A program made the translations under genes and the position numbers. This document shows, piece by piece, positions 1 through 64,000 of a DNA stretch of 64,000 nucleotides (the stretch's first letter is position 1; the number at the start of each line of letters is the position of its first letter). Source of the stretch: an uncultured Enterorhabdus sp. (GTDB taxonomy: Bacteria; Actinomycetota; Coriobacteriia; Coriobacteriales; Eggerthellaceae). Location: positions 1 to 64,000 of the forward strand of contig CANSQM010000015.1 in the NCBI GenBank assembly GCA_947649205.1, in the 5' to 3' direction. Under the pieces are notes generated by a model. That model searched no databases and was not told where the DNA came from. It saw nothing but the letters and a program-made list of their open reading frames with translations.

Positions 1-83
1 CCGCCGTGCCGGCCCGGCGCAGCGCCGCTACCCAGGGGGCGCCCCGCGGCGCCGGCTCGCGCACGGCCAAGCAGGGGCGCGCC

Positions 84-2029
<1,946 letters not shown>

Positions 2030-2033
<4 letters not shown>

Positions 2034-2512
2034 AGCACATCCTGTCCGTTCTGGTGGAGAACCGCCCCGGCGTGCTCTCCCGCGTGACCGGCCTCATTTC
2101 CCGGCGCGGCTTCAATATCGAGTCGCTGTCGGTGGGACCGACCGAGGACGCCACCATGTCGCGCGTCACCGCCATCGTCATGGCCGACGACGTGGCCTTC
2201 GAGCAGATCACCAAGCAGCTGCACAAGCTCATCAGCGTTCACAAGATCACCGATCTCACCGACGAGGGGGCCATCGAGCGCGAGCTGGCGCTGTTCAAGG
2301 TGTGCGCGCCGCCCGAGCGAAGAGGGGAGGTCATCGAGATCGCCAACATCTTCCGCGCGAAGATCGTCGACGTGGGCCGCTCGACGCTTACCGTGGAGGC
2401 CACCGGCGACGACGCGAAGCTCACGGGCCTGGAAGATCTGTTCCGCGCCTACGGCATCAAGGAGATCGTCCGCACCGGCAAGATCGCCCTGTCGCGCTCG
2501 AGCCGCGACTAG
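2030..2512 (+). CDS. ilvN: Acetolactate synthase, regulatory small subunit
   Basis: Regulatory partner of IlvB. It stimulates the catalytic subunit and carries feedback inhibition by branched-chain amino acids. The 160-residue protein opens with an ACT domain ([21 protein letters not shown], then [12 protein letters not shown]), followed by the second small-subunit domain ([24 protein letters not shown]). This is the usual length for the long form. The ATG at 2030 shares ATGA with the ilvB stop, so the two are probably translationally coupled. ilvC follows after 43 nt. Confidence 0.95.
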
Positions 2513-2555
2513 CCCCTGTTTACCGCACACCAGCCACCGACGAGAAAGGAAACCC

Positions 2556-3551
2556 ATGGCTGTCACCATCTACTACGAGCAGGACTGCAACCCCGCCATC
2601 ATCAAGGACAAGAAGATCGCCGTCATCGGCTACGGGTCCCAGGGCCATGCCCACGCGCTGAACCTGAGGGATTCCGGCTGCGATGTGCGCGTGGGCCTGC
2701 GCGAGGGCTCGGCGTCCCGCGCCGCGGCCGAGGAGGCGGGCCTGCGCGTGTGCGATATGGACACCGCCGCCGAGGAGGCGGACCTCATCATGATCCTCGT
2801 GCCCGACGAGCTGCAGCCTGCGGTGTACGAGGAGTTCGTCGCCCCGCACTTGAAGGCCGGCGACACCCTCGCCTTCGCCCACGGCTTCAACGTGCACTAC
2901 GGCTACATCACGCCGCCCGAGGACGTGGACGTCATCATGTGCGCGCCGAAGGGCCCCGGCCATATCGTGCGCCGCCAGTACACGCAGGGCTCCGGCGTGC
3001 CGGACCTCATCTGCGTGGCCCAGGATGCCTCGGGCACCGCGTGGGACACGGCGCTCTCCTACGCCTGGGGCGTGGGCGGGGCGCGCTCCGGCATCATCAA
3101 GGCCACCTTCGCCCAGGAGACCGAGGAGGACCTCTTCGGCGAGCAGGCCGTGCTCTGCGGCGGCCTCGTGGAGCTGGTGAAGGCCGGCTTCGAGACCTTG
3201 GTGGAGGCGGGCTACCCGCCCGAGCTCGCCTACTTCGAGTGCTACCACGAGATGAAGATGATTGTGGACCTCATGTACGAGAGCGGCATCCACTTCATGA
3301 ACTACTCCATCTCCAACACCGCCGAGTACGGCGAGTACTACGCGGGCCCGAAGGTCATCAACGAGCAGAGCCGCGAGGCCATGCGCGAGATCCTCGCCCG
3401 CATCCAGGACGGCTCCTTCGCCCGCGAGTTCGTCGCCGACTGCAAGAACGGCCACGCCTGGCTCCTCGAGCAGCGCGAGGCCATCAACGGCCACGAGATC
3501 GAGCAGACCGGCGAGCGCATCCGCTCCATGTTCTCCCGGACTCACGAGTAG
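2556..3551 (+). CDS. ilvC: Ketol-acid reductoisomerase
   Basis: Second enzyme of branched-chain amino acid synthesis. It isomerises and reduces acetolactate or acetohydroxybutyrate with NAD(P)H and magnesium. The 331-residue protein has the class I (short) form. The nucleotide-binding loop reads [17 protein letters not shown] near residue 27, and the metal-binding helical domain contains [18 protein letters not shown] and [17 protein letters not shown]. The start follows GAGAAAGGAAACCC. The gene closes the ilvBNC operon and is followed by a strong terminator. Confidence 0.96.
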
Positions 3552-3573
3552 GAACGTCTCCCATTCTCATCCC

Positions 3574-3603
3574 AAGGGGGGCCGACCTCGGTCGGCCCTT
3601 TTT
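3574..3603 (+). terminator. Rho-independent terminator after ilvC
   Basis: A perfect 8-bp stem, GGGCCGAC (3579-3586) with GTCGGCCC (3591-3598), has a CTCG loop and is followed by TTTTT. Confidence 0.92.
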
Positions 3604-3636
3604 CTGTTAATAGTTCTGAACAGGTAAAACTATCCT

Positions 3637-3700
3637 TGTCACGTAAAGATGTGACAGGAAGATTTTCGGTTCACGTGACAAAATCACGGGTCTGCGTGAT
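3637..3700. promoter_or_regulatory. Three clustered palindromes upstream of tatA (candidate operators)
   Basis: Within 64 bases there are TGTCAC-N8-GTGACA (3637-3656), the self-complementary TCACGTGA (3671-3678) and ATCACG-N6-CGTGAT (3683-3700). All use the half-site (T)CAC(G)/(C)GTG(A). The layout suggests a dimeric transcription factor binding more than once, but no factor can be named. No convincing -35/-10 pair was identified here. Confidence 0.5.
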
Positions 3701-3726
3701 AGGCGGCGACCTTGGAGGGAGGCATT

Positions 3727-3789
3727 ATGGACGCCATCGAAGCGCAAGCAAGCGGCGCCGCGGAGGGAACACTTTCGGGGCGCACCTGA
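3727..3789 (+). CDS. Possible 20-residue leader peptide upstream of tatA
   Basis: ATG at 3727 follows GGAGGGAGG at a normal distance and opens a 20-codon frame (MDAIEAQASGAAEGTLSGRT) ending in TGA. Twenty-one bases separate it from the tatA ATG. The strong ribosome-binding site is the only support; no family is recognised and it may be chance. If translated, it could couple or attenuate tatA expression. Confidence 0.3.
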   Translation: MDAIEAQASGAAEGTLSGRT

Positions 3790-3810
3790 AACCAAGAAGG
3801 AGACTATCTC

Positions 3811-4071
3811 ATGAAGATCCTCGGACTGGGCGTGCCCGAACTCGTTATCATCCTCGTCGTCGTGCTGCTCATCTTCGGCCCGAAGAACCTGCCCAAGCTC
3901 GGCGCCTCCCTCGGCAAGACCGTCAAGAGCCTGCGCGAGGGCATGGCCTTCGACAAGAAGGACGACGAAGAGGAAGAGGTCGTCGAGATCGTCGAGGACG
4001 AGCCCGCCCCCGCCACGGCCGGCGCCCAGACCACCGCGGTCAAGAAGGTCGTCAAGAAGAAGGCCGATTAA
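3811..4071 (+). CDS. tatA: Sec-independent translocase protein TatA/TatE
   Basis: Pore-forming component of the twin-arginine translocase, which exports folded cofactor-loaded proteins such as the Tat flavoproteins encoded nearby. The 86 residues contain the short N-terminal membrane helix ([21 protein letters not shown]), with the conserved [10 protein letters not shown] hinge and then an amphipathic helix. The tail is acidic and then lysine-rich. AAGAAGGAG precedes the ATG. tatB and tatC are not in the window. Confidence 0.93.
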
Positions 4072-4130
4072 CCTCCCTTTGTGAACCGACCCCGCGGCCC
4101 TCGGGCGCGGGGCGTTCAACCCTCCCTCCC

Positions 4131-4178
4131 AAGCGAAGCGGCGTCTGCCTTTTGGCAAGCGCCGCTTCGCTTCGTTTT
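4131..4178 (+). terminator. Terminator after tatA
   Basis: A 13-bp perfect stem, 4131-4143 with 4160-4172 (left arm AAGCGAAGCGGCG), has a 16-nt loop and ends in CGTTTT. A smaller CCCCGCG/CGCGGGG hairpin lies just upstream near 4090-4112. Confidence 0.85.
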
Positions 4179-4182
4179 GGGG

Positions 4183-4188
4183 TACAAT
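4183..4188 (+). promoter_or_regulatory. Candidate -10 box for the LuxR regulator
   Basis: TACAAT lies 41 bases before the start codon. No good -35 sits 16-18 bases upstream because that stretch is inside the tatA terminator. This is a weak call. Confidence 0.35.
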
Positions 4189-4228
4189 AGACGGCTGGTA
4201 ATGAACGACGAATGAGAGGGGAGGGCCC

Positions 4229-5743
4229 ATGGGCTATCCGACATCGCCGCGGCTGCGGCAGGCGCGATGCGCCATCATCGGCTTCGGCTGCAACCAGGCC
4301 TTCCTCTTCACAATGCTGTATCTAGACGGCTCGGTGGCCGGGCCCGAGCGCGGGTTTTTGGCCGATCGCGCCGATCTGCTCTGCCTGCTCGCTGTGATGG
4401 CGGCCACGTTCGCCCTCATGTTGCACCGACGGTGCCGCGCGGCGCTGCTGCGCGCCGGCGACGGGCTCGCGAACCTGTTCGCCGCTCCGCTCGTGCTGGC
4501 CCTGCTGGCGCTCGTGGTGCTGCAATCGCTGCTGCCCGAGGCGCCGTGGATCGGATTCGCCCTGCTGGAGGGCTTGCTCGTGGGGGTGCCCCTGGCGCTG
4601 CTGCTGTGCCTGTGGGGCCGCGCCCTGGGGGCGGCGCCCATCGACCGGTCGGTGCCCGAGGTGTTCATCGGCAGCGCCCTGGGGGCTGCCGTCTGCTTTT
4701 TGGTGGTGGCGCTGCCCGTGGCCGAGGCCCCGCTTTTGCTGTACGCCCTGCCCTTGGGAAGCGCCTGGGGGCTGCGGGCCCTGGCGGCCATGGCCGATGC
4801 CGACGCAGCAGATGGGGAAGCAGCCGCGGGCGGAGAAGGCGCCGGCGCGCCCGCCTCGGCTCCGAGCGCTTCCGATGCCCCCGACGACGAGGCCACCAAG
4901 CTGTCGGGCCGCATCCTGGGGGGCACCGTGATGTTCGGCCTGGCCACCGGTGCCATCGAGGCCATGACGGCCCGGGCCCAGGCGGCCTCCCATACCTCGC
5001 TCTCCGTCACCTTCATCCTGTTCGTGCTCTATTGCGTGGCGGCCCTGCAGCTTTACGGCGGCCGTCCGCTGTCGCTCGGCACCCGCGCGGTGCTGCCGAC
5101 CGGCTCCAATCGGGAAACGGGCCCGCTCGGCGGTGCCTACCGCTTGGCCGTGCTGCTCATGGTGGGCGGCTTCATCGCCGTGCCGCTTCTGGAACGCGTG
5201 GCCGTGGCCGGCGTGGCCGTGGTGCTGGCGGGGTACCTCGGCGTGTTCTCGGTGCTCGTGTCGCTGTTCCTCATCATGGGGCGCATCGCCGGCCGCGATG
5301 CCACCGCCTCCATCGCCCGGGGCTTCGCGGCCCTGTTCGCCGGCGAGATCCTCGGTGTGCTGGCCGGTGCCGGGGCCCTGGCGGCCTTCGGCGGGGCGGG
5401 GGCGGCGCCGGTCCTGGTCACCCTGGCCGGGGTAGCGGCGCTCTACGCCTACCTGTTCCTGTTCACCGATCGCGACATGGCGGCCCTGTCGGTGGTGGTG
5501 GCCAAGAGCGACCGCTTCGACGAGGCGTGCTCCCGCATCGCCGCCGAGGCCAAGCTCTCCAAGCGCGAGGCGGAGATACTGCCCTTGGCCCTGCGGGGTC
5601 GCACGGCCGAGCGCATCGCCGGCGAGTTCTTCATCTCGAAGAACACCGTGGACACCCACCTGCGCCGCATCTACGCCAAGTGCGGCGTGCACACCCGCCA
5701 AGAGCTCATCGACCTCGGTGAGCGCACCGAGGGGGAACTGTAG
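4229..5743 (+). CDS. LuxR-family regulator with polytopic membrane N-terminus
   Basis: Membrane-bound transcriptional regulator of 504 residues, an architecture frequent in Eggerthellaceae. About 430 N-terminal residues form roughly a dozen hydrophobic segments (for example [15 protein letters not shown]). They are interrupted near residue 190-230 by an Ala/Gly/Asp-rich hydrophilic loop. The C-terminal 65 residues are a LuxR/GerE helix-turn-helix ([26 protein letters not shown], then [24 protein letters not shown]). It presumably senses a membrane or extracellular cue, and the ligand is unknown. A strong GAGGGGAGG site supports the ATG. Targets may be nearby or remote; nothing in the sequence decides. 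Confidence 0.85.
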
Positions 5744-5838
5744 CCATGGCCGCTCAGACGGGCTTCACCTTCAACGAGTTCGCCGAAGCCGGCCGCGTGG
5801 GCGACGGGCGCCGCGCGGCGCGAGAGAGAAAGGACGTC

Positions 5839-6318
5839 ATGGACGTAACCTTGTATTCCGATGGGAGCTCCCGCGGCAACCCGGGCCCGGGCGGCTATGG
5901 TACCATCCTGCGCTACCGGGCCCCCTCGGGGGCCGTGCACGAGAAGGAGTTCTCCGAGGGCTTCTCCTGTACCACCAACAACCGCATGGAGCTGCTCGGC
6001 TGCATCGTGGGCCTGGAGGCCCTGCGCCGCCCCTGCACCGTGACGGTGTACTCCGATTCCCAGTACTTGGTGAACGCCTTCAACCAGAACTGGGTGGCCG
6101 GCTGGCTCAAGCGGGGCTGGAAGAACGCGCAGAAACAGCCGGTGAAGAACGTCGATCTGTGGAAGCGCCTCTTGGCGGCCAAGGAGCCCCACACCGTGAA
6201 GTTCGTGTGGGTGAAGGGCCATGCGGGCCACGCCGAGAACGAGCGCTGCGACGCCCTGGCCACCGCCGCCGCCGACAATCCCGCGTGCCATCAGGTGGAT
6301 ACGGGTTTTCGTCCCTAG
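5839..6318 (+). CDS. rnhA: Ribonuclease HI
   Basis: Hydrolyses RNA in RNA-DNA hybrids such as R-loops and Okazaki primers. The 159-residue protein from ATG 5839 has [17 protein letters not shown] (first catalytic Asp), TNNRMELLG (catalytic Glu), [12 protein letters not shown] (second Asp) and [18 protein letters not shown] (flexible-loop His and last acidic residue). The frame is open from ATG 5746, only 3 nt after the LuxR stop, which would add 31 residues unlike the family. GAGAGAGAAAGG just before 5839 favours the shorter form. Confidence 0.94.
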
Positions 6319-7670
6319 ACCCCCGCGTGCGGCCGACCCGGCCCGGGCGGGATGGGCAGCATGATGACGAGGGTGAATCGATCCCCCTCGACCGACCACG
6401 ACAAGTGGCCGCCGTACTTCTCAGCGGTCTTCTCCATGGAGCGCATGCCGATACCGTGGGTTCCGTCGTCTTCCTTGGTCGTGCGGGGCAGGGCTGCGCC
6501 CGCATCAATGGTCCCGCTGAAGCGATTTACGCAACGGATGACGGCGATGTCGGCGCGGTAGGTGACCGAGAGCGAGAAGTCCCGCGGCTCGTCGGCGCAG
6601 AGCCGGGCGGTGGCCTCCATGGCGTTGTCCGCGGCATTGCCTATGAGGGTGCACAGGTCGAAGTCGTTGACGAAGGAGAGACGGCTGCCGTCCACGAAGA
6701 AGGAGGGGCGCAGGTTGCTCTCGAGGCATTGGCGGTACTTCTCGGTCAGCAGGACATCGAGGACGTCGTTGCCCGTGCGCACATCGGGGACATAGGGATC
6801 GATCTCGCGCTGGAGGGTTCCGGCGAATGCGCGCAGTTCGTCGAGGGAGTCGTTGGAGCCGTTCTCGGCAAGGGATTCCAGCCGGGAGATAACGTGCTTG
6901 AGATCATGGTGACGGCGATTCACCGCTTCGGCGGCGCTGCGCTGGGTGATGATGTGAAGATGCTGGTCCCGAAGGAGCTGCTGCATGGAGAGCACCTCGT
7001 TGGCGCTTACTTGGGCCGCCAGGTTATGGGCGTTGGCCACGATGATGACGACGGTGCACAGGCTCAGGAGCAGCAGCACGATGACCATGTCCTGATAGAG
7101 GGCGGGATTGGAGTAGTCGTACACGTAGCCGGCATTCCGTATGAAGGTGTAGGGGATGAGGGGCAGCAGGATGAAGAGGCTCTGTCCCCATGAGAGCAGG
7201 CTGATGCCCGCGCAGAAGGCCCATCGGCGAACGACGGCGAGGGCCACGGCGCTGAAGAGGGTGGACAGGGTGATCCAGAGCGCGGCGATGGCCTCGGCGG
7301 GCAGGAGGGCCAAAGTCCCGTAGAGTGGCTGCATGCACAGATCCACGGCGACGATCTTTCCGATTTCAGTGCAGAGCAGGAACACGCAGGCCAGATAGAG
7401 GGCCTGCCCTCGCTGCGTGTGCCGGGTAAGCGCGATGAAGGCGGTCACCAGGGCGATATTGATAAGGAAGTCGAAGGCGAAATCGAGGTGCAACAGGTGG
7501 TTGCCGTGCCAAAGCAGGGCCAGGGCCGCCAGTGCTCCTCCGATCGCGGCGGGATGACGGAAAACCCGGGGCTCCAGGGGCCGCACGAACAAAAGAAGGA
7601 GGCCGAGTTCGAGGACAGTGGAGGCCAGCCAGAGAGGGGAGGCGTAGTGGGTCATGAGGTTGGTTATCAT
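6315..7670 (-). CDS. GHKL-type sensor histidine kinase (AgrC/LytS-like topology)
   Basis: Sensor half of a two-component system, 451 residues. The first 220 or so form six or seven hydrophobic segments ([36 protein letters not shown]). A dimerisation helix carries the phosphoacceptor box [16 protein letters not shown] near residue 254. A GHKL ATPase domain follows, with an N-box ([13 protein letters not shown]) and glycine box ([19 protein letters not shown]). This matches kinases paired with LytTR regulators. Its ATG overlaps the upstream regulator stop (ATGA), so the two are co-translated. Its neighbour across the divergent promoter is a Tat reductase, a likely target. Confidence 0.9.
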
Positions 7671-8380
7671 AGGGCGCTCCCCATGTAATGGGCCAGGGTG
7701 TCGAGAAAATGACGCCGGCGGTGCTTGCTGACGGGCAGGGGCATGCCGCCCACCACGACATCGGTGGGGGTGATGGTTTGGACGAAGGCGAGATTGACGA
7801 GGTAGGCGTTGTGGATGCGGAAGAAGGGGTGCCCACCGAGTTTTCCCTCGATCGCCTTCATGGCCTCGCTGCAGGAAATGGCGCCGCGCTTGGTGTGGAT
7901 GACCACATGTTTGCGCTCAGTCTCGACATAGAGGATTTCGCCGGCATCCACGAAGATGGTCTGCTTGCCCTGCTTGAATTTTGTAAGGCGGGGTCGGCGG
8001 TGCGCGCTGGCCACGCGGGCGCGCTCCATGATAGAGGCGAACGCCCGATAGCTGACGGGCTTGACGAGGAACCCCATGGCTTCGACGGCGTAGCCCTCGG
8101 GGGCGAGGGAACCGTAGTTCGTCATGAAGCACAGCGGCGCATCGATGCCGCGCTCCCGCAGGTGCCGCGCCGCATCGAGGCCGTTGAGCCGCGGCATGTC
8201 GATGTCGAGGAGCACGAGGTCGGCATCGCCGGCAAGCCCCAGGGCCACCGCCTCGCCGTCGGGGTAGTGGACGAGGTGTCCCTCCTCGTGCTGTTCCGCA
8301 AGGAAACGGTTCAGGTGGTCTCGGATGATACGGGCGTCATCCGGAGAGTTTTCGGCCATAACGACGGTGAGCATGGTCAT
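7667..8380 (-). CDS. LytTR-family response regulator
   Basis: Output half of the two-component system, 237 residues. The receiver domain spans residues 1-125; acidic pocket residues (Asp14, Asp15), the phosphoacceptor Asp59 in VLLDIDMP, and the lysine in FLVKPVSY are visible. A LytTR DNA-binding domain follows from about 137 (KQTIFVDAGEILYVETERKHVVIHT, FFRIHNAYLVNL). ATG 8380 follows GAGGAGAGGAGG. A second in-frame ATG two codons later is possible. A much longer frame that continues into the flavoprotein on this strand is a shadow. It is divergent from the reductase at 8546. Confidence 0.92.
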   Translation of the reverse strand: MTMLTVVMAENSPDDARIIRDHLNRFLAEQHEEGHLVHYPDGEAVALGLAGDADLVLLDIDMPRLNGLDAARHLRERGIDAPLCFMTNYGSLAPEGYAVEAMGFLVKPVSYRAFASIMERARVASAHRRPRLTKFKQGKQTIFVDAGEILYVETERKHVVIHTKRGAISCSEAMKAIEGKLGGHPFFRIHNAYLVNLAFVQTITPTDVVVGGMPLPVSKHRRRHFLDTLAHYMGSAL

Positions 8381-8483
8381 TCCTCCTCTCCTCTCAGTAT
8401 AGCTTTCCCTTCCGGGTCCGGCGCGCCCAACTGGTCGGGGCAGCGGGCCAACGAGTCGATGACGGTTGAATCGGGGATCCAGC

Positions 8484-8520
8484 GGGGCCATCATGGCCCC
8501 TGCCGGGCAAGAAGGCCCGG
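8484..8520. promoter_or_regulatory. Tandem hairpins in the leader of the Tat flavoprotein
   Basis: GGGGCCA-TCA-TGGCCCC (8484-8500) is immediately followed by a second stem around GCCGGGC and GCCCGG (8502-8520). They sit 26 bases before the ATG in the 165-nt divergent intergenic region. They could be an operator, an attenuator or RNA stabilisers; there is no U-tract. Confidence 0.4.
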
Positions 8521-8545
8521 AATACGGCAGGGAAAGAAGGAGACT

Positions 8546-10336
8546 ATGGACAAGAACAGAGGGAAGATCCTGGAGAGTCGCTCGACGACGGGAACCTGCA
8601 CGCGCCGCTCGTTTCTGACGGGCTCGCTTATGGCCGGTGCCGGTTGCGCCCTGGCCGGTCTGGCCGGTTGCGCTCCCCAGGAAGCGACCCCGGCAGAGGG
8701 TGCCATGGCCGCCACGGGGCCGGCCGCGGCGGCCAACGCTACCGTTGAGGCGGGTTATCTGACCTACTTCGACTGGCTGGGAGCGGCTCCCGAGATCGAC
8801 GAGACCGCGATCACCGATACCGTGGAGGCCGACATCGTCGTCATCGGCGGCGGCAATGCCGGTGTCTGCGCCGCCCTGGCCGCAGCGGAGGCCGGCGCCT
8901 CGGTGGCGGTGATGGAAGTGCAGACCGAGGCCGACTACACCTTCCTCGGCCATGATATCGGGCACTTGAACTCCAACTGGTCCCGCGAGCACGGCGGCGA
9001 CACCATCGACGAGACCGAGTTCGTCCAGGACTGGACGCGGCGCAACATGAACCGCACCAATCCGCTGCTCGTGCGCCAGTTCGCCGCCGAGAGCGGCGCC
9101 ACCCTGGACTGGATCCTCGATCATCTCGACAGCGCCATCGTCGAGAACTGCGGTATCTTCGGGGTGCCGAAGCCCACGGCCTATCCCGGCGAGATCTCCG
9201 GCTACAAGTGCTGGTCGTCGGCCATTCACTTCCAGGACGAGGGCACCGATTGGCCCGATGCCGCCAAGGCGTTGAAAGCGGCCGCCGAGGCCCTGGGCGC
9301 CACCTGGGCCTTCAACTGCCGCGCGGTGAAGATCGTCATGGAGGACGGCCGGGCGACCGGCGTGGTGGGGCAGGCCCCCGATGGCTCCCAGCGGCTGTTC
9401 GCGGCGGCCAAGGGCGTCATCATCGCCGCGGGCGACTACAGCGGCAATCCGGAGATGGTGTTCGCCCTGAACGACGAGTACCGCGATTTCGTCCAGGCCC
9501 GTGGTCAAAACTATGCTGAGATCGTCGGCAACGGCCGGGTGGGCGACGGACAGCGGCTCGGCTGCTGGGCCGGCGGCCGCATGGAGCCCGGCCCCCGCGC
9601 CTCCATGGGTCGGGCCATGGGCGCCGGAGCCTTCGGCGGCATCGCTGTGCCGCAGTTCAATCGCGACGGCAACCGCTTCATGAACGAGGGCATGCTCGGG
9701 GTGTGGGGCAATCTGTTCCAGGTGATGCGCCAGCCCAAGGGCATCGTCTTCGGCGTGGCCGATGCCACCTGGAAGGAGTACGTGCAGAAGAATGCTCCTG
9801 AGCACGTGTACCCCGGCACGGGTGGCTTCCATGACGGCGGTTTCCTCCAGTCGCTGGAGGAGGAGTTGCCCCAGGTTATTGCCGCTGGGGCCGAGGGCCA
9901 CAAGATTCGCGGCTGCGTGACCTACGGCGCCGATACGCTGGAAGAGCTGGCCGGGTACCTGGGGCTTGAAGACGCGGCGCGGGAGACCTTCCTCGCCGAG
10001 GTGGCCCGTTATAACGAGCTGTGCGCGAAGGGCGTCGACGAGGATTTCGGGAAGGACGGCTTTCTGATGGACCCCATCGCCACGCCGCCGTTCTACGCTT
10101 CCTGCATCGACAGCAGCGAGTTCAAACTCGGCCTCGTGGAGCTGTCGGGCTTGGTCACCGATGGCAACCAGCAGGTGCTCGATGGCGACGACTGCCCCAT
10201 TCCCGGTCTGTACGCCACGGGCAACAGCTGCGGCGGCCGCTTCGCTCTCCAGTACTGCACCCCCATCGCCGGCATCAGCATCGGGTGGGCCACCACCATG
10301 GGCAAGATCGTCGGCGAGACCGTGGCCGCGCTGTAG
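8546..10336 (+). CDS. Tat-exported FAD-dependent oxidoreductase (fumarate-reductase-like flavoprotein), lipoprotein
   Basis: Probable extracytoplasmic reductase of 596 residues. The N-terminus has a twin-arginine signal (TRRSFLTGS, Arg20-Arg21) followed by a lipobox LAGC with Cys42, so it is likely exported folded and lipid-anchored. An FAD-binding Rossmann motif, DIVVIGGGNAGVCAALAAAEAG, starts near residue 96. The rest resembles FAD_binding_2 proteins of the fumarate/urocanate reductase group and ends in a second FAD-contact block (YATGNSCGGRFALQYCTPIAGISIG). There is no haem or FMN domain, so electrons must come from a partner such as the cytochromes at 31-33 kb. The substrate cannot be inferred. 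AAGAAGGAG precedes ATG 8546. Confidence 0.88.
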   Translation: MDKNRGKILESRSTTGTCTRRSFLTGSLMAGAGCALAGLAGCAPQEATPAEGAMAATGPAAAANATVEAGYLTYFDWLGAAPEIDETAITDTVEADIVVIGGGNAGVCAALAAAEAGASVAVMEVQTEADYTFLGHDIGHLNSNWSREHGGDTIDETEFVQDWTRRNMNRTNPLLVRQFAAESGATLDWILDHLDSAIVENCGIFGVPKPTAYPGEISGYKCWSSAIHFQDEGTDWPDAAKALKAAAEALGATWAFNCRAVKIVMEDGRATGVVGQAPDGSQRLFAAAKGVIIAAGDYSGNPEMVFALNDEYRDFVQARGQNYAEIVGNGRVGDGQRLGCWAGGRMEPGPRASMGRAMGAGAFGGIAVPQFNRDGNRFMNEGMLGVWGNLFQVMRQPKGIVFGVADATWKEYVQKNAPEHVYPGTGGFHDGGFLQSLEEELPQVIAAGAEGHKIRGCVTYGADTLEELAGYLGLEDAARETFLAEVARYNELCAKGVDEDFGKDGFLMDPIATPPFYASCIDSSEFKLGLVELSGLVTDGNQQVLDGDDCPIPGLYATGNSCGGRFALQYCTPIAGISIGWATTMGKIVGETVAAL

Positions 10337-10364
10337 GGCGCTTCTGCAACCGAGCCCTCCCCAA

Positions 10365-10391
10365 GGCCCCCGCTCCATGGCGGGGGCCTTT
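10365..10391 (+). terminator. Terminator between the flavoprotein and dgt
   Basis: A 9-bp stem GGCCCCCGC/GCGGGGGCC with a TCCATG loop is followed by TTT. It lies between convergent genes and may serve both. Confidence 0.85.
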
Positions 10392-10404
10392 GCTGCGAGG
10401 AGGC

Positions 10405-11631
10405 CTAAAGGTCGGCGCAGTAGCCGCGGGTCTGGATGGTGCGGGGGCTTTGGGGGAACAGGTGCTCGTAGATGGCCATGAAGTAGCTGTCGGTCATGGA
10501 CGCCATGTAGTCCGCGACGATCTGGTTGGGGTCGCCGGCCAGGTACTCCTCGGCCACGATGGATCGGGAGGTGGCGGCCAGGCGCGCTGCGTGGTGGCGG
10601 AAGATGGGGGAGTCCTCGCGGCCGGCCACCAGGTCGGCCAAAAGGCGGCCGTACATCTCCTCGAACATCTCCTCCACGAGGTTCTCGGTGTCGTCCACCA
10701 TGCCCTCCTTCAAGTAGATGACCTCGTAGTTCTGCCGCTTCGCCCGCTTCAGGTCGGCGAAGACCTCCTCGCTCATGGCGATCTCGCCACGGCCGTAGGA
10801 GTTGTTCACGATGTCCACGGTGAGGTTGTTGATGATCTTGGCGTTGGTGGTGCCGATGACGTCGGAGTCGAAGATGTCTGCGGAATCGATGACCCCCATG
10901 GCCAGGGCGTCCTGGCGGTCTTTGCCGATGTAGGCGATCATGTCCGATACGCGCACCACGCAGCCCTCCAGGGTGGAGGGGCGCAGGGTCTTGATGGTCG
11001 TCTCGTCGGCGTTGCAGGCCTCCACGAGGGCGTCCAGGTCGGCGAAGGAGCCGCAAGCGCCGCGGACGAGACGCTGCTGGGCGAACTCGCCGTTGTGGCA
11101 GAGCACGCCGTCTAGGGTCTGGAGGGAGACGTTGCGGCGGTACAGGGCGTCGAGCACCCGCACCGAGTGGACGTTGTGGTTGAAGTAGCGCCCGGTGCGG
11201 CGGTGGTAGCAGGCCGAGAGGAACCGCTCGCCGGCGTGGCCGAAGGGGGTGTGGCCCACGTCGTGGCCCAGCGCGATGGCCTCGATGAGGTCGCAGTTCA
11301 GGCCGAGCAGGCCGCCGATGCCCCGGGCGATGCGGCTCACGAGCTGCACGTGGAGCCCGCGGCGGCTGATCTCGTCGTTCTCGGTGAACGAGAACACCTG
11401 GGTCTTGTCGGCGTAGCGGTTGTAGGCCGGGATGTTCAGCACCTTCTCGATGTCGCGCACGAAGGCGGGGCGGGTGAGGGTGGCGGTGTCGTGGGGCAGG
11501 TCGCGGCGGCGCACCACCGCCTCGTCGGGGAAGCGCCAGGGGGATGCCGCCCCGGTGGCGCGGTCCTCGCGGATGGCCTCCTCCACGAGGGGGTCTAAGG
11601 TCAGGTAGGGAATGGCATTCGTCGCAGTCAC
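10405..11631 (-). CDS. dgt: Deoxyguanosinetriphosphate triphosphohydrolase-like HD protein
   Basis: HD-domain hydrolase of 408 residues that cleaves dNTPs to the nucleoside and triphosphate. Metal-binding HD motifs appear as RGLHVQLVSRIARGI, then ALGHDVGHTPFGHAGE (His-Asp pair), with a further Asp in CVVRVSDMIAYIGKD. GTG 11631 follows GAGAAAG. The same frame is open to an ATG at 11760, but that extension crosses the divergent promoter region and reads as low-complexity basic sequence. It is divergent from dnaG, a neighbour seen in many Gram-positive and actinobacterial genomes. Confidence 0.88.
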   Translation of the reverse strand: MTATNAIPYLTLDPLVEEAIREDRATGAASPWRFPDEAVVRRRDLPHDTATLTRPAFVRDIEKVLNIPAYNRYADKTQVFSFTENDEISRRGLHVQLVSRIARGIGGLLGLNCDLIEAIALGHDVGHTPFGHAGERFLSACYHRRTGRYFNHNVHSVRVLDALYRRNVSLQTLDGVLCHNGEFAQQRLVRGACGSFADLDALVEACNADETTIKTLRPSTLEGCVVRVSDMIAYIGKDRQDALAMGVIDSADIFDSDVIGTTNAKIINNLTVDIVNNSYGRGEIAMSEEVFADLKRAKRQNYEVIYLKEGMVDDTENLVEEMFEEMYGRLLADLVAGREDSPIFRHHAARLAATSRSIVAEEYLAGDPNQIVADYMASMTDSYFMAIYEHLFPQSPRTIQTRGYCADL

Positions 11632-11664
11632 AGTCGCTCGCTTTCTCGTCGCTGATTTCGGCCT

Positions 11665-11670
11665 ATTGTA
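11665..11670 (-). promoter_or_regulatory. Candidate -10 for dgt
   Basis: On the minus strand this reads TACAAT, 34 bases before the GTG. The -35 is weak (AAACAA-like sequence near 11684-11690). Confidence 0.4.
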
Positions 11671-11702
11671 GGCTCTGAAACATTTGTTTGCGGCGACGGT
11701 GC

Positions 11703-11708
11703 TATACT
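11703..11708 (+). promoter_or_regulatory. Candidate -10 for dnaG
   Basis: TATACT lies in the divergent dgt-dnaG space, about 90 bases before the dnaG GTG. A TTGT-rich stretch upstream at 11684-11689 has suboptimal 13-nt spacing. Confidence 0.4.
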
Positions 11709-11798
11709 TCACAGGAAAAAGAGCAGTGGGACGGCGCGCGAGGGGCCCGAGAGGGGGCACCTGGCGCGGGCGTTCCCGGGAAACGGGAAGGGCGGGCC

Positions 11799-13673
11799 GT
11801 GGCGGGCATTAGCGACGAGGACATTCAGAAGGTGCGCGACGCCAGCGATGTGGTGGCCGTCATCGGGGAGCGGGTGCCCGTGAAGCAGCGCGGCCGCGAC
11901 TTCTGGTGCTGCTGCCCCCTGCACCAGGAGAAGACCCCCTCGTTCAAGATCGACCCGTCCACCCAGCTGTGGCATTGCTTCGGCTGCGGCGAGGGGGGCG
12001 ACGTGTTCTCCTTCATCATGAAGACCGAGGACCTGAACTTCCCCGAGGCTGTGCGCCGCCTGGCCGAGCGGGCCCACATCGACATCGTGGAAACGGGCGG
12101 CCGCGGCTCCATTCCGGCGAGCCGCAAGGCGCGGCTGAAGGAGGTCTGCGCCCGCACGGCGGAGTTCTACCACACCCAGCTCATGCGCGGCCGCGGCCCC
12201 GAGGCCGACGCGGCCCGGGCCTACCTGGGCGGCCGGGGCTTCGGGGGGAAAGTGCCCGACACCTGGTGCCTCGGCTTCGCCCCGGGCCGGGGGGCGCTCG
12301 TGCGCCACCTGTCGTCGCTGGGCTTCAAAGGGGAGGATATGGTGGCCGCCAACGTGGCGGTGGAGCGGGGCGGCCAGCTGCGCGACCGCTTCTACAACCG
12401 GGTGATGTTCCCCATCTTCGACGTGGCCGGCGACTGCATCGCCTTCGGGGGGCGCGTCATCGGCACCGGCGAGCCGAAGTACCTGAACTCGGGGGAAACG
12501 CCCCTGTTCCACAAGTCCCAGGTGCTCTACGGCCTCGATCACGCCAAAGGGGCCATGACCGCCACGGGCACCGCCATCGTGGTGGAGGGCTACACCGACG
12601 TCATCGCCCTGTCCGAGGCCGGCATCGCCAATGTGGTGGCCACCCTGGGCACCGCGCTCACCATGCGCCATATCCGGGTGCTCGCGCGCCATGCCTCCAA
12701 GCGCATCGTCTACCTGTTCGACGGCGACGCCGCCGGGCAGAAGGCGGCCGACCGGGCCCTGGCCTTCATCGACAAGTCCATGACCCCCGAGGCGGGGCGC
12801 TCCCAGGTGGAGCTCGTGGCCGTGACGCTGCCGGACAATTTGGATCCGGCGGAATTCGTGCAGGCTCGGGGCGCCGATGCCCTGCAAGCGCTGCTCGACG
12901 ACGCCATGCCCCTGCTGGAGTACGGCATCGAGCGGCGCCTGGCCGGCTTCAACCTGGACGCGCCGGCCGAGCGCGACCGGGCCCTGCGGGAGTGCCTGGG
13001 GCTTCTGGCCCCCATCAAGGAGTCGCTCGTGGCCAAGGACTACGCCGTGCGCATCTGGTCGACGCTGCGGGCCCATGGCCGCCTCGGCATCGAGGAGAGC
13101 GACGTGCTGAACTTGCTGGCCGCCCTGGAGCCGCCCCGCACCGCCGAGCGCGAGGACGGCCCTGCCGGGGCCGAGGGGGGAACGCCCGCGGCCGTCCCGC
13201 GCCGGGCGCTCTCCCAGGCCGAGCTCAACCGTCTGCGCTTCGAGCGGGAGTTCCTGAGCTTGGCGGCCCAGAACCCCCTCGTGGGGCTCGCCCATGCCGA
13301 CGCCCTGGCCCAGATCCAGTGGCGGGAGGACGTGCACCGGGTGCTGGCCGAGTCCATTCTGGCCACCCTGGCGGAGAACCCCGCCGCCGCCCCGGCCGAT
13401 GTGGTGGCCCGGGCCACGGTGGCCACGCCCCATGCCGGCCGCGTGCTCACGGGCGGCGCCAGCCAGGCGGGCGAACCGGCGGCCGTGGGGGCCTACCTGG
13501 CCGAGGAGCTGGCCCTGGGCGATGCCGAGGAGGCCATCGGCTCGCTCACAGCCCAGCTGAACGCCGGGGTGTCGGCCGAGGAGGCCGAGCTGCTCCACGC
13601 CGCGGTCACCACCTTGCAGATGGACGTGGCGGCCCGACGGCTCGCCCACCGGACCCTGCCCTCGGCCCCCTAG
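11799..13673 (+). CDS. dnaG: DNA primase
   Basis: Makes RNA primers for lagging-strand and restart synthesis. The 624-residue protein has a CHC2-type zinc finger (CCPLHQEKTPSFKIDP and HCFGCGEGGDVFSF, residues about 34-68) and the catalytic core with LRDRFYNRVMFPIFD and AFGGRVIG. The TOPRIM block VVEGYTDVIALSEAGIANVV is followed by YLFDGDAAGQKAADRA. The C-terminal helicase-interaction region is Ala/Glu-rich. GTG 11799 begins AGISDEDIQKVRDASDVV, the usual family opening. The frame is open upstream to 11688, but that part has no primase character. Confidence 0.96.
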   Translation: MAGISDEDIQKVRDASDVVAVIGERVPVKQRGRDFWCCCPLHQEKTPSFKIDPSTQLWHCFGCGEGGDVFSFIMKTEDLNFPEAVRRLAERAHIDIVETGGRGSIPASRKARLKEVCARTAEFYHTQLMRGRGPEADAARAYLGGRGFGGKVPDTWCLGFAPGRGALVRHLSSLGFKGEDMVAANVAVERGGQLRDRFYNRVMFPIFDVAGDCIAFGGRVIGTGEPKYLNSGETPLFHKSQVLYGLDHAKGAMTATGTAIVVEGYTDVIALSEAGIANVVATLGTALTMRHIRVLARHASKRIVYLFDGDAAGQKAADRALAFIDKSMTPEAGRSQVELVAVTLPDNLDPAEFVQARGADALQALLDDAMPLLEYGIERRLAGFNLDAPAERDRALRECLGLLAPIKESLVAKDYAVRIWSTLRAHGRLGIEESDVLNLLAALEPPRTAEREDGPAGAEGGTPAAVPRRALSQAELNRLRFEREFLSLAAQNPLVGLAHADALAQIQWREDVHRVLAESILATLAENPAAAPADVVARATVATPHAGRVLTGGASQAGEPAAVGAYLAEELALGDAEEAIGSLTAQLNAGVSAEEAELLHAAVTTLQMDVAARRLAHRTLPSAP

Positions 13674-13821
13674 GGCGTCCCGGCGGCGCTTTCCCGGCTT
13701 CCGTAGATTTCGCGGGCGCTCTGGACGGCACCGGCGCGGGGGTTCACAATAAGTTAGTTAACCCATGCCCGCGCGGCCCGGCTTTGCCCGGCCCGTCGCG
13801 CGGAAGAGAAAAGGAACCGCT

Positions 13822-14364
13822 GTGCTGCCCATCGTCATCGCCCCCGATCCGCTGCTCGCCACCGTGTGCGAGCCCTGCGACCCCCGCGACAAGTCCCTGC
13901 GCCGTCTGTCCAAGCAGATGGCCCACGCCATGTACAAGAACTACGGCTGCGGCATCGCCGCGCCCCAGGTGGGCGTCACCAAGCGCCTCGTCGTCATCGA
14001 CGTGGACTGGGACGGCGAGAAGGGGGAGAAGAACCCCATCGTGCTCGTGAACCCCGAGATCGTGGAGTTGGCCGGCGAGCCGGAGGAGGGCGGCGAGGGC
14101 TGCCTGTCCTGCCCCGGCGTCACCGTGCCCGTGAAGCGGCAGCCCTGGGCCCGGGTGCAGTACTACGACCTGGACGGCGAGCTGTGGGAGATCGAGGGGG
14201 ACGGCCTTCTCGGTCGCTGCCTCCAGCACGAGATTGACCACTTGAACGGCCGCACCCTCTTCGAGAGCTGCGATCCGGTGACCCGCATCGAGGCGCTGCG
14301 GGCCTACGACGAGGCCAAGGCCGCCGGCGCGCGGCCCGGCGACACCGACATCGAGGTGAAGTAG
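13822..14364 (+). CDS. def: Peptide deformylase
   Basis: Removes the formyl group from nascent N-terminal methionine, using a metal. The 180-residue protein shows all three family motifs: GCGIAAPQVG, EGCLSCPG (metal cysteine) and QHEIDHLNG (metal histidines and catalytic Glu). GTG 13822 is preceded by GAAGAGAAAAGGAACC. fmt follows after one base, so the enzymes that add and remove formyl groups are co-expressed. Confidence 0.96.
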   Translation: MLPIVIAPDPLLATVCEPCDPRDKSLRRLSKQMAHAMYKNYGCGIAAPQVGVTKRLVVIDVDWDGEKGEKNPIVLVNPEIVELAGEPEEGGEGCLSCPGVTVPVKRQPWARVQYYDLDGELWEIEGDGLLGRCLQHEIDHLNGRTLFESCDPVTRIEALRAYDEAKAAGARPGDTDIEVK

Positions 14365-14365
14365 G

Positions 14366-15301
14366 GTGCGCGTCGTCTACATGGGCACGCCGGCCTTCGC
14401 CGCCGCCATCTTGGAGCAGCTCATTCCCCACCACGAGGTGGTGGCCGTCTACACCCGCCCCGATGCCGTGCGCGGCCGGGGGAGCGAGCCGGTGGCCTCT
14501 CCCGTGAAGGAGGTGGCCCTGGCCGCGGGCATTCCCGTGCGCACCCCCCGCACCCTGCGGGACGCCGCCGAGCAGGAGGCCCTGGCCGCGCTCGCCCCCG
14601 ACGTCATCTGCGTGGCCGCCTACGGGGCCATCCTGCCGCCGGAGGTGCTGGCCATCCCGGTCCACGGCTGCCTGAACGTCCACGGATCGCTGCTGCCCCG
14701 CTGGCGCGGCGCGGCCCCCATCGAGCGGGCCATCCTGGCCGGCGACGAGGAGGTGGGCGTGTGCATCATGGCCATGGAGGAGGGCCTCGACACCGGCAAT
14801 TACTGCGTGTGCCGCTCCATCCCCGCGGCCGGGGCCACGACGGAAAGCCTCACGGCGGATCTGGCCGATCTGGGGGCGAGCGCGCTTCTGGCGGCGCTGA
14901 CCCAGGTGGAGGCCGGGCGCGTGGCCTGGGTGGCCCAGGACGAGGCCGCAGTCACTTACGCGGAGAAGATCGCGAAGGGGGAGCTGAACCTGAATCCGGC
15001 CGAGGACGCCGTGGCGAACGACCGGCGCGTGCGGGCCTCGAGCGCGGCCCATCCGGCCCGCTGCGTTCTGGGGGCCCGGGCGGCCACGGTGCTGCGCGCC
15101 CGGGTGGCCGACGACGCCCCCGTTGCCCTGGCTCCCGGCCAGGCCATGCTCGCCGGCAAGCGCCTGTACCTCGGCTGCATCGAGGGCATCTTGGAAGTAA
15201 TCGAAGTGAAACCGGACGGGAAGCGCGCCATGGAAGCGCACGCCTTCGCCGCCGGCGTCCCCGCGCTGCGGGGCGAGGAAGGAACTTGGTCCCGTGCATA
15301 A
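14366..15301 (+). CDS. fmt: Methionyl-tRNA formyltransferase
   Basis: Transfers a formyl group from 10-formyl-tetrahydrofolate to initiator Met-tRNA. The 311-residue protein begins RVVYMGTPAFAAAIL. It carries the folate-binding/catalytic segment VHGSLLPRWRGAAPIERAI, with the Asn-His catalytic pair in LNVHGS. The C-terminal tRNA-binding domain starts near residue 205. GTG 14366 is one base after the def stop. The end overlaps the rsmB start by 8 nt. Confidence 0.96.
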   Translation: MRVVYMGTPAFAAAILEQLIPHHEVVAVYTRPDAVRGRGSEPVASPVKEVALAAGIPVRTPRTLRDAAEQEALAALAPDVICVAAYGAILPPEVLAIPVHGCLNVHGSLLPRWRGAAPIERAILAGDEEVGVCIMAMEEGLDTGNYCVCRSIPAAGATTESLTADLADLGASALLAALTQVEAGRVAWVAQDEAAVTYAEKIAKGELNLNPAEDAVANDRRVRASSAAHPARCVLGARAATVLRARVADDAPVALAPGQAMLAGKRLYLGCIEGILEVIEVKPDGKRAMEAHAFAAGVPALRGEEGTWSRA

Positions 15302-17318
15302 CGACAACCACTCTCAGAATCAGCGCCGCTCCTCCGATCGGCCGTCCTCGGGCGGTCCGGGCGGCCATCGCGGGCCCCGTTCCGGCGGCCCGCGCGGCAA
15401 CGGCGGCTATCGGGGCCGCGACGACCGCGGACCCCGCGGCCCCCGCAAGGACTACGGCGGGCGCGGGGGCGACCGCTCCCGGGACGACCGCGGGCCGCGC
15501 AAGGATTTCGGATCCCGGGACGGCCAGGGCGGCCGCGACGGGAAGCCCGGCGGCTTCCGCAAGGACGGCAAGCCCGGCGGGTACCGGGGCGGCAAGCCCG
15601 GGGGATACCGCAAGGACGATCGCGGGCCCCGCGACGGCAAGCCCTTCGAGCGGAAGCGCTTCGAGGGCGACCGTTCCCAGGGCGATGACGGCGAGCGCAA
15701 GGATTTCCGCGGCCCCCGCAAGGACTTCCGCCCCCGGGGCGATCAGCCCCGCGGCCCGCGGCGCGACAGCCGCGACAGCGGCCATCCGCGCGAGGTGTTC
15801 GTTGACGGCAAGCTCATGGCCGCCCCCGATCAGGGCGACGGGCGCGACCGGGGTCGCGGGCGCGACTTCGGCGGCCGCGACGATCGCCCGTGGGACGGCC
15901 GGCCCCCGCGCCGCGACGACGGTGCCCGGGCCAAGCGGCCGAACAGCCACCATGCCACCTCGGCCCGGGAGCTGGCCCTCTCGGCCCTGCACCAGCTGCG
16001 GGAGCGCGACGCCTTCGCCCAGGACATCATCGCCAAGACCATCGACAAGTCGAAGCTGTCCCGCGAGGACCGCGCCTTCGCCACGCGCCTCGTGCTGGGC
16101 GTGACGAGCACCCGCGGCACCCTGGAGGACGTCATCGACGGCTGCATGGACTCGCCCGACGACGCCGCCCCGGCCGTGCGCGATGCCCTGGCCCTGTCGG
16201 CCTACGAGATCATCTTCCTGCAGAAGAGCCCCCACGCCGCCGTGGATCAGGGCGTGGAGCTCGTGAAGACCGTGGCCCCGCGGGCCGGCGGCCTGGCCAA
16301 CGCCGTGCTGCGCCGCGTGGTGCGGGCCAAGGAGCACTTCCCCTTCGGCGACCCGCGCACCGACATCGCCGCCTACGCGCGGCTCCACGGGTTCCCCGTG
16401 TGGCTCGCCGAGCGGCTCATTGCCGAGCTCGGCCCCGAGGGCGCCCGCGACTTCATGGTGGCCTCCAACGAGCCCGCTCCGGTGTTCGTCTCGGTCAACG
16501 CCGTGAAGGCCTCCGAGGACGAGGTAGTGCCCGTGCTGGCCGCGGCCCACGGCGACCCGACCCCGGTGACGGTGGCCGGCCGCCCCGTTCCCGGCTGCTA
16601 TCGGGTGTCCTCCGGTGTGCCCCTGCTCGACGGGCGCGTGCGCCGCATGTTCAGCCAGGGCCAGCTGCTCGTCTCCGACGCCACGTCCCAGGCCGTGGCG
16701 AGCCTCGTGGTGGGCGACGAGGCCCCCGCCTCCTTCTTGGAGATCGGGGCCGGCCGCGCCACGAAGACCATCCTCGACCAGAGCTGCGCCTATCGCCGCT
16801 TCGGCGCGCAGATCGGCGACTACGTGACCGTGGACGTGCACGCCTTCAAGACCCGCCTCCTCCAGGAGCGCGCCGAGCTGTACGGCATCGAGGTGACCGA
16901 GCCCATCATCGGCGACGCCACCGACCTGGGCGCGCTGGTGAGCGAGCGCACCTTCGACCGCGTGTTCATCGACGCGCCCTGCTCGGGCCTGGGCACCCTG
17001 CGCCGCCACGCGGACATCCGCTGGCGCCTGCGACCCGAGACCATTGACGAGCAGGCGGCCCTCGACGGGCGCCTCTTGGCGAGCGCCGCGGCCCACGTGG
17101 CTCCCGGCGGCATCCTGGCCTACGCCACCTGCACCATCACCCACGAGGAGAACGCCGATGCCGTGGATCAGTTCCTCGCCACGGAGGCCGGCTCCGCCTT
17201 CGAGGTGATCCCCTACGAGAACCCCGAGCTCGGCATCGAGCGGCCCTTCTTCTCCATTCCCCTGGAGCCCGGCGGCCCCGACGCCCACTTCCTCGCCCTT
17301 TTGCGCCGCAAGGCCTAG
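15294..17318 (+). CDS. rsmB: 16S rRNA m5C methyltransferase RsmB-like with long RGG/RD-rich N-terminal tail
   Basis: Predicted to methylate C967 of 16S rRNA. The C-terminal 450 residues are family-typical. A NusB-like RNA-binding domain starts near residue 222 (ARELALSALHQLRERDAFAQDI). An S-adenosylmethionine domain follows with DAPCSGLGTL (motif IV, near 560) and YATCTITHEEN (motif VI Cys, near 610). Motif I reads FLEIGAGRATKT, away from the usual CAAPGGKT form. The first 220 residues are low-complexity Arg, Gly, Asp and Lys with repeats such as RGPRKDF and GKPGGYR, an intrinsically disordered RNA-binding style tail not normal for RsmB. GTG 15294 overlaps fmt; a later start would shorten the tail. 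Confidence 0.9.
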   Translation: MHNDNHSQNQRRSSDRPSSGGPGGHRGPRSGGPRGNGGYRGRDDRGPRGPRKDYGGRGGDRSRDDRGPRKDFGSRDGQGGRDGKPGGFRKDGKPGGYRGGKPGGYRKDDRGPRDGKPFERKRFEGDRSQGDDGERKDFRGPRKDFRPRGDQPRGPRRDSRDSGHPREVFVDGKLMAAPDQGDGRDRGRGRDFGGRDDRPWDGRPPRRDDGARAKRPNSHHATSARELALSALHQLRERDAFAQDIIAKTIDKSKLSREDRAFATRLVLGVTSTRGTLEDVIDGCMDSPDDAAPAVRDALALSAYEIIFLQKSPHAAVDQGVELVKTVAPRAGGLANAVLRRVVRAKEHFPFGDPRTDIAAYARLHGFPVWLAERLIAELGPEGARDFMVASNEPAPVFVSVNAVKASEDEVVPVLAAAHGDPTPVTVAGRPVPGCYRVSSGVPLLDGRVRRMFSQGQLLVSDATSQAVASLVVGDEAPASFLEIGAGRATKTILDQSCAYRRFGAQIGDYVTVDVHAFKTRLLQERAELYGIEVTEPIIGDATDLGALVSERTFDRVFIDAPCSGLGTLRRHADIRWRLRPETIDEQAALDGRLLASAAAHVAPGGILAYATCTITHEENADAVDQFLATEAGSAFEVIPYENPELGIERPFFSIPLEPGGPDAHFLALLRRKA

Positions 17319-17347
17319 GACCGCAGGCACGAACTTTTAATGTATGA

Positions 17348-17393
17348 AGGCCCCGTGTCCCGGCTGGTAACGGCTGGGACACGGGGCCTCTTC
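17348..17393. terminator. Terminator between rsmB and the toxin gene
   Basis: A 14-bp perfect stem, 17348-17361 with 17376-17389 (left arm AGGCCCCGTGTCCC), has a 14-nt loop followed by CTTCT. It lies between convergent genes. Confidence 0.85.
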
Positions 17394-17423
17394 TCGCTGG
17401 GGCGATAGCTTGCCGGCGGATCG

Positions 17424-17759
17424 CTATTGTTCGTCGAGGGCCTTCGCCAGAAGTCCGAGCGTCTCTCGGTCGAGGCGGCCGATGGGTGCATCGCGCAGCA
17501 GTTTCTCGCGGTTCACCTCGAAAAGCGGATTGAGCTGCACCCAAGAGGGCCTTCTCAGACCGCACGCCTCCCAACGGGGAATCTCCAGATAGCCGGATTG
17601 GTCGTAGTTTCCCGCCGAGGTGACTTTTGCGGTGATGACGCTTGCCCGGCCGGTTTCGTCGAGGATGACCACCGGACGCACTTTTCCCGTATGGGGATGG
17701 TCTGCGAATGCGACATAGGCAAGCCAAATGTTACCTATGCGCGGCTCAGACAAGGTCAT
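17424..17759 (-). CDS. PemK/MazF-like toxin of a type II toxin-antitoxin pair
   Basis: Small basic protein of about 111 residues resembling growth-inhibiting mRNA endonucleases of the MazF/PemK barrel fold. It has an N-terminal RIGNIWLAYVAFADHP and KVRPVVILDE strand pair, where the RPVVIL motif is characteristic, then VITAKVTS. ATG 17759 lies 14 nt inside the antitoxin gene. An earlier in-frame ATG at 17786 would add nine residues. Overlap with the upstream RelB-like gene indicates co-translation. Activity is not proven by sequence. Confidence 0.75.
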   Translation of the reverse strand: MTLSEPRIGNIWLAYVAFADHPHTGKVRPVVILDETGRASVITAKVTSAGNYDQSGYLEIPRWEACGLRRPSWVQLNPLFEVNREKLLRDAPIGRLDRETLGLLAKALDEQ

Positions 17760-18036
17760 CGTACAGACCGTCATCTTCGGGAGCATCGGCCCATGGGGGA
17801 AGGATCGTCATGCCCGTATCGGGTTCGGGCTTCAGGATGGCTTTATCCCGCAGATCGATGGAGGGCTCGGGGCGCACATCGAAGGGCAGGCCGCCCACTT
17901 CAATCGACTTTCTCATGAAGAGGTTGAACGCTTCGCTCAGGCTCATGCCCCATCGTTCGTAGACGGTACGCGTCTGATGCTTGAGTTCGGCGCTCGTTCT
18001 GAACTTGATCTCGGCATTCTTCGTTGCAGTGGCCAT
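17746..18036 (-). CDS. RelB/DinJ-family antitoxin
   Basis: 96-residue ribbon-helix-helix style antitoxin. The N-terminal half (EIKFRTSAELKHQTRTVYERWGMSLSEAFNLFM) fits the RelB/DinJ DNA-binding domain. The acidic, proline-rich C-terminus (PPWADAPEDDGLYDDL) is a probable toxin-neutralising tail. The start has a near-perfect AAGGAGGTG site. It is first in the pair and is expected to repress its own promoter, in the AT-richer stretch at 18040-18110. Pairing with a PemK-like rather than RelE-like toxin is less usual. Confidence 0.78.
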   Translation of the reverse strand: MATATKNAEIKFRTSAELKHQTRTVYERWGMSLSEAFNLFMRKSIEVGGLPFDVRPEPSIDLRDKAILKPEPDTGMTILPPWADAPEDDGLYDDLV

Positions 18037-18288
18037 GAGGCACCTCCTTAATGTGGCCCTTATGTTACTACAAGAGGGTACCTTCGGTGAAGGCAGGCGC
18101 GAGGTAATAGGATGTCTCGCGTTTCTTTTGGAACATGAGCAATATTGTCATGAATGGGCACGTAGATGTCAGAACAGGGAAGCGCAGAAGTGCGATGGGG
18201 ATCCTATACTTTTCTTTGTTTTGACATGTGGTCTAAGGTTCGAGCAGCTGCGCGAATCTATGGGGAGAGAGCGAAGGATGTGAGCATA

Positions 18289-20166
18289 ATGGAGGACACC
18301 TTGAAGACTGTTCTGCGAGAGACTGGCGAGCAGCTCTCTTCGTCGGAGGCGTGCGGAAAAGCCAGACTGAAGGGCCGATTGAGTGCGGAAAAGCTGCTTT
18401 ATCCGACGCGCGATCGCGTCCATGAGATCCTCTACGCCCCTGAAGCGCTGAGTGCCAAACTTCCCGAGCAAACGCTCTACGGATATCTGCGGTCGTCGAA
18501 CGACGACAACCTTTCGGCTGTGGCTTTCTCTTATCTGGGAACTGACATAACCTACAAAACGTTGTTCTGTCAAATTGAGCGCGTGGCACGCTCTCTGCGC
18601 GCAGCTGGGATCGGGCGGGGAGATTTTGTCTCCGTTGTCCTGCCCGGAATCCCCGAGGCGTTCTACGTGGTGTACGCCTGCAGCATGATCGGCGCCGTGG
18701 CGAACATGATCGACCCCCGCTATCCGGCCCAAGGTATCGCGCATCAGGTTCATCAGGTGGGCTCTCGCTTTGTCATAGGACTCACGACAGTCTCGCCGTT
18801 GCTTGTTCCCTTGTATGAGGAAGGCGTCACGGTTGTCGCCGTTTCGCCCTCCGAGTCCCTCGATCTTCCGTCTAAGCTCACCTTTGCGGTAAAGGCGCTT
18901 GCGGGCAGGGTATCGCTCCCGAAGAGGCCGGCCGAAGCGGCACTCTTTAAGTCGTGGTGCGATTTCCTTGCGGCCGGCGAAAGCGTGGCCGCCGTAGCCG
19001 ACTGTTACGTGAGGGATACGCCCGTAGCGGCGCTTTCCACGGGCGGTACAACGGGCATGCCGAAGAAGGTGCTGCTCTCCAACGACAACATCAACGCGGC
19101 GGTGTTCCAGGCGGCGCGGTGTGGCCTTACATTGGACCGCAGCCAAAGCTGGTACGACATCATGCCGCCCTTCATCGCCTATGGCTTGGCCGATGGGCTG
19201 CACCTGCCACTCGTCATCGGCATGAAGGTTTACCTGGTTCCCGATCCGAAGGGAATCGATCTAGCCGAGGAGATGCTGCGGTTGCGTCCCAACCATATGG
19301 CGGGCGCTCCCGACCACTGGCTTTCCCTGGCCGATAGCGAGAAGCTCGAGGGGATCGACCTCTCGTTTCTCTTGGATCCCATTCTGGGCGGCGACGGGGT
19401 GTCGCTTGCGCAAGAGACGCGCATCAACGACTTCCTCGCGTCCCACGGCTGCGCCCATCGCCTGAGAGTCGGCTACGGAATGACGGAGTGCTGCGGCGGC
19501 GCGAGCGTGGCGGGCGCCAACGAGTCCGTCGTCCTCCAGAGCGTCGGCTACTCATTTCCCCAGCAGCTGATCGCGGCTTTCGAGCGGCGAGCCGATGGGA
19601 GCGCGGGCTCGGAACTTCCCTACGTTCCCGCCGATGTTTCCGAACCCATTCCCGAAGAGTACATCGGCGAGATCTGCTTTTCAGGACCCAGCGTCATGCT
19701 CGGCTACTTCGACAATCCCGAGGAGACCTCCCATGCCCTGCGCGTGCACGATGACGGGAGAACGTGGCTCCATAGTGGCGATGCGGGCTATTTGAAGCTC
19801 CCGAAGGGAGAGATCCACATTACAGGTCGCTATAAGGACTTCATCGTGCGCCACGACGGTTTCAAGATTCCCCCGCAAGAAATCGAGGCGGTGGTCTACC
19901 AATGCGACGAGGTCGAAGTGTGTAAAGCGGTGGGCATCCCCGACAGGGATCGCCCCCAGGGTGAGCTCGTGAAGGTGTTCTTCAAGGTGAAGGCGGGGAA
20001 GTCTCCCGCAGGGAAAGATGTGACGGTCGCAGAGCGCATACGCACGCTTTGTGAGGAACGTCTTCCCGCGTACAAACTGCCCTGCGCCTATGAAGAACTC
20101 GATGAGTTTCCCAAGACGTCCATTGGCAAGATCGACTTGAAGGCACTGCGGAAGACGGAAGGGTGA
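18289..20166 (+). CDS. AMP-dependent acyl-adenylate ligase, paralogue 1
   Basis: Class I adenylate-forming enzyme of 625 residues that activates a carboxylate with ATP, probably to an acyl-CoA. The P-loop signature is STGGTTGMPKKVLLS. YGMTECCGG and the hinge-region GEICFSGPSVMLGYFDNPEET, HSGDAGYL, GRYKDFI are followed by the C-terminal lysine in KTSIGKIDLK. ATG 18289 follows GAAGGA at 10-nt spacing; the frame is open to 18166. The next gene starts 6 nt later and is a related ligase. Third positions are less G/C than in neighbours, suggesting acquisition together with the adjacent toxin-antitoxin pair. The substrate is unknown. Confidence 0.85.
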   Translation: MEDTLKTVLRETGEQLSSSEACGKARLKGRLSAEKLLYPTRDRVHEILYAPEALSAKLPEQTLYGYLRSSNDDNLSAVAFSYLGTDITYKTLFCQIERVARSLRAAGIGRGDFVSVVLPGIPEAFYVVYACSMIGAVANMIDPRYPAQGIAHQVHQVGSRFVIGLTTVSPLLVPLYEEGVTVVAVSPSESLDLPSKLTFAVKALAGRVSLPKRPAEAALFKSWCDFLAAGESVAAVADCYVRDTPVAALSTGGTTGMPKKVLLSNDNINAAVFQAARCGLTLDRSQSWYDIMPPFIAYGLADGLHLPLVIGMKVYLVPDPKGIDLAEEMLRLRPNHMAGAPDHWLSLADSEKLEGIDLSFLLDPILGGDGVSLAQETRINDFLASHGCAHRLRVGYGMTECCGGASVAGANESVVLQSVGYSFPQQLIAAFERRADGSAGSELPYVPADVSEPIPEEYIGEICFSGPSVMLGYFDNPEETSHALRVHDDGRTWLHSGDAGYLKLPKGEIHITGRYKDFIVRHDGFKIPPQEIEAVVYQCDEVEVCKAVGIPDRDRPQGELVKVFFKVKAGKSPAGKDVTVAERIRTLCEERLPAYKLPCAYEELDEFPKTSIGKIDLKALRKTEG

Positions 20167-20172
20167 GCAACG

Positions 20173-21906
20173 GTGAATCACAAGGACTCTCATAATGGCC
20201 TCCGGCGTCTCTTGCCCTCGCAGGAGAGACCGTGGAGCAAATACTACAGCCAAGAGGCGCTGGCCGCCGAGCCGCCTGATGCCACGATGTACGACTATCT
20301 GGTGCAGTCGTGCGAGGCCGGCGGATCGGATACGGCTCTGATCTATTTCGGACGACGGGTGACCTTTGGCGACTTCATGGGAGAGGTTGACGTTGCCGCC
20401 AAGGCGCTGTGGGCGCAGGGCGTGCGACAGGGCGATGTGGTTACGGTCGTTTCCCTCGCGACCCCTGAAACCTATGCGCTCGTATACGCTATCAACCGTA
20501 TTGGGGCCAAGGCGAATATGGAATATGCCACCGTCGCTCCCGGCGTGCTCGCGCAATCGCTTCGCAAGACCGAGTCGAAGATGCTGTTCGTGCTTGATCT
20601 TTTTGCCGAAACATTGGAAGGGGAGCTGAAGACTCCGGGAATCCGCAGCGTCGTTTTGCCCATGGAGCGCTCCATGGGGACGTTTGCGCGGATGGCGACC
20701 CGTTTGCGCAGGGCGCCGCGGGGAGCCCATCGAGCCTTGAGCTATGACGGTTTTCTCCGTGCAGGCGCCGCAGCGTCCATTGAGGAGGTGCATGAGGGAG
20801 GCTTGGCGTTTGCCTTGCTTTCAACCTCGGGTACAACGGGCGAGCCGAAGAAGGTCGTTCTTTCCAGCAATGCGATCAACAGCATTGTCTGGCAGTATCG
20901 CCACAGCGGGATGGACTTCAAGCGGGGAGACACCTACCTCTCGGTGGCACCGCCGTTCCTTGCCTTCGGCATGGTTCTCTCGATGCATGCCCCTCTCTGT
21001 CTCGGCGTGGTGAACCATCTGGCGCCCGACCCGTCCGTTGATGCCGTTGTACGGGACTATCTGAGGGTAAAACCCCAGCACTGCCTTGAGGCACCCGCCT
21101 ATATCGAGAGACTGGTCAGGGCCGTTGACGGCCGCAAGGCGGATCTCTCGTTCATCAAGACGCTCGCCGTGGGAGGGGAGAGCCTCTCTCCCGAGCGAAG
21201 AGGGGAGATAGACGAAATCCTCTTTCGCCATGGCGCCCGCGTCGGCGTTATCCATGGATACGGAATGACGGAAGTTGCCTCAACGGCCGTTACCGAGATG
21301 CCCGGCAGGCGAAAGTGCGGCAGCGTCGGCTTGCCCCAGTGCCGGGTGAACGTGAAAGCGGTCGATCTTGAGACGGGGCATGAGGGTGGATATGGAGATG
21401 TCGGCGAGTTGTGGGTGAGTTCGCCGGGAGCCATGATGGGGTACTTCGATAACGACTTGGCCACCAATGAAACCCTGCGCGTTGATGAGAGCGGCGCTGT
21501 TTGGGTGAGAACGGGGGACTTGGCATCAATCGATGAGGACGGGTTCGTGTTCCATCACGGCCGCATCAAGCGCATCGCCATGGTCATCGATCCCGTCACG
21601 AAGCAGATAGAGAAGGTTTTTCCCGAACAGGTGGAAGGCGAGTTGCTGAAATTGCCCGATGTTGCCACGTGCGCGGTAGTCGTGCCCGTCGGGAGCGATC
21701 GCTTGGGCGTGCCCTATGCCTTTGTGGTTCCCGCCGAGGGTGTCGTCTTTGACAAAGCAGCGACTGACAAGGGATTGCGTGGTGCTTTGCCCGCTCACTC
21801 CTGCCCAAGGGATTATTTCTTGGTCGAGGAAATCCCGCTGTTGTCATCGGGAAAGACCGATTATGGGCTCCTGGAGAAGCGGGCCCGCGGCCTCGCGGCG
21901 TCTTGA
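20173..21906 (+). CDS. AMP-dependent acyl-adenylate ligase, paralogue 2
   Basis: Second adenylate-forming enzyme, 577 residues, with LSTSGTTGEPKKVVLSSNA (ATP loop), IHGYGMTEVAST, GELWVSSPGAMMGYFDN, VRTGDLASIDEDGFVFHHGRI and a C-terminal SSGKTDYGLL lysine. It is only distantly similar to the preceding ligase. The hinge after HHGRIKRI departs from the usual GRxKD, reading GRIKRIAMVI, so the second half-reaction may differ. The start is GTG 20173 with a weak ribosome-binding site, probably relying on coupling. Successive adenylating enzymes without an obvious carrier protein or transferase leave the pathway open. Confidence 0.83.
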   Translation: MNHKDSHNGLRRLLPSQERPWSKYYSQEALAAEPPDATMYDYLVQSCEAGGSDTALIYFGRRVTFGDFMGEVDVAAKALWAQGVRQGDVVTVVSLATPETYALVYAINRIGAKANMEYATVAPGVLAQSLRKTESKMLFVLDLFAETLEGELKTPGIRSVVLPMERSMGTFARMATRLRRAPRGAHRALSYDGFLRAGAAASIEEVHEGGLAFALLSTSGTTGEPKKVVLSSNAINSIVWQYRHSGMDFKRGDTYLSVAPPFLAFGMVLSMHAPLCLGVVNHLAPDPSVDAVVRDYLRVKPQHCLEAPAYIERLVRAVDGRKADLSFIKTLAVGGESLSPERRGEIDEILFRHGARVGVIHGYGMTEVASTAVTEMPGRRKCGSVGLPQCRVNVKAVDLETGHEGGYGDVGELWVSSPGAMMGYFDNDLATNETLRVDESGAVWVRTGDLASIDEDGFVFHHGRIKRIAMVIDPVTKQIEKVFPEQVEGELLKLPDVATCAVVVPVGSDRLGVPYAFVVPAEGVVFDKAATDKGLRGALPAHSCPRDYFLVEEIPLLSSGKTDYGLLEKRARGLAAS

Positions 21907-22046
21907 GCAAGACCCTGTTGTCGCCGACCGGGTGAAAATGGGGAGACATCCCGTTGCCTCCTCCGAAGGTGCGGTGTCGAAGGATCCCCCAATCTCCATC
22001 GGCGCCCAGACTGGCTTCTTTTCGCGGTGCCACGCTCGGTTCACGC

Positions 22047-22083
22047 GGCGCCCCGGCTGGCAATGGCCGGGGCGCCTTGCGTT
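22047..22083 (+). terminator. Terminator after the ligase pair
   Basis: An 11-bp perfect stem (22047-22057 with 22066-22076, GGCGCCCCGGC) has an 8-nt loop followed by TTGCGTTT. Confidence 0.78.
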
Positions 22084-22141
22084 TCGCTGGGGACGATGGC
22101 GGGTTGGTGGGAAAAACTATGGGGTTGGTTACCGATGTTTT

Positions 22142-22181
22142 AACGGTTTTGAAACGTTGACCGTTCCGGTGTCAGTACAAT
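22142..22181 (+). promoter_or_regulatory. Inverted repeat and -10 box upstream of the XRE-cupin regulator
   Basis: AACGGT (22142-22147) and ACCGTT (22160-22165) form a perfect inverted repeat with a 12-nt spacer. TACAAT follows at 22176-22181. TTGACC at 22157-22162 is only 13 nt from it, so the -35 is uncertain. The location fits autoregulation by the downstream repressor. Confidence 0.45.
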
Positions 22182-22226
22182 AGCAAGCTAAATTATTCCC
22201 CAGGTCCGAAAAGGAGGTCGCAGGTC

Positions 22227-22811
22227 GTGGAGCCGAATATCAAAGAGGTGGCGGGGCGCATCCGCGCTCTGCGCGAGGACATGGACCTCACCATGCAGGA
22301 GATGGCCGAGGCCACGGGCCGCTCGGTGGCCGAGTACGCCGCCCAGGAGGCCGGCGACGAGGATCTCTCCTTCACCTTCCTGTATAAGTGCGCCGAGAAG
22401 TTCGGCGTGGATGTGATCGAGCTGCTCACGGGCGAGAACCCGCATCTGACGGGCTACTCGCTCACCCGGGCCGGCGCCGGTCTGTCCATCAAGCGGCGGG
22501 CGGGCTTCGAGTACCTGCACAAGGCGCCGCACTTCCGCCACAAGCTGGCCGAGCCCTTCGTGGTGACGGCGCCCTACCTGGAAGAGCAGCAGGATGTGCC
22601 CGTGCACCTGTCGCGCCATGAGGGTCAGGAGCTCGACTTCATCATCTCCGGCCAGATGCGCTTCGCCTACGAGGGCCACGAGGAGATACTGAATCCCGGC
22701 GACGTGGTCATGTACGACTCCGGTCGCGGCCACGGCATGGTGGCCACGGGAGGCGCGCCCTGCGTGTTCCTGGCCATCGTCATGAAGCCCGGCGACGAGA
22801 AGATTATCTAG
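22227..22811 (+). CDS. XRE-family regulator with C-terminal cupin domain, copy 1
   Basis: 194-residue transcription factor. Residues 1-65 form a lambda-repressor-like helix-turn-helix (VAGRIRALREDMDLTMQEMAEATG). Residues 110-190 form a cupin barrel (SRHEGQELDFIISGQMRF, LNPGDVVMYDSGRGHGM) that probably binds a small ligand. The start is GTG 22227 behind AAGGAGGTCG. A similar protein is encoded at 28291, and each lies upstream of an acyl-CoA synthetase gene, so each probably controls carboxylate activation genes. In related proteins the cupin often binds the pathway substrate or its CoA ester; that is inference here. Confidence 0.87.
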   Translation: MEPNIKEVAGRIRALREDMDLTMQEMAEATGRSVAEYAAQEAGDEDLSFTFLYKCAEKFGVDVIELLTGENPHLTGYSLTRAGAGLSIKRRAGFEYLHKAPHFRHKLAEPFVVTAPYLEEQQDVPVHLSRHEGQELDFIISGQMRFAYEGHEEILNPGDVVMYDSGRGHGMVATGGAPCVFLAIVMKPGDEKII

Positions 22812-22967
22812 GCGGCCCGGTCCGTCGCGGGCACGCCCGCGGCCCTGGCGTCGCCCTATCCCGCGCCCCGGTGCCCGCAGGCGCCGTGTCGCCCGCAGCT
22901 GGCCTGTGGCCCTCGCTGCGGAACCGCCCCTAATCTTTTCGCACCCGACTTCACCCGAGGAACCATT

Positions 22968-24758
22968 ATGCGCAACATCAACGAACGCTATGTCACCGAG
23001 GCCTTCAACGAGCAGGGCCAGCTCACCCAGTTCGACGTGGACGTGCCCGCCGATTTCAACTTCGCCTACGATGTGGTGGACGACATCGCCGAGCACGACC
23101 CCGACCGCACCGCCATGGTGTGGTGCAACCCGGAAGGGGAGGAGCACGTCTTCACCTTCGCCGACATGAAGCGCTGGTCCGATAAGACGGCCAACTTCTT
23201 CGCCGACTGCGGCATCGGCCGGGGCGACTTCGTCATGGTCATCCTGCGGCGCCACTACCAGTTCTGGTTCACCATGCTGGCTCTGGAGAAGCTGGGGGCC
23301 GTGGCGGTGCCCGCCACCTTCATGCTGAAGGAGCACGATCTGACCTACCGCCTGAACGGGGCCGATATCAAGGCCGTGGTGGCCACTTCCACCGGAGATA
23401 TCGCCGATACCGTGGACGCCGTGGTGGGCGCGTGTCCCAGCGTGGAGGCGCTCATCTTGGTGAATCCCGCGGGCGGCGGCCTCACGGCCCAGGACGGCGA
23501 GGGTCGCTGGCTCTTCCCCGAGGGGGAGCCGGGCGGACTGGCGCTCTCGGGTTCTGAGGGCATCTGCGCGTTGCCCGCTGTCCGCGCGGGCTGGCGCGAC
23601 TTCAACAGCGAGGTGCGCGCGGCCAGCGCCGACTTCGCCCGGCGCGAGACGGCGGCGGCCGACCCCATGCTCATGTACTTCTCCAGCGGCACCACGGGCA
23701 ACCCCAAGATGGTGCTCCACGATGCCGGCTACGCCGTGGCCCATCTCATCACGGCCAAGCACTGGCACAACGTGAACCCCGAGGGGCTGCACTTCACTAT
23801 CGCCGACACCGGCTGGGGCAAGGCTGTGTGGGGCAAGTTCTTCGGGCAGTGGCTCATGGAGGCCGCCGTGCTCACCTACGACTTCGACCGCTTCGACGCC
23901 GCCGACATCCTCTCGCTCATCGGTCGGTTCGGGGTGACCACCCTGTGCTGCCCGCCCACCATGTACCGGCTCATGAGCGAGGTGGACGTGGACGCCTACG
24001 ACCTGTCCAGCCTGGAATACTCCACCACGGCCGGCGAGGCGCTGAACCCCGATCTGTTCGACTTCTGGCGCGAGCACACGGGGCTGACCATCTACGAGGG
24101 CTTCGGGCAGACCGAGACGCCGCTCACCGTGGCGAACCTGACGAACTCCACCCCGCGGCCCGGCTCCATGGGCAAGCCTGTGCCCCTGTACACGATGGCC
24201 ATCCTGCGCGGCGACGGCACCGAGTGCGACACCGGTGAGACCGGGGAGATCTGCATCGCCGTGAACCCGCGCCCGGCGGGCATCATGTGCGAGTACTACC
24301 GCAACCCGGAGAAGACCGCCGAGGCCATGGACGGCACCTGGTACCACACCGGGGACACCGCCTGGCGCGACGAGGAGGGCAACTACTGGTACGTGGGCCG
24401 CAACGACGACGTCATCAAGTCGAGCGGGTACCGCATCGGTCCCTTCGAGATCGAGAGCGTGCTTCTGGAGCACGAGGCCGTGCGCGAGTGCGCCGTCACC
24501 GGCGTGCCCGACCCGGTGCGCGGCTTCGCTGTGAAGGCCACGGTGGTGCTGGCCGAGGGCTGGACCGGCTCCGATGCCCTCACCCAAGAGCTGCAGAAGT
24601 GGGTGAAGCGCCAGACCGCCCCCTACAAGTACCCGCGCATCATCGAGTACGTGGACGACCTGCCGCGCACCGTGAACGGGAAAATCCGCCGCGCCGCCAT
24701 CCGCGAGGCCGACGCCGCGGCCCCGGCACCGGCCAAGACCCCCGAGGGACTGATCTGA
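22968..24758 (+). CDS. Medium-chain-type acyl-CoA synthetase (AMP-forming), copy 1
   Basis: 596-residue adenylate-forming enzyme resembling acetyl/medium-chain acyl-CoA synthetases. Seen are FNFAYDVVDDIAEHDPDRTAMVWCN at the start, MYFSSGTTGNPKMVLH (ATP loop), GWGKAVWGKFFGQW, YEGFGQTETPL, WYHTGDTAWRDEEGNYW, GRNDDVIKSSGYRIGPFE, and PRTVNGKIRR (catalytic Lys). Residues about 165-220 contain a hydrophilic insert relative to the copy at 29030. The TGA stop shares a base with the next ATG. It probably produces a short, branched or aromatic acyl-CoA that the downstream oxidoreductase can interconvert with a 2-oxoacid. Confidence 0.88.
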   Translation: MRNINERYVTEAFNEQGQLTQFDVDVPADFNFAYDVVDDIAEHDPDRTAMVWCNPEGEEHVFTFADMKRWSDKTANFFADCGIGRGDFVMVILRRHYQFWFTMLALEKLGAVAVPATFMLKEHDLTYRLNGADIKAVVATSTGDIADTVDAVVGACPSVEALILVNPAGGGLTAQDGEGRWLFPEGEPGGLALSGSEGICALPAVRAGWRDFNSEVRAASADFARRETAAADPMLMYFSSGTTGNPKMVLHDAGYAVAHLITAKHWHNVNPEGLHFTIADTGWGKAVWGKFFGQWLMEAAVLTYDFDRFDAADILSLIGRFGVTTLCCPPTMYRLMSEVDVDAYDLSSLEYSTTAGEALNPDLFDFWREHTGLTIYEGFGQTETPLTVANLTNSTPRPGSMGKPVPLYTMAILRGDGTECDTGETGEICIAVNPRPAGIMCEYYRNPEKTAEAMDGTWYHTGDTAWRDEEGNYWYVGRNDDVIKSSGYRIGPFEIESVLLEHEAVRECAVTGVPDPVRGFAVKATVVLAEGWTGSDALTQELQKWVKRQTAPYKYPRIIEYVDDLPRTVNGKIRRAAIREADAAAPAPAKTPEGLI

Positions 24759-25552
24759 TGGGCGGCCCGACCGAGCCGGCGACAGTCCCGGGCCTGCCCT
24801 TCGATCTGGCGCCGGTCACGGTGGTGGTGGGCCACTACGGGGCGGGCAAGACCACCTTCGCCCTGAACCTGGCCCTGGACGCGGCGGCGGCCGGACAGGC
24901 GGTCACCCTGGCCGACATGGACGTGGTGAACCCCTACTTCCGCTCCAGCGAGTACGCCGAGCTTCTGGAAGGGCATGGAGTGCGGCTCATCGCCCCGGTG
25001 TTCGCCCGGGCCGGCACCTCGCTGGACGTGCCCTCGCTCACCGGCGAGGTGGTGCCCGCCATCCAGGCTGCCTACGCCTGGCAGCGGGCGAGCGACGGTG
25101 GTGAGGGCCCGGCAGGACCGCGGCCCGTGGTCATCGTGGACGCTGGCGGCGATGACGTGGGCGCCACGGCCCTGGCCCGGTTCGCCTCGGCCCTGGGGGC
25201 CGGTCCCGGCGAGGTGCTCTACGTGGCCAACGCCTACCGCAACCTCACCCGCCAGCCGGCCGAGGCGGTGGCCGTGCTTCGCGAGATCGAGGCCAAGGCC
25301 GCCGTGGCGGTGACGGCCGTGGTGGGCAATTCCCACCTGCAGGGGGAGACGACCGCGGCCCTTGTGCGGGAAGCTGTTCCGTTTGCCCAGGCCGTGGCCG
25401 ATGGCGCCGGGGTTCCTCTGCGGTGCGTTACGGTGCCAAAGTCGGCCATTCAACGGGAAAGCGACGGGCACGGGGCCCTGGTGGGCCTGCCCGGTGTCTA
25501 TCCTGTGGACGTGTACGTATCGCCGCCCTGGTCTTTCGGGCCGGAGGCGTAG
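24758..25552 (+). CDS. P-loop ATPase of unknown role in the 2-oxoacid oxidoreductase operon
   Basis: 264-residue soluble protein with a deviant Walker A, VVGHYGAGKTTFALNLAL (residues 24-41), then TLADMDVVNPYFRS and a Walker-B-like VVIVDAGGDD. This is the layout of SIMIBI-class ATPases (ParA/MinD/Mrp/CooC type). No DNA-binding or membrane-targeting motif is seen, and no CxxC of Mrp scaffold proteins. It is translationally coupled to the upstream ligase and followed by the ferredoxin subunit gene, so it may act in maturation or cluster/cofactor loading of the complex. That role is inference. I do not recognise a named family. Confidence 0.7.
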   Translation: MGGPTEPATVPGLPFDLAPVTVVVGHYGAGKTTFALNLALDAAAAGQAVTLADMDVVNPYFRSSEYAELLEGHGVRLIAPVFARAGTSLDVPSLTGEVVPAIQAAYAWQRASDGGEGPAGPRPVVIVDAGGDDVGATALARFASALGAGPGEVLYVANAYRNLTRQPAEAVAVLREIEAKAAVAVTAVVGNSHLQGETTAALVREAVPFAQAVADGAGVPLRCVTVPKSAIQRESDGHGALVGLPGVYPVDVYVSPPWSFGPEA

Positions 25553-25619
25553 GAGAGATTGAAGGGATGCCGCGCGGGCCGCAGGGCCGATGCGGCGAGG
25601 ACAGTGCAAGGAGGTTTCC

Positions 25620-25826
25620 ATGGCGCGCGTTACCATCGACGACCATTTCTGCAAGGGCTGCGGCCTGTGCGTGGACGTCTGTCCCACGGTCATTCTGGAG
25701 CTGGACGAGGCCGTCATCACGGCCAAGGGCTACCATCCGGCCCATTGCGTCGATCAGGAGAAGTGCACGGGCTGCTGCTCGTGCGCGACGATGTGCCCCG
25801 ATGTGGCCATCACGGTGGAAAGGTAG
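25620..25826 (+). CDS. Ferredoxin-type (delta) subunit of 2-oxoacid:ferredoxin oxidoreductase
   Basis: 68-residue dicluster ferredoxin subunit carrying electrons between the TPP site and free ferredoxin. Two [4Fe-4S] motifs are visible: CKGCGLCVDVCP near residue 11 and CTGCCSCATMCP near residue 50. ATG 25620 follows a textbook AAGGAGG. It is first of four subunit genes in the order delta, alpha, beta, gamma, with 4 nt to the next start. Confidence 0.92.
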   Translation: MARVTIDDHFCKGCGLCVDVCPTVILELDEAVITAKGYHPAHCVDQEKCTGCCSCATMCPDVAITVER

Positions 25827-25830
25827 GCTC

Positions 25831-26901
25831 ATGGCGCAGAAAGTACTCATGAAGGGCAACGAGGCCATGGCCGAGGCGGCCATGCGGGCCGGTTGCCGCC
25901 ATTTCTTCGGCTATCCCATCACGCCCCAGACCGAGGTGGCCGCCTACATGGCGAAGATGATGCCGAAGGTGGGGGGCACCTACTTGCAGGCCGAGTCCGA
26001 GGTGGCGGCCATCAACATGGTCTACGGCGCCTCCGCGGCCGGCGCCCGGGTGATGACCTCCTCGTCCTCGCCGGGCATCTCGCTCAAGAGCGAGGGCATC
26101 TCCTACATGGCCGGCGCCGATCTGCCGGGCGTCATCATCAACGTGCAGCGCGGCGGCCCGGGCCTCGGCGGCATCCAGCCCTCCCAGGCCGACTACTGGC
26201 AGGCCACCAAGGCCACGGGCCACGGCGACTTCCAGATTGTCGTGTTCGCCCCCTCCACGGTGCAGGAGATGGCCGACTACGCCTTCGAGGCCTTCGATGT
26301 GGCCGACCGCTACCGCGTGCCGGTGATGATTCTGGCCGACGGCATGCTCGGCCAGATGATGGAGCCCGTGGTGCTGCCCGAGGCCATCGACCCGGCCGAT
26401 CTGCCGGCCAAGCCCTGGGCTACCTGCGGCCACGGCCACGCCCGGCCCCATAACGTGGCGAACTCCCTGTACCTGACCGCTGCCGCCCTGGAGGACCTCA
26501 ACCGCGAGCGCTACGAGCGCTACGGCGCCATCAAGGCCGCCGAGCAGCGGGCCGAGTGCTACCGCACCGAGGACGCCGACATCGTGCTCGTGGCCTTCGG
26601 CGGGGCGGCTCGCGTGGCCCGCAGCGCCGTGAACGCCGCCCGGGAGCGCGGCATCAAGGCGGGCCTCGTGCGCCCCATCACCCTGTGGCCCTTCCCCGAG
26701 GACACCCTGGCCGAGGCTTTGGATCACGCGAAGGCGGCCCTCGTGGTGGAGATGAACATGGGCCAGATGGTGGAGGACGTGCGCCTCGTGGCGAACGGAA
26801 CCGTGCCCGTGGAGTTCTACGGGCGCACCGGCGGCGTGATTCCTGCGCCGGAGGAGGTTCTGGCCGCGGTGGAGGCCCTGAGCGGAAAGGTCGGTGAGTA
26901 G
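25831..26901 (+). CDS. vorB: 2-oxoacid:ferredoxin oxidoreductase, alpha subunit (VorB/KorA-like)
   Basis: 356-residue pyrimidine-domain subunit that works with TPP to oxidise a 2-oxoacid to acyl-CoA, CO2 and reduced ferredoxin, or the reverse. The N-terminus VLMKGNEAMAEAAMRAGCRHFFGYPITPQTE is closest in my recollection to 3-methyl-2-oxobutanoate (VorB) types. SESEVAAINMVYGASAAGARVMTSSSSPGISL-like blocks and GLVRPITLWPFPEDTL follow. A 2-oxoglutarate or aromatic 2-oxoacid substrate cannot be excluded. ATG 25831 lies 4 nt after the ferredoxin gene. Confidence 0.9.
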   Translation: MAQKVLMKGNEAMAEAAMRAGCRHFFGYPITPQTEVAAYMAKMMPKVGGTYLQAESEVAAINMVYGASAAGARVMTSSSSPGISLKSEGISYMAGADLPGVIINVQRGGPGLGGIQPSQADYWQATKATGHGDFQIVVFAPSTVQEMADYAFEAFDVADRYRVPVMILADGMLGQMMEPVVLPEAIDPADLPAKPWATCGHGHARPHNVANSLYLTAAALEDLNRERYERYGAIKAAEQRAECYRTEDADIVLVAFGGAARVARSAVNAARERGIKAGLVRPITLWPFPEDTLAEALDHAKAALVVEMNMGQMVEDVRLVANGTVPVEFYGRTGGVIPAPEEVLAAVEALSGKVGE

Positions 26902-26902
26902 C

Positions 26903-27748
26903 ATGGCACAGGACGAGCGCGAGATGAAGGTGGTCTACGAGCGGCCCCATGCGCTTTTGCCCGTGGTGACCAACTACTGCCCGGGCTGCCCCCACGGCAT
27001 CGTGGAGCGCCTCGTGGCCGAGACCATGGACGAGCTGGACATCGAGGGGGAGACCATCGGCGTGGCACCGGTGGGCTGCTCGGTGATGGCCTACGACTTC
27101 TTCGGCTGCGACATGATCGAAGCGGCCCACGGCCGCGCCCCGGCGGTGGCCACGGGCGTGAAGCGCGTGCACCCGGACAAGATCGTCTTCGCCTACCAGG
27201 GCGACGGCGACTTGGCCTCCATCGGCATGGCCGAGACCATCCATGCGGCCACCCGCGGCGAGAACATCGTCGTCATCTTCATCAACAACGCCATCTACGG
27301 CATGACCGGCGGCCAGATGGCCCCCACGTCCCTGCCGAACCAGGTGACCCAGACGAGCCCCTACGGTCGCGACGTGGCCACGGCGGGCAACCCCATCCGC
27401 GTGAGCGAGCTGTTGGCCACCCTCGATGGGCCGGCCTACATCGAGCGCGTCTGCGTGGACAGCCCCAAGAACGTGCGCAAGGCCAAGAAGGCCATCAAGA
27501 AGGCTTTCCAGAACCAGGTGGACGGCGTGGGTTACTCCTTCGTCGAAGTGATCTCCACCTGCCCCACCAACTGGGGCATGACTCCGCAGGCCGCCTTCGA
27601 GTGGATGCGGGAGAACATGCTGCCGTACTATCCGCTCGGCGTGTACCGCGACGTGGTGGCCGACGGCTTCGCCAATGCCGCCGAGGCCGCGAGCGCCCGC
27701 AACGCCGCGTGCCCCATCGCCCACCCGGAGAAGAAGGGGGAGAACTAA
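26903..27748 (+). CDS. 2-oxoacid:ferredoxin oxidoreductase, beta (TPP-binding) subunit
   Basis: 281-residue subunit with NYCPGCPHGIVERLVAE (cluster-proximal cysteines), GVAPVGCSVMAYDFF and the TPP/magnesium motif YQGDGDLASIGMAETIHAA...NNAIYGMTGGQMAPT. ATG 26903 has GGAAAGG 12-13 nt upstream. A GTG at 26894 in frame would sit almost on that site, so ATG is preferred. The TAA stop overlaps the next ATG (TAATG). Confidence 0.92.
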   Translation: MAQDEREMKVVYERPHALLPVVTNYCPGCPHGIVERLVAETMDELDIEGETIGVAPVGCSVMAYDFFGCDMIEAAHGRAPAVATGVKRVHPDKIVFAYQGDGDLASIGMAETIHAATRGENIVVIFINNAIYGMTGGQMAPTSLPNQVTQTSPYGRDVATAGNPIRVSELLATLDGPAYIERVCVDSPKNVRKAKKAIKKAFQNQVDGVGYSFVEVISTCPTNWGMTPQAAFEWMRENMLPYYPLGVYRDVVADGFANAAEAASARNAACPIAHPEKKGEN

Positions 27749-28281
27749 TGGACCGCGAGCTCCAATGCGTCATCGCCGGCTTCGGCGGCCAGGGGTCGCT
27801 CTTCGCCGGCAAGGTCATCGCGACGGCCGGCCTCATCGAGGATCGCGAGGTGTCCTGGATGCCCTCCTATGGTCCCGAGATGCGCGGCGGCACGGCGAAC
27901 TGCTCCGTCACCCTGTCCGACGAGCCCATCGGCAGCCCCCTTGTGCTGCACCCCAACGCCCTCATCGCCCTGAATCAGCCCTCCTTCGACAAGTTCCTGC
28001 CCACGGTGGCCGAAGGCGGCATCGTCGTGGCCGACACGGCCATGGTGCCCGAGCTGCGCGAGGCACCGGGCGTGACCGTCGTCGGCATCCCGGCAGCGAA
28101 GCTCTGCGAGGAGGCCGGCATCAAGGGCCTCGGCAACATAGTGCTCATCGGCAAGCTGTGGGCCGCGTTCCCCTTCTGCGGGCAGGAGGCCCTGGAAGGG
28201 GCGCTCGCCCAGGTGGCCGGCAAGAAGCCTGCGATGCTGGAGAAGAACAAGATCGCCCTTGAGCTGGGCATGAAGGCATAG
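27748..28281 (+). CDS. 2-oxoacid:ferredoxin oxidoreductase, gamma subunit
   Basis: 177-residue CoA-binding/gamma subunit with the family opening VIAGFGGQGSLFAGKVIATAG, then SWMPSYGPEMRGGTANCSVTLSD and a terminal KNKIALELGMKA. It completes a four-subunit enzyme in one operon. A regulator gene follows after 9 nt. Confidence 0.92.
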   Translation: MDRELQCVIAGFGGQGSLFAGKVIATAGLIEDREVSWMPSYGPEMRGGTANCSVTLSDEPIGSPLVLHPNALIALNQPSFDKFLPTVAEGGIVVADTAMVPELREAPGVTVVGIPAAKLCEEAGIKGLGNIVLIGKLWAAFPFCGQEALEGALAQVAGKKPAMLEKNKIALELGMKA

Positions 28282-28290
28282 GAGAACGTC

Positions 28291-28842
28291 ATGGATGAGA
28301 ATCTGAGAGAACTCGGCATGCGCGTCCAGGGCCTGCGCGAGGCCTGCGACGTGTCCCGCCACACCATGGCCCAGGAGCTGGGCGTGGATATCGACACCTA
28401 CCGCGCCTGGGAGGAAACCGGGGTGGATATCCCCATCTCGGCCATCTACCACATGGCCACGAAGTTCTCCGTGGATCTCACGGAGATCCTCACGGGCAAC
28501 GCCCCGAAGCTGGACACCTATCACGTGGTGCGCGCGGGAGAGGGCATCAACGTCGACCGCTTCCCCGGCTACCAGTACGAGGATCTGGCCTGGCGCTACG
28601 CCCGCAAGATCATGCAGCCGCTGCGGGTCGTGCTCGATCCGAGCGATGAACCGGCCGAGCTGGTGTGCCACGGGGGCCAGGAGTTCAACTACGTCGTGGA
28701 CGGCTCGCTCGTCCTCACCTTCGAGGACCGCGATATCGTCCTGAACGCCGGCGACTCCATCTACTTCAATCCGGAGCACCCCCACGGCCAGCGCTGCCAC
28801 GGCGACGCCCCCGCCACCTTCATCACGATCATCGCCGAATAG
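28291..28842 (+). CDS. XRE-family regulator with C-terminal cupin domain, copy 2
   Basis: 183-residue paralogue of the regulator at 22227. The helix-turn-helix is at residues 8-62 (GMRVQGLREACDVSRHTMAQELGVD), and the cupin at residues 105-180 (CHGGQEFNYVVDGSLVLTFEDRDIVLNAGDSIYFNPEHPHGQ). It is last in the oxidoreductase operon and upstream of the second synthetase, from which a 160-nt fold-back repeat separates it. The pair of regulators implies that the two halves of the cluster answer different or graded ligands. Confidence 0.88.
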   Translation: MDENLRELGMRVQGLREACDVSRHTMAQELGVDIDTYRAWEETGVDIPISAIYHMATKFSVDLTEILTGNAPKLDTYHVVRAGEGINVDRFPGYQYEDLAWRYARKIMQPLRVVLDPSDEPAELVCHGGQEFNYVVDGSLVLTFEDRDIVLNAGDSIYFNPEHPHGQRCHGDAPATFITIIAE

Positions 28843-28845
28843 CTT

Positions 28846-29006
28846 GTTCCGTTCGCCCTGGCGGGACGAACGGACACGCCGATGCTGCGGTTCCGACAGG
28901 CACCTGGCCTTGTCCCTTGTTTCGGGCTCGGCGCGTACCGAAGTACGCTTGGCCCGAAGGCGGGGCAATGCCAGGCACCTGTCGGAACCTCGCTGACCTT
29001 GCCAAT
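28846..29006 (+). repeat. Fold-back intergenic repeat, family A copy 1
   Basis: A small hairpin (TCCGTTCG 28848-28855 with CGAACGGA 28867-28874) and the linker GATGCTGC lead into a long imperfect hairpin. Outer arms are 28889-28908 and 28970-28989, 18 of 20 positions complementary. An inner TTCGGGC/GCCCGAA pair surrounds the tip GCGTAC-CGAA-GTACGC (28933-28948). It ends in CGCTGACCTTGCCAAT. The synthetase ATG lies 24 nt downstream. No protein is encoded. Confidence 0.85.
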
Positions 29007-29029
29007 AAAGTAAGTCCGAGGAGTTATTA

Positions 29030-30703
29030 ATGGATCACGTTCTGAAGAAATACTGCCCGAGAATCGAATTCGATTCCTACGAGGACTTCGCGGAGAACTT
29101 CCGCATCGAGGTGCCCGAGGACTTCAACTTCGGCTTCGACGTCGTGGACGAGTGGGCCGCGGTGGAGCCGGAGAAGCGGGCCCTTCTGTGGTGCAACGAC
29201 GCCGGCGAGGAGCGCACCTTCACCTTCGCCGACATCAAGCGCCTCTCCAACCAGGCCGCCCACGGCTTCGCCAAGCTGGGCGTGGGCAAGGGCGACGTGG
29301 TGATGTGCATCCTGCGGCGGCGCTGGGAGTACTGGATCTGCGCCGTGGCCCTGTGCAAGCTGGGCGCCACCATCATTCCCGCCTCGCTGCAGCTGACCCG
29401 CAAGGATGTGGTGTACCGTGCCAACAGCGCCGACGTGAAGGCCATCGTGGCCGTGAACGACGACTACGTGTGCACCCAGGTGGAAGAGGCCCTGCCCGAT
29501 TGCCCCGGCGTGCGCGAGACCTTCATCGTGGACGGCAGCCGGCCGGGCTGGATCGACTTCGAGGACCTCATCGCCGGTCAGCCCGAGACCTTCGAGCGGC
29601 CCACGGGCGAGGCGGCGGTCGCTGCCCACGACATCATGCTCATGTACTTCACGAGCGGCACCACGGGCAACCCCAAGGCCGTCGAGCACAACTTCGCTCA
29701 CCCGCTGGGCCATATCATCACGGCGAAGTACTGGCAGCAGGTGCGCGAGAACGAGCTGCACATGTCGGTGACCGATTCGGGCTGGGCCAAGTTCGGCTGG
29801 GGCAAGATCTACGGCCAGTGGATCTGCGGCGCGACCATCTTCGCCTACGATATGGAGAAGTTCGTGCCCGCCAAGCTGCTCCAGAAGATCCAGGACTACC
29901 GGCTGGCCACCTTCTGCGCGCCGCCCACCATGTACCGCTTCATGCTCCAGGAGGACGTGGCGGCCTACGATCTGTCCAGCGTGGAGAACTTCGCCACGGC
30001 CGGCGAGCCCTTGAACGCGGAGGTGACCATCCAGTGGGAGCGGCTCACGGGCAAGAAGATCCGCGAGGGCTTCGGCCAGACCGAGGGGCCGGTGCTCCTG
30101 GCCACCTTCCCCTGGGTGGAGCCGCGCCCCGGCTCCATGGGCAAGCCGTCGCCCTTGCTGAACGTGAAGCTCCTGGACGATGACGGCCGGGAAGTGGAGG
30201 ACGGCGAGGAGGGCGCCATCTGCGTGACGGGCCTGAAAGAGGCCTACCCGCCGGGCCTGTTCGTCGGCTACTACGGCAACCCCGAGAAGACCGCCGAGGC
30301 TGTGGGAGGGGAGTACTACAACCTCCACGACATGGCCTGGCGCGACTCGGACGGCTACTGCTTCTTCGTGGGCCGCAACGACGATGTCATCAAGTGCTCG
30401 GGCTACCGCATCGGCCCCTTCGAGGTGGAGAGCGCGCTGGTGGAGCACCCGGCTGTGGTGGAGTGCGCCGTCACGGCGGCGCCGGACCCCATCCGCGGCA
30501 AGGTGGTGAAGGCCACGGTGGTGCTGGCCCGGGGCTACGAGGGCACCGACGCGCTCACCCGCGAGCTGCAGGAGCACGTGAAGAAGACCACGGCGCCCTA
30601 CAAGTACCCGCGCATCATCGAGTATGTGGACGAACTGCCCAAGACCATCGGCGGCAAGATCAAGCGCAAGCTCATCCGCACCAACGACGGCATCGACGAG
30701 TAG
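29030..30703 (+). CDS. Medium-chain-type acyl-CoA synthetase (AMP-forming), copy 2
   Basis: 557-residue paralogue of the synthetase at 22968, sharing FNFGFDVVDEWA, MYFTSGTTGNPKAVEHN, REGFGQTEGPVLL, DMAWRDSDGYCFFVGRNDDVIKCSGYRIGPFE and KTIGGKIKRKL (catalytic Lys). It lacks the mid-domain insert of copy 1. The ATG follows GAGGAG, immediately after fold-back repeat A1, and a terminator follows the gene. The two synthetases probably act on different carboxylates that share the oxidoreductase. Confidence 0.88.
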   Translation: MDHVLKKYCPRIEFDSYEDFAENFRIEVPEDFNFGFDVVDEWAAVEPEKRALLWCNDAGEERTFTFADIKRLSNQAAHGFAKLGVGKGDVVMCILRRRWEYWICAVALCKLGATIIPASLQLTRKDVVYRANSADVKAIVAVNDDYVCTQVEEALPDCPGVRETFIVDGSRPGWIDFEDLIAGQPETFERPTGEAAVAAHDIMLMYFTSGTTGNPKAVEHNFAHPLGHIITAKYWQQVRENELHMSVTDSGWAKFGWGKIYGQWICGATIFAYDMEKFVPAKLLQKIQDYRLATFCAPPTMYRFMLQEDVAAYDLSSVENFATAGEPLNAEVTIQWERLTGKKIREGFGQTEGPVLLATFPWVEPRPGSMGKPSPLLNVKLLDDDGREVEDGEEGAICVTGLKEAYPPGLFVGYYGNPEKTAEAVGGEYYNLHDMAWRDSDGYCFFVGRNDDVIKCSGYRIGPFEVESALVEHPAVVECAVTAAPDPIRGKVVKATVVLARGYEGTDALTRELQEHVKKTTAPYKYPRIIEYVDELPKTIGGKIKRKLIRTNDGIDE

Positions 30704-30726
30704 CTGCCGCGCTGTTGCTCCGACCA

Positions 30727-30750
30727 AGGCGCCCTCCGGGGCGCCTTTTT
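30727..30750 (+). terminator. Terminator after the second synthetase
   Basis: AGGCGCCC/GGGCGCCT stem with a TCCG loop followed by TTTT. Confidence 0.9.
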
Positions 30751-31033
30751 GCTGCCCGCAAGGAGGTCTCTCCCTCGCCCCGCTCGGGGGGGGGCGGGCA
30801 TCGCGGTTGGAAAGACCGCTCCGCCATCCATGAGGGGATTCGAGCTCCGCTCACCCTTCTCGCCCCATTTAGGTATGGAAATTTTGTCATGGAATCGTTA
30901 AAATAACAGAAGTTCCTGCATCACCGCGAGGGGCGACCCTCAAGCTCTCCACCTGGGGAGGGGTGAGAGCGGCGGTGTCGCAGGAACACGGAAAGGAAAA
31001 GGAACAAGGAAGGAAAGAAGGAGGTTAGAAGGC
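30751..31033. other. Gene-free leader of the cytochrome c gene
   Basis: About 280 nt. The first part is C/G-rich. The middle (30865-30910) is AT-rich, with a possible -10 TAAAAT at 30899-30904 but no good -35. The last 60 nt are purine-rich (repeated GGAAA/GGAAGG), ending in AAGAAGGAGG before the cytochrome ATG. No coding frame is convincing. Confidence 0.5.
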
Positions 31034-31759
31034 ATGAGTGAAGAGACCAAAGTTGATGCCGAGGTAACCACGGACGCTGCGGACTCCACGACTGAAGCTA
31101 CTCCCAAAAAGACAGGCAAGAAGAAGTGGCCTATCGTCGTTGGCGTAGTGGCAGCGGTCCTGATCGTCGCCGGCGCGGGCCTGTGGGTCTGGCATGAGCA
31201 GCCGAGCTTCTGCAACGCCATCTGCCATACGCCGATGGATCCGTACAATGCCACGTACGACCAGGAGCTCCACCAGACCGGTATCGATAAGTGGGGCAAC
31301 GAGGCGAGCACCGACGCCATGCTGGCTGTCACGCACAAGGCCACCGGCTCCACCTGCATGTCCTGCCATGTGCCGCAGATCAGCGAGCAGATCGGCGAGG
31401 GCATGAACTGGGTGACCGGCAACTACGTGTACCCGCTCGAGGAGCGTTCCCTGGCCGACCTCGTCGAGGCCCGCGGCATCGCTTCCGAGGAGTTCTGCCT
31501 CAACAGCGGCTGCCACGTGAACGATGACGGCTCCGTCATGACCACCGACGACCTGCAGGCGAAGACCGCCGACATGAAGCGCAACCCCCACGTGCCGCAG
31601 CACGGCAAGGTGGAGTGCGGCGAGTGCCACAAGGCTCATCGCGCGTCGGTGAACTACTGCTCCGGCTGCCACAACGACGCCGACATGCCCGAGGGCTGGA
31701 TCTCCAGCGCCGACGACAAGAAGCTGAAGAAGGCCTTCGAGTCCGGTGCTGCCGCCTAG
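31034..31759 (+). CDS. Membrane-anchored multihaem cytochrome c, paralogue 1
   Basis: 241 residues: a short acidic/lysine N-terminus, one membrane helix (WPIVVGVVAAVLIVAGAGLWVW, residues about 34-55), then an extracytoplasmic haem domain. Five candidate haem sites are CNAICH (CX3CH, followed by TPM), CMSCH, CLNSGCH (CX4CH), CGECH and CSGCH. The single anchor and CHxxM-like first site recall the NapC/NrfH quinol-oxidising group, so it probably passes menaquinol electrons to exported reductases such as those at 8.5 kb and 63.8 kb. That partnership is inferred; no reductase is adjacent. A near-identical paralogue lies downstream. Confidence 0.85.
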   Translation: MSEETKVDAEVTTDAADSTTEATPKKTGKKKWPIVVGVVAAVLIVAGAGLWVWHEQPSFCNAICHTPMDPYNATYDQELHQTGIDKWGNEASTDAMLAVTHKATGSTCMSCHVPQISEQIGEGMNWVTGNYVYPLEERSLADLVEARGIASEEFCLNSGCHVNDDGSVMTTDDLQAKTADMKRNPHVPQHGKVECGECHKAHRASVNYCSGCHNDADMPEGWISSADDKKLKKAFESGAAA

Positions 31760-31791
31760 GCGCGACGCGAACCGCAACGGTTACCGCATCG

Positions 31792-31822
31792 GGAGCCGCC
31801 CTTCGGGACGGCTCCTTTCTTT
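31792..31822 (+). terminator. Terminator after cytochrome paralogue 1
   Basis: GGAGCCG/CGGCTCC stem with a CCCTTCGGGA loop region followed by TTTCTTT. The two cytochrome genes may therefore be separate transcripts. Confidence 0.87.
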
Positions 31823-31830
31823 GATGAAGT

Positions 31831-31850
31831 AACGGTGACGAAACGGTAAC
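31831..31850 (+). promoter_or_regulatory. Direct-repeat operator candidate upstream of cytochrome paralogue 2
   Basis: AACGGTGAC (31831-31839) and AACGGTAAC (31842-31850) repeat with an 11-nt period, as OmpR/PhoB-class regulators often bind. A third AACGGTTAC lies at 31776-31784 before the terminator. A TATCAT at 31885-31890 could be a -10. Confidence 0.4.
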
Positions 31851-32047
31851 CGCTTTTCCCCTGGCCGAATGGGCCCACTTCGGGTATCATGGCACATCGA
31901 AGCGAATTCCTCGGGATGGGGGCGCCGCGCCGAACGGGCGGCGCCCCCATCCTGCGGTGAGGTCAGCTGGGGAGGGCGGATCGCTCGCTTCGCAGGAAGG
32001 GGGTGCGCACGCGCACCTCGAAGATCCCCAACTGGAAGGATGGATGA

Positions 32048-32779
32048 ATGTCCGAAGAAGAGAAGACCGTGGAGGTCGCCGAGGTTGAAGGGGCTCCGGC
32101 CGCAACCAACGAGCCGGCTGCCAAGAAGGGCAAGAAGAAGTGGCCCATCGTGGTGGGCGTCGTCGTGGCCGTGCTCGTCGTGGCCGGTGCCGGGTTCTGG
32201 GTCTGGCACGAGCAGCCGAGCTTCTGCAACGCGATCTGCCACACCCCCATGGATCCCTACCTGCCCACCTATGAGGCCACCCCGGGCGAGCCGGCCACCG
32301 ATAAGTGGGGCAACGAGCTCGAGACCGCCAGCGGCATGATGGCCGCCGTGCACCGCGCCGAGAACGGCGACACCTGCATGAGCTGCCATGTGCCCACCCT
32401 GTCCGAGCAGATCGGCGAGGGCATGAGCTGGGTGACTGGCAACTACGAGGTCATGCTGACCCAGACCGGCCAGCACGTGGTGCCCGAGAAGTCCCTCGAG
32501 GACCTCGTGGCCGCCCGCGGCATCGAGGCCGACCAGTTCTGCCTGAACGAGAGCTGCCACAACATGACTCGCGACGACCTCATCGAGGCCACGGCCGACA
32601 TGAAGCGCAACCCCCATGTGCCGCAGCACGGCAAGGTGGAGTGCGGTGATTGCCACAAGGCTCATCGCGCGTCGGTGAACTACTGCTCCAGCTGCCACAA
32701 CGACGCTGACATCCCCGAGGGCTGGATCAGCGCCGCCGACGACAAGAAGCTCGTCAAGGAGCTCGAGTCCATGAACTAA
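32048..32779 (+). CDS. Membrane-anchored multihaem cytochrome c, paralogue 2
   Basis: 243 residues, collinear with paralogue 1: acidic N-terminus, one membrane helix (WPIVVGVVVAVLVVAGAGFWVW), then CNAICH (CX3CH), CMSCH, CLNESCH (CX4CH), CGDCH and CSSCH. The third site is shortened by a deletion between the cysteine site and TRDDL relative to paralogue 1. The segment around HVPQHGKVECG and KAHRASVNYC is almost unchanged. Separate regulation is suggested by the intervening terminator and 11-nt direct repeats. It probably forms an alternative quinol-oxidising module. Confidence 0.85.
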   Translation: MSEEEKTVEVAEVEGAPAATNEPAAKKGKKKWPIVVGVVVAVLVVAGAGFWVWHEQPSFCNAICHTPMDPYLPTYEATPGEPATDKWGNELETASGMMAAVHRAENGDTCMSCHVPTLSEQIGEGMSWVTGNYEVMLTQTGQHVVPEKSLEDLVAARGIEADQFCLNESCHNMTRDDLIEATADMKRNPHVPQHGKVECGDCHKAHRASVNYCSSCHNDADIPEGWISAADDKKLVKELESMN

Positions 32780-32806
32780 CGGGGTTTCACCGTTCGGAAA
32801 CCTCAG

Positions 32807-32834
32807 GAAAGGCCGCCTTCGGGCGGCCTTTCTC
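32807..32834 (+). terminator. Terminator after cytochrome paralogue 2
   Basis: AAAGGCCGCC/GGCGGCCTTT, a 10-bp stem with a TTCG tetraloop, followed by CTCG. Confidence 0.88.
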
Positions 32835-32853
32835 GTTGCTCTGCCAGGGTCGC

Positions 32854-32963
32854 GAGGCGTCGGGTGTTCCGATTCGCTCAGACAGTCCTCGCTTTGGAGA
32901 ACAGGACATTGAGTCCTGTTCTCGCCGCTGTGGAACTCGCTCGGTCGAAACACCCGCCGTCTC
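32854..32963 (+). repeat. Fold-back intergenic repeat, family B copy 1
   Basis: Outer arms 32854-32872 and 32945-32963 are complementary at 16 of 19 positions. Inside them are a 25-nt string (32872-32896, beginning ATTCGCTCAGACAG), a perfect 11-bp inner hairpin (GAGAACAGGAC 32897-32907 with 32913-32923) and the string CGCTGTGGAACTCGCTCGG starting at 32926. Copy 2 is at 57575. It lies between the cytochrome terminator and the pyr promoter. Confidence 0.82.
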
Positions 32964-33030
32964 CTTTGCGCTCATCCGTGCTTGGCCCTCTCAGGCTTCG
33001 GCTCGTACCTTTTTTGAAAAAATCTCAATC

Positions 33031-33036
33031 TATACT
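33031..33036 (+). promoter_or_regulatory. Probable -10 of the pyr operon
   Basis: TATACT in an AT-rich patch, preceded by a T-rich stretch. The nearest TTGAAA (33014-33019) is too close at 11 nt, so the -35 is unresolved. A start near 33043 would give a leader of about 230 nt containing the attenuator. Confidence 0.5.
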
Positions 33037-33083
33037 TGCGTGTCATCGTTTTCGGGTGTATGGTGCAACCGTCCTTTAAATGC

Positions 33084-33187
33084 GGTACAGAGAGGCCGAC
33101 AAGGTACACCCCGTGCGCGGGGGCGCGAGAGCAAGCATCGCGAACATAAGCGCACTCAGTGAGCCTCGTCGCCAGACGGGCTTTTTT
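33084..33187 (+). promoter_or_regulatory. PyrR-responsive attenuator of the pyr operon
   Basis: The leader contains CAGAGAGGCCGACAAGG (33088-33104) in a GTAC-closed stem-loop, matching the known PyrR-binding pattern of CAGAGAGG followed by CAAGG. Downstream is an intrinsic terminator (AGCC-CGTC paired with GACGGGCT, 33162-33182, then TTTTTT). In the established Bacillus-type mechanism, UMP-bound PyrR holds the first stem and allows termination. The regulator gene follows directly. No antiterminator pairing was worked out in detail. Confidence 0.82.
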
Positions 33188-33274
33188 ATTGCCCTCAGGC
33201 GGCAGCGGACGGGTAAAACTCGGATCCGTCCATCGGATTTCGTCTGTACACCGGAACCCGTGAAGGGAGTGTGT

Positions 33275-33871
33275 ATGAACGACGCAAGTATGGTCAAGTC
33301 CGTCTGCATGGACGCAGACGACATCGAGCGAGCGGTGACGCGCATGGCGCACCAGATCCTCGAGGCCAACAAGGGGGCGGCGCATATCGCGCTCGTGGGC
33401 ATCGTGACCCGCGGCGATCTGCTCGCGAAGATGCTCGCCCATAAGATTCAGGAGATCGAGGGGGTGGAGGTGCCCCTCGGCAAGCTGGATATCAGCTTCT
33501 ACCGCGACGACTTCGCGACCCATTTCGCCCCGGAGGTCCACTCCACCGACATCCCCTTCGACATCGACGGCATGACCGTGGTGCTCGTGGACGACGTGCT
33601 CTACACCGGCCGCACCATCCGCGCGGCGCTGGATGCCCTCATGGACATCGGCCGCCCGGCGGCGGTGGAGCTGGCGGTGCTCGTGGACCGCGGCCATCGC
33701 GAGCTGCCCATCCGCGCCGATTTCGTGGGCAAGAACGTGCCCTCCTCCTCCACGGAGAACGTGCGCCTGTTCCTGGAGGAAGTGGACGGCATCTCCGCCG
33801 TCGAGATTCTGGAAATCGAGCCGGGCAAGCGAGCCGGTTCCGCGCCGCTGCAGACCAACGGAGGTGAGTAG
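33275..33871 (+). CDS. pyrR: Bifunctional pyr operon regulator / uracil phosphoribosyltransferase PyrR
   Basis: 198-residue type I phosphoribosyltransferase-fold protein that binds pyr leader RNA in response to UMP and PRPP. The PRPP motif reads [34 protein letters not shown] and [18 protein letters not shown] are family blocks. ATG 33275 follows AAGGGAG. The frame is open to 33080, but that upstream part overlaps the attenuator and is not protein-like. The C-terminus has a short unconserved tail. Confidence 0.95.
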
Positions 33872-33876
33872 GTCCC

Positions 33877-34821
33877 ATGGCCTTCAATCACAAGCATCTC
33901 ATCGACATCACGGACTACTCCGCCGATGACATCATGACCATCCTCGAGACGGCCAAGAACTTCAAGCAGGTGAACGAGCGCCGCATCAAGAAGGTGCCCA
34001 CCCTGAAGGGCTTCACCGTGGTGAACATGTTCAACGAGCCGTCCACCCGCACCCGCTCCTCCTTCGAGATCGCCGAGAAGCGCCTGTCCGCCGACTCCCT
34101 GAACTTTGGTGGGTCCTCCACGGCCACGGTGAAGGGCGAGAGCCTCGTGGACACCGTGAAGACGCTGTGCTCCTACAAGATCGACTGCATCGTGGTGCGC
34201 GACCGCTGGGCCGGCGTGCCCCGCAAGATCGCCGACGTGTCCGGCGTGTCGGTCATCGACGCCGGCGACGGCAAGCACCAGCATCCCACCCAGGCCCTTC
34301 TGGATTTGTACTCCATCTGGGAGGAGAAGGGCGATCTGGACGGCCTGCATGTGGGTGTGGTGGGCGACATCGCCCACTCCCGCGTGTGCGGCTCCCTCAT
34401 CCCGGCCCTGAAGATCATGGGCTGCGAGGTGACGGTCATCGCCCCGCCCACGCTGCTGCCCGCCCGCCCCGACATCCTGGGGGCCGACCACGTGACGAGC
34501 AACCTGGACGAGGCCCTGCCGGAGCTGGACGTGGTGTACATGCTGCGCATCCAGCGCGAGCGCTTCGAGGGCGCGCCCTACCCGAACCTGCGCGAGTACA
34601 ACCTGCTCTATGGCCTGACCAAGGAGCGCGACCGCCTCATGAAGCCCGATGCCTGCGTGTGTCACCCGGGCCCCATCAACCGCGGCGTGGAGCTGGACAG
34701 CTTCATGGCCGATCACCCCAAGCGCTCCATCATCCTCGACCAAGTCTACGCCGGCGTCCTCGTGCGCATGGCCGCCCTGTACCTGCTCCTAGGAGGTAGC
34801 AACGATGGCATTGATGCTTAA
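33877..34821 (+). CDS. pyrB: Aspartate carbamoyltransferase catalytic subunit
   Basis: Second step of UMP synthesis: carbamoyl phosphate plus aspartate gives carbamoyl aspartate. The 314-residue protein has the carbamoyl-phosphate motif FNEPSTRTRSSFE, the HQHPTQALLDLYSI block, and an aspartate-binding C-terminal half (CHPGPINRGVEL). No pyrI partner is present. ATG 33877 follows GGAGGTGAG 5 nt after the pyrR stop, and the end overlaps pyrC by 17 nt. Confidence 0.97.
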   Translation: MAFNHKHLIDITDYSADDIMTILETAKNFKQVNERRIKKVPTLKGFTVVNMFNEPSTRTRSSFEIAEKRLSADSLNFGGSSTATVKGESLVDTVKTLCSYKIDCIVVRDRWAGVPRKIADVSGVSVIDAGDGKHQHPTQALLDLYSIWEEKGDLDGLHVGVVGDIAHSRVCGSLIPALKIMGCEVTVIAPPTLLPARPDILGADHVTSNLDEALPELDVVYMLRIQRERFEGAPYPNLREYNLLYGLTKERDRLMKPDACVCHPGPINRGVELDSFMADHPKRSIILDQVYAGVLVRMAALYLLLGGSNDGIDA

Positions 34822-36097
34822 GAACGCCCGTCTGATCGACCCCCAGATCGGCCTGGACGACGTGGCCGACATCCTCATCCGCGACGGCAAGATCGTTGAG
34901 GTGGGCAAAAACCTCACCATGGAGAAGGGCGTGGAGCGCGATCTGTCCGGAAAGATCGTCACCCCCGGCCTCGTGGACATGCACGTGCACTTCCGCGATC
35001 CGGGCCAGGAGCAGAAGGAGGACATCGCCTCCGGTTCCCGCGCGGCGGCCCACGGCGGCTTCACCGCCGTGTGCACCATGCCCAACACGAGCCCCGTGGT
35101 GGACGATGCCGTGACCGTGGAGTACGTGAAGGCCCGCGCCGCCGCGGTGGGGAAGTGCCGTGTCATCCCGTCCGGCGCCTGCTCCAAGGACTTGAAGGGC
35201 GAGGTGCTCGCCGACATGGGCGACATGTACGCCCACGGCGCCCCGGTGTTCACCGATGACGGCCACGGCATCCAGGATGCCGGCATGATGCGCCGCGTCA
35301 TGGACTACGCCAAGCAGTTCGATACCGCCATCATGGTGCACTGCCAGGACGACTCGCTCGTGGCCGACGGCCAGGTGAACGAGGGCGTGGCCTCCACGCG
35401 CCTGGGCATGGTGGGCTGGCCGGCCGAGGGCGAGGAGCTGGAGATCGCCCGCGACATCGCGCTCTGCCGCCTGACCGGGTGCCCTCTGCACATCCAGCAC
35501 ATCACCACGAAGCGCGGGCTGGATCTGGTGGCCGCCGCCAAGGCCGAGGGGCTGCCCGTGACCTGCGAGGTGACCCCGCACCACATGTTCCTCACCGAGG
35601 ACGCCATCACCGCCGAGTACCAGACGGCCCTGAAGGTGAACCCGCCCCTGCGCACCGCCGAGGATGCCGCTGCCCTTATCGAGGGCCTTGCGAACGGCAC
35701 CATCGACGCCATCGTGACCGATCACGCGCCCCATACCGACTGGGAGAAGGACCGCGAGTTCGAGCTGGCGCCCTTCGGCATGACCGGCCTGGAGACCTCC
35801 CTCGGCCTCGTGCTCACCCATCTGGTGCGCGCCGGCGTCATCGACTACGGCCGCATGGTGGAGGCCATGGCGGTGGCCCCCCGCGCCATCCTGCGCCAGG
35901 AGCCGGTGAAGATTCAGGCCGGCTGCACTGCCGATCTCACAGTCATCGACCCCGAGGCCGCCTGGACTGTGGCCGTGGACGACTTCTGTTCCAAGGCCAA
36001 CAACTCCGGCTTCATCGGCGCCGAGCTCGTGGGCCGCGCCACCGACGTCTACGTGGGCGGCTGGGCTACTATGGAGGACGGCGCCATCGTCGAGTAG
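34805..36097 (+). CDS. pyrC: Dihydroorotase
   Basis: Cyclises carbamoyl aspartate to dihydroorotate. The 430-residue protein is a class I amidohydrolase with metal-binding DMHVHFRDPGQEQKEDI, later VHCQDD, LHIQHITTKRG and VTDHAPH. ATG 34805 lies behind AGGAGG inside the end of pyrB. In many relatives carAB and pyrKDF follow; here a terminator and unrelated DNA follow, and pyrKDF resumes at 41.8 kb. Confidence 0.96.
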   Translation: MALMLKNARLIDPQIGLDDVADILIRDGKIVEVGKNLTMEKGVERDLSGKIVTPGLVDMHVHFRDPGQEQKEDIASGSRAAAHGGFTAVCTMPNTSPVVDDAVTVEYVKARAAAVGKCRVIPSGACSKDLKGEVLADMGDMYAHGAPVFTDDGHGIQDAGMMRRVMDYAKQFDTAIMVHCQDDSLVADGQVNEGVASTRLGMVGWPAEGEELEIARDIALCRLTGCPLHIQHITTKRGLDLVAAAKAEGLPVTCEVTPHHMFLTEDAITAEYQTALKVNPPLRTAEDAAALIEGLANGTIDAIVTDHAPHTDWEKDREFELAPFGMTGLETSLGLVLTHLVRAGVIDYGRMVEAMAVAPRAILRQEPVKIQAGCTADLTVIDPEAAWTVAVDDFCSKANNSGFIGAELVGRATDVYVGGWATMEDGAIVE

Positions 36098-36125
36098 TCC
36101 CGGCTTCCGACCGCACCGCTCTTGC

Positions 36126-36155
36126 AAGACCCCCTTCAGCGAAGGGGGTCTTTTC
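36126..36155 (+). terminator. Terminator after pyrC
   Basis: AAGACCCCCTTC/GAAGGGGGTCTT stem with an AGC loop followed by T residues. It closes the first pyr transcript. Confidence 0.93.
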
Positions 36156-36572
36156 TATGGGAGCTGGCAAGCGCTGCTGAATGGCACCCTATGCATCGTT
36201 CCCGATTGCCCCTTCCCGTCGTCGTCGGACGATGGCACAGCGCCGGTGCAGAGCTGTACCGTGCAAGCGCCGGCTATATGCGGCTTCGTTACGGTCTGTT
36301 CGGAGACCTAACAAACAACGAGGGTCCTTTTCTCTCCGAGATCCCTTCGATTGCGAAGAAAATGACGGTTCTCGTAGTCTTATGTCGCCGGGAAATCAAA
36401 GCGAGGACTTCTAACCTGGGAAAACTCCAAGTTCATAGAGTGTTTTCGCGCTCATCTCATCGGGCAAGCTACGAGAACCGTCATTTTCTTCGCGTTTGGC
36501 CCCATCTAGATCGGTGGCACACGAAGCTGCACCGATCAGGTGCCGAGGGGGCGCACGGTGTGTCGTGTGGCG
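36156..36572. other. Gene-free 417-nt interval with lower G+C
   Basis: It contains the 25-bp inverted repeat annotated separately. Otherwise there is no convincing gene, promoter or terminator, and frames that cross it lack family character. Confidence 0.55.
36353..36493. repeat. 25-bp perfect inverted repeat, MITE-like
   Basis: Arms 36353-36377 and 36469-36493 are exact reverse complements (outer ends GCGAAGAAAATGACGG... and ...CCGTCATTTTCTTCGC) separated by 91 nt. No target-site duplication is visible at the ends. It lies next to a broken regulator gene. It could be a miniature inverted-repeat transposable element remnant, or a large stem-loop. Confidence 0.75.
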
Positions 36573-37200
36573 TCAGCGTCTCTGCCCTAGCATTTCCAGC
36601 AGTTCGTCTCGGGTGTGTACGCCGACTTTTTGGTAGATGTGGCTCACATGGGTCTTTACGGTGTTGTAAGACAGGCACATCTTGTCGGCGACGGAAGGGA
36701 GTGTGCGGCCGCGGGCGAGATGCCGGAGGATTTCTCGCTCGCGCGTCGAAAGGCCGAAGGCGAGCGCGAATGTCTCCACAGCGTCTTCTCGATCGGCTCC
36801 AGCTGCCTCGCGTGCGGCTTTCCCATCTCCCCCTGCACCCATCCCGCATGGACGATTGAGGTGTAGGAGATGAGGGCGAACCCGATGAGCAGCCCCAGAT
36901 CGATGGCGAATGTTCCCAGACCGAATACGCGCACCGGGAAGCGCGTGCGCGTATCGGCGAGATAGGCGAACTCCGTGTATATGTAGATGAGGAAGAGCTG
37001 GTAGCCGGTCTGCATGATATAGGCGCCCCAGGTTGCCATGCCGGATCCCACGACTGACAGAATGAGAAGGCCTCCGGCCATGAGCGGCACGATGAGTCGG
37101 GAGAACAGGTGGCTGAGACTGTGGCCAGCCAGCCGGTGGTCTACGGCGACGGCCAGGGCGACGAAGGTGCCCACGCAGGCGAACAGCGTCAGCGAACCCG
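36573..37200 (-). pseudogene. Remnant of a membrane LuxR-family regulator, 5'-truncated and frameshifted
   Basis: The last 75 or so codons form a good LuxR helix-turn-helix (GLSTREREILRHLARGRTLPSVADKM, SYNTVKTHVSHIYQKVGVHTRDELLEML). Upstream, in another reading frame, are about four membrane segments (LFACVGTFVALAVAV, LIVPLMAGGLLILSVVG, LFLIYIYTEFAYL, AIDLGLLIGFALISY). The frame change lies between roughly 36790 and 36860. The membrane part stops abruptly near 37200, where the opposite strand becomes a flavoprotein. Both a frameshift and loss of the 5' half make it nonfunctional. Confidence 0.8.
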
Positions 37201-37610
37201 ATCTGGTGCGCGCTGATACCCTGGCCGAGGCCGCTGCGGCCCTCAAGCTGGATGCCGATGTCCTGCAGAAGACTATCGACGACGATAACGCTGCCTGTGC
37301 GGCCAGTGTGGATACCGAGTTCGCCAAACCGGCGGCATCGCTGGTGGCTGTGGGCACGGCGCCGTTCTACATTGCCAAGCTGAACCAGTACTATCTCATG
37401 TCGGTGGGCGGCATCGAGTGCGACATCAACGCCCGGGTGGTCGATAGCGCGAAGACGCCCATCGAAGGCCTTTACGCCGTGGGCACCGACGGCTGCATGC
37501 TGCACCGCAACATCTACACCATCAACGTGGGGGGGAGCACCTGCAACTGCAACAATATCAACTCTGGCCGTACGGCGGCCAATCATGCCCATAGCTTGAT
37601 AGGCGCGTAA
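37194..37610 (+). pseudogene. C-terminal remnant of an FAD-dependent reductase
   Basis: About 138 codons of in-frame sequence match the C-terminus of FAD_binding_2 reductases: LVRADTLAEAAAALKLDADVLQ, then FYIAKLNQYYLMSVGGIECD, and the final FAD block PIEGLYAVGTDGCMLHRNIYTI...SGRTAANHAHS. The N-terminal FAD domain, signal peptide and start are missing. Recognisable sequence begins at about 37194, just where the divergent LuxR remnant ends. The reading frame upstream (to 37038) is antisense to the LuxR remnant and not flavoprotein-like. Confidence 0.82.
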
Positions 37611-37632
37611 CGCTTCAAAGCCATCCCTCCCC

Positions 37633-37660
37633 AGGCGGCCTCTTGCGAGGCCGCCTTTTT
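37633..37660 (+). terminator. Terminator after the flavoprotein remnant
   Basis: AGGCGGCCTC/GAGGCCGCCT stem with a TTGC loop followed by TTTT. It is retained although the gene is broken. Confidence 0.92.
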
Positions 37661-37824
37661 ATATTCAGGGTGCAACAAAAGAGGTTCAGGGGAGAAACAG
37701 GTGGATTACCGGGTCGTTTGGTGGTAGAGGGCAATGACTACAATGAATAGACAGCGCTCTTGTGGAGGTTTTCTCCCTGGTTTTGCGCGATAAGTAAACC
37801 TGTGCTAACATCTTCCGCCGTGAG

Positions 37825-37843
37825 TTTGCTAAAGCTAACTTAA
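37825..37843 (+). promoter_or_regulatory. DtxR/IdeR-like iron box upstream of the ABC uptake operon
   Basis: TTTGCTAAAGCTAACTTAA agrees at 14 of 19 positions with the DtxR-family consensus TWAGGTTAGSCTAACCTWA. It lies 28 nt before the substrate-binding-protein ATG, a position suited to metal-dependent repression. Confidence 0.55.
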
Positions 37844-37871
37844 CTGGTCACCATTGAGAAAGGAACCACCT

Positions 37872-38849
37872 ATGGCCCCCATTTCCCGCCGCACCTTCGC
37901 CGCCTTCCTCGGCGTCGCCGCCCTCACTCCCGTGCTCGCCGGCTGCTCCGGCACCCCTTCGGCTTCCGACGACGGGACCGGCGCCGCTGCCGACGATGGC
38001 GCCGCCTCGGCCATGCGCACTGTGGACACCGACAAGGGCCCCGTGGAGATTCCCGCGAACCCCCAGACCATTGTGACCGACTACTACCTCGGCGAGTTCC
38101 TGGCCGTGGACGTGAAACCGGTCATCGCGAGCCCCTACGCCCTGAACAACCCCTTCCTCGCGGGGCTGTGCGACGGCATCGAGGCCCTGAACACCACCTC
38201 GGCGGAAACCTCCCTGGAGATGATCGCCGAGAAGCAGCCCGATCTCATTGTCACCATTACCGAGGCCGACTATGACAAGTACGCCAAGATCGCGCCGACG
38301 GTCTACATCGCCGACGGCACCCGCACCGACGAGGAGTTGTTCCGCTACATCGCGGGGCTTGTGAACAAGACCGAGGCGGCCGAGGCCTACATCAACGAGT
38401 TCAACGACAAGGTGGCCACGGTGAAAGACGAGATCGTGGGCATTGTGGGGGACCGCACCGTGTCCATCCTGGAGGTGTGGCCCCAGGAGATCTACACCAT
38501 GGGCAGCCACTTCGCCCGCGGCGGCTCCATTCTCTACGACATGTGGGGGCTGAAGGCGCCGGCGGCCATCCAGGGCTCCATGGTGGAGGGCGACGAGGCC
38601 TATAAGGTCATCGCCGTGGAGGCGCTGCCCGATTATGCCGGCGACTTCATCTGCTACGGCGTGCTGGACGGGGCCGACGCGGCCTATGTGGACGATTCCC
38701 AGCTGTGGAAGAACCTGCCTGCCGTGAAGAACGGCCTGGTCATGCCCTACGAGCAGGTGGCCTTCATGCACCGCGATCCCATCACGCTCACCAACCAGCT
38801 CCAGGCGTTCACGGACTTCTTCCGCGCCCACGCCGCCCCGGCGGCCTAG
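37872..38849 (+). CDS. ABC transporter substrate-binding lipoprotein (iron-siderophore/cobalamin type)
   Basis: 325-residue class III solute-binding protein. The N-terminus combines a twin-arginine-like SRRTFAAFLGVAA with a lipobox LAGC (Cys25), so it is a lipid-anchored receptor possibly exported by Tat. After an Ala/Asp-rich linker come GPVEIPANPQTIVTD and the two-lobed fold (KQPDLIVTITEADYDKYAKIAPTVYI). ATG 37872 follows GAGAAAGGAACC; an upstream TTG in frame is unlikely. It is first of four genes making a complete importer. Confidence 0.9.
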   Translation: MAPISRRTFAAFLGVAALTPVLAGCSGTPSASDDGTGAAADDGAASAMRTVDTDKGPVEIPANPQTIVTDYYLGEFLAVDVKPVIASPYALNNPFLAGLCDGIEALNTTSAETSLEMIAEKQPDLIVTITEADYDKYAKIAPTVYIADGTRTDEELFRYIAGLVNKTEAAEAYINEFNDKVATVKDEIVGIVGDRTVSILEVWPQEIYTMGSHFARGGSILYDMWGLKAPAAIQGSMVEGDEAYKVIAVEALPDYAGDFICYGVLDGADAAYVDDSQLWKNLPAVKNGLVMPYEQVAFMHRDPITLTNQLQAFTDFFRAHAAPAA

Positions 38850-38861
38850 GGGAGCGGCTCC

Positions 38862-39860
38862 TTGTCGCGTCTGAGAACATCGCTGTTTCTGATTGCCGGC
38901 ACCGCGGCCGTGGCCCTGGCGGCCGGGCTCTCGCTGTTCGTGGGGAGCACGGCCATCGCGCCCGACCAGGTGCTCGGCGCGCTGCTGTCGCCCGACATGG
39001 CGAACCAGGAGCACGTGGCCGTGCTCGAGCTGCGCGGGCCCCGCACCCTGGGGTGCATCCTCGTGGGGGCCGCCTTCGCCGTGGCCGGCGCCATCATGCA
39101 GGGGGTCACGCGCAACCCCCTGGCCGATTCGGGGCTTCTGGGCATCAACGCCGGCGCGGCCTTCGCCCTGGCGCTGTGTTTGGCCCTTGTGCCGGGTATG
39201 AGTTTCGCCGGGGTGGTGGCCTGCTCGTTTGTGGGCGCCGCCTTCGCCCTGGCCGTGGTGTTCGGGGCCGTGAGCTTCCGCCGGCGCCATATGGACCCGG
39301 TGCTTTTGGTGTTGGCCGGCTGCGCCGTGGGGCTCTTCCTCACGGCGCTGGCCCAGGGCGTGGCCATCTTCTTCCATATCGGCTACGCGCTCACCTTCTG
39401 GACGGCCGGGGGCGTGGCGGGCATCCGCGCCGACAGCCTGGCGCTCGCCGCGCCCTTCATCCTGGTGGCCCTGGCGGTTTCCGTCGCCCTGGCCCGGCGG
39501 GTGAGCGTGCTGTCCCTCGGCGACGAGGCGGCCGCGGGCCTCGGCGTGGCCGTGGGGAAGTCCCGGGCGCTGTGCCTGGTGGTTGTGCTCGTGCTGGCCG
39601 GGGCCGCCGTGGCCCTGGCGGGACCGGTGGCCTTCGTGGGCCTCATGGTGCCCCACATCGTGCGCCGCTTCGTGGGGGCCGATTACCGGGCCGTCATTCC
39701 CGCCTCGCTCGTGGGCGGGGCGCTGTTCATGCTTCTGGCCGATGCTTTGGCCCGCACTCTCATCGCGCCGAGCGAGGTGCCCATCGGCATCATCTTCGCC
39801 CTGATCGGCGTGCCCTTCTTCATCTGGTGCGCCCGGAAGGAGGCGATGGGCCTTGACTGA
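38862..39860 (+). CDS. FecCD-family ABC transporter permease 1
   Basis: 332-residue inner-membrane subunit with about ten hydrophobic segments. It has the family blocks LRGPRTLGCILVGAAFAVAGAIMQGVTRNPLADSGLLGINAGA and FVGLMVPHIVRRFVG near the coupling helix. It starts at TTG 38862, 12 nt after the receptor gene, behind GGGGAG. It overlaps the next permease by 8 nt. It is half of a heterodimeric membrane channel. Confidence 0.93.
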   Translation: MSRLRTSLFLIAGTAAVALAAGLSLFVGSTAIAPDQVLGALLSPDMANQEHVAVLELRGPRTLGCILVGAAFAVAGAIMQGVTRNPLADSGLLGINAGAAFALALCLALVPGMSFAGVVACSFVGAAFALAVVFGAVSFRRRHMDPVLLVLAGCAVGLFLTALAQGVAIFFHIGYALTFWTAGGVAGIRADSLALAAPFILVALAVSVALARRVSVLSLGDEAAAGLGVAVGKSRALCLVVVLVLAGAAVALAGPVAFVGLMVPHIVRRFVGADYRAVIPASLVGGALFMLLADALARTLIAPSEVPIGIIFALIGVPFFIWCARKEAMGLD

Positions 39861-40857
39861 GACGCTGAGGCGCCATCGCGGCGCAGGAGTGATCGCGCTT
39901 CTGGCCCTGGGGGCCGCCCTCGCCCTCTGGGCCGACGTCAACGCCGGCTACCGCAGCATCTCCATGGAGGAGCTGGGGCAGATTCTGTCCGGCACGGCCC
40001 CGGCGAGCTTGGCCTACACCCTCGTGGAGCTGCGCCTGCCCCGGGTGCTCACGGCCCTGCTCGTGGGCGTGGGGCTGTCTTTGGCCGGGTGCCTTCTCCA
40101 GGGGGTGTCCCGCAACGACATGGCCGACCCGGGTGTGCTCGGCATCAACGCCGGGGCGGGCCTGCTCGTTGCAGCGTTCATCGTGTTCGTGCCCGCTGGC
40201 GCGGTGCCGAGTGCCGTGGCCCTGCCCCTGCTCGCCTTCGCCGGCTCGGCGGCGGTGGCCTTTGCCGGCTGGCGGCTGTCGGTGGTGCGCGGCGCCTCCA
40301 GCCCGCGGCGGCTGCTGCTCATAGGTGTGGCCCTGGCCACGGGGCTCTCCAGCGCCACCTCGCTGCTCATGCTGTCGCTACCCGATGGGGACTACGCCTT
40401 CGTGCAGAACTGGATCGCCGGCAGCATCTGGGGCGCCACGTGGGAGAACGTCGCCATTCTGGCCGTCGGGCTCGGGGTGCTCACGGCGCTTGCGCTCTAC
40501 GGGGCCCGCACGCTGAACGTGCTGGGGCTCGGGGCGGCCGCGGCCACGGGGCTGGGCGTGGCGGTACCCCGGGCCACGGCGGCGCTCACGGCCGTGGCCG
40601 TGGGAGCCTCGGGGCTCTGCTGTGCGGTGGGCGGCGGCCTTACCTTTGTGGGGCTCGTGTGCCCGCACATGGCCCGGCGCCTCGTGGGACCGAACTTTCG
40701 CCTGCTCGTGCCGGCCAGCGTGCTCGTGGGGGCCATCCTCATGCTCGCCGCCGACATCGTCTCGCGCACGCTGCTCTCGCCCAACGAGATTCCCGTGGGC
40801 ATCGTGGCGGCGGTCATCGGCGCCCCGTATTTCCTGTATTTGCTGGCCAGATCCTAA
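39853..40857 (+). CDS. FecCD-family ABC transporter permease 2
   Basis: 334-residue partner permease with LRLPRVLTALLVGVGLSLAGCLLQGVSRNDMADPGVLGINAGAG and FVGLVCPHMARRLVGPN. It starts at TTG 39853 inside the end of permease 1. Having two different permeases points to a siderophore- or haem-type rather than a homodimeric cobalamin (BtuC) system, although substrate cannot be fixed from sequence. Confidence 0.92.
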   Translation: MTETLRRHRGAGVIALLALGAALALWADVNAGYRSISMEELGQILSGTAPASLAYTLVELRLPRVLTALLVGVGLSLAGCLLQGVSRNDMADPGVLGINAGAGLLVAAFIVFVPAGAVPSAVALPLLAFAGSAAVAFAGWRLSVVRGASSPRRLLLIGVALATGLSSATSLLMLSLPDGDYAFVQNWIAGSIWGATWENVAILAVGLGVLTALALYGARTLNVLGLGAAAATGLGVAVPRATAALTAVAVGASGLCCAVGGGLTFVGLVCPHMARRLVGPNFRLLVPASVLVGAILMLAADIVSRTLLSPNEIPVGIVAAVIGAPYFLYLLARS

Positions 40858-40870
40858 GGAGGGGAGTGCC

Positions 40871-41743
40871 GTGGAACCGACTGTGACGCCATCGACGACG
40901 GGCGAGGGGAAGATCGCCTTCTGCGAGACCTGCGACCGCACCTGCGAGCGCTTCGCCGACGCCGCCCTGCGGGGCGAGGCCGTGGCCGTGGGCTACGGGG
41001 ACCGCCTCATCATCGAGCCTCTGGACGTGGCCGTGCCCGCCGGCGAGGTGACCGCCATCATCGGCCCGAACGGCTGCGGGAAATCCACGCTCTTGAAGGC
41101 CCTCTCCCGCACCATGCCCCTGGTTGGCGGCGCGGTGTATTTGGACGGCCGCGCCATCGCCGAGATGCCCACGGCCGAGGTGGCCCGCAAGATGGCCCTG
41201 CTGCCCCAGGCCCCCGAGGCCCCGGGCGGCCTGACCGTGGGCGAGCTGGTAGCCTTGGGCCGTTACCCGCACCAGAAGGGCTTCGGGCGCCTCGCGGCCC
41301 GCGACCGCGAGATCATCGCCTGGGCCCTGGCCATCACGCACCTGGGCGATTTCGAAGCCCGTGCGCTGGACGCCCTGTCCGGCGGCCAGCGCCAGCGGGC
41401 CTGGATCGCCATGGCGCTCGCCCAGGACACCGACCTCATCCTGTTGGACGAGCCCACCACCTACCTGGATATGGCCCACCAGCTGGAAGTGCTCGAGCTG
41501 TTGCGCGATCTGAACCGCCGCGAGGGCAAGACCATCGCGCTCGTCATCCACGAGCTGAACCTGGCCGCCCGCTTCGCCGACTGGATGATCGCGCTCAAGG
41601 CCGGCTCCATCCGCGGGGCCGGCACCCCTGAGGAGGTCATGACCCCGGCCATGCTGCAGGACGTGTTCGGCTTGGACGCCCTCATCGAGCCCGACCCCTG
41701 GACCGGCCGCCCCAGCCTCGTGAGCTACCGGCTGGCCCGCTAG
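40871..41743 (+). CDS. ABC transporter ATP-binding protein with N-terminal cysteine motif
   Basis: 290-residue ATPase energising the importer. Walker A is GPNGCGKST, the signature is LSGGQRQRAWIAMALAQ, Walker B is LILLDEPTTYLD and the H-loop is VIHELN. Before the ABC domain, 30 extra residues carry Cys18, Cys21 and Cys25 (CX2CX3C), unusual for this family and possibly metal- or redox-sensing. GTG 40871 follows AAGGAGGGGAG. It is last gene of the four-gene operon. Confidence 0.92.
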   Translation: MEPTVTPSTTGEGKIAFCETCDRTCERFADAALRGEAVAVGYGDRLIIEPLDVAVPAGEVTAIIGPNGCGKSTLLKALSRTMPLVGGAVYLDGRAIAEMPTAEVARKMALLPQAPEAPGGLTVGELVALGRYPHQKGFGRLAARDREIIAWALAITHLGDFEARALDALSGGQRQRAWIAMALAQDTDLILLDEPTTYLDMAHQLEVLELLRDLNRREGKTIALVIHELNLAARFADWMIALKAGSIRGAGTPEEVMTPAMLQDVFGLDALIEPDPWTGRPSLVSYRLAR

Positions 41744-41836
41744 GGGACGGGACGGCTTTCGCGGCGGGGCGGGCGGTTGGGTCGGTGGTACAATGGCTCC
41801 TAACGTGATTTTGTCAGCGACAGCGAGAGGAGCCGC

Positions 41837-42634
41837 ATGACCCTCTGTAACGAGTGCGCACCCATTCTGGTGAACGAGGAAGCGGGGTGCAACATCTGGC
41901 TCATGACCGTGCGGGCGCCCGAGATAGCGGCGACGGCGGCCCCGGGCCAGTTCGTGCACGTGAAGATCCCCGGCATGGACGATCACATCCTGCGCCGGCC
42001 CCTCGGCGTGTACGCGGCCGACGCAGAAGCGGGCACCGTGGACATGATGTACCAGGTGCTCGGCTTCGGCACCGACCGCATGACCGCCTTAGTGCCCGGT
42101 GCCGACGCGGTGGAGCTGATCGGCCCCATCGGTCGGGGCTGGGAAGTGCCCGCGGGCTGCAAGCGGGCCCTGGTGGTGGCCGGTGGCGTGGGCAGCGCGC
42201 CTCTGTATCCCCTCGTGCAGTCGTTGGCGGCCGACGGGGTGGCCGTGGACGCCATCCTCGGCGCGTCCACTATCGATGCCCTCGTGGCTCGCGAGCGCTA
42301 CGGGGCGGTGCTCGGCTGCGAGCCGGCCTGCTCCACCGACGACGGAACCTTCGGCCGCGCGGGCTTCTGCACGCCGCTCGTGGAAGAGGCCCTGGCCGCG
42401 GCCGAGGCGGCCGGCAAGCCCTACGACTACGTGGCCTGCTGCGGTCCCGAGCCGCTCATGAAGCTGGTGGCCGCCATGGCCGCCGAAGCGGGAGTGTTCT
42501 GCGAGGTGTCCCTGGAGCGCCGCATGGCCTGCGGCGTGGGGGCCTGCCTGTCCTGCGTGGTGGACACGGTGGACGGCAAGCGCCGCGCCTGTGTGGACGG
42601 TCCGGTGTTCCCCGCGACGGAGGTGGTGTGGTAA
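41837..42634 (+). CDS. pyrK: Dihydroorotate dehydrogenase electron-transfer subunit
   Basis: FAD and [2Fe-2S] subunit that couples dihydroorotate oxidation to NAD+. The 265-residue protein has the flavin-binding HILRRPLGVY, the nucleotide motif VVAGGVGSAPLYPLV and the C-terminal cluster ligands CGVGACLSCVV...RRACVDGPVF. ATG 41837 follows GAGAGGAG. The TAA shares a base with the pyrD ATG. Confidence 0.95.
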   Translation: MTLCNECAPILVNEEAGCNIWLMTVRAPEIAATAAPGQFVHVKIPGMDDHILRRPLGVYAADAEAGTVDMMYQVLGFGTDRMTALVPGADAVELIGPIGRGWEVPAGCKRALVVAGGVGSAPLYPLVQSLAADGVAVDAILGASTIDALVARERYGAVLGCEPACSTDDGTFGRAGFCTPLVEEALAAAEAAGKPYDYVACCGPEPLMKLVAAMAAEAGVFCEVSLERRMACGVGACLSCVVDTVDGKRRACVDGPVFPATEVVW

Positions 42635-43566
42635 TGCAGCGTTCCCCCAAAGAGACATCGGTCAAGCTGGCCGTGGACCTCGGCGGCCTGGCCATGAAAA
42701 ACCCGGTCACCACCGCCTCGGGCACCTTCGGCGCCGGACGCGAGTACCACGACTTCGTGGACGTGGCGACGCTGGGCGCCGTCACCACCAAGGGCGTGTC
42801 CCTCAATGGCTGGGAGGGCAACGCGAGCCCCCGCATCGCCGAGACGGCCTCAGGCATGCTGAACTCCATCGGCCTGCAGAACCCCGGCGTGGCGCATCTG
42901 AAAGAGGTGGAGCTGCCATGGCTCTCATCCATCGGCGCCACGGCCATGGTGAACGTGTCGGGCCATTCTTTCGACGAGTACGTGGCCGTCATCGAGGCGC
43001 TGGAAGAGGCGCCCGTGGCCGCCTACGAGGTGAATATCTCCTGTCCGAACGTGGACGCCGGCGGCATGACCATGGGCTGTCACGTGCCTTCCGTGGAGAA
43101 GGTCGTCTCCCTGTGCCGCGCTGCCACCAAACGGCCGCTCATCGTGAAACTCACCCCCAACGTCACCGACATCACCGAGATCGCGAAGGCCGCCGAGGCG
43201 GCCGGGGCCGACGGCATCTCGCTCATCAACACCCTGCTCGGCATGGCCATCGACGCCCGCACCCGCACGCCGCTTCTGGCCCGGGTCGTGGGCGGCTTCT
43301 CCGGTCCGGCCGTGAAGCCCGTGGCCCTGCGCATGGTGTGGCAGGTAGCCCAGGCCGTGTCGGTGCCGGTGCTCGGCATGGGCGGTATCTCAACGGGTAC
43401 CGACGCCGTGGAGTTCATGCTGGCCGGTGCCACCGCCGTGGCCGTGGGCACCGCGAACTTCGTGAACCCCACCGCCACCGTGGATGTCATCGACGGCATC
43501 ATCGACTACTGCGAGGAACAGGGCGTCGCCGACGTCAACGAGCTGATTGGAGCCCTCACGTGCTAA
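42634..43566 (+). CDS. pyrD: Dihydroorotate dehydrogenase B, catalytic subunit
   Basis: FMN-containing class 1B enzyme of 310 residues that oxidises dihydroorotate to orotate with PyrK. Seen are MKNPVTTASGTFGAGREY, NSIGLQNPG, VNISCPNVDAGG, KLTPNVTDI and GMGGISTGTDAVEFMLAGA (phosphate binding). ATG 42634 overlaps the pyrK stop; the first dozen residues may be dispensable. The end overlaps pyrF by 7 nt. Confidence 0.96.
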   Translation: MQRSPKETSVKLAVDLGGLAMKNPVTTASGTFGAGREYHDFVDVATLGAVTTKGVSLNGWEGNASPRIAETASGMLNSIGLQNPGVAHLKEVELPWLSSIGATAMVNVSGHSFDEYVAVIEALEEAPVAAYEVNISCPNVDAGGMTMGCHVPSVEKVVSLCRAATKRPLIVKLTPNVTDITEIAKAAEAAGADGISLINTLLGMAIDARTRTPLLARVVGGFSGPAVKPVALRMVWQVAQAVSVPVLGMGGISTGTDAVEFMLAGATAVAVGTANFVNPTATVDVIDGIIDYCEEQGVADVNELIGALTC

Positions 43567-44288
43567 CCTCCTTCGATTCCATTCCCGCCCGCGACCGCGT
43601 GATCGTGGCCCTCGACTGCGACGCCTGGGAGGCCATCGCGCTCGCCGACAAGCTGGAAGGCCATGCACAGTGGCTGAAGATCGGCATGACGCTGTACTAC
43701 GCCGAGGGGCCGGCCATCGTGAAGATGTTCAAGCGCCGCGGCTTCAACGTCTTTCTGGACCTGAAGTTCCACGACATTCCGCACCAGGTGGAAGGGGCCG
43801 CTCGCTCGGCGGCGGCCAGCGGGGCCGACATGATCACCATGCACACCGTGGGCGGCATCCCCATGATGGAGGCGGCCCAGCGCGGCGCCGCGGCCGGCGC
43901 GGCCGAGTGGGGCGGGGAAGTGCCCGCCACCCTGGGCATCACCGTGCTCACCTCCATGGACGCCGCCACGTTGGCGGCCACAGGCGTTACGCGCCCCTTG
44001 CCCGAACAGGTGGCGGCCCTGGCGGGCCAGGCCAAGCAGGCGGGCATCTCCGGCGTGGTGGCCTCGCCCCAGGAGGCGGCCACCCTGCGGGAGATCTTGG
44101 GACCGGAGGGCTACATCGTCACCCCCGGCGTGCGCCCGGCCGGCGCCGCCCTGGGCGATCAGAGCCGCGTGGCCACCCCGGCCCAGGCCTTCGCCAACGG
44201 GGCCTCGCACATCGTGGTGGGCCGCCCCATCACCGAGGCGGACGATCCCGTGGCCGCCTTCGAGGCCATCGCGGCCGAGTTGGCCTAG
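43560..44288 (+). CDS. pyrF: Orotidine-5'-phosphate decarboxylase
   Basis: Last step to UMP. The 242-residue TIM-barrel protein has VIVALDCDAWEAI, WLKIGMTLYYAEG, the catalytic FLDLKFHDIPHQV (Asp-Lys-Asp network) and VTPGVRP plus IVVGRPITEADDP. The start is GTG 43560 within the pyrD end. pyrE, carA and carB are not in the window. Confidence 0.96.
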   Translation: MLTSFDSIPARDRVIVALDCDAWEAIALADKLEGHAQWLKIGMTLYYAEGPAIVKMFKRRGFNVFLDLKFHDIPHQVEGAARSAAASGADMITMHTVGGIPMMEAAQRGAAAGAAEWGGEVPATLGITVLTSMDAATLAATGVTRPLPEQVAALAGQAKQAGISGVVASPQEAATLREILGPEGYIVTPGVRPAGAALGDQSRVATPAQAFANGASHIVVGRPITEADDPVAAFEAIAAELA

Positions 44289-44298
44289 GGGCATCGCC

Positions 44299-44342
44299 GC
44301 CATCGGCGCGGGTCGCGCAGCCCGTGCCGATGGCGCTTCTTT
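44299..44342 (+). terminator. Terminator after pyrF
   Basis: GCCATCGGCGCGGG (44299-44312) pairs with CCCGTGCCGATGGC (44321-44334) with one mismatch, followed by GCTTCTTT. Confidence 0.8.
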
Positions 44343-44378
44343 GGAGCGGGTTCCAAGGATTTCTGGAGCCTGCTCCAA
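44341..44378 (+). repeat. Imperfect inverted repeat before mihF
   Basis: TTGGAGCGGGTTCC (44341-44354) and GGAGCCTGCTCCAA (44365-44378) pair at 12 of 14 positions with a 10-nt loop. It follows the pyrF terminator directly; its role is unknown. Confidence 0.5.
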
Positions 44379-44422
44379 TGAAAACTTTCCCGTTTTGGCT
44401 GATACATTGAAGGTTTCATCAC

Positions 44423-44477
44423 ATTTACGGGTTCTGCGTAAATTACATGTTGTTTTGTCATGAATGGATGGTATGAT
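44423..44477 (+). promoter_or_regulatory. Promoter and palindromic operator of mihF
   Basis: TTGTTT (44450-44455), a 16-nt spacer and TATGAT (44472-44477) make a good promoter, 34 nt before the ATG. Just upstream, ATTTACG-N7-CGTAAAT (44423-44443) is a perfect palindrome. Its centre (ACGGGTTCTGCGT) resembles the palindrome at 3683-3700. Confidence 0.6.
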
Positions 44478-44510
44478 TTCGGCAGCCCTAACCGGAAGGA
44501 GAACAAGATC

Positions 44511-44822
44511 ATGGCTATCCCTCAACTCAGCCCCGAAGCTCGTGCCGAGGCTCTTGAGAAGGCAAAGGCCGCGCGGATCAAGCGCGCCGAGGTTCGCGAA
44601 GAGCTGAAGACCGGCAAACTCACCGTCGCCCAGGTGCTCGCCATGCGCGAGGATCCCATCGTGGGCCGCATGAAGATCTCCACCCTCATCGAGACGCTGC
44701 CGGGCTACGGCAAGGCCAAGGCCGAGCGCATCATGAGGGAGCTCCAGATCGCCGAGAGCCGCCGCATCCGCGGCATCGGCGAGCGTCAGCGCGAGGCCCT
44801 GCTGGCCCGTCTGACGAAGTAG
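44511..44822 (+). CDS. mihF: Actinobacterial integration host factor (mIHF)
   Basis: 103-residue nucleoid-associated DNA-binding protein of the actinobacterial type, unrelated to the IHF/HU fold. It has a basic N-terminal helix (EKAKAARIKRAEVREELKTGKLTV), then a helix-two-turn-helix-like core (MKISTLIETLPGYGKAKAERIMRELQIAESRRIRGIGERQREAL). ATG 44511 follows GGAAGGAGAA. gmk and rpoZ follow, the usual actinobacterial order. Confidence 0.93.
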   Translation: MAIPQLSPEARAEALEKAKAARIKRAEVREELKTGKLTVAQVLAMREDPIVGRMKISTLIETLPGYGKAKAERIMRELQIAESRRIRGIGERQREALLARLTK

Positions 44823-44848
44823 CCCCGTCCATAGTAGCAAGGGAATAC

Positions 44849-45415
44849 ATGCGAACCGGAAACCTTTTCGTCATCAGCGGCCCCTCGGGGGCCGGCAAGG
44901 GGACCCTCGTTGCGCGACTGCTTGAGGAGGTGCCCGACGCCTGGGTTTCCGTTTCGGCCACCACGCGACGCCCCCGTCCCGGAGAGGAAGAGGGCGTCAG
45001 CTACTATTTCCTCGATCGGGAGGACTTCCTCGCCCTCGCGGACGAGGGCGGTTTTCTCGAATGGGCCGAGTACGCGGGCAACTGCTACGGCACCCCCTTG
45101 GCCTCGGTGCAGCGGGAAATGGCCGCGGGCAAGCAGGTCATCCTGGAGATCGAGGTGCAGGGGGCCCTTCAGGTGAAGGAGAAGATGCCCGAGGCGCACC
45201 TCGTGTTCATCGAGCCGCCGTCCCTGGAAGAGCTCGAGCGGCGCCTGCGGGGCCGCGGCACCGAGGCCGATGATGTGGTGAGAAAGCGCATGGACACCGC
45301 TTTGGTGGAGCTTTCCCATAAAATGGAGTATGATATACGGCTGGTAAACGACGATCTGGACGAAGCCGTCGCCCAACTGGTCGCTTACGTGAACGACACC
45401 GCCGAACAGAAGTAA
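44849..45415 (+). CDS. gmk: Guanylate kinase
   Basis: Phosphorylates GMP to GDP. The 188-residue protein has the P-loop SGPSGAGKGTLV, the GMP-binding SATTRRPRPGEEEGVSYYF and FLEWAEYAGNCYGTP, and the lid region RLRGRGTEADDVVRKRM. It lies between mihF and rpoZ. Confidence 0.96.
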   Translation: MRTGNLFVISGPSGAGKGTLVARLLEEVPDAWVSVSATTRRPRPGEEEGVSYYFLDREDFLALADEGGFLEWAEYAGNCYGTPLASVQREMAAGKQVILEIEVQGALQVKEKMPEAHLVFIEPPSLEELERRLRGRGTEADDVVRKRMDTALVELSHKMEYDIRLVNDDLDEAVAQLVAYVNDTAEQK

Positions 45416-45430
45416 GAGGAATTCCCGTCT

Positions 45431-45691
45431 ATGAGCATCATCGAACCGAAGATCGACGTCCTTCTGGACCGCACCGATAACGACCGCTTCCTGTTGTGCG
45501 CCCTGGCCTCCAAGCGCGCCCATGACATCAACGACATGATGCGGGGCCAGCGCGACCGCGCCATCCAGCTGCAGACCGCTGTGGAGATCGCCCGCGCCGC
45601 CGACACAAAGCCCCTGTCCATGGCCTTCAGCGAGGTGGCCCGCGGCGAGGTGTCCTACGACCCCGAGTCTATTGATGTCAAAAATCATTAA
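45431..45691 (+). CDS. rpoZ: RNA polymerase omega subunit
   Basis: 86-residue assembly subunit of RNA polymerase. It has the family block NDRFLLCALASKRAHDINDMM and the short helix QLQTAVEIARAADTKPLSMAFSEVARGEV. It follows gmk after 15 nt with an AGAGGAA site. Its stop codon lies inside a 30-bp perfect palindrome. Confidence 0.93.
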   Translation: MSIIEPKIDVLLDRTDNDRFLLCALASKRAHDINDMMRGQRDRAIQLQTAVEIARAADTKPLSMAFSEVARGEVSYDPESIDVKNH

Positions 45692-45832
45692 TTAATGATT
45701 TTTGACCCGACGCTGCGAAGCCCCGTAGCACCCAATCTTGGCGCTCCAAGCCCTCGTCGCGTACCTTAGTACGCTTCCTCGGTCTTTCGCGTCAATCTTG
45801 GGCGTTACGGGGCTTCTCGCTGACTTACTACG
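45677..45832 (+). repeat. Fold-back intergenic repeat, family A copy 3, with terminator-like palindrome
   Basis: It begins with a perfect 30-bp palindrome (45677-45706, half-site GTCAAAAATCATTAA) that spans the rpoZ stop. The linker CGACGCTGC follows, then outer arms 45717-45735 and 45798-45816 complementary at 17 of 19 positions. The tip is GCGTAC-CTTA-GTACGC (45759-45774), and the tail CTCGCTGACTTACTACGCC. The arms differ entirely in sequence from copies 1 and 2, but plan and flanking strings agree. It lies between rpoZ and thiI. Confidence 0.78.
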
Positions 45833-45877
45833 CCAACCTGTGCTACAAAAATCTTAATTAATAGATATCAGAGGGTC

Positions 45878-47098
45878 ATGATGGAATTTCAGAGAATCAT
45901 TCTCGTGCACTACCACGAGATCGGGCTGAAGGGGCGCAATCGCGGCGTGTTCGAGAAGCGCCTGCAGAAGAACTTGGAGGCGCTCCTCGGTGCATACCCG
46001 ATCGTCACCATCCATCGCATCTCTGGGCGGCTGCTCGTGTTCCTCAAGGAGGGCACGTCGTTGGAGCTGGCCAATGAATGCGCCGACGCCATCCTGGGCG
46101 TGCCCGGTGTGGCCCGGGTGTCCTGCGGCTTCAAGTGCGAGCAGGAGATGGAGGCCATGGGCCGGGCGGCCTGCATCGCCCTGGCCGAGGCCGAGCCCTT
46201 CCAGACCTTCAAGGTGAGCGCCCGGCGCAACCACACCACGTTCCCCATCGATTCCATGCAGCTGAATCGCGATATCGGTGCGGTGCTCTGCGAGGAGTTC
46301 CCCGCCAAGATCGTGCAGATGAAGGGCCAGGACGTCACCGTGGGCGTGGAAGTGGTTGAGGGCTCCACCTACGTGTACGCCCGCAGCATCCGCGGCATCG
46401 GGGGCCTGCCCGTGGGCAGCTCCGGCACCGTGGTGTCGCTTCTGTCCTCGGGCATCGACTCGCCGGTGGCGCTCTGGCGCATGGCCCGGCGCGGCGCGGT
46501 CTGCGTGGGCGTGCACTTCTCCGGGCGTCCCCAGACCTCGGATGCCTCGGAGTTCCTCGTGGACGATATCGCCCGAGTGCTGGAGCGCACCGGCTGCATC
46601 GGGCGCGTGTACGTGGTTCCCTTCGGCGACTACCAGCGCGAGATCTCCCTGGCCTGCCCGCCGGGACTGCGGGTCATCCTCTACCGCCGCCTCATGTTCA
46701 AGGTGGCCGAGGAGATCGCCCGGCGCGAACGGGCCGGGGCCCTGGTGACGGGCGAGAGCCTGGGCCAGGTGGCCTCCCAGACCCTCGACAACATCCGCGC
46801 CACCGACGCCGCCGTGGCTATGCCGGTGCTGCGCCCGCTTATCGGCTCGGACAAGTTGGAGATCATCGATGCGGCCCAGCGTCTGGGCACCTTCGAGATC
46901 TCGTCCATGGACGCGCCGGACTGCTGCACGTTGTTCATGCCGCGCAATCCCGAGACCCATGCGAAACTGGCCGACGTGGAGGCCGCCGAGGCCGCCTATC
47001 CGGTGGAGGAGTGGGTGCAGGCCCTGGCCGATGCGGCCGAGCCCCACGACTACGCCTGCCCGGCCTACCGGCCGCCGCGGAAAACCAAGGCCCGCTAG
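45878..47098 (+). CDS. thiI: tRNA 4-thiouridine synthetase (ThiI)
   Basis: Inserts sulfur at U8 of tRNA and may contribute to thiazole synthesis. The 406-residue protein has the N-terminal ferredoxin-like fold (ILVHYHEIGLKGRNRGVFEKRLQKNL), a THUMP domain, then a PP-loop ATPase (LLSSGIDSPVALWRMARRGA) and TGESLGQVASQTLDNI. There is no C-terminal rhodanese domain, as in many Gram-positive forms. It is preceded by repeat A3 and the weak site GAGGG. Confidence 0.95.
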   Translation: MMEFQRIILVHYHEIGLKGRNRGVFEKRLQKNLEALLGAYPIVTIHRISGRLLVFLKEGTSLELANECADAILGVPGVARVSCGFKCEQEMEAMGRAACIALAEAEPFQTFKVSARRNHTTFPIDSMQLNRDIGAVLCEEFPAKIVQMKGQDVTVGVEVVEGSTYVYARSIRGIGGLPVGSSGTVVSLLSSGIDSPVALWRMARRGAVCVGVHFSGRPQTSDASEFLVDDIARVLERTGCIGRVYVVPFGDYQREISLACPPGLRVILYRRLMFKVAEEIARRERAGALVTGESLGQVASQTLDNIRATDAAVAMPVLRPLIGSDKLEIIDAAQRLGTFEISSMDAPDCCTLFMPRNPETHAKLADVEAAEAAYPVEEWVQALADAAEPHDYACPAYRPPRKTKAR

Positions 47099-47129
47099 GC
47101 CGGGGCCTCGACAATCATCGCGTCATTTC

Positions 47130-47160
47130 AAGGGCGGGAGCTGCGGCTCCCGCCCTTGTT
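47130..47160 (+). terminator. Terminator after thiI
   Basis: A 12-bp perfect stem AAGGGCGGGAGC/GCTCCCGCCCTT with a TGCG loop followed by GTTG. Confidence 0.85.
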
Positions 47161-47500
47161 GCGTGGGTGGGGCTGGGCTTCCAACGACCGCGGAAGACGC
47201 CGCTCAGGCCGCGCGCCCTCGGGCCCGTCGCCCGATGCGAGCCGGCGCTTCGGAAGGGCGGGAGAGACGCGGGGGGTGAGCGAAGCGAGACACGGGGACG
47301 GCTCGGGAGCGAACCGCGCGAGGCTGCGGGAGCGGATCGGGGGCGAACGGGGTGGCCTTCGGGAGCGTCTCTGAGGCGCAGAGCGCGGGGCTCGAGGGGA
47401 CGCCGGAACGGTGCGCGGCGGGAGCGAAGTGCGGCCAAGGTGCGACATAAGTGCGGTTTGCGCTTGGTAGAGTGGGGGCCGGTCGTTCTAAGGAGAAACC
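47161..47500. other. Gene-free 340-nt interval before comEA
   Basis: G-rich on the plus strand. Long frames across it on both strands are Arg/Pro/Gly noise. AGTGCGG occurs twice near 47430-47456 just before the gene, possibly regulatory. No clear promoter can be defined. Confidence 0.45.
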
Positions 47501-48256
47501 GTGGCCTTCCAAGATCAAGCCGGGGGCATCTGTGCCCGCCTCCACCTCACCGCCGTGCGCAAGCCGATCCTCATCGGCATCGTCGTCGTGCTGGGCGTCG
47601 TGGCCGCTTCGGCGGCCCTCGCCCTGGCATCTCCGGCCGCGGCGGGCGAGGTTGTCGCGGTGATCGCCGCGCAAGGGGGATCCGTCGATGGGGAGGAGGG
47701 CGCCGGTGGGGCGGAAGCAGAAGGGGTGACGGAGGTGCCCTCGGCGGAAGGGGCGGTTGAGGCCGATGGCGGTGAAGGTTCGCAAAACGGGGCGGCCTCT
47801 CTCGGAGGTGCCGGATCCGGAGCGGCGCTGTGCGTCCATGTGGATGGGGAGGTGGCCGCCCCCGGCGTCTACTACCTGCCCGTGGGAAGCCGCGTCGTCG
47901 ATGCCGTAGAGGCCGCCGGCGGCATGACCGGCGACGCGCGCTCGGCCGGGGTGAACCTGGCCCAGGGGCTCGCCGACGGCCAGCAGGTGCTCATACCGGG
48001 CCCCGACGATCCGCCCGCCGCCACGGGCTCGACCGCGGGAGGGGAGGGGGCGGCTGCGGGCGATGGGCTGGTCAACGTCAACACTGCCACGGCGGCGGAA
48101 CTGGAGACCCTCGACGGCATCGGCGAGGTCACAGCGGCCAAGATCATCGCCGAGCGCGAGGCCCGCGGCCCCTTCGCCTCTGTCGAGGATCTCAAGCGCG
48201 TCTCGGGCATTGGCGACAAGAAGCTCGAGGCCCTGCGGGATCGCATCTGCCTATGA
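47501..48256 (+). CDS. comEA: Competence protein ComEA (SLBB and helix-hairpin-helix)
   Basis: 251-residue membrane-anchored DNA receptor of the natural-transformation apparatus. One membrane segment lies at residues 23-46 (PILIGIVVVLGVVAASAALALA), then a Gly/Ala/Glu-rich linker to residue 105. An SLBB domain follows (CVHVDGEVAAPGVYYLPVGSRVVDAV), and a C-terminal helix-hairpin-helix pair (VNVNTATAAELETLDGIGEVTAAKIIAEREARGPF). GTG 47501 follows AAGGAGAAACC. The stop overlaps comEC (ATGA). Confidence 0.93.
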   Translation: MAFQDQAGGICARLHLTAVRKPILIGIVVVLGVVAASAALALASPAAAGEVVAVIAAQGGSVDGEEGAGGAEAEGVTEVPSAEGAVEADGGEGSQNGAASLGGAGSGAALCVHVDGEVAAPGVYYLPVGSRVVDAVEAAGGMTGDARSAGVNLAQGLADGQQVLIPGPDDPPAATGSTAGGEGAAAGDGLVNVNTATAAELETLDGIGEVTAAKIIAEREARGPFASVEDLKRVSGIGDKKLEALRDRICL

Positions 48257-50613
48257 GAGGGGAAGATCTCCGGCCGCCCCGGCCCCATCTGCCGCCGCTG
48301 CTGATCGCGGGCCTCGTCCTGTGGGGAAGCACGGCCCTGCTGTGGCCCGGGCTCGCGGGGGCATCGCCGGCGGCTCTCGCTGCTGGGGGCATCGCCTCCC
48401 TCGTCGCCACCATTGTTGTGGCGGTGTGGTCGCTGCGCCGCCGCGCCGCTCCCTTGGGCGCCGTAGCGCTCCTGGCTCTGCTCGTGGCCGCGGCCTCCTC
48501 CTGCGCCGGTGCCGCGGCGCTTCACGGAGAGGTTGCCGCCGCTCGCGAGGGCGCGGGCCCGTGGCACTGCACCTTGACAACTGACGCGAAGCCCACGGAC
48601 TTCGGCTGGCAGGCCGAGGCGCGGGCCCGCGATAGCTCGGGGTCTGTGGTGTCGGTGCGACTGTACCTACCCGAAGATGGCGCGGGGCTGCTCCAAGGGG
48701 ATCGGATCAGGGCGGAGGGCTCGTTTCGCGAGCCGTCGGAGGAGTCCCGCGACTTCTTCTGGGATGGGGGCCTGGCAGGATCGATCTCGGCAACCGCTTG
48801 GGAGCGGGAAGGAGAGGTGCCTCCCCTCGGCATCCTGCGCCAGCGGGCCATTGCGGCGGTGGCAGAGCACGGGGGTCGTGAGGGCGCCCTCGTGCAGGCC
48901 CTCGTCTGCGGCTATCGTGCTTCGCTGGAGCTCGCGGACGGCTACGGCCCGTTCCAGACCGTGGGACTCGCCCATCTCGTGGCCGTATCGGGAGCCCATT
49001 TGTCCCTCGTCACGATGTTCGTGGCCCGGCTTCTGCGCTTCGCGCGCCTCGGGCGCAGGGCCACCGCCGTAGTCACGGCCCTGTTCCTCACCGCCTATGT
49101 GGGATGGGTCGGCATGCCGGTGTCGGCCCTGCGGGCGGCGGTCATGGCCGCGACGGCGCTGCTGGCCCTCGTCGCCGACCGGCGCAACTCGGCCCTGAAC
49201 GCCCTGGGGCTCTGTCTCGTCGTTTTCGTGGGCCTCGATCCGTCCTGCGCCCTCTCGGCCTCCTTCGCCCTCTCGGCCGGCTCCACCCTGGGGATCGTGT
49301 TGCTCGCGCCGCTGCTCTCCTCGGCCGCGGCAGGGCGCGGGCGGCGCCTCCGCTCTTTGGTGGTGGAGCCCGTGGTCCTCACAGCGGCCTCGGCCCTGGC
49401 CACCCAGCCCTATGCGGCCGCCCTGTTCTCCCAGGTGCCGCTGCTCGCACCCGTGGCCAATGTGGCGGCGGCCCCTCTGTTCGTTCTGGCCTGCACCGGG
49501 GGCTTCGCAGCGGTGGTGCTCGCGTGCCTGGTGCCCGCCCTTGCCCCCGCGGCTGTGGGGTGCGCCGTAGCGGCTGCGCGTCCCCTGGAGGCGGTGGTGG
49601 CCGTGCTCGCCCAGGTGCCCGGCAGCTGCCTGCCCGTCGATGTCGAGGTGCTCCCCATGGTTGCGCTCTCGGCGATCCTCGTCGGGGGCCTGTGGGCTTG
49701 GTGGCCGATGGTGCGAGCTCGGGCCATCGGCGGCGTCGCGGGGGCGCTGGCCGTCCTCCTTCTGGCCGCGACGGCGCCCCCGGCCCTGGCCGCGGCTCCT
49801 GACGAGATCGTCATGCTGGACGTGGGCCAGGGGGACGCCTTCCTCCTGCGCAGCCAGGGGGCCGCGCTCCTCATCGATACGGGCAATCGCAACGGGCTGC
49901 TCAAGGAGGCCATCGCCCGCCAGGGCGTTCGCCGCATCGACCGGGTGGCTGTGACCCATCCCGACGACGACCACTGCGGCTCTCTGGACGCCCTCGGCGA
50001 TGTGGCCCGGGTGGGGGGCCTGCTCGTGGCCGACGACCTGCTCTCCTGCCCCTGCGAGAACTGCACGGAGCTGGTGGCTGAGGCCGAGGGGGAAGCCTAT
50101 CCCGAAGGGATCGAGGGGCTATCCGTGGGCGACATTGTGGGCTGCGGCCGCTTCACGCTGGAGGTGATCTGGCCGAATGCCTTCGATGACGAGGGCGGCA
50201 ACGGCGACAGCCTCAGCTTCCTGTGCCGATGGGACGGCGACGGGGACGGCGAGGCCGACTGGACGGCGCTCTTCTGCGGCGATGCCGAGGCAGACCAGCT
50301 CGCGGCCATGGCGCCGGCGCTGCCGCCCGAGGGGGTGGACGTGCTGAAGGTGGGGCACCACGGCTCCCGCCGCAGCCTCGACGAGGGCCTGGCGCGCCGT
50401 CTCGCTCCAGCAGTGGCCCTCGTCGGCGTGGGCGAGTCCAACCGCTACGGCCACCCGGCGCCGGAAGTGCTCGATGCCCTCGCGGCGGTAGGAACCCAGG
50501 TGCTCTGCAGCGACGAGGTGGGGGACGCCACCATTGCATTCTCCATGGAGAAGCTCTCCGTGACGACCCAGAAGGGCGCCGACCCACCGCCTTCGGGTAC
50601 AATGGGGCCATGA
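48253..50613 (+). CDS. comEC: DNA internalisation channel ComEC/Rec2
   Basis: 786-residue polytopic membrane protein thought to form the DNA channel for transformation. It has an N-terminal membrane region with an OB-like soluble insert (about residues 100-190) and the competence core (LVQALVCGYRASLELADGYGPFQTVGLAHLVAVSGAHLSLV). The C-terminal metallo-beta-lactamase domain has LDVGQGDAFLLRSQGAALLIDTG, VTHPDDDHCGSLDAL and VLKVGHHGSRRSLDE. CPCENC within that domain is an unusual cysteine cluster. ATG 48253 overlaps comEA, and the end overlaps holA. Confidence 0.93.
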   Translation: MRGEDLRPPRPHLPPLLIAGLVLWGSTALLWPGLAGASPAALAAGGIASLVATIVVAVWSLRRRAAPLGAVALLALLVAAASSCAGAAALHGEVAAAREGAGPWHCTLTTDAKPTDFGWQAEARARDSSGSVVSVRLYLPEDGAGLLQGDRIRAEGSFREPSEESRDFFWDGGLAGSISATAWEREGEVPPLGILRQRAIAAVAEHGGREGALVQALVCGYRASLELADGYGPFQTVGLAHLVAVSGAHLSLVTMFVARLLRFARLGRRATAVVTALFLTAYVGWVGMPVSALRAAVMAATALLALVADRRNSALNALGLCLVVFVGLDPSCALSASFALSAGSTLGIVLLAPLLSSAAAGRGRRLRSLVVEPVVLTAASALATQPYAAALFSQVPLLAPVANVAAAPLFVLACTGGFAAVVLACLVPALAPAAVGCAVAAARPLEAVVAVLAQVPGSCLPVDVEVLPMVALSAILVGGLWAWWPMVRARAIGGVAGALAVLLLAATAPPALAAAPDEIVMLDVGQGDAFLLRSQGAALLIDTGNRNGLLKEAIARQGVRRIDRVAVTHPDDDHCGSLDALGDVARVGGLLVADDLLSCPCENCTELVAEAEGEAYPEGIEGLSVGDIVGCGRFTLEVIWPNAFDDEGGNGDSLSFLCRWDGDGDGEADWTALFCGDAEADQLAAMAPALPPEGVDVLKVGHHGSRRSLDEGLARRLAPAVALVGVGESNRYGHPAPEVLDALAAVGTQVLCSDEVGDATIAFSMEKLSVTTQKGADPPPSGTMGP

Positions 50614-51578
50614 GCAATGGAAACGAACAGAACCAGCTGCTGGCGGCCTACCTGGCCGTCGGCGAAGATGCCCTCAAGCGCGAGGCGGTCATCGCCCGTC
50701 TGCGAAAGCGCTTGTCGGCCCTGGGGGACCTCTCCTTCAACGCCGACGACTTCGACGGCGAGACAGCGGCCGGGGCCGATATCGCCGCCGCCTGCAACAC
50801 CATGCCCTTCGCGAGTCCCGTGCGCCTCGTCTACGTGCGCAATGCGGAAAAGCTCAAGAAGGCCGACTCCGAGGAGCTCGTCTCCTACCTGGCCGCGCCG
50901 AGCGAGTCCACGGTGCTGGCCCTGGAGGCCGAGAAGCTGGCGAAGAACACGCGGCTGTACAAGGCCGTCGCGGGCCTCGGCCCCAAGGCGGTCATCGATT
51001 GCGCGCCGCCCAAGAGCTGGGAAATGCCCAAACGGGTGCGGGCCATGGCCACGGGCCACGGCATCGTCCTCACCGAGGGGGCGGCCGGGGCCCTCGTGGA
51101 GCTCGTGGGCGAGAACACCGTGCACCTGGACAGCGAGCTCAAGAAGATCGCCCTCGCCCACAGCGGCACCGATGCCGTGGGCGAACGGGAGGTGCGCAGC
51201 CTGGTGGCCCGCACCTCGGAAGTGAAGCCCTGGGACTTCACGGCCGCCTTCGCCGAGCGGAACCTGGCGAAGTGCCTCGCCCTGCTCCCCCAGATGGAGT
51301 CTACTTCGGCCCACGCCCTTATCGCCATGTGTGCCACGCGCATCCGCGAGCTCATGGCGGCCCAATCGGCCGCCCGCCGCGGGGGCACGTCCGTGGGACA
51401 GCTGCTGCACCTGCCCGACTGGCGCGTGAAGAGCCACGGCGCCTGGGCCCGCAACTTCTCGCCGTCCGAGCTGCGGGCGGCCCTCGTCAGCTCCCGCGAT
51501 GCCGAGCGGGCCATGAAGAGCGGCGCCGACCCCGATGAGGTGTTCTACGGCTGGCTCGTCGACACCCTGAGACGATAG
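50610..51578 (+). CDS. holA: DNA polymerase III delta subunit
   Basis: 322-residue clamp-loader wrench subunit. It begins LLAAYLAVGEDALKREAVIARLRKRL, with FNADDFDGETAAGADIAAACNTMPFASPVRLVYVRNAEKLKK and ENTVHLDSELKKIALA, typical of the family. ATG 50610 overlaps the comEC stop (ATGA). comEC-holA adjacency is widespread in Gram-positive bacteria and supports the call. Confidence 0.93.
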   Translation: MSNGNEQNQLLAAYLAVGEDALKREAVIARLRKRLSALGDLSFNADDFDGETAAGADIAAACNTMPFASPVRLVYVRNAEKLKKADSEELVSYLAAPSESTVLALEAEKLAKNTRLYKAVAGLGPKAVIDCAPPKSWEMPKRVRAMATGHGIVLTEGAAGALVELVGENTVHLDSELKKIALAHSGTDAVGEREVRSLVARTSEVKPWDFTAAFAERNLAKCLALLPQMESTSAHALIAMCATRIRELMAAQSAARRGGTSVGQLLHLPDWRVKSHGAWARNFSPSELRAALVSSRDAERAMKSGADPDEVFYGWLVDTLRR

Positions 51579-51588
51579 GAACATCCCC

Positions 51589-52680
51589 GTGCCCGATCTC
51601 GATACCCTGATCGCCGACCTCGACGACCGCTACCAGCGGGCCGGCTTCGGCGAGCCGGTGGCGGTGCTTTCCGATCTGTATCTGGTGAAAGTGCCCCTGC
51701 CCGCCAATCCGCTCAAGGCCGTCAACTCCTACTTCATACTGGGGAGCGGGGGAGAGACCGTCATCGTGGACGTGGGCTTCAACCACCCCGACTGCGAGCG
51801 GGCCCTCGATGACGCCCTGACGGCCCTCGGCCGCTCCTGGGACGGCGTGCGCATCGTGCTCACTCACTCCCATCCCGACCATACGGGCAATCTCGACCGC
51901 ATCTGGCGTTCCGGTATGGCGGTGCAGGCCAATCTCCACTCCTTCCAGGAAGTGAAGAACCTCATGGCCCTGGAGGAGGCGATCTACGGCCCGCTGCTTC
52001 TCCAGGCGGCCACCCTCGAGCAGCAACGGGAGATGACCTTCACCGACGAGGGCCCGCGCCTTCACGTCTCCGCCGAACTGCTGCCCCTGGAAACCTATCC
52101 CGCCTTCACCTACCTGGCCGAGGGGGACGTCATCGAGGCGGGCCCCTACACCTTCCGGGTCATCGAGACCCCGGGGCACGACCGGTGGCACATCTGTCTC
52201 TACGAACCCCGGGCGCGCCTGCTCATCGCCGGGGATCACGTGCTCGAGCGCATCACGCCGGCCGTCTCCTCGTGGTTTCCCGCCGTCGATGCCCTGGCCC
52301 AGTTCATGGCCAGCCTGCGCAAGGTGGCCGATCTCGAAGTCGACCTCATCCTGCCGGCCCACGGCCGGCCCTTCACCGGCCTCGCCGAGCGCGTCGCCTT
52401 CCTGCTCCGCCATCACGAAGAACGGCTCGAGGAGATCTACGAGTTGGTCCGCGGCGGCTGCGACGACATCGTCGCCATCTCGCAGCAGGCCACCTGGCGC
52501 TACCCCGATTGGAAAAGCTGGCCCCTTGACCAGAAGTTCTTCTCCATGGGGGAGACCCTGGCCCATCTGGTCTATCTCGTGCGCCAGGGGCGCATCCTCC
52601 AGGGCATCTGCGGGGACGAGTACTACTTCCGCATGCCCTACGACCGCAAGAACCTGGCCCTGGCCCGCATCCAAGGCTAA
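51589..52680 (+). CDS. Metallo-beta-lactamase-fold hydrolase
   Basis: 363-residue soluble protein with the metal-binding LTHSHPDHTGNLD (near residue 90), VIETPGHDRWHICLY, LLIAGDHVLERITP and LPAHGRPF. A C-terminal helical extension of about 120 residues (LRHHEERLEEIYELVRGG, SMGETLAHLVYLVRQGRI) is shared by the large MBL group that includes RNase Z-like and glyoxalase-like enzymes. The substrate cannot be assigned. GTG 51589 is 10 nt after holA, so it probably belongs to that operon. Confidence 0.85.
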   Translation: MPDLDTLIADLDDRYQRAGFGEPVAVLSDLYLVKVPLPANPLKAVNSYFILGSGGETVIVDVGFNHPDCERALDDALTALGRSWDGVRIVLTHSHPDHTGNLDRIWRSGMAVQANLHSFQEVKNLMALEEAIYGPLLLQAATLEQQREMTFTDEGPRLHVSAELLPLETYPAFTYLAEGDVIEAGPYTFRVIETPGHDRWHICLYEPRARLLIAGDHVLERITPAVSSWFPAVDALAQFMASLRKVADLEVDLILPAHGRPFTGLAERVAFLLRHHEERLEEIYELVRGGCDDIVAISQQATWRYPDWKSWPLDQKFFSMGETLAHLVYLVRQGRILQGICGDEYYFRMPYDRKNLALARIQG

Positions 52681-52723
52681 CGCCGGCCCTTCGGGGCGCC
52701 GGGCGCCCTGTGGGCCACAAAAA

Positions 52724-52750
52724 GCACCGCCCCGCAGGGCGGTGCCTCTC
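52724..52750 (+). terminator. Terminator after the metallo-hydrolase
   Basis: GCACCGCCC (52724-52732), a CGCA loop and GGGCGGTGC (52737-52745), followed by CTCTC. Five A residues precede it, so it may also act on the other strand. Confidence 0.75.
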
Positions 52751-52767
52751 GCTCCATCAACGCGCCC

Positions 52768-52804
52768 ATAAAAAAATCGCCGCTCCCGAACGGGAGCGGC
52801 GATT
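52768..52804 (-). terminator. Terminator of rpsT (minus strand)
   Basis: Inverted repeat AATCGCCGCTCCCG/CGGGAGCGGCGATT (52775-52804). On the minus strand it is followed by a run of T from the A tract at 52769-52776. Confidence 0.9.
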
Positions 52805-52827
52805 CTCATAGGTTGCGGCGCGCCAGG

Positions 52828-53361
52828 TTATTCGGCGGCGTCCTCGGCCGGAGCCTCCTCGCCCTCGGCAGCCTCGGCGGCAGCGGCCTCAGCCTCGGCC
52901 TTGGCAGCCTCCTCGGCCTCCTTGGCCTTGCGCTCGGCGGCCTTCTTCTCCTCCTTCAGCTGCTTCTCGCGACGCTTCGCCTTCTCGGCGGAAGCCTCGG
53001 CCATGGCGGCCTTGCGGGCCTCCTTGGCGGCAGCCTTCTTGGAGCCGGTCTTCTGGGCCTTCGGGACGGCCTTCTCGTAGGCGGCGATGTCCTCGGCGGT
53101 CACGACGGTGTTGGCCAGGGCCATGATGCCGCTCTTGCGGTTGGCGGCCTGGTTCTTGTGGATGACGCCCTTGGAGGCGGCCTTGTCCATCAGGCGGCAG
53201 GCGGCGCAGGCGGCAGCGTAGGCAGCGGCGCCGTTGCCCTCGGCCACGGCGTCCTTGACGCGGCGGATGGCGGTCTTCAGCTCGCTCTTGACGGCGCGAT
53301 TGCGCATGCGGCGCTTCTCGTTGGTGATGATGCGCTTCTTCTGGGACTTGATGTTAGCCAT
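52828..53361 (-). CDS. rpsT: 30S ribosomal protein S20 with long charged C-terminal extension
   Basis: Primary 16S rRNA-binding ribosomal protein. Residues 1-87 match S20 ([57 protein letters not shown]). The family normally ends near there. This protein continues to 177 residues with a Lys/Ala/Glu-rich stretch ([26 protein letters not shown]...), predicted coiled coil, then an acidic Ala/Glu tail. The ATG follows AGAAAGGGC. It is divergent from lepA across 350 nt. Confidence 0.93.
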
Positions 53362-53711
53362 GATTGCTAGCCCTTTCTGGTTCGGTCGTTTCCCATTGAT
53401 CGGTATCCAACGACACGAACGCGCAGCGGTAAGGCCCGCCCGGGCATCGTGCGAGATGGAAGGCGGCGGGATTTGTCCGCTTTCTCAGCCCCGGACCCTG
53501 AGCCCGGAAGGCCGCCAGCAATCGCAATCTCTCAAGCGCAGCCACGTCTGCAGATTTGGCGGTGGAATCACCGCGCGTGCGTATCGCTGGATACACAATG
53601 CGGTAGAATACCAAAGATTCGCACCAGCACCGCGAAGAAATCTGCCCGGGAGGGGCAATTCTTCGCGAGACGCACACATACGCAGGACCCGACCGCGATA
53701 AGAAAGCCATT
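53362..53711. other. 350-nt divergent intergenic region between rpsT and lepA
   Basis: It carries no convincing gene. Near lepA there is a small hairpin GTATC-GCTG-GATAC (53581-53594) and a possible -10 TAGAAT (53604-53609) about 100 nt before the lepA ATG. S20 leaders are often translationally regulated, but no known structure was identified. Confidence 0.45.
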
Positions 53712-55517
<1,806 letters not shown>

Positions 55518-55556
55518 GGAAGCCGCGGGCCCTCAACCAGAAGGCGTCGCTTGCTG

Positions 55557-55600
55557 AACTGCCCCCACTTCCTGGATAAGAGGAGCGGGGGCAGTTCTTA
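55557..55600. terminator. Terminator between lepA and the iron-sulfur flavoprotein
   Basis: AACTGCCCCC (55557-55566) with GGGGGCAGTT (55587-55596), then CTTA. It lies between convergent genes. Confidence 0.8.
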
Positions 55601-55644
55601 ATTGGGGGTCGCCCCCGTAGGGCAAGGACACGGCCCCTTACTGG

Positions 55645-56292
55645 CTACGCTCCCAGCACGTCCGCTCGGACGTAGTTGGTCATCACCTTGGGCTCGATCT
55701 CGGGCACCGGCACGCCGGCTTCGCGGCCCGCTTCGATGCACCGCAGCAGCCACGCCATGTTGCGGCCGAGGGTGCGCATGGTGTGCAGCCCCTCGCCGTC
55801 ACCCTCCGCCTCGCCGGGGGTGCGGCCGAAGGCGATGCCCCAGTAGCTGGAACCCACCACGGGCATGGAATTGATCTGGAAGTACTTGTTGATCTGGTCG
55901 GCCGCCTCAATGGCCCCGGCCCGTCGGGCCACGCCCACGCCGGCCGCCGGCTTGAAGCGCAGCAGGGAGCCCCCGGCATAGAACAGACGGTCGAGCAGCG
56001 CGATGAGCGAGCCGGCCGCTCCGGCGTAGTACACCGGCGAGCCCACGATGAGGCCCTCGGCCACCGCCGCTTTCTGGATGAGCTCGTTGCAGGGGTCGTT
56101 GTCGAACACGCAGCGGTTATCGCCCTTCTTCCCGCAGATGCCACAGGCGATGCAGCCGCGGATCTCCTTGTTGCCGATCCAGGCGATCTCCGTCTCCACG
56201 CCCTCGGCCTGAAGAGCTGCGGCGGCCTCCTTCAGAGCTCGGGCCGTGTTTCCCGCCATGCGCGGGCTTCCGTTGATAAGCAGTACCTTCAC
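55645..56292 (-). CDS. Iron-sulfur flavoprotein / NADPH-dependent FMN reductase family
   Basis: 215-residue cytoplasmic flavodoxin-fold protein. It begins MKVLLINGSPRMAGNTARAL (FMN phosphate loop). Cys47, Cys50, Cys53 and Cys61 (CIACGICGKKGDNRC) match the compact [4Fe-4S] motif of archaeal and clostridial iron-sulfur flavoproteins. VGSPVYYAGAAGSLIALLDRLFY contacts the flavin. It probably shuttles electrons or reduces quinones, flavins or oxygen; the true substrate is unknown. A minus-strand TACAAT at 56329-56334 may be its -10. Confidence 0.88.
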   Translation of the reverse strand: MKVLLINGSPRMAGNTARALKEAAAALQAEGVETEIAWIGNKEIRGCIACGICGKKGDNRCVFDNDPCNELIQKAAVAEGLIVGSPVYYAGAAGSLIALLDRLFYAGGSLLRFKPAAGVGVARRAGAIEAADQINKYFQINSMPVVGSSYWGIAFGRTPGEAEGDGEGLHTMRTLGRNMAWLLRCIEAGREAGVPVPEIEPKVMTNYVRADVLGA

Positions 56293-56396
56293 GATTGTCT
56301 CCTCTTCTCTTGGATTTTGCTCGGCCCGATTGTAGCATCGGCTACACTGTGCCTTGAAGTACGGAACCGGATCGAAGGCTGGCTAGAGGACGCGAT

Positions 56397-56582
56397 ATGG
56401 CACGGGAACCCCGCGAGGACTACGATTGGATCGATGATCCCTTCAACGAGAAGAAGATTGCCGAGGAGCAGGAGCGCTTGGGCATGACGGGCACCTCCAA
56501 GACGCTCGTGGGCGTGGGCTGCCTGCTGGCCGCCGTCGGCTTTGCGGCCCTCGTCGGCCTGCTGCTGATCGGGCTTGTGTAG
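56397..56582 (+). CDS. Small membrane protein of unknown function
   Basis: 61 residues: an acidic, soluble N-terminal half (EPREDYDWIDDPFNEKKIAEEQERLGM) and a C-terminal hydrophobic stretch (TLVGVGCLLAAVGFAALVGLLLIGLV) long enough for one membrane helix. The AGAGGA site precedes ATG 56397. It lies 13 nt before dusB, so it is probably co-transcribed. No family is recognised. Confidence 0.68.
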   Translation: MAREPREDYDWIDDPFNEKKIAEEQERLGMTGTSKTLVGVGCLLAAVGFAALVGLLLIGLV

Positions 56583-56595
56583 GCGAGCGCGGCCC

Positions 56596-57567
56596 ATGGA
56601 CGGACTGTTCGGGAAGTACCGGGTGCTGCTGGCGCCCATGGCCGGCGTGTCGGATATCGCCTTCCGCACCCTCAGCCGCGAGGCCGGCGCCGACATGGCC
56701 TTCACCGAGATGGTGTCGGCCAAGGGGCTCTCCTTCGCCAACGAGAAGACGCGCCATCTGCTGGCCCTGGCCGACGGGGAGAGCTCGGTGGCCGTGCAGC
56801 TGTTCGGCCACGAGCCCGAGGTCATGGCCTCCCAGGCCGCCTGGATCGAGCAGGAGATGGGGGAGAGTCTGGCCTACCTGGATATCAACATGGGCTGCCC
56901 GGCCCGCAAGATCGTGTCGAAGGGGGACGGCTCGGCCCTCATGCGAGAGCCCGAGCTGGCCGCCTCCATCGTGCGGGCCGTGAAGGGAGCCGTAGAGCAT
57001 CCGGTCACGGTGAAGTTCCGCCGGGGTTGGGCCGAGGGCGACGAGACGGCGCCGGCCTTCGCGCGGGCCATGGAAGAGGCCGGGGCCGATGGGGTCACCG
57101 TGCACGGGCGGTTCGCCGAGCAGCTGTACCGGGGGAGTGCCGACTGGGGCGTCATCGCCCGGGTGCGCGAGGCGGTGAGCGTGCCCGTGGTGGGCAACGG
57201 CGACATCCGCTCGGGGGCCGATGCGGTGTCCATGGCCGCGGCCACTGGCTGCGACGCGGTGATGATCGCCCGGGGCGCCGAGGGCAACCCCTGGCTGTTC
57301 TCCCAGGTGCAGGCCGCCCTGGCCGGTGAGCCTGAACCTGCGGCGCCCACCGTGGAGGAGCGCATCGCCATGGCCCGGCGCCATGCCGAGCTACTCACCC
57401 ATCGCGAGGGCCGCAACATCGTGCGCATGCGCAAGCACGCCATGTGGTACATGGCCGGCCTGCCCGGCGCCGCCACGGCCCGCGGCCGCATCAACTACTG
57501 CACCACCCTAGCCGACTTCGACGCCGTCTTCGACGACCTTCTGGAAATCGCCCGGGAGCATTCGTAG
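56596..57567 (+). CDS. dusB: tRNA-dihydrouridine synthase
   Basis: FMN enzyme reducing uridines in tRNA D-loops. The 323-residue protein has VLLAPMAGVSDIAFRTLSREAGADMAFTEMVSAKGL, the catalytic Cys in DINMGCPARKIVSKGDGSALM, TVHGRFAEQLYRGSADW and VVGNGDIRSG. ATG 56596 starts just before the FMN-binding segment. An upstream GTG at 56575 would overlap the previous gene. Confidence 0.95.
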   Translation: MDGLFGKYRVLLAPMAGVSDIAFRTLSREAGADMAFTEMVSAKGLSFANEKTRHLLALADGESSVAVQLFGHEPEVMASQAAWIEQEMGESLAYLDINMGCPARKIVSKGDGSALMREPELAASIVRAVKGAVEHPVTVKFRRGWAEGDETAPAFARAMEEAGADGVTVHGRFAEQLYRGSADWGVIARVREAVSVPVVGNGDIRSGADAVSMAAATGCDAVMIARGAEGNPWLFSQVQAALAGEPEPAAPTVEERIAMARRHAELLTHREGRNIVRMRKHAMWYMAGLPGAATARGRINYCTTLADFDAVFDDLLEIAREHS

Positions 57568-57574
57568 TTTGTCC

Positions 57575-57692
57575 GTCCGACGGGAGGAGGCACTGCAATT
57601 CGCTCAGACAGTCCTCGCTTTGTGGAAACGCCCGCTGGACATTTCCAGTCGCTGCGGAACTCGCTCGGTTGCAACACCTCCTCCCGACGGAC
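57575..57692 (+). repeat. Fold-back intergenic repeat, family B copy 2
   Basis: Outer arms 57575-57598 and 57669-57692 pair at 20 of 24 positions but differ in sequence from copy 1. The same 25-nt string (57598-57622, ATTCGCTCAGACAG...) and CGCTGCGGAACTCGCTCGG (from 57650) are present. They flank an inner CTGGA-CATT-TCCAG hairpin (57635-57648). It lies between dusB and hemW, 26 nt before the hemW ATG. Confidence 0.82.
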
Positions 57693-57718
57693 TACTCGTT
57701 TTGAAATGAGGAACACGC

Positions 57719-58837
57719 ATGGCTTACGATCCCTACAAGGCGCTCTACCTGCACATTCCGTTCTGTGTGAAACGGTGCGGGTACTGTGATTTCGCCACTC
57801 AGGCGGTAGAGCGCGACGCGCCGGTCATCGACGAGTACGTGGAATCGCTCGTGATGGATATCCGCCGGGCCTCCAAGGAGGGGAAGCTCGGCGCCCTTGA
57901 GACCGTGTACCTGGGCGGCGGCACGCCGAGCCATATCGGCATGGGGCGGCTGTCCAGTCTGCTGTACGCGCTGGCGATGTCCATGCACCTGGAACCTGAG
58001 GTCGAGTGCACCATGGAGGCGAACCCGGAGAGCCTCACCGAGGCCATGGTGCGCGACATCTGGGCCCTCGGGGTGAACCGGCTGTCCCTCGGCGTGCAGT
58101 CCTTCGATGATGCGGTGCTGCGCATTTTGGGCCGGGCCCACGACGGCGACGGGGCGCGGCGGGCCATCGCGGCGGCTCAAACCCGCTTTCAGAACGTGTC
58201 GGTGGATCTGATGTGCGGCATTCCCGGTCAGTCGGCCGAATCCTTCGCCGAAAGCGTGCGGGAAGCCGTGGCCCTGGGTGCCACCCACGTGTCGGTGTAC
58301 CCGCTGACCATTGAGCCGCACACCCCCTTCGATCGCGCGGTGATGCGCGGCGAGATGGCCGAGCCCGATGAGGATACCGAGGCCGAGGCCATGGAAGGGG
58401 CCCGGCGGATTCTAGAGGGCGCCGGCTTTCACCGCTACGAGGTGGCCAGCTACGCGAGGCCAGGGTTCGAGAGCCGCCACAACACCGCCTACTGGACCGG
58501 CGTGCCCTACCTGGGGATCGGCCGCTCGGCGGTGACCATGACCCAGAACGCCGAGCGCCGCATGCGGGTGCAGGACGGGCGCGTGGTGGACGATCTGGGC
58601 GCGCGCCAGATGGCCGCCGAGGACCTCATGCTGTCCATGCGCATGGCCCGGGGCGTCTCGGACGAGCGGGTCGCCCGGGCCACGGTGGTCCTCGGGGATG
58701 AGACGGCGTGCGCCGTCTTCGACGAGCTGGTGGCCCTCGGCCTCGCCGAGCACCGGGACGGACGCTGGCGGCCTACGGAGCGCGGCTGGCTCTGCGGCAA
58801 CGAGCTGTACGGCCGTCTGCTGGATTTGGCACCCTAG
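57719..58837 (+). CDS. hemW: Radical SAM haem chaperone HemW
   Basis: 372-residue radical S-adenosylmethionine protein related to coproporphyrinogen dehydrogenase HemN. The cluster motif is CVKRCGYC (Cys16, Cys20, Cys23), followed by YLGGGTPSHI, ANPESLTEAMVRDI, NRLSLGVQSFDD and DLMCGIPGQ. Members lacking the extra HemN N-terminus act as haem chaperones. That fits a cell with haem-dependent respiratory proteins such as the cytochromes here. It begins right after repeat B2 with a GAGGAA site. Confidence 0.9.
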   Translation: MAYDPYKALYLHIPFCVKRCGYCDFATQAVERDAPVIDEYVESLVMDIRRASKEGKLGALETVYLGGGTPSHIGMGRLSSLLYALAMSMHLEPEVECTMEANPESLTEAMVRDIWALGVNRLSLGVQSFDDAVLRILGRAHDGDGARRAIAAAQTRFQNVSVDLMCGIPGQSAESFAESVREAVALGATHVSVYPLTIEPHTPFDRAVMRGEMAEPDEDTEAEAMEGARRILEGAGFHRYEVASYARPGFESRHNTAYWTGVPYLGIGRSAVTMTQNAERRMRVQDGRVVDDLGARQMAAEDLMLSMRMARGVSDERVARATVVLGDETACAVFDELVALGLAEHRDGRWRPTERGWLCGNELYGRLLDLAP

Positions 58838-58905
58838 GGCGAGGGATCGTCGGGCTGCCTTCTGCCTGCTCCCATGTGTCGCTTGCGTCGAGATCGGCCC
58901 TTCCG

Positions 58906-58932
58906 TTAGCACTCTCGCACCTTGGTTGCTAA
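58906..58932 (+). promoter_or_regulatory. CIRCE operator upstream of hrcA
   Basis: TTAGCACTC (58906-58914), a 9-nt spacer and GGTTGCTAA (58924-58932). The left arm is a perfect CIRCE half-site; the right arm matches 7 of 9 positions of GAGTGCTAA. It lies 59 nt before the hrcA ATG, where HrcA would repress its own operon. Confidence 0.85.
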
Positions 58933-58991
58933 AATAGCGTCAACAACGGTGCGCCCGCAGGGGCGCCGGCGGGGAAGCGAAAGGAGAGGCC

Positions 58992-60002
58992 ATGCTGTCG
59001 GAGCGACGCCAGAGGGTGCTGCGAGCGCTGATCGAGGACTACATCGAGTACGCGCTGCCCGTGGGGTCGCGCACGCTTACCGAGCGCCATCGGCTCGGCG
59101 TGAGCCCGGCCACGGTGCGCAACGACCTGTCCGCCCTGGAGGACGCGGGCTTCATCCAGCAGCCCCACACCTCGGCCGGCCGCGTGCCCACCGATGCCGG
59201 CTACCGCACCTTCGTCGACGAGCTGCTCTCGTCGGGCCTCGCCGAGGAGGAGCGGCCCCATCCCGCCATGATGGACGAGTTGCGCGGGGCCGCCTGTGAG
59301 CTGGACGCCCTCATGGAGCGCACCTCCGCTGCTCTGGCGCGGCTCACCGACTGCCTCTCCATCGTCATGGCCCCGTCGGTCTTCGCCGGCCGCATTCGCC
59401 AGATCACCCTCGTGTCCCTGTCGGTGTGGCAGGCCATCATCATCGTGGTGGCCGACGACGGCCAGGTGGCCAACCGCACGGTCACCTTCTCCGAGGAGGT
59501 CACCTCCGACGAGCTGGCGGCGGCCCAGAACCTGCTGAACCGCCTGCTCGTGGGCCAGTCGGCCCGGGACGTGCGCCGCTCTCTGGACGCGAGCACCATC
59601 GAGGCCCTGCGCGATCCCCTCGTGCAGCTCATCATCGACGAGGTGGTGGAGTGCCTCGGCGTGAGCGACGGCAACCGGGCCCACAGCCTCGGCATCTCGT
59701 CCCTGCTGCGCCAGCCGGAGTTTAGCGACGCCAAGGCGCTGCTGCCGGTCATGGAGGTGCTCGAGGACGACGAAGTGCTCCTGCACACCTTCGACGACAC
59801 CGTGGAGGGGGGAAGCCCCGTCATGGTGCGCATCGGACGGGAGAACCCCGCCTCGGAGCTGGCCGGCATTTCCATCGTGGCCTGCCCCTACGGCCGTGGC
59901 GACAGCGAGGGCGTCGTCGCCGTTATCGGCCCCACCCGCATGAACTACGGCAACGCCATCCGCGCCGTGCGCGCCGCCCAGAGCGTGCTCTGCGACGACT
60001 AG
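58992..60002 (+). CDS. hrcA: Heat-inducible transcription repressor HrcA
   Basis: 336-residue repressor of class I heat-shock genes. It has a winged helix at residues 1-75 ([63 protein letters not shown]) and a C-terminal GAF-like dimerisation domain (GEVVAV-like [19 protein letters not shown]). A CIRCE lies upstream. dnaJ follows after 50 nt; grpE and dnaK are absent from this operon. Confidence 0.96.
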
Positions 60003-60052
60003 CGACGCCACCGACTTTTGTACGACCCATCAGAAAGGCAAGACGTTCCACC

Positions 60053-61201
60053 ATGGCCGCAACGAAGGACCTCTACGAAATCCTCGGCGTCTCCCGCGAC
60101 GCCTCCGAGACCGAGATCAAGAAGGCGTTCCGCCACCGCGCCCGGGAACTGCACCCGGACGTGAACAAGGCACCCGATGCGGAGGACCAGTTCAAGGAGT
60201 TGAACGAGGCCTACGACGTGCTCTCCGACCCCCAGAAGAAGGCCGCCTACGACCGCTTCGGCACCGTGCCCGGAGCTGCGGGCGGCGCGGGCCCCTACGG
60301 CGGCGTGAACATCGACTTCGAGGACTTGTTCGGCGGCGGCTTCGGCGGCATGGGCGACATCTTCTCCACCTTCTTCGGCGGTGCCGCGGCCGGAGGCGGC
60401 CGCCAAGTGCGCAAGGACGGCCGCGACATGGGCGTGGGCATCCGCGTGACCCTGGCCGAGGCGGCCACCGGCGAGAAGAAGGAGATCGTCTACGACCGCC
60501 TGGCACCGTGCCCCGACTGCGACGGCACGGGCCTCGGGGAGGACGGCAAGGAGATCACCTGCCCCGAATGCGACGGCCGCGGCCGGGTCGTCACCGTGCA
60601 GCACACCTTCCTCGGCGACATGCAGTCGGCCACCACGTGCCCTGAGTGCCACGGCACCGGCACCATCATCGAGAACCCCTGCTCCGAGTGCGAGGGCCAG
60701 GGCCGTGTGCCCGACCGCCAGCGCGTATCGGTGGAGGTGCCCCGGGGCATCCGCGACGGCCAGCAGCTGCGCATCCACGGCTTCGGCGAGGCGGGCATGC
60801 AGGGCGCGCCGGCCGGCGACCTCATCGTCACCGTGCGCATCGCCCCCGACGAGTTCTTCGAGCGGGACGGGGACAACCTCCACTGCAAGCTTGTGGTGCC
60901 CATGGTCCAGGCGGCGCTGGGCGCCGACATCGAGATCGACGGCATTTTCGAGGACGAGAAGGTCACGGTGAAGATCCCCGAGGGATGCCAGAACGACCAG
61001 GTGGTGCGCGTGAAGGGCTTTGGCATGCCGCGCCTGAAGAGCGACGTGCGCGGCGACCTGTTCGCCCATATCGACGTGGAGATTCCCACGAAGCTCTCCA
61101 AGCGCGAGCGCGAGCTTTTGGAGGAATTGGCCGCCGAGATGGGCGAGGCCGTGGACGAGAAGCGCTCGCCCCTGCAGAAGCTGCGGGATATTTTCGAGTA
61201 A
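60053..61201 (+). CDS. dnaJ: Chaperone DnaJ
   Basis: Hsp40 co-chaperone that stimulates DnaK ATPase. The 382-residue protein has a J domain at residues 1-70 with His34-Pro35-Asp36 and a Gly/Phe-rich linker ([17 protein letters not shown]). A zinc-binding domain follows with four CxxCxGxG-type repeats ([32 protein letters not shown]), then C-terminal substrate-binding beta domains. The ATG follows GAAAGGC. It is in the hrcA operon. Confidence 0.97.
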
Positions 61202-61205
61202 CCGG

Positions 61206-61364
61206 TTCCGCCCGTCCTGCGGAACGGGCGGACACGTCGACGCTGCGGTTCCGACGGGCACCTGGCCTTGCCCCTTGTTTTCGCTTCGGCGCGTACCGAA
61301 GTACGCTTGGGCGAAAGGCGGGGCAATTCCAGGCACTGGTCGGAACCTTGCTGACTTTGCCAAT
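61206..61364 (+). repeat. Fold-back intergenic repeat, family A copy 2
   Basis: A first hairpin TCCGCCCGT/ACGGGCGGA (61207-61232) and the linker GACGCTGC lead to outer arms 61247-61266 and 61329-61347. The inner pair TTTCGC/GCGAAA surrounds the tip GCGTAC-CGAA-GTACGC (61291-61306), and the tail is CTGACTTTGCCAAT. It is closely similar to copy 1, with paired base changes in both hairpins. It lies between dnaJ and rsmE, ending 20 nt before the rsmE ATG. Confidence 0.85.
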
Positions 61365-61384
61365 TATGGAGGAATGAATCTGCG

Positions 61385-62182
61385 ATGTCTTTACCCCGCT
61401 TCTTTCTAGAGAACCAGGTGCTGGCTGCCGAGACGGAGGCGGTGTTTCCGCTGCGGTTGGCGGCCGACGACGCGAAGCACGCGAAGGTGCTGCGTCTGGC
61501 GCCCGGCGAGCACATCGCCGTCATCGACGGGGCGAGCGACTACTTCGAATGCGAGATCGTCGATTTCTCCGACAGCTTGCCGCTCGTTTCCATCGCCCGT
61601 CACGAAGAGACGGCCGCCGAGGGCCCGCAGGTGATACTGCTCCAGGGCCTGGCCAAGGGCGACAAGATGGAGACGGTCATCCGTCATGCCACCGAGGTGG
61701 GTGTGGCCGCCTTCGTGCCCCTGGCCTGCAAGCGCTCGGTGGTGAAGCTCGACGGGAAGAAGGCCGCGGCCAAGACCGAGCGGTGGCGGGCCATCGCCAA
61801 GAGCGCCGCCATGCAGTCGGGGCAGGCCCGCATTCCGGAGGTGAGCGAGCCGGCGACCGTGGGGGAGGCCTGCGCCCGGCTCGGGGGCGCCACGGCCGTG
61901 CTCGTGTGCTGGGAGGAGGCGCCCGAAAGCGCCAGCCTGCGCGGTGCGATCCGGGGCGCCCTCGCCGCCACGTGCACGCCTGCGGCCGATGCCCGCATCG
62001 CCGTGGTGGTGGGGCCCGAAGGGGGGCTTGCCGAAGAGGAAGTGCGGCGGCTCTTGGACTGCAACCCTCGTGCGGCCCTCGTGACCCTGGGTCCTTCCAT
62101 CCTGCGCACCGAGACGGCCGGCATCGTGGCCCCGGCCCTTGCGCTCTACGAGCTGGGCGGTATGGGGAACGGCCATGGATAG
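61385..62182 (+). CDS. rsmE: 16S rRNA m3U1498 methyltransferase
   Basis: SPOUT-class methyltransferase of 265 residues. It begins PRFFLENQVLAAE, has an N-terminal PUA-like domain, then LLQGLAKGDKMETVIRHATEVGVAAFVPL. The knotted SAM-binding end reads VVVGPEGGLAEEEV...VTLGPSILRTETAG. The ATG lies just after repeat A2 with GGAGGAA. The end overlaps mtaB by 8 nt, a common pairing. Confidence 0.95.
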   Translation: MSLPRFFLENQVLAAETEAVFPLRLAADDAKHAKVLRLAPGEHIAVIDGASDYFECEIVDFSDSLPLVSIARHEETAAEGPQVILLQGLAKGDKMETVIRHATEVGVAAFVPLACKRSVVKLDGKKAAAKTERWRAIAKSAAMQSGQARIPEVSEPATVGEACARLGGATAVLVCWEEAPESASLRGAIRGALAATCTPAADARIAVVVGPEGGLAEEEVRRLLDCNPRAALVTLGPSILRTETAGIVAPALALYELGGMGNGHG

Positions 62183-63530
62183 CCCCGCCTTCCGCTTCGC
62201 CGTGGTGAACCTGGGCTGCAAGGTGAACCGCGTGGAGGCCGACGGCTTCGAGCGGCTCTTAACGGATGCGGGCGGCGCGCCATCGTCCCAGGCCGAGGCC
62301 GATCTCATTATCGTGAACACCTGCACGGTCACCGGCGAGGCAGAGAAGAAGACCCGCAAGGCCGTGCGCCACGCCCTGACCGCAAACAAGGAGGCCCCCG
62401 TCGTCGTCACCGGCTGCGCCGCCGCCATAAACCCGGACTTCTTCGCCGATCTGGGCGGGCGCGTGGCCGTGGTGCCCAAGGCTCAGATGGGCCCCTATCT
62501 GGAAGCACTCGTGGAAGACGGTTCCCTCCTGCGCACGCGGGAAACGGGAGCCGAGACGGCTCCCCGAGAAACCCCCGCGGATCTGCCGGCCGGTGGAAGG
62601 GCCTTCGCCTTGGGGAATGGAAGGCAAGACCGCACTCCCCGGGCGACGCAGGAACCCGAGCCGCGGCCCTGCTATGAGGGGGCTCTCGGCGGTCGCACGC
62701 GCATCGGCATCAAGGTGCAGGACGGCTGTGACAACGCCTGCACCTACTGCATCGTGCACGTGGCCCGGGGCCGCGCGATGAGCCGGCCGGCCGACGCGGT
62801 GGTGGCTGAGGCCGTGGCCCTGGCCCGCTCCGGCGTGCGCGAGATCATGCTCACGGGCATCAACCTGGGCTCCTACGACGATGAGGGGACGAACCTGGCC
62901 GATCTGTGCCGCCAGCTGCTCGCGGCGACGGCCGATCTGGCCGCGCCGGGCGAGGAGCCCTGCCGCTTCCGCGTGGGCTCCATCGAGCCCCAGGATGTGA
63001 CGGCCGATTTCATCGCGCTTCTGGCCGAGGCCGAAGGGCGTATCTGCCGCCATCTGCATCTGCCCCTGCAATCGGGCTCGTCGAAGGTGCTGCAGGAGAT
63101 GGCCCGGCCCTACGACGCCCATGAGTTCCGCCAGCTGGCCGACTACCTCCAGGCCATGGTGCCGACCGTGGCGCTCACCACCGACGTCATCGTGGGATTC
63201 CCCGGCGAGACGGAGGAAGACTTCGAGGATACCTGCGCCTTGGCCCGCCACGTCGGCTTCGCGAAGATCCACGTGTTCCCCTACTCCAAGCGGGAGGGAA
63301 CCCCGGCCGCGGCCCGGGGAGACCAGGTGCCTCCCGCAGTCAAGACCGCCCGGGCGGCCCGTTTGCGCGCCCTGTCCGACGAGCTGGCCGCAGCCGACCG
63401 TGCTCGTCGGGCTGGCATCGTGGAGCTGGCCTTGGTCGAGCAGCCCGGCCGCGGCACCACGGAGAGTTACCACGAGGTGGCCGTGACCGAGGATGCCGTC
63501 GTGGGCACCCTGGTGGCCGTCGCACTGTAG
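62175..63530 (+). CDS. mtaB: tRNA t6A methylthiotransferase MtaB
   Basis: Radical SAM enzyme converting t6A37 to ms2t6A37 in tRNAs. The 451-residue protein has an N-terminal UPF0004 domain (VVNLGCKVNRVEADGFE, IVNTCTVTGEAEKK, VVTGCAA supply the three cysteines of the second cluster). The radical SAM motif is CDNACTYC (Cys185, Cys189, Cys192), with MLTGINLGSYDDEG and HLPLQSGSSKVL, and a degenerate TRAM end. ATG 62175 overlaps rsmE. An insert near residues 120-170 is unusually hydrophilic. Confidence 0.93.
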   Translation: MDSPAFRFAVVNLGCKVNRVEADGFERLLTDAGGAPSSQAEADLIIVNTCTVTGEAEKKTRKAVRHALTANKEAPVVVTGCAAAINPDFFADLGGRVAVVPKAQMGPYLEALVEDGSLLRTRETGAETAPRETPADLPAGGRAFALGNGRQDRTPRATQEPEPRPCYEGALGGRTRIGIKVQDGCDNACTYCIVHVARGRAMSRPADAVVAEAVALARSGVREIMLTGINLGSYDDEGTNLADLCRQLLAATADLAAPGEEPCRFRVGSIEPQDVTADFIALLAEAEGRICRHLHLPLQSGSSKVLQEMARPYDAHEFRQLADYLQAMVPTVALTTDVIVGFPGETEEDFEDTCALARHVGFAKIHVFPYSKREGTPAAARGDQVPPAVKTARAARLRALSDELAAADRARRAGIVELALVEQPGRGTTESYHEVAVTEDAVVGTLVAVAL

Positions 63531-63595
63531 GCTGACCTTGCCTCAGCGACTGCCGCGCCATGGGCACCGACCCTCCCAAATCCCCATCTACGAAA

Positions 63596-63628
63596 AGCGC
63601 CCCCGGCGGGCAACCTGCCGGGGGCGCT
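63596..63628 (+). terminator. Terminator after mtaB
   Basis: AGCGCCCCCGGC (63596-63607) pairs with GCCGGGGGCGCT (63617-63628). The downstream U-tract is weak, and AAAA upstream suggests minus-strand use as well. Confidence 0.75.
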
Positions 63629-63650
63629 GAGCTTCTATCTCGCAAACGTT

Positions 63651-63686
63651 GAAGGGGCGCCGCGCGATTTCACGCGGCGCCCCTTC
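63651..63686 (-). terminator. Terminator of the right-edge flavoprotein gene
   Basis: A 14-bp perfect stem, 63651-63664 with 63673-63686 (GAAGGGGCGCCGCG), with an 8-nt loop. It lies 75 nt past the stop of the minus-strand gene. Confidence 0.7.
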
Positions 63687-63760
63687 AACATCAGGGAGAG
63701 GGGAGCGGTCGAGCCGAGTACGGAGGGGAGGGAACGCCCGACTCGACCGCGGGGGATAGC

Positions 63761-64000
63761 TTAGGCGAACAGATCCAGATCCGGAATCTTCTCGTCGGCG
63801 TTGCCGCCGGCAGCGTTGATGCCGGCCATGCGGCCGAAGGTTACGCAGCGGCCGTGGCCGATGCCGGGCACGTAGGTGGGGTAGTCGCCCGCGCCGAAGA
63901 AATCGCCGGCCGCCGAGCCGCAGACATAGAGGCCCTCAATGGGCTGGTCGTTGGCGTCGAGCACGTGGGTCTCCAGGTCGGTGCGCAGGCCACCGCACAT
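63761..64000 (-). CDS. C-terminal part of an FAD-dependent oxidoreductase (continues beyond the window)
   Basis: The last 79 residues of a reductase resembling the flavoprotein at 8.5 kb: THVLDANDQPIEGLYVCGSAAGDFFGAGDYPTYVPGIGHGRCVTFGRMAG, the terminal FAD-contact block of FAD_binding_2 proteins. The gene runs off the right edge, so signal peptide and partners are unseen. With the intact copy and the remnant at 37.2 kb, it is the third such flavoprotein in the window. Confidence 0.85.
   Translation of the reverse strand: MCGGLRTDLETHVLDANDQPIEGLYVCGSAAGDFFGAGDYPTYVPGIGHGRCVTFGRMAGINAAGGNADEKIPDLDLFA

Follow-up and report, generated by a model that had tools for sequence, protein, structure and literature searches.

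The window analysed here, a stretch of 64,000 nucleotides from an uncultured Enterorhabdus sp. (assembly GCA_947649205.1, contig CANSQM010000015.1, forward strand), carries three copies of an intergenic repeat, each matched by a covariance model on the plus strand. Copy 1 (28846-29006) is flanked by a cupin gene (28291-28842) and the gene of an AMP-binding enzyme (29030-30703), copy 2 (61205-61366) by dnaJ (60053-61201) and an rsmE-type RNA methyltransferase gene (61385-62182), and copy 3 (45677-45840) by an rpoZ-like gene (45431-45691) and thiI (45878-47098). A first-pass annotation made from the letters of the window alone had placed three copies with a common plan at these positions, each 3' of a gene end and 20-50 nt before the next start; all three are present there on that plan, and the gaps between tail and next start are about 24, 21 and 46 nt.

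Read along the upstream gene, the repeat unit is about 165 bp long and consists of a first hairpin (H1), a linker, a second hairpin (H2) and a tail. H1 is short, typically 9-17 bp, and starts at the end of the upstream coding sequence or sometimes inside that end, so that it lies no more than about 10 nt from the stop codon or overlaps it. The linker ends in GAYGCTGCG and leads into H2, a hairpin of about 110 nt whose tip in many copies is the near-invariant GCGTACCNNAGTACGC; 3' of H2 follow CTCGCTGACTT and a less conserved tail that ends at approximately ACCTG. The conserved unpaired motifs of the family are GAYGCTGCG and CTCGCTGAC. In copy 1, H1 (GTTCCGTTCGCCC/GGGACGAACGGAC; 28846-28875, plus strand) begins 3 nt past the stop codon TAG, and is followed by the linker CGATGCTGC (28880-28888, plus strand), H2 (28884-28996, assigned to the minus strand) with its tip GCGTACCGAAGTACGC at 28933-28948, and the tail, which starts with CTCGCTGAC (28990-29006, plus strand). 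Copy 2 has H1 at 61205-61233 (plus strand) and H2 at 61242-61354 (minus strand), with the same tip GCGTACCGAAGTACGC at 61291-61306. In copy 3, the 5' arm of H1 (45677-45706, plus strand) is the end of the rpoZ-like gene itself, GTC AAA AAT CAT TAA, and the 3' arm is the exact reverse complement of these last codons; its H2 (45712-45823, minus strand) has unrelated arms and the tip GCGTACCTTAGTACGC at 45759-45774. The tip pattern GCGTAC-N4-GTACGC occurs three times in the window, compared with 0.11 occurrences expected from dinucleotide shuffles.

Several other repeats and variable stretches occur in the window. A second composite family at 32855-32960 and 57575-57692 has differing outer arms that pair, an inner hairpin of variable sequence and the common motifs GACAGTCCTCGCTTTG and GGAACTCGCTCGGT; a three-hairpin insert found in one arm of three copies of the repeat described above (L001, L037 and L056) is possibly related to it. 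A perfect 25-bp inverted repeat with arms 91 nt apart (36353-36493) lies in a segment (36177-37675) that is missing from both same-genus relatives, and two segments of about 4 kb each (6309-10409 and 17320-22090) are absent from the collinear regions of the relative G004 and largely absent from those of a second one, G002. Near the window end, a 37-nt palindrome with 78% complementarity (63631-63706) falls outside the family.

A covariance model built from 41 copies detected 37 loci in the source genome after removal of opposite-strand echoes (the weakest at E = 1.7e-5) and found the family in 95 of 119 sampled Eggerthellaceae genomes, so that the further copies anticipated by the first-pass annotation do exist in this and related genomes. 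Searches at higher depth gave 12-48 copies per genome in seven genomes. Named matches include Gordonibacter, Adlercreutzia, Eggerthella sinensis, Slackia, Enteroscipio, Ellagibacter and Collinsella, the Collinsella copies having the same layout as those in Eggerthellaceae; linker, tip, internal pair pattern and tail are conserved across genera. Within the source genome, one locus (L002) was a chance match inside a coding region, and matches to the tail only were rejected as autonomous elements, being deletion remnants or composites with another repeat. A Pseudomonas match of the tip pattern, within recB, was likewise due to chance. The repeat matched no Rfam family at either gathering or relaxed thresholds (its best score was to raiA-hairpin, 17.2 bits against a cut-off of 43.7), and was not found in the viral contigs, phages and plasmids searched; no paper on repeats in these genera turned up with the terms used. 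This looks like a large and apparently undescribed repeat family, and the earlier statement that no described family could be recognised holds against Rfam and searchable papers.

Pairing is far better preserved than sequence partners taken at random would allow. Standard pairs make up 91.9% of pair cells among 104 copies, compared with 66.5 ± 0.6% for shuffled partners and no more than 49.6% after sliding the 3' side, and 776 cells are changed on both sides compared with 253.9 ± 17.5 with shuffled partners; these cells count sequences rather than events, but the margin is nonetheless very large. The covariation therefore exceeds chance, and the individual observations behind it, that copies 1 and 2 differ by paired changes and that copy 3 has outer arms that are unrelated to those of the other two but still pair, were reproduced. 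Between nearest copies there are 233 two-sided Watson-Crick changes and 172 one-sided changes away from a Watson-Crick pair, although these counts, like those of strand and wobble given below, are not independent because the copies are related. Arms change as whole blocks, and wobble intermediates are rare. Since H1 may also be copied from a gene end, template switching at the DNA level could make much of this covariation, and the first-pass conclusion that compensatory change implies selection on structure was too strong even though the covariation itself is genuine.

H1 is closely tied to the ends of host genes. An H1 scoring at least 8 is present beside the linker in 76% of 161 distinct copies but in only 0.25% of shuffles. 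Among the 120 copies with a callable upstream reading frame (chosen automatically), 74 have a stop codon that ends 0-10 nt ahead of H1 and 35 have it inside H1; a TAG before H1 is simply the stop codon of the host gene. Copies are also found 3' of tRNA-Pro genes and of rnpB, which we take from its sequence to be the RNase P RNA gene. In two copies (L043 and L086) the position of H1 is held by an ordinary terminator hairpin, and no U-tract follows H1. A separate terminator is found downstream of several copies, showing that H1 and the terminator are not simply one and the same. One copy (L029, in genome G028) lies in frame inside a membrane transporter-like reading frame, to which it adds a low-complexity linker.

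As in copy 3, the end of the host gene doubles as the 5' arm of H1 at about 16 loci, and its exact reverse complement forms the 3' arm; judging from their translations, the genes concerned include prs, an rpoZ-like gene, gapA and coaE. At the rpoZ-thiI site of the close relative G004, two synonymous codon changes (GTC to GTT and AAT to AAC) are both matched by changes in the opposite arm of H1. Some relatives have an ordinary GTTCCG-type H1 at the prs and gapA sites. Template switching during replication is known to create and repair hairpins (PMC8794818), and the replacement of a hairpin in one step by an inverted copy of its neighbour is the product expected of such switching, which we infer to have operated here.

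The two strands of the repeat differ in how well they are predicted to fold. Computed energies are lower for the antisense strand in 155 of 160 H2 and 91 of 104 H1 hairpins with DNA parameters, and in 150 of 160 and 89 of 105, respectively, with RNA parameters. The difference is modest for the window copies: H2 of copy 1 is computed at −43.1 kcal/mol on the minus strand and −39.5 kcal/mol on the plus strand with DNA parameters, and the two are equal with RNA parameters. The antisense strand folds better because conserved CA/CA mismatches of the sense strand become tandem T·G pairs and pyrimidine mismatches become G·A pairs, and because the loops of H1 turn into C(GNNA)G in 72 of 86 four-base cases and into C(GNA)G in 12 of 14 three-base cases. 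Both are unusually stable loops in DNA. On the sense strand, A-C mismatches outnumber G-U pairs (160 vs 121 overall and 36 vs 9 in H1), whereas eleven tRNAs from the same loci have 12 G-U pairs and a single A-C mismatch. Together, the computed strand difference, the wobble counts and the two-sided changes argue against a sense RNA and for pairing that is maintained at the DNA level. They also weaken the roles in RNA processing, RNA stability or 5' regulation that had been offered initially, since the mRNA strand is not the better folder and does not prefer G-U over A-C.

Copies are also strongly oriented with respect to replication. In four closed genomes, 73 of the 76 listed copies have one orientation per replichore (24/25, 25/25, 10/10 and 14/16). 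In G100, with origin and terminus taken from GC skew, 24 of 25 copies are co-directional with the fork compared with 62% of 315 sampled genes (odds ratio 15, p = 0.0003), an excess that could be smaller in reality because housekeeping genes may exceed the 62% baseline. In two further genomes, G072 and G139, copies of like orientation form blocks, but the blocks do not divide into two arcs of equal size, possibly due to rearrangement or scaffolding. Because copies run with replication, the better-folding strand lies on the leading-strand template, where the bottom strands of attC sites in chromosomal integrons have also been reported (PMC11023631).

Comparison of orthologous intergenic regions revealed both filled and empty sites. 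The copy 1 and copy 2 sites are empty in the same two congeners, with intergenic gaps of 58 nt and about a dozen nt, respectively, and a site at a rubrerythrin gene is filled in G004 but empty in G002. Genomes G139 and G105, which are 92-96% identical over the compared region, differ in their copies at two sites. At one of these, the stop codon is followed in G139, and also in a third species (G133), by a short plain gap, where G105 carries a full copy flanked on each side by TAG. The plain gap in both other species marks the G105 copy as a gain, possibly with a 3-bp duplication, although the repeated TAG comes from this single clean site, as elsewhere the whole intergenic stretch differs. The same gap, after the same stop codon, holds other inverted-repeat sequences in G072 (L438) and G124 (L439), and so seems to attract various small repeats. 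Nested copies (L057, L049, L136 and L159), internal-deletion remnants and the in-frame copy L029 likewise point to mobility. With dozens of dispersed copies, these observations support the initial suggestion of a mobile REP/MITE-like family. Many sites are filled in several genera, indicating that some copies are old or that sites are re-used. Across genera, the similarity between copies is hardly greater at orthologous sites (0.79) than at non-orthologous ones (0.77), a difference too slight to settle between ancestry at the locus and spread within genomes. Y1_Tnp transposases of the RAYT/IS200 type are absent from five copy-rich genomes (G024, G029, G034, G072 and G074); both Y1_Tnp and RVT_1 were rejected as mobilisers, being absent together from copy-rich genomes such as G024, G034, G072 and G074.

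We favour, with somewhat more confidence than doubt, the explanation that these are small non-autonomous palindromic DNA repeats of a REP/MITE-like kind, mobile or recently so, and that a folded DNA strand is probably their substrate. In this view a mobilising enzyme would act on the antisense strand, which would fold while single-stranded at the replication fork, so that pairing would be conserved while stem sequence stays free. A polymerase that meets the folded strand might switch template and thereby renew arm sequences in blocks, which could also account for those H1 hairpins that consist of the last host codons and their inverted copy; any effect on host mRNA ends would be secondary. Sitting less easily with this explanation are the many sites filled in several genera, which would fit old functional elements kept in place, the absence of both Y1_Tnp and RVT_1 from several copy-rich genomes, the restriction of the TAG repetition to one clean site, and the derivation of strand-specific folding from computed energies and loop types. 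Only tentatively would we go further and propose a new class of replication-polarised mobile element that is recognised as a folded DNA strand on the leading-strand template, works without a Y1 transposase or a reverse transcriptase, and can rebuild its outer hairpin from the last codons of the gene it follows.

Alternatively, the repeat might be transcribed as a structured RNA in 3' untranslated regions and operon gaps (an RNase processing site, an exonuclease block or a terminator) that spread and was then kept for the benefit of the host. The very stable computed folds, the occupation of many orthologous sites across genera and the placement of copies, mostly in gene orientation directly 3' of stop codons but also behind rnpB and tRNA genes, would all be expected of such an RNA. 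We nevertheless consider it unlikely, given that the sense strand is the poorer folder and is short of G-U pairs where tRNAs of the same loci are not, that H1 is without a U-tract and an ordinary terminator comes after several copies, and that replication polarity is stronger than gene orientation. A structured RNA encoded by the antisense strand of each copy would explain the cUUCGg-type tips and the tandem U-G and G-A pairs of the antisense fold, but that strand has only a small excess of wobble pairs in H2 (160 vs 121), the H1 loops are GNYA rather than GNRA, the tail showed no conserved promoter and Rfam yielded no match, making this the least probable of the readings considered. If the copies were instead passive palindromes, old repeats that today neither move nor serve a function and in which template switching keeps rewriting one arm from the other, then the H1 copies of gene ends, the block-wise arm changes and the scarcity of wobble intermediates would follow, and the published precedent for hairpin formation and repair (PMC8794818) would apply. 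This too seems quite improbable to us, because something else would have to account for the cross-genus conservation of linker, tip, internal pair pattern and tail, and because of the polarised gain at one site and the anchoring at stop codons. An integron attC-type site, whose folded bottom strand is recognised by an integrase, would share the position behind stop codons, the sequence-free stems, the better-folding bottom strand and its place on the leading-strand template (PMC11023631), but with AAC/GTT boxes absent and copies dispersed behind housekeeping genes rather than arrayed as cassettes, this identity is highly improbable.

The anchoring of the repeat at stop codons and its replication polarity make the mechanism of mobilisation testable. 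More generally, the family, which is large, apparently undescribed and carried by common gut bacteria of the class Coriobacteriia, provides natural replicates by the hundred for the study of how perfect hairpins arise and stay paired. Many of its stems, some of them made from protein-coding ends, alter both arms together. Its strong covariation, which probably does not come from a functional RNA, is a caution for covariation analysis.

Among known systems, group IIC introns invite comparison because two copies have an ordinary terminator at the position of H1 and because the sense strand is the lagging-strand template, but the repeat, at about 165 nt, has no intron domains, and reverse transcriptase is missing from several copy-rich genomes. 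MITE-like repeats of the ERIC/RU, NEMIS and Bcr1 type are similar in size, intergenic location, hairpin folding and lack of coding capacity. Unlike them, the present repeat has no terminal inverted repeats at its outer ends, its complementarity resides in two internal hairpins, and hairpin sequence is replaced between copies. The repeat resembles attC sites (PMC11023631) in lying behind stop codons, in its sequence-free stems and in having a bottom strand that folds and is on the leading-strand template, but it is dispersed behind housekeeping genes without cassette arrays, and R and L boxes with the AAC/GTT core do not appear in conserved columns of A1/A2.

The GTAG and CGTC REPs are dispersed palindromes at gene 3' ends that are associated with RAYT (TnpA-REP) transposases (PMC3733652, PMC8266576). 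Like them, the repeat sits at gene 3' ends, with some copies inside genes and some supplying stop codons, and the irregularities of its stems are conserved. A further likeness to REPs would be recognition specific to one strand in its folded single-stranded form, as the computed folds suggest. REPs, however, are 20-40 bp long and have one hairpin, marked at its foot by GTAG or CGTC, whereas the present repeat is about 165 bp long with two hairpins, has a strong replication polarity and occurs in several copy-rich genomes that lack a Y1 transposase. The unpaired GTAG at the hairpin foot that defines one superfamily is lacking. The other combines CGTC, placed at the foot of a stem of 8-9 bp that starts with A-T pairs, with a CCA tail (PMC3733652). 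Here CGTC occurs only in the antisense linker, a few nucleotides from H1 rather than at its foot, and H1 stems are mostly longer and start with GTTCC. We therefore do not file the repeat under GTAG or CGTC REPs or under attC sites, although it may still work as these do; with REP and MITE-like families in general it shares many dispersed intergenic copies and presence or absence at the same site in close relatives.
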